Virus record (IMG/VR): IMGVR_UViG_3300037584_002976 | Coordinates: 1 to 29,670 of that record | DNA length: 29,670 bases | Direction: 5' to 3' (one strand) | Origin: a virus | In this document: positions 1 to 29,670 of the stretch, in pieces | Layout: each line of letters starts with the position of its first letter | Position numbering within the stretch: position 1 is the stretch's first letter | Made by a program: the position numbers and the translations under genes | The notes under the pieces: generated by a model | What the model was told of the DNA's origin: nothing | Databases searched by the model: none | What the model saw: only the letters and a program-made list of their open reading frames with translations

Positions 1-18
1 GATTTTTTTCTTTTTCAT
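1..18 (-). CDS. 5' end of a leftward gene cut by the window edge
   Basis: On the minus strand an ATG at 18-16 opens a lysine-rich start (MKKKKI) that runs off the left edge. Twelve bases before it lies a purine run (AAGGAGGAGGAG, plus-strand 31-43 region), the only Shine-Dalgarno-like sequence I noticed in the window, at a somewhat long spacing. It would be divergent from the primase-helicase gene, sharing a 44-bp intergenic gap. Only six codons are visible, so the product is unknown and the call itself is tentative. Confidence 0.35.
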
Positions 19-62
19 ATTAATTGGTTTTCTCCTCCTCCTTTTTTTAACAAACAAACAAA

Positions 63-2462
63 TTGAAAACAGAAGTAACAATATTTAAAAACATACTGGA
101 GACCGATACGCCTTTTCACAGAGATGTTATGTTCATACTGGACAGGATTAAAGAGGGAAAGAATAGTGAACTGGTTAAGAGAATAAGAAACGAAAAGAAT
201 AAGTCAGAAAGAAATGAGCTCAAGAAAAAGCTTCCATCGATATGTTTCTCTGGAGTATTCAACAAGCGTTCTGACTCAGCACTGGTTGAACATAGTGGTC
301 TTATCTGTCTAGACTTTGATGGATATGAGAAGAAGAAAGACTTGACAGATGACAGAGCAAAGTTTGAAAAAAATAAGTTTGTCTTTGCAGTTTTTGTTTC
401 ACCTTCTGGTAATGGACTTAAGGTTTTAGTTAGGATACCGAAGGACTCAGAGAACCACACTAAGTATTTCAATGCCCTGAAAAAACATTTCGCATCCCCC
501 TACTTTGATACTACATCTAAGAATGTATCAAGGGTGTGTTATGAAAGCTTCGATAAACAACTTTATGTGAATGAGAATAGTAAACTATGGGAAAAATTAG
601 AAGAAGAAGAGTACCAAGAAAAACATTTAGCACAAGGACAACCACTGCTCAAAATTACAGACGAAAGAAAGATAGTAGAGATACTGCTCAAGTGGTGGCA
701 AACTAAGTACCCTATGACTGAGGGTCAGAGAAATCATAATGTGTATGTGATTGCTCAGGCTTTGAATGAGTTTGGTATCAACAAGACTACTGCATCTATT
801 ATATGTAATAACTATGCATCAAAAGACTTTACTTCTAGAGAGATAGATAGCACAATCGATTCAGCGTATAGCAAGACACACCTGTTTAACACAAAGTATT
901 ATGAGAACACTGAGATAATAGATAATGTAAAACAAAGACTGAAAAGAGGTGAACCAAAGAAAGAAGTAAAGAAAGACCTTCAGAGGAGTGAGTTGCCAGA
1001 CCACACTATTGATGCAGTAATTAAGAAAGCAGAAGAGGGAAAGGATGAGGAGTTCTGGACTAAGAATGAGAAGGGTGTTATAAAGATTGTGCCATTGTAC
1101 TTTAAGAAGTTCTTAGAGGAGAGTGGATTTTATAAGTATACTCCAGAGGGTAGCAAGAGCTTTGTCTTTGTTAGAGTAACCAACAATCTAATAGACCATT
1201 CAAGCGAGAAAGAGATAAAGGATTTTGTTCTTGACTACCTGTATCAGATTGAAGATGTGTCAATTTACAATTACTTTGCAGAGCAAACAAGGTACTTTAA
1301 AGAGGAGTTTCTTACATTAATAAACACAATCGATGTATATTTTATAGAAGATACTAAGGATACATCTTATTTATATTTTAAAAATTGTGCTGTTCAGATT
1401 AAAAAATACGAGACCTCAGCTATAGATTATGTAGACCTTGATGGGTATGTATGGAAAGACCAAGTCATCGATAGGGCGTTTCGTGAGTGCCTGATTACAG
1501 AGTGTGACTATAAAAAATTCATACACAATGTATGTGCTCAGAATGAAAAGAGAACTCTTTCGATGGAGTCAACGATAGGATTCTTAATGCACGGCCATAA
1601 GAACCTATCTTATTGTCCAGCAGTTATACTTAACGATGAGGTTATATCTGACAATCCAGAAGGAGGGACAGGTAAGGGTATATTTATGAACGCTCTGAGT
1701 CACATGAAAAAGCTTGTCACTATTGATGGTAAAGCTTTTGCTTTTGAGAAATCATTTGCTTATCAACTGGTGTCGGTAGATACTCAGATACTCTGCTTTG
1801 ATGATGTCAAGAAGTATTTTAATTTTGAAAGACTTTTCAGTGTAGTAACAGAGGGTTTGACTCTGGAGAAGAAAAACAAGGATGCAATTAAGATACCATT
1901 TAATAAGAGTCCAAAGATAGCTATCACCACAAACTATGCCATAAAGGGTACTGGAAATTCTTTTCAGAGAAGGAAGTGGGAGCTTGAACTTTACCAGCAC
2001 TATAATAAATCTTATACACCACAGGATGAGTTCGGAAAATTATTCTTTGGCGATTGGGATGATGATGAGTGGTGTGTGTTTGATAACTATATGATTGAGT
2101 GTCTTCAGTTGTATTTAAAAGAGGGCTTAATAGAAAGCGAGTTTGTCAATCTTAAAATCAGACAACTCTCAGCTTCTACTTCTCATGACTTTATTGAATG
2201 GTGTGGGCTTTTAAAAGGGCAGGAAGAAAATGATAGGTTATCAGTCGGTCTTCAAATAAATAAAAATGAAATGTATTTTGATTTCATCAACGAGTATCCT
2301 GACTATGGTCCAAAGTCTAAGATGACCATTAGTAGACAAAGGTTTTATAAATGGCTACATGATTATGCTGAATTTAGAACTGGGCTACCTCCTGTTGAAG
2401 GAAGAGATATGTCAGGAAGATGGATTAGATTACAAGAACCAGAAGAAGAAGCACCTTTCTAA
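63..2462 (+). CDS. Primase-helicase: VirE_N/BT4734-like primase domain plus SF3 helicase
   Basis: This 799-aa replication protein probably primes and unwinds phage DNA. Residues 1-175 match the VirE_N (BT4734-like) archaeo-eukaryotic-type primase domain: LDFD with D84 and D86, then SPSGNGLK at 113-120, then a conserved SRVCYESFD segment at 156-164. Residues 200-275 look like a primase C-terminal helical domain. Residues 518-680 form a superfamily 3 (D5-like) helicase: Walker A NPEGGTGKG at 531-539, Walker B ILCFDD at 576-581, sensor motif KIAITTN at 618-624, and candidate arginine fingers R636/R637. The start is TTG at 63. An in-frame stop at 48-50 rules out extension, and the conserved VTIFKN segment at residues 5-10 argues against starting at Met23. 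No DNA polymerase gene is visible in the window, so either this enzyme has polymerase activity or the polymerase is elsewhere or from the host. Confidence 0.88.
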   Translation: MKTEVTIFKNILETDTPFHRDVMFILDRIKEGKNSELVKRIRNEKNKSERNELKKKLPSICFSGVFNKRSDSALVEHSGLICLDFDGYEKKKDLTDDRAKFEKNKFVFAVFVSPSGNGLKVLVRIPKDSENHTKYFNALKKHFASPYFDTTSKNVSRVCYESFDKQLYVNENSKLWEKLEEEEYQEKHLAQGQPLLKITDERKIVEILLKWWQTKYPMTEGQRNHNVYVIAQALNEFGINKTTASIICNNYASKDFTSREIDSTIDSAYSKTHLFNTKYYENTEIIDNVKQRLKRGEPKKEVKKDLQRSELPDHTIDAVIKKAEEGKDEEFWTKNEKGVIKIVPLYFKKFLEESGFYKYTPEGSKSFVFVRVTNNLIDHSSEKEIKDFVLDYLYQIEDVSIYNYFAEQTRYFKEEFLTLINTIDVYFIEDTKDTSYLYFKNCAVQIKKYETSAIDYVDLDGYVWKDQVIDRAFRECLITECDYKKFIHNVCAQNEKRTLSMESTIGFLMHGHKNLSYCPAVILNDEVISDNPEGGTGKGIFMNALSHMKKLVTIDGKAFAFEKSFAYQLVSVDTQILCFDDVKKYFNFERLFSVVTEGLTLEKKNKDAIKIPFNKSPKIAITTNYAIKGTGNSFQRRKWELELYQHYNKSYTPQDEFGKLFFGDWDDDEWCVFDNYMIECLQLYLKEGLIESEFVNLKIRQLSASTSHDFIEWCGLLKGQEENDRLSVGLQINKNEMYFDFINEYPDYGPKSKMTISRQRFYKWLHDYAEFRTGLPPVEGRDMSGRWIRLQEPEEEAPF

Positions 2463-2481
2463 CATGCTGATAATCAACTCA

Positions 2482-2513
2482 TTTGTTTATTTTGTAAAAC
2501 TTTTGTATCTTTG
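2482..2513 (+). promoter_or_regulatory. Bacteroidota-type promoter (TTTG-N20-TATCTTTG)
   Basis: TTTG at 2482-2485 is separated by 20 bp from TATCTTTG at 2506-2513. This fits the -33/-7 consensus of the primary sigma factor of Bacteroidota (TTTG, N17-23, TAnnTTTG). Only four bases separate it from the ATG at 2518, so the transcript would be nearly leaderless. It sits in the short gap after the primase-helicase gene and is the best complete promoter match in the window. Confidence 0.65.
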
Positions 2514-2517
2514 TTGT

Positions 2518-2916
2518 ATGAAAGTAATTGACATTCGACATAAACAACAAGAGGTTGGTCGAAGAAAAACTCTGAAAACAAATCTTTACATACATCCAAA
2601 GTCTAAGTACATAGGATACAAAGTACGAGGAGGAGAAGGTAGAGATGGAGCACAGTTTAAAGACTGGTATGGATTTTATAGACAAACAAATAAATTGTTT
2701 ACTTTAAATCACAGGGGAGACTTCCCTAAAGTGTTTAGCTATGGTAACTCTATTGCTAAATCAGCAAGTAATGCTCGTGACTGGTACTCACACAAGATAC
2801 CAAGCACTGGTTGGGAAAAGGTTCAGTTTGTATATCATGAACCAACAACATTCAGAAAACAAAATCCAGGGGATTGGTATCCAAAGTTTCTTAAATTTTT
2901 ATTAAATGAAATTTAG
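2518..2916 (+). CDS. Hypothetical protein (132 aa)
   Basis: I do not recognise this protein. It starts MKVIDIRHKQQEV and is basic and aromatic-rich (repeated DWY and Trp/Tyr/Phe residues, e.g. FKDWYGFYRQ), with no membrane segment or catalytic motif I can name. The reading frame stays open upstream into the primase gene. I chose the ATG at 2518 because it lies just behind a good promoter and the upstream part only overlaps primase codons in another frame. Its last 11 bases overlap the start of the DEAH helicase gene, so the two are probably translationally coupled and may act together in replication or recombination. Confidence 0.7.
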   Translation: MKVIDIRHKQQEVGRRKTLKTNLYIHPKSKYIGYKVRGGEGRDGAQFKDWYGFYRQTNKLFTLNHRGDFPKVFSYGNSIAKSASNARDWYSHKIPSTGWEKVQFVYHEPTTFRKQNPGDWYPKFLKFLLNEI

Positions 2917-4138
2917 AGAATACCAAACCACTATCATAGAAAAAGCGAAGGGTGTGCTTGAGGCACACCGCTTCGTTTATCTTTCAATGGAGGTGAGAAC
3001 AGGAAAGACTCTGACTGCTCTGGGAGTGGCAGATAAACTAGGCATCACGAATCTTCTGTTTGTTACTAAGAAGAAAGCTATCGGTTCTATCGATGCTGAT
3101 TACAAGAAGCTAATGCCAGGCTATCAGATTACTATAATTAATTATGAAAGTCTACACAAGGTAACAGGTAAGTTTGACTTGTTAGTTCTGGATGAGGCAC
3201 ACACCTTGGGTGCGTACCCAAAGCCAAGCAAGAGAACCAGGTTAGTTAAAGAAATTATTTTAAGACAGAATCCTTTTGTTATCCTGATGTCTGGAACACC
3301 TACTCCAGAATCCTTCAGTCAGATATACCATCAGGTGTATGCTTGTCCTAAGAATCCTTTCAATCAATACAAAAGCTTTTATAAGTTTGCTAAGGAGTAT
3401 GTCAATGTAGTCCAGAAAGTAATCAACTCCTTTCACATAAACAACTACGATGATGGGAAGCCTGTGATACTAGATAGAATGAAACCATATATGATAAGTT
3501 ATACTCAGAAGGAGGCAGGGTTTAAGTCAGAGATAAAAGAACATGTCTTAAAAGTAGAAATGAGTAAACTGACATACGACTTTGTTAAAGAGATGAGAGA
3601 GCATGGTGTAATTACTGGAAAGAAAACAAAGGAAGTAATCTTAGGAGATACAGGAGTAAAGAAGATGTCGAAGATACATCAGTTATTTTCTGGAACAGTA
3701 AAGCTAGAGAATGGAAAGCGTATGGTAACCGACCTTTCAAAAGCTAGGTTTATAAGAACCAAATTTAAAGACATGAAGTTGGGTATATACTATAAATTTA
3801 AAGCTGAGTATGATGCCTTAAAACAAGTCTATGGCGATAATCTGACTGACGACTTGCAGGAGTTCAAAGCAACTAACAAGAATATAGCACTTCAGATTGT
3901 CAGTGGGCGTGAGGGAATAAGTTTGAAGGAAGCTGATTGTCTTGTGTATTACAATATAGATTTCTCAGCTCTGAGTTACTGGCAGTCTCGTGACAGGATG
4001 ACAACCAAAGACTCAACTGTAAGTGATGTGTACTGGATATTTGCAGAGAGAGGAATTGAAACTAAGATATATAAAACTGTAACCAATAAAAAAGATTACA
4101 CCCTCAGACATTTTAAAAAAGATTTATTAAGTTTATAA
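2906..4138 (+). CDS. SF2 DEAH-box helicase (SNF2-like)
   Basis: This is a 410-aa superfamily 2 ATPase. Visible motifs are: a Q-motif-like start with REYQ at 4-7; Walker A EVRTGKT at 29-35; motif II DEAH at 96-99; motif III SGTP at 129-132; a motif V segment SGREGISL; and a motif VI variant with Q360, R362 and R364. The order and spacing match SNF2/RAD54-type helicases found in many phages, which remodel or translocate along double-stranded DNA during replication or recombination. It is compact, with no extra N- or C-terminal domain. It overlaps the preceding gene by 11 bp and is followed after 2 bp by a small coiled-coil gene, so it belongs to the same early operon. Confidence 0.85.
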   Translation: MKFREYQTTIIEKAKGVLEAHRFVYLSMEVRTGKTLTALGVADKLGITNLLFVTKKKAIGSIDADYKKLMPGYQITIINYESLHKVTGKFDLLVLDEAHTLGAYPKPSKRTRLVKEIILRQNPFVILMSGTPTPESFSQIYHQVYACPKNPFNQYKSFYKFAKEYVNVVQKVINSFHINNYDDGKPVILDRMKPYMISYTQKEAGFKSEIKEHVLKVEMSKLTYDFVKEMREHGVITGKKTKEVILGDTGVKKMSKIHQLFSGTVKLENGKRMVTDLSKARFIRTKFKDMKLGIYYKFKAEYDALKQVYGDNLTDDLQEFKATNKNIALQIVSGREGISLKEADCLVYYNIDFSALSYWQSRDRMTTKDSTVSDVYWIFAERGIETKIYKTVTNKKDYTLRHFKKDLLSL

Positions 4139-4140
4139 TT

Positions 4141-4353
4141 ATGAAAGAACAAAAATTAATAGAGATGATGAACAAGCTGGACAAGCTTGACAACATCATG
4201 CAAGAAGTCATCAAAGAGATGATGAACATCAGAAGCCTATCGGTTGGAACACTTGAAGCTCTTAAGAGAATGGAAGGGTACGACAAAGCTATCGACCAGC
4301 TAAAGAAGGACGCAGCCAAAGACAAAGAGAAGGCTGAAAAAGAAAATAAATAG
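4141..4353 (+). CDS. Small coiled-coil protein (70 aa)
   Basis: This is a short, highly charged, almost wholly helical protein with heptad-like spacing of Leu, Ile and Met over residues 5-48 and a Lys/Glu/Ala-rich tail. It is probably an oligomerising accessory factor, but nothing in the sequence identifies a partner. It starts 2 bp after the helicase stop codon, which suggests coupling to it. The function is unknown. Confidence 0.65.
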   Translation: MKEQKLIEMMNKLDKLDNIMQEVIKEMMNIRSLSVGTLEALKRMEGYDKAIDQLKKDAAKDKEKAEKENK

Positions 4354-4356
4354 TTT

Positions 4357-4364
4357 TAAATTTG
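4357..4364 (+). promoter_or_regulatory. Possible -7 element TAAATTTG
   Basis: An exact match to TAnnTTTG ends four bases before the ATG of the VRR-NUC gene, the same spacing as at 2506-2513. I see no TTTG at the expected -33 position, so as a promoter it is weak. Confidence 0.35.
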
Positions 4365-4368
4365 TATT

Positions 4369-4608
4369 ATGACAGAGCAACAGATTCAGACAAAGAAAAT
4401 AAAAGAGTTGGAGGCTGATGGTTACTTTGTTATTAAATTAATTAAGACTAATAAAAACGGTATACCAGATGTTCTTGCGCTACACCCAGACTATGGTATT
4501 GAATTTTACGAGATAAAAACCAAGAAGGGTAAAGTATCTAAGCTTCAGGAGTACCGTATGAAAGAATTAAAAGAATATGGATTTACCGCAGAAGTCTTCA
4601 GGGGATGA
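4369..4608 (+). CDS. VRR-NUC domain nuclease
   Basis: This 79-aa protein is a minimal PD-(D/E)xK nuclease of the VRR-NUC family, common in phages as a stand-alone domain and thought to cut branched or flap DNA. The catalytic pattern is visible: GIPD with D34, then E48 and K50 in YEIK, then Q60 in a helix (KLQEYRMKELKEYG) that is typical of the family. The length matches single-domain viral members. It follows the helicase genes, consistent with a role in recombination or in resolving replication intermediates. Confidence 0.82.
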   Translation: MTEQQIQTKKIKELEADGYFVIKLIKTNKNGIPDVLALHPDYGIEFYEIKTKKGKVSKLQEYRMKELKEYGFTAEVFRG

Positions 4609-4930
4609 GTTCTACTATGAAATGGAAGAAAACTTTTTAGAAGAGTTGGAAACACTTCCTCCTTTATATAGTGCTGGAATAATTATGCAGCTGGATAAAC
4701 TAGCTACCGAAATGTATAATGAAAATCTACACACAAAGAACCCAAAGAGGTTTGGTTTGATTGCAGGTGTAGTCCCACTTGGAGACGCTTTATTTTTTAG
4801 CGTAGAATATTTAAACTCAAAGAGTATGTTCCCTTTGTTTTATAAATTCAATATAATATCTTCGGATGAATACTTAGATTACTTAAACCTAAACAAAACT
4901 ATCAACTATGAAAACGACCCGACAAGTTAA
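4577..4930 (+). CDS. Hypothetical protein (117 aa)
   Basis: I do not recognise this protein. It is acidic at the N-terminus (Glu-rich, residues 10-25), has a short hydrophobic stretch near residues 61-75 (LIAGVVPLGDALFF), and shows no known motif. The start is uncertain. ATG at 4577 gives a 32-bp overlap with the nuclease gene, while an in-frame ATG at 4622 (starting MEENFLEELE) would leave a 13-bp gap and may be the true start. It overlaps the next gene by 23 bp. Confidence 0.6.
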   Translation: MDLPQKSSGDEFYYEMEENFLEELETLPPLYSAGIIMQLDKLATEMYNENLHTKNPKRFGLIAGVVPLGDALFFSVEYLNSKSMFPLFYKFNIISSDEYLDYLNLNKTINYENDPTS

Positions 4931-5330
4931 AGACTTAGAAACAATAAAAGATTACGTCAATAAATATATGAAGATTGACATTACTACACCCATAAGACAA
5001 AGGTCTTATGTGTATGGAAGAGCTATGTATTATCAACTTGGTAGAAGCTTTACTACTCATTCACTTTCTGATATAGGGTCAGTAGTAAATAAAGACCATG
5101 CTAGTGTATTGCATGGATTAAAAACATTTAAAAATTTTAGAGCTTGGAATGAAGATTACTTACTACAAATATACCACGAAATAAGACTTGCCCTTAAGAG
5201 TGAGTTTATGTTTGCCAACCCTTATCTTACAAGAACAGATGAAGAAAAGTTTTACTTTTTGCTTCACCACTACATTACATTAAAACAAAAATATCATAAT
5301 TTAAAAACAACTAAGGAAAAAATTTCCTAA
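4908..5330 (+). CDS. Stand-alone DnaA domain IV-like DNA-binding protein
   Basis: Residues 30-78 match the C-terminal DNA-binding domain of the initiator DnaA (Bac_DnaA_C): RSYVYGRAMYYQL, then SLSDIG, then the diagnostic KDHASVLHG at 62-70, equivalent to the DnaA signature around DHTTVLHA. The AAA+ ATPase domain of DnaA is absent. The rest of the 140 aa is a helical C-terminal extension of unknown role. The likely job is to bind an origin or regulatory box, marking the phage origin or competing with host DnaA. I did not spot a clear consensus DnaA box (TTATCCACA) in the window. It sits in the early replication operon with overlapping neighbours. Confidence 0.75.
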   Translation: MKTTRQVKDLETIKDYVNKYMKIDITTPIRQRSYVYGRAMYYQLGRSFTTHSLSDIGSVVNKDHASVLHGLKTFKNFRAWNEDYLLQIYHEIRLALKSEFMFANPYLTRTDEEKFYFLLHHYITLKQKYHNLKTTKEKIS

Positions 5331-5351
5331 CTTTAAGTAGCATTGATACTT

Positions 5352-5579
5352 ATGTCTTATAACATTGATGACATTGAAAAGATTCTAAACTTCACGAGTT
5401 GGAGTAAAAAAAGGAAAATAGATACTCTTTTTGAAATTGACGCAGACCTTTATTGTAATTTAGGAAGCGACTCAAATAAGACAGAAGTAGACAAGGTACA
5501 TAAACAGTCTCGTAGAATATACAAGGCTATTAAAACTATCGATGAGTACACAGGAAGGTTATTGTTAAGAGAACAGTAA
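5352..5579 (+). CDS. Hypothetical protein (75 aa)
   Basis: This is a small, charged, mostly helical protein (MSYNIDDIEKIL...) without a recognisable domain. The frame has a TTG at 5343, but I prefer the ATG at 5352, three codons in. A near-match to the -7 element (TAACTTTA) lies at 5329-5336, across the stop codon of the DnaA-like gene. The function is unknown; its position suggests an early accessory role. Confidence 0.6.
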   Translation: MSYNIDDIEKILNFTSWSKKRKIDTLFEIDADLYCNLGSDSNKTEVDKVHKQSRRIYKAIKTIDEYTGRLLLREQ

Positions 5580-5589
5580 ACCTTATAAG

Positions 5590-5778
5590 ATGAATATAAC
5601 ACCGCTCGAGCAAAAGCGCCTTCAAAACATTAACTTTATAATGGAGGATATTCACGACTCAGTTAATCAGATTTATGAAACATTGGTAGACCAAGAGTAT
5701 GATGAAACTCGGAAGTCTATACTGACTCTTAATAGTAAATTAAAAACTATTAATGAATCAATAAACGATGAGATATAA
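5590..5778 (+). CDS. Hypothetical small helical protein (62 aa)
   Basis: The protein is short, acidic and helical, with heptad-like hydrophobic spacing throughout, so it is probably a coiled coil. There is no known motif. It ends 11 bp inside the phosphoesterase gene, which implies translational coupling to that gene. The function is unknown. Confidence 0.6.
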   Translation: MNITPLEQKRLQNINFIMEDIHDSVNQIYETLVDQEYDETRKSILTLNSKLKTINESINDEI

Positions 5779-6484
5779 AGATTTTAGACCACGATTAAAA
5801 GGAGATAAAAAAATTGCATACGATAACCTAACTAAAAACGAGAGAAGAATCTTAGTAGTGGGAGACCTGCATGCACCATTTGAACTTGACGGATACTTAG
5901 AGTTCTGTCAAGAAACTTACGCAAAGTATTTATGTAACCAAGTAATATTCATAGGAGATATTATAGACAACCATTACAGTTCTTATCACGAGACTTCCTC
6001 TGACGCGCTTGGTGGAGCTGATGAGTTGGACTACGCCATACAAACTGTGAGTCATTGGAACAGAGCTTTTCCAAAAGCGGATGTAATTATAGGAAACCAT
6101 GACAGGATGGTTATGCGGAAAGCTCAGACCTCAGCTATACCAACTATGTGGATTAAATCTTACAACGAGGTACTGGGCACTAAATGGAACTGGGTGGAAA
6201 GGATAGTGTATGACAACGTACAGTACATACATGGAGAGGGTGGAACGGCTAGAACAAAAGCAAAGAACGATATGATGTCTACTGTACAAGGACACATACA
6301 CACGCAAGCTTACATCGAATGGATGGTAGGTAGGAACTTTAGAGTCTTTGGTATGCAGGTAGGGTGCGGTATAGATACTACATCATACGCAGCTGCTTAC
6401 GCAAAGCATTTTAAAAAACAAGCTATTGGTTGTGGTGTAGTTCTGGGTGGACACACAGCTATTAATTGTCTAATGAATTTATAA
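5768..6484 (+). CDS. Calcineurin-like metallophosphoesterase
   Basis: This 238-aa enzyme has the full set of metal-binding motifs of the calcineurin-like phosphoesterase fold: GDLH (D33, H35), GDIID (D64), GNHD (N110, H111), H155 in HGEGG, and GHIH (H176, H178). Members act on phosphomonoesters, phosphodiesters, cyclic nucleotides or nucleic acid ends. The substrate here cannot be read from the sequence. Phages often carry one near replication genes, where a DNA-end or nucleotide role is plausible, and defeating host cyclic-nucleotide signalling is another option. It is the last large gene of the rightward module, and its stop codon overlaps a possible tiny downstream ORF (TAATG). Confidence 0.82.
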   Translation: MRYKDFRPRLKGDKKIAYDNLTKNERRILVVGDLHAPFELDGYLEFCQETYAKYLCNQVIFIGDIIDNHYSSYHETSSDALGGADELDYAIQTVSHWNRAFPKADVIIGNHDRMVMRKAQTSAIPTMWIKSYNEVLGTKWNWVERIVYDNVQYIHGEGGTARTKAKNDMMSTVQGHIHTQAYIEWMVGRNFRVFGMQVGCGIDTTSYAAAYAKHFKKQAIGCGVVLGGHTAINCLMNL

Positions 6485-6570
6485 TGAATAAAAAACCTTT
6501 GATAGAGTTTGTAGTGGTGATAGTAATCAACTTGCTTATCTTTTACTCTATCTTCCAATTCGTCTTCTAG
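6484..6570 (+). CDS. Possible 28-aa single-pass membrane peptide
   Basis: An ATG overlapping the phosphoesterase stop codon by one base (TAATG) opens a 28-codon frame. It encodes a Lys-containing N-terminus followed by an almost unbroken hydrophobic helix: MNKKPLIEF, then VVVIVINLLIFYSIFQFVF. The one-base stop/start overlap and the clean membrane-helix composition suggest a real small membrane protein, possibly holin-like or a regulator. Its last 23 bases overlap the 3' end of the convergent 58-aa gene. A chance ORF of this size cannot be excluded. Confidence 0.35.
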   Translation: MNKKPLIEFVVVIVINLLIFYSIFQFVF

Positions 6571-6724
6571 CTCTACGCTGTGTAAGTCTTCTGCGAGTTT
6601 TAGTTTTTGGATGTAGTCTGTTGGGAAGAGAAGCAGAATCAGGCGTTTCTTTCTCAAACTCTTTAGCCATGTCTGGCCTGTTAATATACATCCATCTACG
6701 TTGTGCTTTACTGCGAAAGGGCAT
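6548..6724 (-). CDS. Small basic phage protein with SKAQRRWM motif (58 aa)
   Basis: The minus strand reads MPFRSKAQRRWMYINRPDMA followed by an acidic EFEKETPDS stretch and a very basic tail (many Arg in the last 18 residues). This matches a recurrent small phage protein type beginning with SKAQ(Q/R)RFM...P..A..WEKETP, seen in many tailed phage genomes and of unknown function. The ATG at 6724 lies 17 bp inside the end of the 1726-aa gene, so it is the last gene of the late operon and likely coupled to it. It explains the stretch between the two convergent modules that otherwise looks empty. Confidence 0.7.
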   Translation of the reverse strand: MPFRSKAQRRWMYINRPDMAKEFEKETPDSASLPNRLHPKTKTRRRLTQRRARRRIGR

Positions 6725-9700
6725 CTTTTAATTCTTTTTTAATTTCGTTTAATTCATCATCTAAAGCGTCAAGCTCCGCTTTTAATTCTGGGTCTACAAA
6801 ATCACCAGACATCTTTTGCTTTACAGGTTTACTTACTTTCTTTTCTCTTGGTCTATAATAAGAAGTAGTCCCTAACATATCTAAAAGATTATCTTCATCT
6901 ATCTCCATGTCTTTAAATGTATTACCTAGCCCAATAAAAGGGTCAGTCCTAGCACCTAATAATAATTCAGCAGCAGGTAATAATGCTTTTAATGTACCTT
7001 CTTTTTTATATAATCTATACATTCTTTTAGCTATTGATATATAAGGGTTAGTTACGGTAGTAGCGGTAAGCTGGTTACCATCTGCTTTATTAACAAACTC
7101 TTCAACCCCTGCTCCGATTATAGGTATAGCATAAATTAAATTTAAAACAACTCTTGAAGCTCTCAATCTCTGCTTTGCTTCTTCAATATCTTTTTCATCT
7201 CCAAACGCAAATTTTGCAAAGTTTGATACTGCTATAAACATAGCGTTGGCTACATAAGCATTTATTGCAACTCTCCTCATCTCAGTTTCTTTTGGAATCT
7301 TACCTTGAGTTATATCTTTCATTATTGATGACATACCCTGAGCGGTTTGATTCATTTGCAAATATGTTGTGCTCATAAACATAGTAAAGTATCGAGCTAA
7401 TCCACTTGGACTTTGTTGTAATGCAATTTTATCTGCTTGTCTTCTTGATTGCTGCGTGGCATTATAATCATTAAAAGCTTTCAAAGCTTCTTGCTTTGAC
7501 ATACCATTTTTAATATTTCTGTTGTAATTTATTTTATATCCAAGTATACCTAAAGCATCTCCTAAAACTGTTGGGTATGCTCCTCCAGCTCTTATTTTTT
7601 TTATTATTGCTGCCTGTTGCTTTTTACTTTTTAATCCAAGACTACCCCCAGTTTCTAATCCATATAAATCACCCATCATTCCTTTTTCGTATCTATCTCT
7701 AAAGCTGGCAGATATTTCCTTCATTTCTTTCATTTCTTTAGGCAGCCTGCTTATCATTCTAGCCATATCTAAACTAAATCCAAATAAATCTTTTACAAAA
7801 TTTGGTTTACCTGATTTATTATATCTATAGTTTGTAAAAGCTTGAACGAAAGAAGTTGCCTGTTTTGGTATTTGAATTAATCTAAAAGCTAAAGCATACC
7901 CTGTGAATAGATTAGCAGTTTTGGTTACAAACCCTGGCTTTATTTGGTCTAAACCATAAGATGGATTGACTACAGAGTTAAGCTGACCCCTAATTAATCT
8001 TAAAGTTCCTGTCTCATTCAGTAAAGTTCCTACACCTTCAAGCTTCATTATTGAATTTAATTTTTTTACATGCTGTGCAAAAGCTTTATATTTTTCTAAT
8101 GTTTCAAAATGATTTGTGACAGTGTTTGTAAAAGTTAATCCTAAACCTAAATCAATATCACTAATTAAATCTTCTCTTGACTTTAAAGCAGGGGCAGTTT
8201 CCACATCAAATATTCCTTTAAAATCTCCTGCAGCTAACAAATCACTACTAAACTCCGCATCAGATAAGGTTCTTGTAGGGAAATAGTTTTGTATTTGTGG
8301 AAGATTTAAGTTGTTTACTTTAGAATAAACATCATTTACGCTTTCATAATAATCAGTGCTTAAATATTCAACTAATTTATCTATAAACTCTCTTGCCTGC
8401 GGAGCTAAGTTGTCATCAATTTTTTTCAAGACTGAATCTGTATATCCCATGTTCAAAAGCTTTTGTCTTTGAATATCATTCTTACTTAAAGCATATATTC
8501 TCGCTAAGTTATCAGCTGAAAAAGTTTTTGTTTTTCCTTTTACATCCAATTCAATCTCAGGGTCTCTCATTAACTTTAAAATATCGTTGTAATTACTAAT
8601 ACCTTCAATTGAAGAAGCAATTTCGTTTATCTTATCTATCTGATTAAACTTTCCCCTTATAGCATTTTCTTCAGCTACATTTGTTTCATCATAAAAATAT
8701 TTTTTAAAGAAACCTGTATCATTATATCTGTCAAGTACTTTAGTCATAGATTGTAGATTAGACAATAAACTTCTAGGATATTCAAAAATTTTAGGCGCTA
8801 ATGTAAAATTGTAATTTTTTAAAATTGCTTTGAATCCTTTAAAAAACTTTGTGCTACGTAAATTTCTATATATTTCTGCGCTATCTTGGTTTAATTCATT
8901 TCTATTTTTAAGATTACCTTCTTCATTATACAAAAAGTCATAGTCTTTTTTTAGCTGCACATCAAGTTCATCTTGAAGCTTTTCAGTTTCTTTGGACTGA
9001 ACCTCCCTAGCGAAGTTTAATTGTCTTATTGATTCAGCTCTTGCTGCTTGTAAATCTGTATATAAATCTTGAACCTCCTCTAAAGTTTTTTCTTGTACAT
9101 CACCAAACATATCGAAGGCTAAAACCTTATCCAATAATTTAGATTCTGCAGTTGTTAATTTCTCTCTTGCCAGTTCTTTATTTGTTACTCTTTCTATTTC
9201 AGCTATGTCCGAAAGGTCATCAGCTATTTTGACCATATCGTTAATAGGGTCTTTTCCAGTAACAGCTTTCATAATTTCATCTACTGCTTGAAAGAATTGT
9301 TTTCCAGCAGCAGTTAAATCTCCTCCTCTAATTTTATTTGACCTAGTCTTTCTTGTCTTAGCTTTTTTTCTTGCTAATGTTTTTATTTTATTTATGACCC
9401 CTTTCTTTTGTTTTTCTCTTATGTTTTCTATTTCTCCTATAATGCTTTCTGCAACCGCAGGCAAGTCATCTTTACTGGTAACTTTATTTATAGATGAAAC
9501 AAATTTATTTATAGACTTTTCATTAGGAATGGAAGTTCTTATAAATCTATTAACTTGGTTTTGTGCTTGTTTTAAATCTTTAATACCTTTTTTATATTCT
9601 TTAACTGATTTTTTTATATCTGTTATTTCTTTTTGAATAAACTTATTAGCCTGTGTGCCTAGGGTTTTATCAAATGCTATCTCTAATTGTTGCTGTTCTA

Positions 9701-11888
9701 TACCAGTTAAATCTTGAAACGCTTCATTCTCTCTTATAAATTGTAAAGCTTTTTCCCTTATAGCTCCTTTATTTGCATCCGGGTTCTGGTCAGTATACTC
9801 ATCTAGTTTGTTTTGAACTTCATCAAATATAGGTTTACCTACATTGATTCCTCCAGTTACATTTCTAAATGCAGCAGGCAGAGCTGTGTCAGTTTCAAGT
9901 TGTGGTTTTATATCTGCCACTTTAAATCCTCTCCCTTGTAAAACTTTAGTTATTGCAGCATCACTAAAACCTCCTTCTCTTCCCACCGAAATAGTTTCAT
10001 CTATTCCCATGTTAGGGTCTCCAATTGTTTCAATTAAAGATTCAACTTCTGCCGCAGGTGCTTCAACAACCTCCTCTTCTATTACTTGTTCCTCAACTAC
10101 TGCCTCTTCCGGTTTAGCAGCTTCATCTTCGACAACCTCTTCTGTAACTTTTTCTTCGGTTGTTTTTGTAATAGCCGCAAGTTGTTCATCTATTTTTATG
10201 ATACCTTCTTGTTCTTTTACAGATAATGTTGGGTCATTTATTTCATCAATCTTTTTTTGTAAAGCTATTTTTTGTCTCAATAAATTTGCAGCTGTAATTT
10301 TTTCATCACCTGTAATCTCTGCAGCATCTAACTTTACATCTATAATCTGGGTGTCATTTAGATTTTGTTTAATTTCTTTAGCTTCATCTAAAGTTATTTC
10401 TTCTGCTTCAACTTGCTTTTTTAAATCTTTATCTAGTATTTCATCAGCTCTTTTTAATTTAGAAATATCAATCTGCAGTTGACCTATTTCAGGGTTTTTA
10501 AAAGCTTCAGTTATATTGTTAACCTCTGATGGTTCGATTACATTATTAATTTTTTTTCTTGCAGTAGCTTCATTCCAGGGTTGCACCATTGTTTTATTAA
10601 CAATTTGAGCTGTATTTATTGGAGCACCATATACTGCACCTCCAGCTAAACCTACTGTAAAAGCATCTGGAACTCCTTCAAGAGCAGGGTTACCATTAAT
10701 TAAGTTTTGTGTTATTTGTGTAGCAACCTCTTCAGTCCCTTCACCCACAGCTGCTGCACCAGCTCCATATTTTTTAAGTGCTTGTTGATACATGGACACT
10801 AATCCCTTTTGAAAAGTTTTAGAACCTTGCTCTACTCCTTCTTTAAATATAATTTCTTTATAAACTTTACCAAGCGAACCATTTGAAATAGCACTAAAGA
10901 CCATCTCTGCTCCAGCAAGTCCGGTTGCTTTTAATATATTTTCTGCTTCTGTTTGTCCTGGGTTTTCTTCTCTTTGTTTCCTTAGCTCCGGCCCTGTCAT
11001 CGCTAACGTTCCACCTGAAGCAATTTTAGATAGACCTAACCCAGAAAATGCAGCCATCATAATACCTATAGATACAGGAGCGCTTTCAGCTAACATATTT
11101 CCTAGCTGTTTAAATCCATCAGAAAAATTTCCTTTGCTAAAATTTTCAACCGGCCCACCTTTTATATTTCGTGATTGATTCCAAATGTCCCCCTTCTTTT
11201 GTCTATACTCTTGCTCTTCTATTAACCTATCTAGGATAGGGCCAGTGCCTATCAATTCATTAAACTGTTCCTCAGTTATATTGTCCTTGGTTTCTATACC
11301 AAGCATCTCTAGTTCTTTTTTTGCACGTGTACTAACTAAATTTGCTATAGAGTAAATAGTCCCCGGAGTACTTACCAGCATTTCTCCCAATGATTTATCA
11401 CCTTTAGCTAAAGTATTTCCTAAATTTTGAAGATAGGTTTGAGAAGTAATCTCATTTTTTTTAACACTTACTTCTGATAAAAAATCTTCTGGAGATTGAT
11501 TAAACTTTGTAGATATTTCTTGAATTTTTGCCTGACCTTTTTCGTCAATCTCATTGTAGTTTAAGCTTGGAAACTCCAAAGCTACATCTACTATGTCCAT
11601 TTCTTTTTGTCTGGCTAACTCTTCAGGGTCTGGAGTTTCAACAATGGATTCTTCAACCAAGTCTTGTTGCTCCGACAAACCATCCTCTGATGGTAACCCC
11701 GTATCTTCTGGTTGAGGAGTGTCTTTTTTTTTTAAGGAAACTTGAAATTCATCAAGAGTTGGAAACATTTGTTTGTTTACCATGGGGTATAAATCATCTA
11801 CATTTCCCTCATCAATATAAGCTTGCAATTCTTCTACTGATGTAAAAACTCCTTGCGGTAATATGTCAAATAATTCTTGTGTATCCAT
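6708..11888 (-). CDS. Giant internal virion / DNA-ejection protein (1726 aa, T7 gp16-like role)
   Basis: This is a very large, mainly helical protein, last of a three-gene set that I read as ejection (pilot) proteins. The N-terminal 55 residues form a small domain (KQMFPTLDEFQ at 39-49) followed by an acidic linker. Residues 265-300 and 375-430 contain Gly/Ala-rich amphipathic to hydrophobic segments (APVSIGIMMAAFSGLGLSKI; TVGLAGGAVYGAP) expected of proteins that insert into the host envelope. Residues 578-618 are a Glu/Val/Ala low-complexity linker. The middle is coiled-coil rich, and the C-terminal 350 residues include further hydrophobic helices (AYVANAMFIAVSNFAKFAF). No lytic transglycosylase or peptidase motif was evident. 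Its start overlaps the stop of the upstream gene by one base. A large polyvalent-type virion protein carrying effector domains is the alternative. Confidence 0.6.
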   Translation of the reverse strand: MDTQELFDILPQGVFTSVEELQAYIDEGNVDDLYPMVNKQMFPTLDEFQVSLKKKDTPQPEDTGLPSEDGLSEQQDLVEESIVETPDPEELARQKEMDIVDVALEFPSLNYNEIDEKGQAKIQEISTKFNQSPEDFLSEVSVKKNEITSQTYLQNLGNTLAKGDKSLGEMLVSTPGTIYSIANLVSTRAKKELEMLGIETKDNITEEQFNELIGTGPILDRLIEEQEYRQKKGDIWNQSRNIKGGPVENFSKGNFSDGFKQLGNMLAESAPVSIGIMMAAFSGLGLSKIASGGTLAMTGPELRKQREENPGQTEAENILKATGLAGAEMVFSAISNGSLGKVYKEIIFKEGVEQGSKTFQKGLVSMYQQALKKYGAGAAAVGEGTEEVATQITQNLINGNPALEGVPDAFTVGLAGGAVYGAPINTAQIVNKTMVQPWNEATARKKINNVIEPSEVNNITEAFKNPEIGQLQIDISKLKRADEILDKDLKKQVEAEEITLDEAKEIKQNLNDTQIIDVKLDAAEITGDEKITAANLLRQKIALQKKIDEINDPTLSVKEQEGIIKIDEQLAAITKTTEEKVTEEVVEDEAAKPEEAVVEEQVIEEEVVEAPAAEVESLIETIGDPNMGIDETISVGREGGFSDAAITKVLQGRGFKVADIKPQLETDTALPAAFRNVTGGINVGKPIFDEVQNKLDEYTDQNPDANKGAIREKALQFIRENEAFQDLTGIEQQQLEIAFDKTLGTQANKFIQKEITDIKKSVKEYKKGIKDLKQAQNQVNRFIRTSIPNEKSINKFVSSINKVTSKDDLPAVAESIIGEIENIREKQKKGVINKIKTLARKKAKTRKTRSNKIRGGDLTAAGKQFFQAVDEIMKAVTGKDPINDMVKIADDLSDIAEIERVTNKELAREKLTTAESKLLDKVLAFDMFGDVQEKTLEEVQDLYTDLQAARAESIRQLNFAREVQSKETEKLQDELDVQLKKDYDFLYNEEGNLKNRNELNQDSAEIYRNLRSTKFFKGFKAILKNYNFTLAPKIFEYPRSLLSNLQSMTKVLDRYNDTGFFKKYFYDETNVAEENAIRGKFNQIDKINEIASSIEGISNYNDILKLMRDPEIELDVKGKTKTFSADNLARIYALSKNDIQRQKLLNMGYTDSVLKKIDDNLAPQAREFIDKLVEYLSTDYYESVNDVYSKVNNLNLPQIQNYFPTRTLSDAEFSSDLLAAGDFKGIFDVETAPALKSREDLISDIDLGLGLTFTNTVTNHFETLEKYKAFAQHVKKLNSIMKLEGVGTLLNETGTLRLIRGQLNSVVNPSYGLDQIKPGFVTKTANLFTGYALAFRLIQIPKQATSFVQAFTNYRYNKSGKPNFVKDLFGFSLDMARMISRLPKEMKEMKEISASFRDRYEKGMMGDLYGLETGGSLGLKSKKQQAAIIKKIRAGGAYPTVLGDALGILGYKINYNRNIKNGMSKQEALKAFNDYNATQQSRRQADKIALQQSPSGLARYFTMFMSTTYLQMNQTAQGMSSIMKDITQGKIPKETEMRRVAINAYVANAMFIAVSNFAKFAFGDEKDIEEAKQRLRASRVVLNLIYAIPIIGAGVEEFVNKADGNQLTATTVTNPYISIAKRMYRLYKKEGTLKALLPAAELLLGARTDPFIGLGNTFKDMEIDEDNLLDMLGTTSYYRPREKKVSKPVKQKMSGDFVDPELKAELDALDDELNEIKKELKDALSQ

Positions 11889-13504
11889 TAATCGACTGTT
11901 TGTAAATTAAATTCCTGAATATAATCTAATGGTGTTTTTCCAGAATTTTCAGGCCTCCTACTCCATTCATTTAATGTAGGTATTTGTGCCTCTGTAATTT
12001 TCATTCCTAATGCTATATCTTCTAAGCTTCTTATAGTTGGAATTATTCTTACTATTTCTTCAATGACTTGTCTTTTATTTTTATCTCCTAATTCTATAGT
12101 AACTCCGTCATCACCACCTCTTTCAGTAAGGGTAATGCTAAAAGGTTTTGATAAAAGTCCGAAAGCCCCACTTCCAGCCACCTCTGCTTTAACACCAATA
12201 GTCTCAAGTGCTTTTAAATAATCTTGTAATGCGTCTTTATTTTGAAAATCTGCATCTGAAATTTGTTCGGGGCTAATCATGAAGGTTAAATCATCTATAA
12301 CTTTTCCAATTGCACTTCGTCCACCAGATTTATTTATAAATGTTTTATACTCTTCAAATTCTTCAGGCGTTAGAGTTTCTTCAATAAACTCAATAGGAAC
12401 TTTGTCGCCGTATAAAGCAATATTCCTAATTTTATCAGTCATACTAATATCTTTTTCACCTTTAGCTTCTTTTTCTTTGTATTCAGCTGCAAGCATAAGT
12501 CTTTCCATTGCATACTTTTCTCCTATCTCTTTAGCTCTATCGCTTTCATAATAGTTTCCCTGCGTATCTCTATAAAATGTAGTAGGATTTTGGTCTTGTA
12601 ATTTTTTTAAAACGTCTTGTTTTATATTACCACCTATATCATAAGCTTCTTCGGGTAATAATTTTCTATCAAACTCATAAGTGTTTACCTTGCCTTCTTC
12701 CTCTATAGAAATAGGGTAGGTTGACAGCATGCTTCTTAGTTGAGCTGGCTGGGATATCATCGATTGAGCTAAATTTCTTAATGCATTATCAGCTTCTTCT
12801 CCTTGTTTGGTTACAAAATCTCCAGCTATTATTGAACCGTCAGCGCTTTCTATTGTTTTTACACCTATAGTTTCAAACTGTTCTTTGATATTTTTATTCA
12901 TATCATACTTACCTATAATAGGTCGTTGAACTGTTTGATATAATTGGTTAGCACTTACTATTCTTTTTACACCATCTTCACCTGTAACTAAAGCGTTAAA
13001 GGTAGCAGAGTCTGGGTCAAACAAAGGTTCAATGTTTTCATAATTTAAAGCTGAAGCTAATAAACCATTCTCAAATATATCTTCAGCTCCATACGTTCCA
13101 TTAGGCCCGGATTGTTTTGCTCTTTCTTTTTCTTGGTCAGCAAAAATTGTAGAAGCTGAAACAAACTGTTCAACTTGTCCTTGAGCATTAGCTACTTTAA
13201 TATCTCTATCTGTTTTAGTAATTTTTCCATCAGCATAATCTTTATTTATTTTACCATACAATTCAATAGACTGATTAGCACCTTTGCCCCAAAAAGAATT
13301 ATAGCTTGAAGTATAATCAAAAGGATTTTTTGCAAACTTTAAAGCCAAATCTCTTGCTTCTTGAGCTACTTCTTTTTTTTCAGTATCTTTTTTTTCTTGT
13401 ATTTGATTTAAATAAGTAACCGTAGAGTTAGTAAGTTCTTTCCAGTCAACTGACAAAGGGCCAGTTAATCCAATAGCTTTATCATATCCGTATCTTGTTG
13501 CCAT
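11888..13504 (-). CDS. Internal virion protein (538 aa, gp15-like position)
   Basis: A soluble, helical, charged protein without membrane segments or a known catalytic motif. Residues 20-60 look coiled-coil (Lys/Glu-rich). It lies between the membrane-anchored 248-aa protein (3-bp gap) and the 1726-aa protein (one-base stop/start overlap). That order and size pattern recalls T7 gp14-gp15-gp16 and P22 gp7-gp20-gp16, internal proteins ejected ahead of the DNA to form a trans-envelope conduit. The assignment rests on context; sequence alone would leave it hypothetical. Confidence 0.5.
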   Translation of the reverse strand: MATRYGYDKAIGLTGPLSVDWKELTNSTVTYLNQIQEKKDTEKKEVAQEARDLALKFAKNPFDYTSSYNSFWGKGANQSIELYGKINKDYADGKITKTDRDIKVANAQGQVEQFVSASTIFADQEKERAKQSGPNGTYGAEDIFENGLLASALNYENIEPLFDPDSATFNALVTGEDGVKRIVSANQLYQTVQRPIIGKYDMNKNIKEQFETIGVKTIESADGSIIAGDFVTKQGEEADNALRNLAQSMISQPAQLRSMLSTYPISIEEEGKVNTYEFDRKLLPEEAYDIGGNIKQDVLKKLQDQNPTTFYRDTQGNYYESDRAKEIGEKYAMERLMLAAEYKEKEAKGEKDISMTDKIRNIALYGDKVPIEFIEETLTPEEFEEYKTFINKSGGRSAIGKVIDDLTFMISPEQISDADFQNKDALQDYLKALETIGVKAEVAGSGAFGLLSKPFSITLTERGGDDGVTIELGDKNKRQVIEEIVRIIPTIRSLEDIALGMKITEAQIPTLNEWSRRPENSGKTPLDYIQEFNLQTVD

Positions 13505-13507
13505 ATT

Positions 13508-14254
13508 TTAATTCCCTATTTTTGGTACTGAAGGAGCTTGAGGAAATATTGTTCCGTAATCTATAGAATTTACACTGTTAAATCCACCCGGCATACCATA
13601 AGAAGTATTCATAGTAGGTGTAATTCCTCCCACACCCATTAAATCATCCATACCATAACTTGTAAATGGGTCAAACGCAGCGCCTGCATCTGCTGATTTA
13701 CCTGGAAAAATCTGTGGTAACACACCTCCTAATCCAGTAAGAGCTTGTAATCCCATACCCAAACCTGCCTGTGTCTGTTGAGCGGCTTGAATCCTTGCTT
13801 CTCTTTCTGCCACTTGTTGTCCTACTGCTTCGCCTAAATCTATTTGGGCACGCGCTCTTTGTAACCTAGTATCTTCCATGGCTGCTAATTTTTCAAGCTC
13901 TGACATTTCTTTAGACATAGCTGCTCTTTGTTTTCCTAAAAGCTGTTGTTGTGCTTGTAATACTCTGCCTGCAGTTGCCGCTGCTCCTCTAGGGTCGCCT
14001 TCTACACCTGCCTGTAATGCTGAAGCGCCTGCTTGTGCAATTGCTTCTCTTTCAAGTTCATAAGGTTCTTTAGCTATAGATAACCCTCTTAGTCTATTAA
14101 CTTCAAGTTCAGCTTTGGCTTCAGCCATTGCTTTTGCCGCTGCAGCTTGCGCTTCTTTTTCTTTTTCTCGTGATTCTTTAGCTTGTTGAAAACTAAAAAT
14201 TGAACCTGCTGCTTGTAGTCCTACTGATATTAAAGGTATTAAAGGAAATGCCAT
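13508..14254 (-). CDS. Internal virion protein with N-terminal membrane helix (248 aa, gp14-like)
   Basis: Residues 2-22 form a hydrophobic helix (FPLIPLISVGLQAAGSIF). Residues 25-160 follow as a long Ala/Glu/Gln/Arg-rich coiled coil, then a Gly/Leu-rich hydrophobic segment near 163-185 and a Gly/Asn/Pro-rich flexible tail. This architecture is typical of T7 gp14-like and P22 gp7-like ejection proteins, which enter the outer membrane at infection. It is the first of three consecutive genes with ejection-protein character. A TATCTTTG element lies 16 bp upstream of its ATG. Confidence 0.6.
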   Translation of the reverse strand: MAFPLIPLISVGLQAAGSIFSFQQAKESREKEKEAQAAAAKAMAEAKAELEVNRLRGLSIAKEPYELEREAIAQAGASALQAGVEGDPRGAAATAGRVLQAQQQLLGKQRAAMSKEMSELEKLAAMEDTRLQRARAQIDLGEAVGQQVAEREARIQAAQQTQAGLGMGLQALTGLGGVLPQIFPGKSADAGAAFDPFTSYGMDDLMGVGGITPTMNTSYGMPGGFNSVNSIDYGTIFPQAPSVPKIGN

Positions 14255-14269
14255 AATTTTTTATAATTA

Positions 14270-14277
14270 CAAAGATA
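14270..14277 (-). promoter_or_regulatory. -7 element TATCTTTG upstream of ejection genes
   Basis: The minus strand reads TATCTTTGTAA in the 30-bp gap before the 248-aa gene, an exact TAnnTTTG match. The same TATCTTTGTAA occurs at 28408-28398 before the first ring-protein gene, with nearly the same distance to ATG. No convincing -33 TTTG is present. Confidence 0.45.
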
Positions 14278-14284
14278 CTAATTT

Positions 14285-16072
14285 TTACGGATAGCTTTTC
14301 ATTACATCGCTCTCTACTGCAAACAGTTCCGTAGCCTGAGTATTAAAGTTCGTGATAGTAAATATACAATAATGTCCTAGTAAACCATGAGATTCAGCCT
14401 CAGAACTTTTAATAAACAAAATGTATGGGTCGTTTAGCGGAAAAACAACTGTGTCAGCTGCAGTCGTACTTACTATTAATTGGTTTATTCCATTAGGTAA
14501 GTCTACATTTATTTGAGTAACCACACCACCAAAAGTAACATCGGTATATTGTGGTAGGGAGTGGTATACATAATCTCCGACACTTATAAAGCTACCTATA
14601 GAAACAAGGGGGTTTGTAGAAAAGCTTAGCGTAGTTGTTCCTTGATTTATAGCTACGTTTGAAGTCTTACCTATACCATTAGCTGACCTCATAGCATATT
14701 GACCTTTTAATGCAGGAACTTCCCCTTTTTGTCTGAGGTATGCAAACCAAGCTCCCTCCTTTTTTTCAAACCAACCATCTTCCATAAAACCATTTATCTG
14801 AATATCTGTTTCAAGATAAGACTCCCACGCATCATTAGATTCTAAGTTTAATGTTTTGTAAATTTTATTTTCTAATGGGTTTTGATTAAACACACTTGTT
14901 ATTTGTGAGTTATATTGTTCTCCATAATAATTGTTTCTTTTTTCATTTACATTGTGCTGATATAAATTACCTCCTTGAAACGTGTAAAAAAAGTTATTCA
15001 TACCTATCATATATTCAGGTATGTAAGAGTAAAATGATGGCCAACCTTTAGAGTTTTGACTATAACTAACTGTCCACTCTGTATCTACTGGTGAAGGTAT
15101 TGGTGGAACTACACTAGGTGGAGCTGGCGTTGGTATTACGGGGGTTGGTGTGCCGGGTTGAGATGGGTTACAATCTGTGTTAAATCTTAAATTATTTTCC
15201 CCTAAAAAGTATTGTCCGTTTGTAGACTCGGGATATAATGTTTGATAGCTTATTACTCCAAAATCTTGATTTACATTTAATGTAATTGTGCCAGAGTAAA
15301 ACGCATAAGTATTTCCATCTAAACCAACTGCATTTCTTTCTAATTTTGTTCCCGTATAAGATATTTGATTTTCTTTTCCATTATTTAAAAAAGCTATAGG
15401 CCACTCTGAACTTACACCAGTTATTTGATATATTCCGGTGTTAACTTCATAATTACCCCACTCTCCATTTATAACATAATATCGTACTGTAACGTTTTCA
15501 AATTCTCCTATGGTTGCAGTTCTACTAAAAACCGTTAGAGAGTTTGTAAAACTTAAACAATACTGACCAGTTCCTGGTGACGGAGTAGGAATAGGACTTG
15601 GCGATGGAGTAGGGGCTATAGCTGCATTACAAGTAGCACAATCTGCATACGTCGGTATGTTGGCAATATCTAAATAAGATATGTTAGTAGTGCTTACACC
15701 GTTTGTCCAACATATAGATTGATATGCTAAACTGGAAGGCCACGCTGTAAAACTTGAAGGCGCTCTAAATATTTGTTTTTGACTTGCTGCATTACAGTTT
15801 TCATATTCATAGTAAATATAACCTTCAATAGGGGTTGGGTCAGCATCTCCACAGTTTGTTTCGCAATTCTGTTGTACATCATAATATATTCCATATAAAG
15901 AAGTAGGTTCTATTTTTGACCCCCTTTGTAAACAATAATTCTCAATACCATTAGCTGGTACTTTTATATTTATTTTTGTACCATCACAACATGTTACTAC
16001 CCAGGTACATTGACCTTGTTCATCTCCTATTTGGTCAATAGGGCAAGAAAAACTAATAAGAGAACATGCCAT
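14285..16072 (-). CDS. Modular tail protein with Cys modules and Pro-Thr/Ser linkers (595 aa)
   Basis: The protein starts with two Cys-containing modules: residues 10-75, and residues 83-148 ending in CATC. The second matches the repeated Cys module of the 863-aa protein (IFRxxxxF...ICW...YADCATC). A (T/S)P linker at 153-166 leads to a beta-rich domain (170-300), then a second Pro-rich linker at 305-329. The last 265 residues begin GWPSFYSYIPEYM...NNFFYTFQGGNLYQHN...YYGEQYNSQ. This resembles a C-terminal domain I associate with muzzle/stabilisation proteins of related phages, here apparently on a separate polypeptide. It is probably a tail fibre or tail-tip component. It lies directly downstream of the hydroxylase/radical SAM/glycosyltransferase cassette and is a likely substrate of it. 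Confidence 0.65.
   Translation of the reverse strand: MACSLISFSCPIDQIGDEQGQCTWVVTCCDGTKINIKVPANGIENYCLQRGSKIEPTSLYGIYYDVQQNCETNCGDADPTPIEGYIYYEYENCNAASQKQIFRAPSSFTAWPSSLAYQSICWTNGVSTTNISYLDIANIPTYADCATCNAAIAPTPSPSPIPTPSPGTGQYCLSFTNSLTVFSRTATIGEFENVTVRYYVINGEWGNYEVNTGIYQITGVSSEWPIAFLNNGKENQISYTGTKLERNAVGLDGNTYAFYSGTITLNVNQDFGVISYQTLYPESTNGQYFLGENNLRFNTDCNPSQPGTPTPVIPTPAPPSVVPPIPSPVDTEWTVSYSQNSKGWPSFYSYIPEYMIGMNNFFYTFQGGNLYQHNVNEKRNNYYGEQYNSQITSVFNQNPLENKIYKTLNLESNDAWESYLETDIQINGFMEDGWFEKKEGAWFAYLRQKGEVPALKGQYAMRSANGIGKTSNVAINQGTTTLSFSTNPLVSIGSFISVGDYVYHSLPQYTDVTFGGVVTQINVDLPNGINQLIVSTTAADTVVFPLNDPYILFIKSSEAESHGLLGHYCIFTITNFNTQATELFAVESDVMKSYP
15575..15616 (-). repeat. (T/S)P-encoding linker repeat in the 595-aa tail protein
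   Basis: These bases encode residues 153-166, alternating Pro with Ala, Thr, Ser or Ile (PTPSPSPIPTPSP), seven prolines in 14 residues. A second, less regular Pro-rich linker of the same protein (residues 305-329, eleven prolines) is at 15086-15160. Confidence 0.7.
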
Positions 16073-16091
16073 AAAAAAATTTATTTGTTTA

Positions 16092-16099
16092 CAAATTTA
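16092..16099 (-). promoter_or_regulatory. -7 element TAAATTTG upstream of the 595-aa gene
   Basis: In the 44-bp gap between the glycosyltransferase and the 595-aa gene the minus strand reads CGTAAATTTGTAA, an exact TAnnTTTG match that shares flanking bases with the copy at 28792-28785 (CGTAACTTTG). A -33 TTTG is not evident. Confidence 0.4.
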
Positions 16100-16116
16100 C
16101 GAATTATTTAGCTTTG

Positions 16117-16956
16117 TTATTTTATATAGGTATTTATAAAAGCATTGTAATCTTTAATCCAATTTTCAGCTGACCTTTTAGAACAATTTAAATTTTTAGC
16201 ATCTGGCCAGAAATTTATTTTATCTGCTTTTGGTCTATACATTTCTCTATAATTGTCTACACCAGGTACAAAATACTTATGCCAAATTAAATTTTCACTG
16301 GGAGCGTATATGTCAATACCACATTTGTAAAGCATTAAACTATAAAGTTCTTGTTCACATTCTCCATAATATGTATAATCATCTACAGTTATAGAGTTTA
16401 CTATATATCCTCTTCCAAACATATTACCACCTGATATGTTCATGATTTGTTCATTCTCTTTTTCAGCTAACTTTTGTTGATGAGGGCCTTTAAAATTTCC
16501 CACATAAGGAATTTCATTTGGTATATAAATAGAAGATAAGTTTCTTTTACTATAAACTTCGTAAGATTCATTAAAATGATATTCTCTTGGAAACCCACTT
16601 ATCACGCTTTCAGTTGGAGTTTTATTGAGCATGTTTATATACTCAACATCCCAACCAATTTTAAATCTACTATGACTATCAACTAATAAAAAATAATCTT
16701 CATTCTTATACAACTCTTTCATTATTATATTTCTAGCCCACCCACAACCTTCTGCATTTTCAGGTTGTACATGTTTTACTTTAATGTTTTTATTTTGAAA
16801 TTGTAATTTAAATTTTTTATTTACCACTTCTGTATCTTGTAAAAAAACTCCTGCATAAATTCTTTGCGGATTAGTAGCTCTTTTAAATAAATCATCAACT
16901 GTAATAAATATTTCTGAATCTTGATATGAAGCTATGCTTACAAATATTGATTCCAT
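16117..16956 (-). CDS. Glycosyltransferase of the Skp1-Hyp GlcNAc-transferase type (GlcNAc/GT60-like)
   Basis: The 279-aa protein begins IFVSIASYQDSE and continues with LFKRATNPQRIYAGVFLQ. Later come GCGWARN at 70-76 and a DSHSRFKIGWD motif at 93-103, whose Asp-Ser-His stands where a DXD metal/UDP-sugar motif is expected, then SGGNMFGRG at 175-183 and GECEQE at 198-203. This series matches the GlcNAc family (Pfam GlcNAc, CAZy GT60), whose founding member in Dictyostelium adds GlcNAc from UDP-GlcNAc to a hydroxyproline of Skp1 in the cytosol. There is no signal peptide or membrane helix. The start follows the radical SAM stop by one base. With a prolyl hydroxylase two genes upstream and Pro-rich tail proteins on both sides, the likely acceptor is hydroxyproline in the tail linkers. 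Glycosylation of Ser/Thr or of a surface glycan is the alternative. Confidence 0.78.
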   Translation of the reverse strand: MESIFVSIASYQDSEIFITVDDLFKRATNPQRIYAGVFLQDTEVVNKKFKLQFQNKNIKVKHVQPENAEGCGWARNIIMKELYKNEDYFLLVDSHSRFKIGWDVEYINMLNKTPTESVISGFPREYHFNESYEVYSKRNLSSIYIPNEIPYVGNFKGPHQQKLAEKENEQIMNISGGNMFGRGYIVNSITVDDYTYYGECEQELYSLMLYKCGIDIYAPSENLIWHKYFVPGVDNYREMYRPKADKINFWPDAKNLNCSKRSAENWIKDYNAFINTYIK

Positions 16957-16957
16957 A

Positions 16958-17860
16958 TTATTTTATAATTGCAGATGAGCACTCTTTACATATAGAATTA
17001 AATGCTCTTTTATTAACTAAATCTCTCTCTTTGGAAAACCATATTTCTTTTATTGTCTTATCTTTTAAGTTACCATAGCTATACTCCATATAATAATCAT
17101 TACAACATAAAAAAACATCACCTTTTGGAGATATGTGCAACCACTCTGAATCCCTTTTAACACTACAACCAATTACTTCTCCTTCAGGAATATTATTAAG
17201 CATGACATCTTTTAACAAACCTGCTCTATCTATCAAGTTCCATTGCTCATATATTTTAATTGATGGAAATAATTTTTTGGCAATATTAACTTGATTTTGC
17301 ATTTCATTTTTTTCTAAATCTGGGAAGTTTTTTAGTTTAATTATATTGGAATGTTCGTTTATACCATTTATATGTAGTAATAACAAATCGGGATTATATA
17401 AATTATTTAAAGCATAATCTATGTTTCTAATTAGTTTGTCAAACATAACCTCTTTCATTCCAGTTCTTTTTTCAAATAATCTTTTTTCATATACAGGCGC
17501 ATTGATTGCTATCATACTAACAGCAGGTTGATGTTTGTTAATTAAGTCAATCTTTTGTGGTGTGAGGGGGACTCCATTGGTTAATATACCTATTGTCAAT
17601 TTATTTTTATTTAATATTTCCAACATTGATTCAAAATGTCTGTACAACAATACCTCATTAAAATGTGAGCCATAAATAAAATGCAGGTTTGGGTTTATTA
17701 AATCTCCTTTTAAATTTACAATTTCAGATATAATTTTATCTAACAAATTTATATCCATTTGATTAATTTGATTCTTTGGATTTCCTAAAGTGCTTACTGG
17801 ACAAAACCAACAACCTGCATTACATAAACCATTTGGGTCTAACTGTATGAAGTTTATCAT
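16958..17860 (-). CDS. Radical SAM/SPASM enzyme
   Basis: The 300-aa protein carries the radical SAM cluster motif C13-x3-C17-x2-C20 (CNAGCWFC), a TNG motif at 94-96, and a C-terminal SPASM-like region: C232, then ISPKGDVFLCC with C252/C253, then GNLKDKTIKEIW, then C291-x2-C294. The last cysteines would bind an auxiliary iron-sulphur cluster. SPASM enzymes commonly modify peptides or proteins (thioether or C-C crosslinks, epimerisation, Cys/Ser oxidation), though some act on small molecules. The gene sits 2 bp after the hydroxylase and 1 bp before the glycosyltransferase, so the three are surely co-translated. I infer a third modification of the Cys/Pro-rich tail proteins, but the reaction cannot be read from sequence. 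Confidence 0.82.
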   Translation of the reverse strand: MINFIQLDPNGLCNAGCWFCPVSTLGNPKNQINQMDINLLDKIISEIVNLKGDLINPNLHFIYGSHFNEVLLYRHFESMLEILNKNKLTIGILTNGVPLTPQKIDLINKHQPAVSMIAINAPVYEKRLFEKRTGMKEVMFDKLIRNIDYALNNLYNPDLLLLHINGINEHSNIIKLKNFPDLEKNEMQNQVNIAKKLFPSIKIYEQWNLIDRAGLLKDVMLNNIPEGEVIGCSVKRDSEWLHISPKGDVFLCCNDYYMEYSYGNLKDKTIKEIWFSKERDLVNKRAFNSICKECSSAIIK

Positions 17861-17862
17861 TG

Positions 17863-19095
17863 TTAAATGTACTTATAATGAACATCAAGAGTTCTGTAAG
17901 AATTACCTTCTAAAGGTTCTTTTCTACCGTGTTCACAAATTGCAGATTCATATATTATCATGTCACCAGGTTCTGCATATATTTTATACCATTCACCGTC
18001 ATGACCCATTATATCTAAAGGCCAATCGTTTCCATATTTTTTATTTTGACATCCACATTTTAAATTTTTATCTACAATTATTATAGAGCTTACGTGATTA
18101 GATTTAAAATCTTCATAAGTAGGAGTTATTGTTTCTCCTTTTTGATATGAATTTATACCTTGTATTAATGAAGGTTTTATTGGTTGATTGTTTATCCATT
18201 CTTTATGGACTAATAGTAATTGAGTTTGTATTAATTTTTTTATCGAAGGTAAAACGTCAAGTGAAAACTTATTTGCGCTTTCTTCTTTTTCTTTCAATAA
18301 TTTGTATGTGTCATTAATTATATTCCACGTTTCAGGTGGACATTTTTGCAATGCAAAACCAAGTTCAGTGTGTTTGGAAATTTGCTCTTTAGATGTAAAA
18401 ACTTTTGGCTCTAATTTAGATACAGGTTTTTCTTCTTGTTTTATTAATTCTGATGCTTTTACAACATAAGATTTATTAATAGATTTTCCTTCTTCTTTTT
18501 GTTGTTTTTGAGAATCATAATACAATTGCGCATCCCCCGCTCCATCCCAAGGTTTTTCTCTCCACCATGATGTAACAACATATTTTTTACCTTCATCTAC
18601 TGTAACGCCTTCATGCAAATATTGTTCTTGTACTTTTCCATCTTTTAAATTATGCCACCACAAAGCTTTGCCTGTCTCAGGCTCTATAGTTTTTTGTAGT
18701 GTTGGAAAATATGTGCCCCCACCTTTGTACCCCTCGTTTAAATAAATCATTAAAGTGTGTGTTCTATTACCTGATGCTTTACAGTGCATGTCGTAAGCAG
18801 GCCCACTAAAAAAATCATTGTGTGGTTTAAAGTATTGACCTGGTTCATAGAGCTGTCCCTGTATAGCTTCTCCTTTATTTAATTCTAACCCTAAAGTTTC
18901 AGATATTCTTTTTTTTAAATTTAACAAAACAGGGTTTGTCATATCTAAATTAGAAGTGCTTGAAGTTCTGTGGTCTGTAACATCAGTTCTATCTGTACCT
19001 CCAACAACAACAGATGAACGAGTATGATTAGCGTCAATCATTTTAATTAATTCTTGACATTCCTCAGGTGTAATATAATTGTGTATTTCCTCCAT
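17863..19095 (-). CDS. Prolyl 4-hydroxylase-like 2OG-Fe(II) oxygenase, two-domain
   Basis: Residues 1-185 form a prolyl 4-hydroxylase catalytic domain: HRTSS at 42-46 (like the family's RTSSG), the iron ligands H92 and D94 in PHNDF, distal H161 and 2OG-binding K171 in HEGVTVDEGKKY, plus GGGTYFP at 125-131. A charged linker (195-235) leads to a second 2OG-oxygenase-like domain (235-410) with HVSSIIIVD, WPLDI, PGDMIIYES, EHGR and a VHY ending. There the HxD motif reads YED (327-329), so the first iron ligand seems lost while H389 and R391 remain. It may be a non-catalytic or substrate-binding domain. The enzyme would convert Pro to hydroxyproline using O2 and 2-oxoglutarate. It lies between two tail genes encoding (T/S)P linkers and opens a three-gene operon. 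Other protein substrates remain possible. Confidence 0.82.
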   Translation of the reverse strand: MEEIHNYITPEECQELIKMIDANHTRSSVVVGGTDRTDVTDHRTSSTSNLDMTNPVLLNLKKRISETLGLELNKGEAIQGQLYEPGQYFKPHNDFFSGPAYDMHCKASGNRTHTLMIYLNEGYKGGGTYFPTLQKTIEPETGKALWWHNLKDGKVQEQYLHEGVTVDEGKKYVVTSWWREKPWDGAGDAQLYYDSQKQQKEEGKSINKSYVVKASELIKQEEKPVSKLEPKVFTSKEQISKHTELGFALQKCPPETWNIINDTYKLLKEKEESANKFSLDVLPSIKKLIQTQLLLVHKEWINNQPIKPSLIQGINSYQKGETITPTYEDFKSNHVSSIIIVDKNLKCGCQNKKYGNDWPLDIMGHDGEWYKIYAEPGDMIIYESAICEHGRKEPLEGNSYRTLDVHYKYI

Positions 19096-19116
19096 TTGAT
19101 TTGATTTAAATTCAAA

Positions 19117-19146
19117 TAAAGTTAATGATTATTATTTATAAACAAA
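19117..19146 (-). promoter_or_regulatory. Promoter of the modification cassette (TTTG...TAACTTTA)
   Basis: On the minus strand TTTTTG at the 3' end of the 863-aa gene is followed after 18 bp by TAACTTTA (19124-19117), a Bacteroidota-type promoter with one mismatch in the -7 box. It precedes the hydroxylase ATG by 21 bp. The cassette could thus be transcribed on its own as well as from upstream. Confidence 0.5.
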
Positions 19147-19148
19147 AA

Positions 19149-21740
19149 CTATGGACATTCAGTAATTGTACATGAGCTTGTGAATGAACTACCATTCCAA
19201 TATCTATAGTAGCTACCAGTATTATAATATCCTGCTAAAGCTCCTCTTGTACAAGCGCTATCTCTATATAATAAAGTTGCAGTACAGAAATCAGTTGTAT
19301 TCATAAAGTATCCAATACTTAAACTACAAGTAAAACTTGGAACTGGCGATGGACCACTCTGGCTTATATACTCTAAGCTTACCGAATTACAAGCAGGGGT
19401 TGGAGTTGGTGTTGGAGTCGGCGTAGGCGTCGGACTCGGTGTAGCTTGACAATCTAAACATAGATTGAATGAAGCATACGCTAAATACGAACCATCAGTG
19501 CCAGTTCCTGCGTTTGAGTCAAATTCAAAACATATCGAACCACTTTTTAATACATTAGGGAATGTTGTGCCAAACGGCGCACTTACCTCTAGTATATTAG
19601 ATGGGTCATTACAATCTAAGTACAATCCATATATAGTACTCGGAGGTGTCGGTGTTGGAGTCGGTGTCGGTGTTGGAGTCGGTGTCGGTGTTGCCGGTGT
19701 ACAATTTGCACATGAGCCATAAACATTTAGTGTTGTTACACTACAATCAGTAACAGTATTTACTGCTATAATTTCCCAACATTTACTTCCATCAAATCCT
19801 GATTGACATGAACCACCAGCTCCACCTGATATCTGTAATGATACTCCAATTGCATTTGATTGATAAGTTCCAGCTACTGTTATATATGCAGTTCTGTTAG
19901 CATCAGCACAATCTCTTACTTGAATGTTAGTGGTTGGAGCAGGAGTCGGCGGTGGAGTTGGCGTTGGCGTTGCAGACGAACAGCTAAGTATAGTTAAGAC
20001 TTCTCCTAAAGAGTTTATTAAAAACTTACTGTCTGATGATTGCGGTAAATATCCTAAAGTATTAGATATACTGAAATATTCTAAACCTCCGTTGAAAACA
20101 GTTGTTTTAGAAGAGTTAGCATACAATATATCTCCAACTACAATTTGTGCAACTGTTGCTCTATTAGAAAACACAAAGTAATTTGTTCTTGCGTTACAAG
20201 CGGCTGATAATGTATACCCTCCCTGTGGTAAACCATTTATGAATAATGATGGGTTTTCACAATCATAACAAGTATTAAAATTGCTTATTGATTCAACATC
20301 TACATTTGATGTTGCTGTTGTTGATTGTGGATTAGAGTAACATATATTATTGTATTTAACAACATTAGGGAAACTTGCTGTTGTACTAAGTTTTCTAAAT
20401 ACCGCTGTTGTTGATGTTTGACATTCAGTATATGTAGCATAATCATAGGTTGGTATTGCTCCACAAGCTGAACAATCGCTATACGCAGAGTTTAGAGATA
20501 CGGTAGAATCATAAGATGTCGCCGCGTTGTCAATAACTTCCCAACAATCTGTATTTGTAAATTCAGGATTTGGTGCGCTTGCTACTCCTGTAATTTTTAT
20601 AGAATTACTATTTCCTAAAGTTGGCGCAGTTAAACCTGTTACTCTTACTTTGTAAGTTGGTGTTGTAGTAAAACATTTTCTTATTTCTACATCCTGAAAT
20701 GTTGGAGCAGGTGTCGGAGTAGGGCTAGGTGTTGACGCATTACAATCAACAATTTGAATAACTTCTCCTACATCTCTAATCAATAAAGCATAACCATTAT
20801 CAGGATTTGGATATTTTCCTGTTGTATCTGTAACCCCATACCATTTTAATTGTCCAGCCCAAACGTTACTTAACCCTGAATCTGTATAAACAATATCACC
20901 TACTACAATTGATGCTACATTTGCTCTTGTTGTATACATGCTTATTGATGTTTGTGAAGCACAAGCATTAGCTGGAGATGTTTGACCATTTCCTGCTGTA
21001 TTAGTAGAAAATATTTGTGTCCCAGGAGCTGGCGTTGGTGTTGGACTTGGAGTTGGTGTTGGACTTGGAGTTGGACTAGGTGTTGTAGCTTCACATGTAG
21101 CACAATCTCCATAAGAAAACGTAATATCATTAGTGCTCGTAGAGCCAGTTACAGAAGCAGAAGAGTAACAAAGATTGTTATCTTTAACAACAGCTGGGAA
21201 CGAGCCACCAGAGACTAATCTAAATATTTTAGTAGTCGAACCACCACATAAAGTATACTCTCTATAGTCATAAGCAATAGGCGTAGGTGTTGGTGTTGGA
21301 CTTGGAGTTGGACTAGGTGATGGACTTGGAGTTGCAGCTCCACACTGAGTACAATCAGTATAACTTACAAGACCATTTACATTTATAATAGATGTTAACC
21401 CAGTAGCTTGCGGGTTATGATAACAAATACCATTATACTCAACAGTAGGTGGAAAAGTTCCTCCTTGAACAATTCTAAAAACTTCATTTGGATTCACACC
21501 ATCACAGGCTGTGTATACTCTATAATCATATACTGGAGCTGGCGTTGGTGTTGGACTTGGAGTTCCACAATTTGGACAATTTTCTTCAGCAAATAAAACA
21601 CCAGACGCCTGTTGTCTTACAATTGTTTCGTCTGAATACCATCCATCAGGAGCAAATGTACTTAGCGCTGCATCTGTAAATAATGCAGTCGCAGTAGAAA
21701 AACTTACTGAGCTATAATAATATGTTCCTAATGCTGCCAT
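19149..21740 (-). CDS. Modular tail/fibre protein with Cys modules on seven Pro-Thr/Ser linkers (863 aa)
   Basis: Eight segments are joined by (T/S/A)P linkers at residues 60-69, 137-154, 220-239, 337-346, 591-602, 681-700 and 767-782. Three module types recur. Type A (YDYxxYTxC...IFRxxxxxSFPxVVKxNNxCY...CxxC) occurs near 71-133, 157-216, 432-494 and, diverged, 703-764. Type B (ANVASIVVGDIVYTDS...GEVIQIVDC) occurs at 260-333 and 515-587. Type C (VEIRKC...DCWEVI...CxxC) occurs at 350-426 and 606-680. The N- and C-terminal segments (1-58, 783-863) resemble each other (TATxLxxDxA). Modules end in CxxC or paired Cys. It follows the muzzle gene and is probably a tail fibre or spike that binds host glycans. 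The adjacent hydroxylase/glycosyltransferase cassette likely modifies its linkers. I see no chaperone or enzymatic domain. Confidence 0.7.
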   Translation of the reverse strand: MAALGTYYYSSVSFSTATALFTDAALSTFAPDGWYSDETIVRQQASGVLFAEENCPNCGTPSPTPTPAPVYDYRVYTACDGVNPNEVFRIVQGGTFPPTVEYNGICYHNPQATGLTSIINVNGLVSYTDCTQCGAATPSPSPSPTPSPTPTPTPIAYDYREYTLCGGSTTKIFRLVSGGSFPAVVKDNNLCYSSASVTGSTSTNDITFSYGDCATCEATTPSPTPSPTPTPSPTPTPAPGTQIFSTNTAGNGQTSPANACASQTSISMYTTRANVASIVVGDIVYTDSGLSNVWAGQLKWYGVTDTTGKYPNPDNGYALLIRDVGEVIQIVDCNASTPSPTPTPAPTFQDVEIRKCFTTTPTYKVRVTGLTAPTLGNSNSIKITGVASAPNPEFTNTDCWEVIDNAATSYDSTVSLNSAYSDCSACGAIPTYDYATYTECQTSTTAVFRKLSTTASFPNVVKYNNICYSNPQSTTATSNVDVESISNFNTCYDCENPSLFINGLPQGGYTLSAACNARTNYFVFSNRATVAQIVVGDILYANSSKTTVFNGGLEYFSISNTLGYLPQSSDSKFLINSLGEVLTILSCSSATPTPTPPPTPAPTTNIQVRDCADANRTAYITVAGTYQSNAIGVSLQISGGAGGSCQSGFDGSKCWEIIAVNTVTDCSVTTLNVYGSCANCTPATPTPTPTPTPTPTPTPPSTIYGLYLDCNDPSNILEVSAPFGTTFPNVLKSGSICFEFDSNAGTGTDGSYLAYASFNLCLDCQATPSPTPTPTPTPTPTPACNSVSLEYISQSGPSPVPSFTCSLSIGYFMNTTDFCTATLLYRDSACTRGALAGYYNTGSYYRYWNGSSFTSSCTITECP
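19395..19442 (-). repeat. TP-dipeptide linker repeat (residues 767-782)
   Basis: In-frame hexanucleotide-like repeats encode eight alternating prolines in 16 residues near the C-terminus of the 863-aa protein. Confidence 0.75.
19641..19700 (-). repeat. TP-dipeptide linker repeat (residues 681-700)
   Basis: This is one of the two longest Pro linkers, with ten prolines in 20 residues. On the plus strand it appears as alternating GGTGTT/GGAGTC/GGTGTC units. Similar shorter arrays of the same gene are at 19935-19970, 20703-20732 and 21534-21563. Confidence 0.8.
21024..21083 (-). repeat. TP/SP linker repeat (residues 220-239)
   Basis: These bases encode ten prolines alternating with Thr, Ser and Ala. 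Its DNA shares long identical runs with the linkers at 21279-21332 and 21534-21563, consistent with module duplication or recombination between linkers. Confidence 0.8.
21279..21332 (-). repeat. TP/SP linker repeat (residues 137-154)
   Basis: Nine alternating prolines in 18 residues join the first two type A Cys modules of the 863-aa protein. Confidence 0.78.
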
Positions 21741-21751
21741 TTATAATTTTA

Positions 21752-21759
21752 CAAAGTTA
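21752..21759 (-). promoter_or_regulatory. -7 element TAACTTTG upstream of the 863-aa gene
   Basis: The 24-bp gap between the muzzle and 863-aa genes holds TAACTTTGTAA on the minus strand, ending 11 bp before the ATG. It matches TAnnTTTG exactly. No clear -33 box is seen. Confidence 0.45.
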
Positions 21760-21764
21760 ACCAT

Positions 21765-24700
21765 TTATCCTGAACATCTTGAATCCCCACATCCTGATAC
21801 TTGAACAATTACTTCTCCGTTTTGTCCCGTAGTTGCACTATCATATAAAGACGCACATCTTGTTATTGAACCAAATTGATATTGTACCTCATCTCCCACA
21901 ACGATACCTAATGTTTGATTTGCTTTTAAATATACTGCCTGTAAACTTACACAATCTATACCTAAGAAGTAATCATATACCGGGACTGGCGTAGGCGTAG
22001 GCGTAGGCGTAGGCGTAGGCGTTGGAGCTGGTGTAAATGTACAGCTACAACATGCGTCAGCTATATTTATCGTTGAATAACAAAGCTGCTGACCTAAAGA
22101 ATTTCTTAAGTCATATATTAAATACAACTTATTACCATTGCCAGGTAAACCAAATTGAGCGCTAAATAAATTCGGAGCTCCGCTAGTATTTATTGGGGTT
22201 GCTTGTACTGATGCTGCTAATAAAATACTAATATCAGTTGAGTTGTTTTGATATAACGCATCAGTTCTTAAATATCTAAATTCATTTTCAGTAGCGTCAA
22301 ACTGGAAATTATCAAAATTAATTTTATTACTTCTCATTGTAATAACCGCTCCATCAGGTGGTATAACACCTGAAGCTTGAGGGCCTTCTAGTTCTCTGTA
22401 TTGAGAAACTATTGGGTCGCTTGGACTTGCTAAAAATGTAACTAAATCTGATTGTGTCGGAGAGGTTACAGTTGAATCTGCCCAGCTAAATTCAGTATGT
22501 GTAAATTGACCTGCGTTAGCATTTGTGCTAAGAGTAATACTGTATACGCTAAACAACTCTTCTTCAGGACATTTAACTGTCACTTGAATTGTGTCGTTTA
22601 CAATTGAATCAGATGAAATAATCATAACGACTTCAGTTGGCGTTGGGTTAGGTTTTGGAAATTTAAGTGTTCCACTTTGATAAACAATACCCGATGAATA
22701 TGTAACACCATCATAAATAGCTTGAACCACGTATCCAGTACCTGTAACCTGTCCCTCTGTTTCAATATCAACACCTGCTTCTGAAACTACTTGTTGTTCA
22801 GTTCCCTCAGTTACAATTAAATCTGTATTTTCAAATGGAATAACATAATCAATTTCAACAAAATATGTTTTTGATGGAGGCCCTATTGTCTCTCCTAGTT
22901 CAACACAATAAACAAATTCTTGTCCTGCAACAATAGTAATATTCTTAGTAACACCACAAGCAGTACATAGTTGAGTTTCCGGTTTGATAATTGTATTTGT
23001 CGTAAAAACATACTCTTGCATGTATGGGTCATAACCACCTAGTTTTTGTGTAGATGATGCTTCTGCAAACAAATCTCTAAACCAACTTCTCATACCTTCA
23101 TTAGATACTACAGTTAGTATTTCGTTTTGCGCAGAGCTACCTGTTAACTTTATTATAACGTTTCTTTTTGCATCAGAGAAATATTTATTTTCTCCAAATG
23201 TTGCAAAACTTTCTGGGTGATTACTAATTCCAAACTCTTCTACTCTTGCTATTTGTGTGCCTAATACTTCAGGAACAGATGTAACTACACCACCTCCAGT
23301 AGAATCTGATAATAAGTTTTTACCAGCAAGCACATAAGATATCTTGTCTTCTTGTAATACTAAGACATCTGTTTTTCTTGCAAATAATATTTCAACATCT
23401 CCATAAGTTTCTTCTAATGGTTTAAAGTTTACTAAACCTAAATTAAATTCATTTAATCTGTTTACATTTGATTCATCATTAAAGACACCACTGTATGTAA
23501 TGTCAGCAAACCTGTGAGCTGCTTTAAATTCTTCGTTAGATGTTGTAAAAATTCTGTTTCCTAAATTAAAAGATTTACCTTTTATAGAATCTCTAATCCT
23601 ATAGCTTTCAACACCGTTTCCAAAACTATAACAATTTGTAAACCCAGGGTTTACAATTGCTGATTGAAAAGAAGTTTGGTTTTGTACATTTCCTAAATGT
23701 AATCCATTACTAATATCAAATGACTGACTGTTTTCATACCAAGCGTCAGGCAAAGCATCTTGAGGTTCTGTTTCAAAAACATAAGTTGCACCATCACCTC
23801 TATATACCGTAAATGACACTTCAAGCATAGATTCTTCATTTTCAGAGCTACCTGCAGAGTACGAACCTGATACTAAGAGAAAAATTAAATTGTTTCCATT
23901 TGCATCTTGAGTACTAGTATCTTCGTAAAGTCTATAATAAAAGTTATCATTAAAATCTAATATTGCAGGTGTACCTCCTCCAAATAAATTATTTCCTCTC
24001 AAATCAGAATCTTGTTTACAAGCCTCATGTATAATTTCATTAGCAGCAACCCCTAAAGGAGCAGCTCCATTGTTAACTTGAGGTGAGATAAAAGTGTTTT
24101 CTATTGTTTGTACTTGACCTGGGTTTTTTACACCGCTATCTAATATACTAGCAACGTTATCACCAATAAACCAATTAGCCATGTTGGTGTAATTAGTTGA
24201 TGCAGTAAGCGTTTTTTCTAGCGTATAATTTCGTTTTCCATCTGCTCCTGTTCCAGTTCCATTTCTTCTCATCTCAACCCTCATAACTATCCTACTTCCA
24301 ACTGGTACATCATACACATTATAAGTAGGAGTTAGTGGAGATGGTCTATTTACAGTTGTAAAAAAAGGAAAAGCTACAGTAGGTATCTCTCCATCGGTTG
24401 TACAGGTTTTTTTCACGGGGTCAACAGCAATAACAGCATTAGGGTCTTGTATAGAAGAGAAATTAGATGCGTTTATTTTCATGTATACCCCACCTATTAC
24501 ATCTACTTGAGTACCAGCCGCATCAAAAATAGATATAAACCCGCTTGACTGTGCTTCTTTTTCTAACACTGTGGCTCTTATACATCTTGATGTTGGCCCA
24601 GTATTGTCAGCTTTTACAATTAAATTGTCACCTGCTTCAACTTTAGCAGCATTTTCACCATCTAATAAAAAGTAACTTGAACTAGATACTGTATCTCTAT

Positions 24701-26729
24701 ATGCAACATTACTATAGATTGTTTCATAAGTTTCTTTAGTAGGTTTTATAACAAATTTATATTTTGTTGCCCATGCCGGCGCTTTCATTGACGCAGGTAT
24801 ATCTACTTGTATAGAATTTCTATCAATAGAATTACTACATGGAATATTAATTGACCCTCCATCTTCTGCACTACTTACTAGAGCTGTTGATGCTCGGTTG
24901 TAATCATCCATATAAACAATACCTACCTCATAACCTCTATTACTGTGTAAACTTTCAGCGTTTGAGCTATCTCTAAAAGAAGCAGTTTCATTTACTATGC
25001 CCCAGTAAGCGTAACCAGAGTTTCCTGCTCCAGAGTAAAATGCCGCTAAGTTTTGTATTTGTAAAACATTTGAGGAAGTACTTGCTGTAGCTACTAAAGC
25101 TTGACCAGCGCTTGGTGAACTTGGTGTTGCAGAAGTTATTCCTGTCTGCAACAAACTGTATGTAGAATCTAAATTTTCTGGTACAGTTCTGTTAAAGACA
25201 TCTGTTAAAGTATTACCAAGTCCAGCTTGAGCGTTTGCAACGGTTTGTATTGTTCCATTTACACCATCTGTTCCTATTTTTTCTTGAAAATCTGTACTTG
25301 TAACAAAATCAAATACATTCGCATAATCATCTATTAAAGTGTAAGACCATGTAAGCTCAAATACAGCTGTAGTTGGTGTAGGGTCTATAGATGGAGGGAT
25401 TTTTTCAAACTCAAAAAATGTTATGCCAAAATTTAAAGTTAATCTTGTTCCTTTTTTTAATTTAGATTCACCGGTCATTAAAGGACTTAAGTCAACATAT
25501 AATACTGAATCTGAAATAGATTTACTTGTAGATGTAGGAGTATATGTAAATTGTCCAGTGTCTGCATACGCTGGTGTATCAATAAGCGATATTGGCTCTG
25601 ACTTAAGGCTTGCAGTAAAGTTTAAATCTATACTAGCTCCATTGCTGTCTTTTAAATCATAACCTTCCATATAGTTACCATACATCAACCTATTACCCAT
25701 TAATGTTTGTGCCTTAGCTAATTGAGGAACATTGTCATAAAGTCTTAGAATTTCTGAGTCAGGTAATACAGTAAATATTTCTCTATTAGTAAAATTATAT
25801 TCTGTGTTTGTGTTGTTTATACTTCCTAAATCTCTTTTTTTATTTAAAGTTTTTATAACTTTTATAGACGTGCTATCTGCTTCTTTAAACAATAATTGAA
25901 CATCTGTTACACTGCTACTTCCAGTATTAAATGTAATTTGTACAGCATTGTTTTGATTTACCATTCCTTCATTTAAATAACTATTTGTAGTAAAATCAAA
26001 ATTACCAGGCGTAAATGCTGGCTCACTAAACTGAGAGATAGCTGAAAATTCATTATTAGCATACTTATATCTATAAGCAAAACATAAAAACTTATCTTCT
26101 AAATACGCATCAGTGATACTTGAAACAAAATATGGTAGTACTGCTGGAGCGCTTGTAGGAGGTTTTTTAATTACTAAAATATCATCTTGATTAAATAAAT
26201 CAAGGTTAACACCAAGTAATGGGTCTCCGTAGTTTTGATTTATATTAATTACTCTAGGAGGATTAGTGTTGTCTGTAAAAAATAATAAATCATCTATTTT
26301 ATCTACTCCTGTAATTAAAAAATTTGGATTAAAGTTTAATGTAGTGTTTACGCCATTGCCGTCATTAACACTAATTACATGATATATTAGCTGACCAGTT
26401 TCAACATCAAATGAAATAATTAAATCTAACTTACCCGTTGCTCCTTGAGTAAAAGCCGGGTCATGAACAAACCAATATAAAGCTAAATTAGCCCCGTCTT
26501 CAAATGCACCTATACATCTAGCCTGTGAACTTAATTTAGTTCCATCAACATATTGAAGTTCTGTTAGAGGTAAATTTCCTTTTGAATTTTCAACAGCACC
26601 AATCTCAGAATCTTCAGTAGAACCAAGTCTTACATTTACAGCATTTATATACTCTCCATTTGGGACAAGCCTTTCATCAAGGCTTTTATTCATACGGCCC
26701 GCTACAAAATTTCTCTGAATGTTTGCCAT
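21765..26729 (-). CDS. Tail muzzle / stabilisation protein (P22 gp10-like, crAss-type) with C-terminal TP linker and Cys domain (1654 aa)
   Basis: The N-terminus (RNFVAGRMNKSLDERLVPNG, then YINAVNVRLGSTEDSEIGAV at 27-46) is the hallmark of the beta-propeller-rich muzzle/stabilisation proteins that follow the ring proteins in crAss-like and related marine podovirus genomes (P22 gp10 role: closing the tail tube). Further motifs of this type include FTDNTNPPRVININ and NRLMYGNYMEGYDL. It is unusually long. The C-terminus bears ACCSC, then a TP linker at 1566-1583 (nine prolines), then a 71-residue Cys domain (YDYFLGIDC...CGDSRCSG) that resembles the Cys modules of the next gene. These additions look like a fused decoration or fibre-docking unit. 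It starts one base after the ring-protein gene stop. Confidence 0.75.
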   Translation of the reverse strand: MANIQRNFVAGRMNKSLDERLVPNGEYINAVNVRLGSTEDSEIGAVENSKGNLPLTELQYVDGTKLSSQARCIGAFEDGANLALYWFVHDPAFTQGATGKLDLIISFDVETGQLIYHVISVNDGNGVNTTLNFNPNFLITGVDKIDDLLFFTDNTNPPRVININQNYGDPLLGVNLDLFNQDDILVIKKPPTSAPAVLPYFVSSITDAYLEDKFLCFAYRYKYANNEFSAISQFSEPAFTPGNFDFTTNSYLNEGMVNQNNAVQITFNTGSSSVTDVQLLFKEADSTSIKVIKTLNKKRDLGSINNTNTEYNFTNREIFTVLPDSEILRLYDNVPQLAKAQTLMGNRLMYGNYMEGYDLKDSNGASIDLNFTASLKSEPISLIDTPAYADTGQFTYTPTSTSKSISDSVLYVDLSPLMTGESKLKKGTRLTLNFGITFFEFEKIPPSIDPTPTTAVFELTWSYTLIDDYANVFDFVTSTDFQEKIGTDGVNGTIQTVANAQAGLGNTLTDVFNRTVPENLDSTYSLLQTGITSATPSSPSAGQALVATASTSSNVLQIQNLAAFYSGAGNSGYAYWGIVNETASFRDSSNAESLHSNRGYEVGIVYMDDYNRASTALVSSAEDGGSINIPCSNSIDRNSIQVDIPASMKAPAWATKYKFVIKPTKETYETIYSNVAYRDTVSSSSYFLLDGENAAKVEAGDNLIVKADNTGPTSRCIRATVLEKEAQSSGFISIFDAAGTQVDVIGGVYMKINASNFSSIQDPNAVIAVDPVKKTCTTDGEIPTVAFPFFTTVNRPSPLTPTYNVYDVPVGSRIVMRVEMRRNGTGTGADGKRNYTLEKTLTASTNYTNMANWFIGDNVASILDSGVKNPGQVQTIENTFISPQVNNGAAPLGVAANEIIHEACKQDSDLRGNNLFGGGTPAILDFNDNFYYRLYEDTSTQDANGNNLIFLLVSGSYSAGSSENEESMLEVSFTVYRGDGATYVFETEPQDALPDAWYENSQSFDISNGLHLGNVQNQTSFQSAIVNPGFTNCYSFGNGVESYRIRDSIKGKSFNLGNRIFTTSNEEFKAAHRFADITYSGVFNDESNVNRLNEFNLGLVNFKPLEETYGDVEILFARKTDVLVLQEDKISYVLAGKNLLSDSTGGGVVTSVPEVLGTQIARVEEFGISNHPESFATFGENKYFSDAKRNVIIKLTGSSAQNEILTVVSNEGMRSWFRDLFAEASSTQKLGGYDPYMQEYVFTTNTIIKPETQLCTACGVTKNITIVAGQEFVYCVELGETIGPPSKTYFVEIDYVIPFENTDLIVTEGTEQQVVSEAGVDIETEGQVTGTGYVVQAIYDGVTYSSGIVYQSGTLKFPKPNPTPTEVVMIISSDSIVNDTIQVTVKCPEEELFSVYSITLSTNANAGQFTHTEFSWADSTVTSPTQSDLVTFLASPSDPIVSQYRELEGPQASGVIPPDGAVITMRSNKINFDNFQFDATENEFRYLRTDALYQNNSTDISILLAASVQATPINTSGAPNLFSAQFGLPGNGNKLYLIYDLRNSLGQQLCYSTINIADACCSCTFTPAPTPTPTPTPTPTPVPVYDYFLGIDCVSLQAVYLKANQTLGIVVGDEVQYQFGSITRCASLYDSATTGQNGEVIVQVSGCGDSRCSG
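21981..22034 (-). repeat. TP linker repeat in the muzzle protein C-terminus
   Basis: On the plus strand five consecutive near-identical units of GTAGGC (21989-22020 region) encode alternating Thr-Pro, flanked by APTP and VPV. The perfect 6-bp periodicity means slippage would change linker length by whole dipeptides without a frameshift. Confidence 0.8.
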
Positions 26730-26730
26730 C

Positions 26731-27651
26731 TTATTTTAACCACTTATCCTCACCTCTTAGATTCATTAATAATCTGCTTGGGTGAATATTACTCAATCTG
26801 ATTTTAGCATTTCTCAATAAAGCTTGTTTATTTTTTCTTGCTCTATTGACTATATACTCTTGAACTCCAAATTTACTATTTAATAAAGCATACTGAATGT
26901 AAGCATAAATGTATTCTTCAAATAATTTATTAACGCTTATTTTAGAGTCATCACCATTTTCCATTCCATCAGATATATACTGTAGTACACACTGTTGGTT
27001 TGCCATTGTCGAATCAAAATTAATAACACCAGCTTTTTTATCTATAGTAAACGTAGGGTTTATGTTTGCTGTTTCAGTTTCTAAACCATATCTTGCGCCA
27101 ATTCTGTAGTTGTAAATATCAGAGTCATAGTTGTTAACGTTTGGATTTACATTCTCATCTATTTCGTCATTTAAATAAATGCTTTTTAAAGAACCATCTT
27201 TTCTTTCTGAATCTAAATTTGATTCAACCACAGTAGCATTTCCAGAACTATCATAGGTAAACGTATCAGTAGAAGATTGAATAAAAGAAACTGCTGATTG
27301 AACCTGTATGTTTTCAGTCAACTCCCTTAACACATTGTTTTTTAATAAATAAAGCTTAACCCAATTCACATAATCAGCTGGTAAAACAAATCTTAAATCA
27401 TCAAAAACTTTAAGCTCCAATGCTTTTATTTCTTTGAAAGCATCGTAATTAAGTTCTTGAATACCACGCTTAGCATGAAACAATATTTTAAATCTACTAA
27501 CATTATTAATTAAAGCATGGTTTCCTGAATACATTAATTGAAAATTTTTAATAATATCCTCTAAACTAATGTATTGATATGAACCCCAATTTTCATCTGT
27601 AGGATTAACACCATCATTAGTATAATATTTTCTTTGATTTATATAAGCCAT
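26731..27651 (-). CDS. Head-tail connector / tail tube ring protein (306 aa)
   Basis: A helical N-terminal part (SLEDIIKNFQLMYSGNHAL; RFKILFHAKRGIQELNYDAF) carries an inserted beta-rich segment (ELKVFDDLRFVLPADYVNWV) and ends in a helical part with KLFEEYIYAYIQYALL. This is the layout of the second ring/adaptor protein (tail tubular protein A / P22 gp4 type) that precedes the muzzle gene in crAss-like phages. It lies 2 bp after another ring-type gene and 1 bp before the muzzle gene. Identification rests on motif memory and gene order. Confidence 0.6.
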   Translation of the reverse strand: MAYINQRKYYTNDGVNPTDENWGSYQYISLEDIIKNFQLMYSGNHALINNVSRFKILFHAKRGIQELNYDAFKEIKALELKVFDDLRFVLPADYVNWVKLYLLKNNVLRELTENIQVQSAVSFIQSSTDTFTYDSSGNATVVESNLDSERKDGSLKSIYLNDEIDENVNPNVNNYDSDIYNYRIGARYGLETETANINPTFTIDKKAGVINFDSTMANQQCVLQYISDGMENGDDSKISVNKLFEEYIYAYIQYALLNSKFGVQEYIVNRARKNKQALLRNAKIRLSNIHPSRLLMNLRGEDKWLK

Positions 27652-27653
27652 AA

Positions 27654-28385
27654 TTAAATATCAGTTTGATTTTGTTGTTGTTCTTCTATTTGTCCAAATT
27701 GAAACACATCAGCTTCTCTAATTGATATACCTGCATACTGAAGTATCTTAGCTACTAAATTATTTGTGTCATCAACAGGTAATTCAAAATCTTGATAGTC
27801 AGCTTGAGTCTGGTCAAACAATGGCTCACCACCATATAAAGTAACATAAGTCCATTTAGGGTCTAAAGGGTATCTTATATATTGTGCTTTTACATCATTT
27901 ACTTGATTGAAAGAATCAGGAAACAGAGTTATATTGTCAGCTTCTTGAGTATAAGCAGGAAAAATTGTAGAAGGAGATGTTAGCAATGAACTATTTAACA
28001 TAGTAATTTTACTTTGAGTAACCTTCTCGGCCTCACCTTTTAATACACCCCCAGAAAAACATAACACTTTATTTAATAAATAATAATCAGAACCCGTAGT
28101 AGAGGCTGATGGTAAAAAATAAACGTTTTGATTTTTTTGAGTTAAGAATGATGTAACTGAAAAAGTATCTATAACTTCTTCATACCCCTTTTTAATATCA
28201 GCATAACCAGTTCCAGATATCCTTGCATTCTCTTCGTTTATCTGCTGGTTGTATCTTATGAAATATTCGTCAAATATATCTAACTGAGCTTGTTTTGCAA
28301 ACAAATTAAAATCACCCGGAGATATATATCCGTAGTTATTCTTGTTGATAATAGCAAGCACAGTATTTCTTACAGAATTTATCAT
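27654..28385 (-). CDS. Head-tail connector / ring protein (243 aa)
   Basis: The start (INSVRNTVLAIINKNNYGYI, then SPGDFNLFAKQAQLDIFDEY at residues 22-41) is a recurrent N-terminus of the first ring/adaptor protein in Bacteroidota podovirus-like phages. A beta-rich middle (YFLPSASTTGSDYYLL; AQYIRYPLDPKWTYV) and a C-terminal helix (NLVAKILQYAGISIREADVF) followed by a Gln-rich tail agree with that fold. It begins the tail part of the late operon, right behind a terminator and a TATCTTTG element. Confidence 0.6.
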   Translation of the reverse strand: MINSVRNTVLAIINKNNYGYISPGDFNLFAKQAQLDIFDEYFIRYNQQINEENARISGTGYADIKKGYEEVIDTFSVTSFLTQKNQNVYFLPSASTTGSDYYLLNKVLCFSGGVLKGEAEKVTQSKITMLNSSLLTSPSTIFPAYTQEADNITLFPDSFNQVNDVKAQYIRYPLDPKWTYVTLYGGEPLFDQTQADYQDFELPVDDTNNLVAKILQYAGISIREADVFQFGQIEEQQQNQTDI

Positions 28386-28400
28386 TTGAAAATCTTTTTA

Positions 28401-28408
28401 CAAAGATA
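28401..28408 (-). promoter_or_regulatory. -7 element TATCTTTG driving the tail genes
   Basis: The minus strand reads TATCTTTGTAAAAAG two bases after the T-tract of the upstream terminator and 15 bp before the ring-protein ATG. The terminator-then-promoter arrangement supports a fresh start of transcription for the tail genes. A -33 TTTG is not obvious. Confidence 0.5.
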
Positions 28409-28410
28409 CA

Positions 28411-28444
28411 TAAAATAAAAAAGCACCTAGGATTTAGGTGCTTT
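28411..28444 (-). terminator. Rho-independent terminator after the 94-aa gene
   Basis: A perfect 10-bp stem (AAAGCACCTA with TAGGTGCTTT, arms at 28435-28444 and 28420-28429) with a 5-base loop is followed on the minus strand by TTTTTTATTTTA. It lies 25 bp beyond the stop of the 94-aa gene. It probably limits read-through from strongly expressed head genes into tail genes. Confidence 0.88.
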
Positions 28445-28469
28445 CTCGCTGTCGATAGTAAAGGAAGGA

Positions 28470-28754
28470 TTATATTGTTCCTACTGCTACACTAGTAAAC
28501 ACTAGTCCACCAGCTTTCGATACTGGTACTGCTGCGTTTGTCCAAGATGTTTCTGCTGCAGTAACTAATGCTGCATTTACATTTGCACTAAACCCAGAAG
28601 TTAATCCAGTTCCAGTAACTGTCATTTTGTGTGTTCCGTTAGTAAGATAAATTTCCCCTGCAGTTGAACTTGCTGTTTCTGCATAAAGAATTGAATCTGT
28701 GTTAATGTGAACATTACCGTCACTTGCTGTATCTAAAGTTATATATTTTGCCAT
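28470..28754 (-). CDS. Small beta-rich protein (94 aa), probable virion component
   Basis: A short, Thr/Ala/Ser/Gly-rich protein starting MAKYITLDTASDGNVHINTD, with predicted beta strands and no cysteines or membrane helix. I do not recognise a named family. Its composition, its place among the structural genes, its own upstream -7 element and its strong terminator suggest a small abundant virion protein such as a capsid decoration or fibre component. That role is inferred from context only. Confidence 0.6.
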   Translation of the reverse strand: MAKYITLDTASDGNVHINTDSILYAETASSTAGEIYLTNGTHKMTVTGTGLTSGFSANVNAALVTAAETSWTNAAVPVSKAGGLVFTSVAVGTI

Positions 28755-28784
28755 GTTAAAAATTTTTATGGGTTAAACAAAAAG

Positions 28785-28792
28785 CAAAGTTA
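28785..28792 (-). promoter_or_regulatory. -7 element TAACTTTG overlapping the upstream stop codon
   Basis: The minus strand reads CGTAACTTTG. Its TAA is the stop codon of the 267-aa gene, and the element lies 30 bp before the 94-aa gene ATG. With the terminator at 28411-28444 it would make the 94-aa gene a separate short transcript. Confidence 0.45.
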
Positions 28793-29593
28793 CGAATTTT
28801 TTGCTAACGCTTTTAAATGCTTATATGACTCTAAACCATCATCGCTTTCAAAGTAACTAGCAATAATAAACAATGGGTCTTCCCCGTATGGTATGTTACA
28901 CATTTTCTTTTTATTAGATGCTGTATTAAACCATACTTCTTTTTTATTGTTTCTTATTTGTATTAAGTTTTTATCTAATATGTTTTGTATAGTAGCGTTA
29001 AACTTAAGAGCAGGGTCTTTTAAAAGATTCATAAAACCTGCCGGCTGTTGTTTAGCAAAGATTAATATGTCTCTTCTAAGCTCTGCAGTAGTAACTTTAG
29101 AGACATCTTTTTGAAATAAAACTCTAGCTACGTTTTCAACTTGTTCAACTGTAAGTTGTCTTGCTTCAATTAAAGCATCAACTTCTAAGTTTAAATCTTC
29201 TACAAGTTCAGCAGCTTCTTTTGCTTTATTAACCTCAACAAATACTCTTCCTTTCCCTGGATGTAAGTCCATGAACTTTTGAAGTACTTGATTATTTTTT
29301 GGTACATGTAAGAATCCATCTTCAAATACAATTGGCTCAACAATAGCATTATCATCTTGCTCGTCTTGAAATGGAGAGTTTTGGTTTCTTGCGTATCTAA
29401 GTGGTCTATTAAGACCTGTATCCTCATCAAAGTGTAACAGCGGAAACCTTGTTGTATGCCTTGATGCTAATATCAAAGATAAGGGAGCTGTTTCTCTTGT
29501 AAGTTTATATTGTTTATCTACGAACTTTGGTGTAGATTTTTTGGGAGTAATTTTAACTGTGTCCATTTTAGGACTTGTCTTTTCTTTTTTCAT
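28790..29593 (-). CDS. Conserved-looking phage protein of unknown function (267 aa)
   Basis: After a Lys/Pro-rich disordered N-terminus (1-30), residues 38-110 form a compact segment (SRHTTRFPLLHFDEDTGLN, then RPLRYARNQNSPF, then IVEPIVFEDGFLHVPKNN). The remainder is helical and charged, with KAKEAAELVEDLNLEVDALI followed by a wHTH-like C-terminal region. I have the impression of similar proteins beside capsid genes in marine phages but cannot name the family. A capsid-assembly or internal head role is plausible from position only. It follows a terminator by about 25 bp, and no clear promoter is visible before its ATG. Confidence 0.6.
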   Translation of the reverse strand: MKKEKTSPKMDTVKITPKKSTPKFVDKQYKLTRETAPLSLILASRHTTRFPLLHFDEDTGLNRPLRYARNQNSPFQDEQDDNAIVEPIVFEDGFLHVPKNNQVLQKFMDLHPGKGRVFVEVNKAKEAAELVEDLNLEVDALIEARQLTVEQVENVARVLFQKDVSKVTTAELRRDILIFAKQQPAGFMNLLKDPALKFNATIQNILDKNLIQIRNNKKEVWFNTASNKKKMCNIPYGEDPLFIIASYFESDDGLESYKHLKALAKNS

Positions 29594-29617
29594 TTGATTT
29601 AATTTAATTTAAAATTT

Positions 29618-29645
29618 AAAAAAGGGGCACATCTCTGTACCCCTT
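29618..29645 (-). terminator. Rho-independent terminator of the gene to the right (probably capsid)
   Basis: The minus strand reads AAGGGGTAC, a 6-base loop, GTGCCCCTT, then TTTT: a nine-position stem with one A-C mismatch followed by a T-run. It would end transcription of a leftward gene whose last codons lie at or beyond the right edge (minus-frame stops at 29650-29652 and 29657-29659 are both possible). In the usual gene order of such phages that gene would be the major capsid protein, but it is not visible here. Confidence 0.75.
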
Positions 29646-29670
29646 GTAATTAAGTATTAGTCTTGGAATA

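Follow-up and report, generated by a model that had tools for sequence, protein, structure and literature searches.

Why should a phage keep a putative prolyl hydroxylase, a radical SAM enzyme and a glycosyltransferase amid its tail genes? The question is raised by the 29,670 nt viral record IMGVR_UViG_3300037584_002976 (positions 1 to 29,670), the whole of which is referred to here as the window. Matches to PF25729 (5.4e-18) and phrog_14478 (7e-218) place the window among the crAss-like phages, and by matching virion proteins its relatives are Cellulophaga, Flavobacterium and other Bacteroidota phages. The genes concerned are:

14285..16072, minus strand: muzzle C part, 595 aa, with linkers preceding the crAss_MUZ_C domain (PF25729)
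16117..16956, minus strand: GT60-type transferase (PF11397), 279 aa (Pfam, alignment)
16958..17860, minus strand: radical SAM/SPASM enzyme, 300 aa (Pfam, cysteine motifs)
17863..19095, minus strand: prolyl-4-hydroxylase-like 2OG-Fe(II) oxygenase, 410 aa, two domains (Pfam, PDB profile, alignment, fold search)
19149..21740, minus strand: modular tail protein, 863 aa, seven X-Pro linkers of at least 4 units (ORF, linker count)
21765..26729, minus strand: muzzle N part, 1654 aa, linkers near the C-terminus (phrog_14478)

The split muzzle gene and its X-Pro linkers

The initial annotation had described the three enzyme genes as a tight operon, which the ORF coordinates confirm: oxygenase, radical SAM enzyme and transferase are all on the minus strand, with intergenic gaps of 2 and 1 bp. 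The 14285-16072 protein contains the Pfam crAss muzzle C-terminal domain and the 21765-26729 protein matches the N part of the muzzle; the muzzle gene, which is a single gene in phi38:1 and elemoF, is here split by the slot that carries the enzymes. Every linker sits in a stretch added at the joint of this split. The X-Pro run scan located the linkers as follows:

21981..22034, minus strand: linker TPAPTPTPTPTPTPTPVP
21534..21563, minus strand: linker TPSPTPTPAP
21279..21332, minus strand: linker TPSPSPSPTPSPTPTPTP
21024..21083, minus strand: linker TPSPTPSPTPTPSPTPTPAP
20703..20732, minus strand: linker TPSPTPTPAP
19935..19970, minus strand: linker TPTPTPPPTPAP
19644..19691, minus strand: linker TPTPTPTPTPTPTPTP
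19395..19442, minus strand: linker TPSPTPTPTPTPTPTP
15575..15616, minus strand: linker APTPSPSPIPTPSP
15089..15136, minus strand: short X-Pro runs IPTPAP and PPIPSP ahead of the muzzle C domain

Across the three tail proteins we counted 13 X-Pro runs of at least 3 units, holding 82 prolines, in agreement with the roughly 80, mostly alternating prolines noted initially. Runs of at least 4 units account for 71 X-Pro units, whereas 1000 shufflings of the residues gave 0.26 on average and never more than 8. Thr-Pro is encoded by ten different hexamers, so the repetition resides in the protein and does not come from a DNA microsatellite. The linkers consist of clustered, non-contiguous (S/T/A/V)P, a hallmark of plant-type hydroxyproline (Hyp)-rich glycoproteins.

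The oxygenase and its partners in the window

The kinship of the oxygenase to prolyl 4-hydroxylases (P4Hs), the enzymes that act on proline in collagen and in plant cell walls, held up in each search. Pfam returned 2OG-FeII_Oxy_3 (E 6.9e-13), the oxygenase profile retrieved prolyl 4-hydroxylases exclusively from the PDB (best 1.6e-35), including the Chlamydomonas P4H solved with (Ser-Pro)5, and the Foldseek list was headed by P4H. By sequence and fold alike, P4Hs are its closest kin among 2OG oxygenases, and 4-hydroxylation of peptidyl proline is its predicted activity. The residues singled out at first reading, H92, D94, H161 and K171, lie in the N domain as the HxD...H iron triad and the lysine for 2OG; they are invariant across 27 aligned homologues, and the N-domain HxD is retained in 80/80 distinct copies examined. 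A second, C-terminal 2OG-like domain is also present, whose HxD is intact in 77/80 copies, lost in the window and in L002, and replaced by HxE in L005. A scan of genome contigs with the oxygenase alignment found no homologues in host genomes. In the phages Erwinia Y3, Salmonella Sen-NF and Microcystis Mel-JY01, relatives of the P4H domain are flanked, according to the annotation, by asparagine synthase, by genes of DNA metabolism or by unnamed genes, with no annotated tail genes among them; judged by annotated neighbours, the association is therefore not general for phage P4Hs.

The middle enzyme is, as proposed, a radical SAM/SPASM protein (Radical_SAM 3.8e-9, SPASM 1.1e-10 in Pfam), with a CNAGCWFC motif (CxxxCxxC) and five C-terminal cysteines (C232, C252, C253, C291 and C294); no named equivalog was found, all NCBIfam equivalog scores being far under cut-off. 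The third enzyme was likewise correctly recognised as a GlcNAc/GT60-like transferase (PF11397, 9.5e-43, 147.4 bits against a curated cut-off of 21), and its DSHxRF motif (DxH) is conserved in the alignment; the GT60 profile gave no match in the PDB.

Some phages use oxygenation and glycosylation of DNA, and an oxygenase and glycosyltransferase pair might act on phage DNA here as well. The transferase does match a TET-associated glycosyltransferase in Pfam, although very weakly and under cut-off (E 0.12). However, it is prolyl hydroxylases rather than TET/JBP that the oxygenase matches, the genes are placed in the tail module, and the enzyme sets vary through protein-directed families, which makes DNA hypermodification exceedingly improbable.

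The slot across related marine phages

The oxygenase keeps the same slot in related marine phages, in which we found 112 distinct oxygenase-positive loci. Pro-rich linkers are present in all of those with the whole slot visible (52/52), and upstream of the oxygenase the neighbouring protein, visible in 105 cases, proved P-rich in 100. The median number of strict X-Pro units is 58 in oxygenase-positive whole slots versus 2 in 18 whole slots without oxygenase. Linkers are also found where the oxygenase is missing: L117 and L480 have strong linkers and no oxygenase, and when 50 viral contigs were chosen for a DNA repeat encoding Thr/Ser-Pro, PF13640 was present in only 3, the other 47 having Pro-rich linkers without the hydroxylase. 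Five loci carry the oxygenase alone between linker proteins, which argues for hydroxylation as the core step.

Could linkers and oxygenase have been co-inherited in one clade with no functional link? The oxygenase state changed only about 3 times on the tree, so that independent support for the association is thin and kinship alone could give these statistics; an independent-pairs test of oxygenase against linkers had too few state changes for any power. Nevertheless, the oxygenase and its catalytic residues persist in the slot even though the enzyme set behind it changed at least 23 times on the tree, and strict X-Pro spacing is weak or lost in most oxygenase-negative relatives. We regard mere co-inheritance as unlikely.

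An alternative target of the oxygenase and its partners would be proteins or a surface polymer of the host, modified in the course of infection, rather than the phage tail. Surface polysaccharide pathways, too, are known to contain genes of the GT32-like, epimerase and carbamoyltransferase types, and linkers exist without the hydroxylase. For the bacterial P4H closest by sequence, one PDB entry (5v7y) bears a title that names elongation factor Tu as the protein modified. A host target, however, would need no fixed site inside the split muzzle gene beside linker proteins, and it would not explain the P-rich linkers in every whole-slot carrier; we consider it quite unlikely. Both host-surface and DNA modification were considered and ranked low.

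Exchangeable sugar enzymes and probable linker hydroxylation

The sets found behind the oxygenase comprise GT60, hydroxyproline-arabinosyltransferase (HPAT)-like, protein O-fucosyltransferase-like and GT32-like enzymes, sugar-nucleotide enzymes, a carbamoyltransferase, or none. Judged by family assignment, slot partners repeatedly come from families with protein acceptors, namely GT60, HPAT-like and protein O-fucosyltransferase PF10250 (49.9 against a cut-off of 31.5). For the HPAT-like enzymes (PF23452), which occur in relatives and not in the window, two members score 33.3 and 25.2 bits against a cut-off of 23.9 and the others fall short of it or have no match. A modest fold model (pLDDT 69) resembles transferases of the GT-A type, GT6 and LgtC among them, a match that does not discriminate between acceptors. 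Some phages with an HPAT-like enzyme have VPVPVPVP linkers, in which only a modified proline would offer a hydroxyl for glycosylation.

Family membership, active-site conservation, constant position, linker association and the turnover of the remaining enzymes are what the computation shows. They point to phages that alter their own tails chemically and coat them with sugar, and the explanation we favour is hydroxylation of linker prolines combined with glycosylation by exchangeable enzymes. We think it probable that this is a tail-modification slot of a marine crAss-like phage family. Its constant part, the P4H-type oxygenase, would hydroxylate prolines in the X-Pro linkers of the muzzle proteins encoded on either side, and its variable part, a swappable set of sugar enzymes (in the window, the GT60 and the radical SAM/SPASM enzyme, whose step may concern peptide or sugar), would decorate the same linkers. 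Modification would presumably occur in the host cytoplasm ahead of assembly, with the linkers as putative substrate, 4-hydroxyproline as predicted product and glycans as predicted additions. A likely benefit would be protease-resistant, stiff linkers with a changeable sugar surface.

The initial proposal of hydroxyproline-glycoprotein tails accordingly keeps the P4H kinship, the fixed place by the linkers and the protein-directed transferases in the slot. Its Skp1-like order, in which GT60 glycosylates hydroxyproline, is unsupported as stated: GT60 is found in the slot of 15 sister records without detected P4H, some without strong linkers, and this 405 aa GT60 is accompanied by no PF13640 match anywhere in those records. 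Among oxygenase-positive phages, the median Ser/Thr share of X residues is 0.75 with GT60 versus 0.53 without, and differing independent pairs all point in the same direction (3.7 to 0, p 0.125). Since GT60 is found without the hydroxylase and accompanies Ser/Thr-rich linkers, it is no less likely to use Ser/Thr as acceptor, and in the window its sugar may go to Hyp, to Ser/Thr or to both; the family covers mucin-type and Skp1-type enzymes alike (PMC8724618, PMC6939170). The two modifications may then be uncoupled, the oxygenase rigidifying linkers through proline hydroxylation and GT60 adding GlcNAc to Ser/Thr as mucin-type GT60 does, with Hyp not an acceptor in the window. This is a serious possibility, if somewhat short of an even chance; against it, one operon joins GT60 and oxygenase in the window, and the window's short GT60 has an identity of only ~25-31% with the sister clade's long form, acceptors being able to differ within GT60.

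Several known systems resemble the slot as we prefer to read it, with linker hydroxylation and exchangeable glycosylation. Mimivirus L230, a lysyl hydroxylase/glycosyltransferase, reportedly hydroxylates and then glycosylates a repetitive protein, but on lysine of collagen-like repeats and in a giant virus of amoebae. In the Skp1 PhyA/Gnt1 pathway of Dictyostelium and Toxoplasma, a P4H is followed by a GT60, and further transferases, including a fucosyltransferase, extend the glycan (PMC8724618, PMC6939170). The phage slot shares the presumably cytoplasmic P4H and the GT60-family transferase, a putative GlcNAc-transferase; unlike the slot, the Skp1 pathway serves one proline on one eukaryotic protein without repeats, whereas in the slot the transferase is swapped. 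The PBCV-1 viral prolyl 4-hydroxylase (5c5t) is virus-encoded and has the same fold, and hydroxyproline in viral proteins is reported (Eriksson 1999, as cited in PMC9301287), but this is an algal virus with no linked transferase set or tail linkers. Mycobacteriophage-encoded transferases are proposed to glycosylate virion proteins (PMC11256854), with no prolyl hydroxylase and no exchangeable slot in a tail gene described in the literature examined. No phage hydroxyproline glycosylation system was found in the open-access literature searched.

In a listing of viral auxiliary genes from Baltic Sea water, prolyl 4-hydroxylase is one of the most abundant, and its use is called cryptic (PMC9301287). 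For this marine phage group at least, the locus family proposes a definite substrate that can be put to the test, namely the tail linkers of the phage itself. If so, hydroxyproline-based glycoproteins would occur in phages of bacteria, and the slot would amount to a naturally occurring collection of enzymes for protein glycosylation, together with the substrates that match them, expected to work in bacterial cytoplasm.

Extensins, AGPs and other plant and green-algal Hyp-rich glycoproteins have in common with the slot that X-Pro repeats are clustered and that a P4H is present, joined in some of the phage relatives by an HPAT-like transferase, but they belong to the eukaryotic secretory pathway, whereas the slot is that of a phage in bacteria. 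More tentatively, and with doubt prevailing, the slot may produce true plant-type hydroxyproline-linked glycoproteins in bacteria, the constant hydroxylase laying Hyp anchors on which rapidly exchanged transferases (GT60, HPAT-like, O-FucT-like, GT32-like) would write glycans, a form of tail-tip glycan switching.

Tail linkers and the muzzle gene of the window

The initial annotation described a three-gene operon together with proline-rich tail linkers, and both were borne out in the window. The slot, meaning the stretch between the two muzzle parts, and the genes flanking it are as follows:

14285-16072, muzzle C part
16117-16956, minus strand, GT60-type transferase (PF11397)
16958-17860, minus strand, radical SAM/SPASM enzyme (rSAM)
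17863-19095, minus strand, oxygenase
19149-21740, 863-aa linker protein
21765-26729, muzzle N part

The three tail proteins of the window contain 13 runs of X-Pro units (an alternating residue plus proline) with 82 prolines, and 71 units lie in runs of at least four, compared to 0.26 for shuffled proteins. Thr-Pro is encoded by ten different hexamers in these linkers, so it is the protein sequence that is under selection, rather than a DNA repeat. In the phages phi38:1 and elemoF, the two muzzle parts follow one another within a single gene; in phi38:1 they span residues 1-1072 and 1078-1323. The window has two muzzle genes (14285-16072 and 21765-26729), one on either side of the linker gene and the enzyme cassette. 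Every linker falls in the added stretch, at about 15089-23003, as do the 863-aa protein and the enzymes. The loci compared for the muzzle split were the window, L168, and L169.

The reading that best fits these sequence comparisons, and which we consider somewhat probable, is a predicted proline hydroxylation of the tail linkers combined with a predicted, exchangeable glycosylation of the same linkers. The slot oxygenase would hydroxylate the linker prolines, and the exchangeable enzymes found beside it would glycosylate those linkers.

The oxygenase and its association with proline-rich linkers

The oxygenase had been described as prolyl 4-hydroxylase-like, and three kinds of search agree with this description. 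A profile built from 27 homologues retrieved exclusively prolyl 4-hydroxylases from the PDB (Bacillus, Chlamydomonas, PBCV-1, and human collagen enzymes, the Chlamydomonas set including an entry with a (Ser-Pro)5 peptide), a single-sequence PDB search had the same outcome, and a prolyl 4-hydroxylase stood at the top of the list in a fold search with the oxygenase model. The model itself has a pLDDT of 77 and a pTM of 0.47, so the relative placement of its two domains is uncertain. The HxD motif was found in all 80 distinct copies of the oxygenase, with the residue preceding the motif left free in the count. The C-terminal second 2OG-like domain has its own HxD, intact in 77/80 copies and lost in the window (C-terminal half of 17863-19095), L002, and L005, all three of which carry rSAM and GT60.

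Viral loci were retrieved with the oxygenase as query (80 loci), with a divergent oxygenase copy (32 loci, overlapping in part with the 80), and via the adjoining 306-aa structural gene, a search blind to the oxygenase. With duplicates removed, 112 distinct loci were oxygenase-positive. The initial annotation had proposed a survey of whether the cassette co-occurs with proline-rich tail linkers and is missing where these are missing. Linkers were present in all 52 of the 52 oxygenase-positive loci with a whole slot. Two loci, L117 and L480, keep theirs without an oxygenase. These two lie within the oxygenase-positive clade yet have no oxygenase, carry a long GT60, and retain 91 and 75 X-Pro units, respectively, in slots that are both partial. 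Where visible, the gene directly upstream of the oxygenase is proline-rich in 100/105 oxygenase-positive loci; four of the remaining five are short or cut contigs, and in the fifth, L461, a small gene intervenes. No proline-rich stretch was found in the oxygenase-positive L026 and L426, both short truncated contigs.

We also read 24 oxygenase-negative loci, 20 with GT60 and four without. A search of 25 oxygenase-negative records, many of which are fragments, for the oxygenase domain PF13640 yielded no matches. Among whole-slot loci, the median number of X-Pro units was 2 for oxygenase-negative and 58 for oxygenase-positive loci (Mann-Whitney p=2.4e-9, with no correction for kinship). A four-residue gap accounted for 19% of proline-to-proline steps among oxygenase-negative phages with GT60 and for 2% among oxygenase-positive phages. 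Proline-rich linkers, GT60, and oxygenase are all absent from phi13:2, phi19:3, and the Manatee Spring phage. Only three changes of oxygenase state are needed on the muzzle tree, and thus kinship could account for much of the statistical association between oxygenase and linkers. Beyond the family, PF13640 was present in 3/50 viral contigs picked solely by a Thr/Ser-Pro DNA repeat, so proline-rich linkers by themselves do not predict a hydroxylase.

Exchangeable enzymes and the sugar acceptor

Between the oxygenase and the muzzle C part lies an enzyme set that differs among loci.

Variants of the enzyme set between the oxygenase and the muzzle C part
rSAM and GT60
GT60-GT32-like fusion
Hydroxyproline O-arabinosyltransferase (HPAT)-like enzymes, either by themselves or accompanied by a sugar-nucleotide dehydratase
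Protein O-fucosyltransferase (O-FucT)-like enzyme, GT60, and epimerase
O-FucT, carbamoyltransferase, and small PhyH-like oxygenase
GT32-like enzyme
None (empty)

Across the tree, the class of the set switches 23 times or more. The muzzle parts of L436 and L465 are nearly identical but their enzyme sets differ, with rSAM and GT60 exchanged for an HPAT-like enzyme and two further genes, one of which resembles DegT-type sugar aminotransferases by eye. A slot gene of 137-147 aa was also seen just before GT60 or the oxygenase (L117 9283-9726, L480 9694-10137, L461 17257-17670).

The Ser/Thr fraction at the X position peaks with GT60 and rSAM (0.85), and is 0.46-0.53 with HPAT-like sets and 0.39 with carbamoyltransferase/O-FucT sets without GT60; the median is 0.75 for sets that include GT60 and 0.53 for those that lack it. 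In independent pairs, all those that differ agree in direction, yet p = 0.125. A long GT60 (about 405 aa) without oxygenase occupies the slot of sister phages, whose linkers are weak or Thr-rich (L117, L118, L131, L134-L137, L139, L143, L145, L152, L157, L160, L161, L439, L443, L444, L466, L473, L480). Together, the Ser/Thr fractions and the presence of GT60 in hydroxylase-free sisters favour Ser/Thr as a GT60 acceptor. Linkers of the form VPVPVPVP occur beside HPAT-like enzymes, which favours hydroxyproline as the predicted acceptor in those phages, and both kinds of acceptor may be used together on one linker. Enzymes of both acceptor kinds are known in the GT60 family (PMC8724618, PMC6939170). 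A Skp1-like pathway in the window, in which GT60 would act on hydroxyproline, is possible. A GT60-like gene also adjoins a carbamoyltransferase gene in the unrelated jumbo phage XacN1 of Xanthomonas (L294).

Follow-up and report, generated by a model that had tools for sequence, protein, structure and literature searches.

A marine crAss-like phage probably hydroxylates and O-glycosylates the proline-rich linkers of its own tail-tip proteins, with hydroxyproline serving as the sugar acceptor. To the wider proposal, that it carries a complete and swappable hydroxyproline O-glycosylation system for its tail-tip fibres that was probably drawn from a prolyl-4-hydroxylase (P4H)-GT60 pathway of Bacteroidota, we give an even chance. 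The sequences show the protein modules and linkers, the enzyme families with their conserved catalytic residues, the co-occurrence of enzymes and linkers, the swapping of cassettes among relatives, and the pairing or fusion of the same enzymes in bacteria.

Tail-tip genes of the window

The window, by which we mean the whole 29.7-kb virus record analysed (29,670 nucleotides), has its late genes on the minus strand, to which all coordinates below refer. These genes begin with the ring-type phrog_14543 and phrog_13977, followed by a 1654-aa muzzle protein (21765..26729), an 863-aa protein (19149..21740), a 2OG-Fe(II) oxygenase, a radical SAM (rSAM)/SPASM enzyme, a GT60 glycosyltransferase, a 595-aa protein (14285..16072) and three further genes. 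The open reading frames of the muzzle, 863-aa and 595-aa proteins were confirmed at the positions given in the original prediction. The muzzle matches the virion structural protein phrog_14478 (E 7e-218), and its assignment as a crAss-like muzzle is supported by the presence of a PF25729 domain and by a ring-muzzle gene order that matches that of Cellulophaga phage phi13:2. The solved muzzle of phi-crAss001 gave no PDB sequence match to that of the window, a distance that is possibly too great for such a comparison. According to public phage records, relatives infect Cellulophaga, Flavobacterium, Maribacter and Tenacibaculum, and therefore the host of the window phage is likely to be flavobacterial.

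The tails of phi13:2 (Pachyviridae) and phi-crAss001 share the ring-type genes, the muzzle and the muzzle C-terminal domain with the window. However, the corresponding stretch of phi13:2 lacks the modular linker protein, XP linkers, P4H and transferase. Because the muzzle C-terminal domain of phi13:2 is encoded by a separate structural gene (241 aa) immediately after the muzzle, the layout of the window resembles that of a two-gene tail tip that has gained an insertion of a modular protein and an enzyme cassette.

Modules, linkers and cysteines

The 863-aa protein has the architecture N~A~A~B~C-A-B~C~A~Z, where ~ marks a (T/S/A)P linker. It opens with the N module (residues 1-59; 21564..21740), which ends in CxxC and is the only part of the protein retained in linker-less relatives, followed by linker 1, TPSPTPTPAP (21534..21563). 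The first two A modules, A1 with cysteines 79, 106, 130 and 133 (21339..21530) and A2 (21090..21272), are separated by linker 2 (21279..21332), and linker 3 (21024..21083) leads into B1, which has two cysteines (20739..21023). Linker 4 (20700..20732) precedes C1 (20460..20699), which has a CxxC end. A3 (20256..20447) and B2 (19977..20240) come next, followed by linker 5 (19932..19970), C2 (19698..19931), linker 6 with its eight TP dipeptides (19644..19691), A4 (19446..19637), linker 7 (19392..19442) and the C-terminal Z module (19152..19391). A Pfam search returned no family for this protein or for its modules.

Modules were typed by pairwise alignment against shuffled modules (z and SW scores). 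Type A has four copies on the 863-aa protein and one on the 595-aa protein, with pairwise z values of 5-26 and best SW scores of 133-147 versus shuffled maxima of 39-45. Two copies each exist of type B (z 19) and type C (z 7.7), and more distant kinship is seen between A1 and C1 (z 8.5) and between N and Z (z 7). The original prediction had proposed at least three recurring module types, A, B and C, and this self-comparison bears it out. Other parts of the proposed architecture were confirmed less completely. CxxC terminates all copies of A and C as envisaged, but each B copy carries a single cysteine close to each end. The seven long linkers of the 863-aa protein do separate modules, although one A module directly follows a C module with no linker between them. 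The idea that the same modules recur in all three proteins holds for the 863-aa protein but not for the tail of the muzzle, where a (T/A)P linker (residues 1566-1583; 21981..22034) is followed by a four-cysteine module, M (21774..21980), that is a singleton within the window. Residues 1584-1652 have no detectable similarity to A, B or C there (no z > 4). In relatives, the place held by M is occupied by B or A modules.

The N-terminal half of the 595-aa protein had likewise been described as built of recurring modules, which is correct for A5 (15626..15823; z 7-18 versus A1-A4) but not for the H module and X domain, which are unique to this protein. Thus, A is its sole shared module. The remainder consists of the linker APTPSPSPIPTPSP (15575..15616), two short linkers (15089..15136), and the crAss muzzle C-terminal domain that they precede (PF25729, Pfam E 5e-18), which makes up the last 264 amino acids (residues 332-595; 14288..15079).

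Among relatives, the stretch from the middle protein (the counterpart of the 863-aa protein) to the muzzle C-terminal domain was annotated in 139 loci, which form 75 clusters at 95% identity. Module arrays vary in number and order across these clusters, and, depending on the phage, A and B modules are carried by the muzzle, by the middle protein or by the homologue of the 595-aa protein. In four clusters (L171, L189, L191 and L193), the muzzle and middle protein are a single open reading frame of 2,053-2,246 aa. Shuffling of modules between polypeptides, as originally proposed, is evidently real, because their number, order and host polypeptide all vary among relatives.

There are seven long linkers in the 863-aa protein, one in the muzzle and three shorter ones in the 595-aa protein. 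The residue that precedes proline in the 73 linker dipeptides is T in 46, S in 14 and A in seven. Although the muzzle linker has an ACGCCT run, synonymous codons are mixed, so most linkers do not appear to be simple microsatellites, and an origin of all of them from such DNA is unlikely. In a model of the 863-aa protein (mean pLDDT 61), the linkers mostly have pLDDT values below 50. By comparison, an AlphaFold prediction of the A module with 40 modules is confident (mean pLDDT 93.9) and depicts a compact beta domain of five strands followed by a C-terminal helix. The combination fits the bead-on-string fibre of the original prediction.

No known fold could be matched to the modules, nor do these searches rule any out. 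The whole 863-aa model gave no Foldseek match at E ≤ 0.001, and a single A module has no significant match in the PDB (best E 2.0). Using VIA-align, the best Z for the A module was 3.9, to PriA and RbpA-type chains, and the only resemblance in BFVD was a weak one, to viral proteins without names (best E 0.12, probability 0.99).

In the predicted A module, one cysteine follows strand 1, another is in strand 4, and the CxxC pair sits in the C-terminal helix. All four are kept in 128 of 138 distinct copies, with the remaining 10 being cut at an end, and hence the cysteines are conserved in homologues, a point that the original prediction had named as a check. Such conservation, together with the rSAM/SPASM gene adjacent in the window (16958..17860; PF04055, PF13186), would also be compatible with the cysteine pairs themselves being the modified feature, through an rSAM-made thioether or other change, metal binding or late oxidation. 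We regard this as very improbable. An rSAM gene is present in just four of the 38 cassette-bearing clusters, two of which have Cys-poor proteins (5-7 Cys), and the middle protein contains 3.7 cysteines per 100 aa in phages with the cassette versus 3.5 in those without. These counts disfavour the previously suggested rSAM chemistry on cysteine. Every match of the enzyme to NCBIfam falls below the family cut-off. Moreover, some phages with P4H have middle proteins that are Cys-poor yet linker-rich (L115, L090 and L129). Because of these proteins and the equal cysteine densities, the enzymes go with linkers, not cysteines. Disulfides or a metal site formed by the A-module pairs are possible as plain structure. 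The cysteines had been called odd for proteins that fold in a reducing cytoplasm, but they are not odd for a crAss-like tail, since the cryo-EM study of phi-crAss001 reports disulfides in the portal-vertex protein as well as in the tail barrel and hubs (PMC10172136).

An enzyme cassette that accompanies the linkers

The P4H, rSAM and GT60 genes sit directly between the linker-protein genes. The P4H-type protein (17863..19095; PF13640, E 7e-13) has two 2OG-Fe(II) oxygenase domains. The first is intact, with the HxD...H iron ligands and the lysine for 2OG present as H92, D94, H161 and K171, and all 75 of the sequences compared share these catalytic residues. The second keeps H and R and has TYE at the HxD site in both the window and its nearest relative, such that it looks dead in the window protein, and in a few relatives the P4H consists of the first domain alone. 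Matches to solved P4Hs in the PDB range from E 1e-31 to 7e-17, with entries 3itq and 5hv0 being closest to domain 1 (E about 2e-31). The nearest solved relatives include these Bacillus P4Hs and Chlamydomonas P4H-1. The Bacillus enzyme differs in being single-domain, and we know of no GT60 linked to it. Family and residues together predict that the phage protein is a peptidyl-proline hydroxylase. The neighbouring GT60-type GlcNAc-transferase (16117..16956; PF11397, E 9.5e-43) scores 147 bits versus a cut-off of 21, and its putative acceptor is hydroxyproline. The original prediction had missed these P4H and glycosyltransferase neighbours, which track the proline linkers rather than the cysteines.

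Relatives display two architectures. In the first, neither the muzzle nor the middle protein has XP linkers, the muzzle C-terminal domain is a protein of its own (about 265 aa), and there is no enzyme gene between the genes for it and the middle protein. The second has XP linkers, with a P4H gene behind that of the middle protein and sugar genes behind P4H. In a linker-blind sample, comprising loci picked by the muzzle C-terminal domain alone, 26 have both P4H and linkers, 36 have neither, none has P4H without linkers, and one borderline locus has three XP dipeptides without P4H (Fisher p 8e-17, a nominal value that ignores relatedness). The full set of dereplicated clusters is divided similarly, with 38 having both, 36 neither, one borderline and none with P4H alone. 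At the level of individual loci, linkers accompany P4H in 130 of 134 cases, and the exceptions are three partial contigs and one distant human-gut fragment. For the crAss-like group, these data yield a simple and testable rule that P4H predicts XP linkers. The reverse rule for phages in general, that XP linkers imply P4H, was rejected, as P4H is found in only two of 80 loci picked for (TP)5.

On a muzzle C-terminal domain tree, we count two changes in P4H and at least three in the linker label, and the well-supported branches force only one change. Because such changes are rare, the association within the group appears to represent about one to three evolutionary events. A small number of changes is also what favours a different reading, namely that the cassette acts on a host surface polysaccharide, the capsid or a host protein, and that its co-occurrence with linkers is hitch-hiking within a single clade. 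The NDP-sugar enzymes of the cassettes, which also serve polysaccharide pathways, could be read in the same manner. However, the cassette is always located between linker genes, complete loci never show P4H without linkers, and P4H is retained through repeated cassette swaps. We consequently judge that a target other than the linkers is improbable.

The swaps themselves are extensive. Sugar or modification genes directly follow P4H in all 38 P4H-positive clusters, and no P4H-negative cluster has an inserted enzyme between the middle protein and the C-terminal domain. Of the 38, 17 have GT60, 12 a GT32-type protein alone, eight an HPAT-like protein, and the remaining one O-FucT with a carbamoyltransferase. 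In six of the 17 GT60 clusters, GT60 is fused to a GT32-type domain in a 471-aa protein, and several cassettes also encode NDP-sugar dehydratases or epimerases and O-FucT. The HPAT-like assignment is weak, in that PF23452 matches four of seven members (best E 1.3e-5) and the member shown, at 19.6 bits, misses the cut-off of 23.9. The window, with its rSAM and GT60 genes, and L137, with the 471-aa GT60-GT32 protein, have muzzle C-terminal domains that are 98% identical yet cassettes that differ, which indicates rapid turnover of the sugar genes against a stable background of P4H and linkers.

Proposed linker glycosylation and its relation to known pathways

That the linkers are the substrate and hydroxyproline the acceptor is suggested by position, by co-occurrence and by knowledge of the enzyme families. 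P4H, enzymes of the type that act on hydroxyproline and XP-repeat proteins are all encoded together, as in a hydroxyproline O-glycosylation system. We propose that the three tail-tip proteins make up flexible appendages whose compact four-Cys beta modules are strung together by extended (T/S/A)P linkers, and that the genes between these proteins constitute a linker-modification cassette. P4H would hydroxylate XP-linker prolines, after which the adjoining glycosyltransferases, beginning with the first transferase of the cassette, would place a sugar on hydroxyproline. This sugar would be GlcNAc via GT60 in the window and, if enzyme family is a guide, might be arabinose, fucose or another sugar in relatives. 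The result would be stiff, protease-resistant, sugar-coated stalks that resemble the Skp1 glycan or plant hydroxyproline-rich glycoproteins, and the coat might provide stiffness, host adsorption or protection. Because close relatives have swapped the sugar cassette but kept P4H and linkers, the phage could perhaps alter the glycan coat of its tail tip.

The main competing possibility is that the transferases modify Thr or Ser of the same linkers, as in mucins, and that P4H merely stiffens the linkers or hydroxylates another target. A GT60-family GlcNAc-transferase of T. cruzi is Thr-directed, and T is the residue before proline in most linker dipeptides, as counted above. Furthermore, the notion that GT60 is always accompanied by P4H was rejected, since in another phage group GT60 lies near Cys-rich XP-linker proteins without P4H in 42 of 80 loci. 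Among the loci picked only for (TP)5, GT60 is found in five of 80, and L215, L249 and L268 have the same arrangement without P4H. The family is also known to include the T. cruzi polypeptide GlcNAc-transferase (PMC6939170). Because of these GT60 genes without P4H and the T. cruzi enzyme, Thr could be the acceptor. Nevertheless, the crAss-like group keeps P4H constant while the transferase varies, and in eight clusters GT60 is replaced by an HPAT-like protein from a family named for hydroxyproline arabinosylation. Bacterial fusions of GT60 and P4H also argue that the two enzymes act sequentially. Overall, we consider glycosylation of Thr or Ser unlikely and continue to favour hydroxyproline.

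These bacterial arrangements were found in four of 80 loci of a GT60 scan of bacterial genomes and are thus a minority. On two Bacteroidota contigs, the gene for a full-length P4H homologue with both domains (E about 1e-83) overlaps one whose 1.5-kaa product combines O-FucT with two GT60 domains. On two proteobacterial contigs the GT60 and P4H domains are joined in a single polypeptide, and such a fusion is a direct functional link. One of the genomes with a fusion or pairing encodes a 1,846-aa, 61-Cys protein with a 90-residue run of TP, SP and AP, and no exact (XP)5 stretch was found in the two Bacteroidota genomes.

To our knowledge, hydroxyproline O-glycosylation occurs only in eukaryotes, and the bacterial P4Hs known to us act on collagen-like proteins. 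A search of open-licence PMC papers found nothing on phage hydroxyproline or on P4H with virion proteins. The closest parallel is the Skp1 pathway of Dictyostelium and Toxoplasma, which pairs the P4H PhyA with the GT60 enzyme Gnt1 and is cytoplasmic, as the phage system would be. Gnt1 is the Skp1 hydroxyproline GlcNAc-transferase, which acts on hydroxylated proline and depends on P4H, and other transferases add further sugars including fucose (PMC6939170). However, the Skp1 pathway modifies one proline of one regulatory protein, whereas dozens of XP prolines in virion proteins are available in the phage, whose enzymes are encoded beside their putative substrates. In plants and algae, P4H and hydroxyproline glycosyltransferases act on hydroxyproline-rich glycoproteins, and HPAT acts on extensins (PMC5371791). 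Extensins and arabinogalactan proteins (P4H, HPAT GT95) resemble the phage proteins in their extended proline-rich repeats, and relatives of the window have the HPAT-like protein. The plant system differs in that it operates in the secretory pathway, the phage lacks Ser-Pro4 repeats, and the HPAT similarity is weak.

Among phages, mycobacteriophages have glycosylated virions and encode the glycosylation of virion proteins, and we are aware of no P4H or hydroxyproline step in that process. The BACON tail proteins of crAssphage are another example from the crAss-like phages of tandem domain repeats that evolve (PMC6949934). Their domains are different, and no linker or modification cassette is known to us there.

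If the tail-tip linkers are indeed glycosylated through hydroxyproline, these crAss-like phages would have a system dedicated to modifying their virions, with glycans that can be switched at the end that contacts the host. Bacteroidota and Proteobacteria would then be expected to harbour P4H-GT60 pathways yet to be explored.

Modification enzymes of the window

In the second oxygenase domain of the window's prolyl-4-hydroxylase-type protein (P4H; 17863-19095, minus strand), sequence comparison places T326-Y-E328 where 74 of the 75 other proteins have H at position 326. This variant is shared only with L002, a relative that is 98% identical. A radical SAM/SPASM gene (16958-17860), which lies between the P4H and GT60 glycosyltransferase genes, has a weak NCBIfam likeness to peptide maturases and occurs at this place in only four clusters, those of L007 (the window type), L175, L115 and L129.

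Strand layout and an additional N-module ORF

Late genes of the window lie on the minus strand and early-type genes on the plus strand, with the change near 6.6 kb; GC skew and coding strand both switch near position 6600. At locus L110, an additional 219-aa ORF (9329-9988) carrying the N module, known from the N-terminus of the window's 863-aa linker protein, is located behind the muzzle ORF, which itself also scores for this module, possibly reflecting a recent split or duplication.

GT60 and P4H genes in other genomes

A separate phage group (L396-L475; L215, L249 and L268) includes contigs of up to 297 kb. In about half of its loci, a GT60 protein of ~400 aa is encoded near other Cys-rich proteins with XP linkers, and P4H is absent. 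In Bacteroidota genomes (L316:6831-12715, L354:3-5809), a two-domain P4H gene overlaps the gene for a 1.5-kaa O-FucT/GT60 protein. A proteobacterial locus (L362:8192-13165) encodes a GT60x3-AhpC-P4H fusion, and the genome with this fusion also encodes an 1846-aa protein with 61 Cys and an XP run of 90 residues (L485:2284-7824).

Carbamoyltransferases in sugar cassettes

Two sugar cassettes, the modification genes that follow P4H, include PF16861/PF02543 carbamoyltransferases (L067:6065-7501, L090:6829-8373), whose target is perhaps the glycan.
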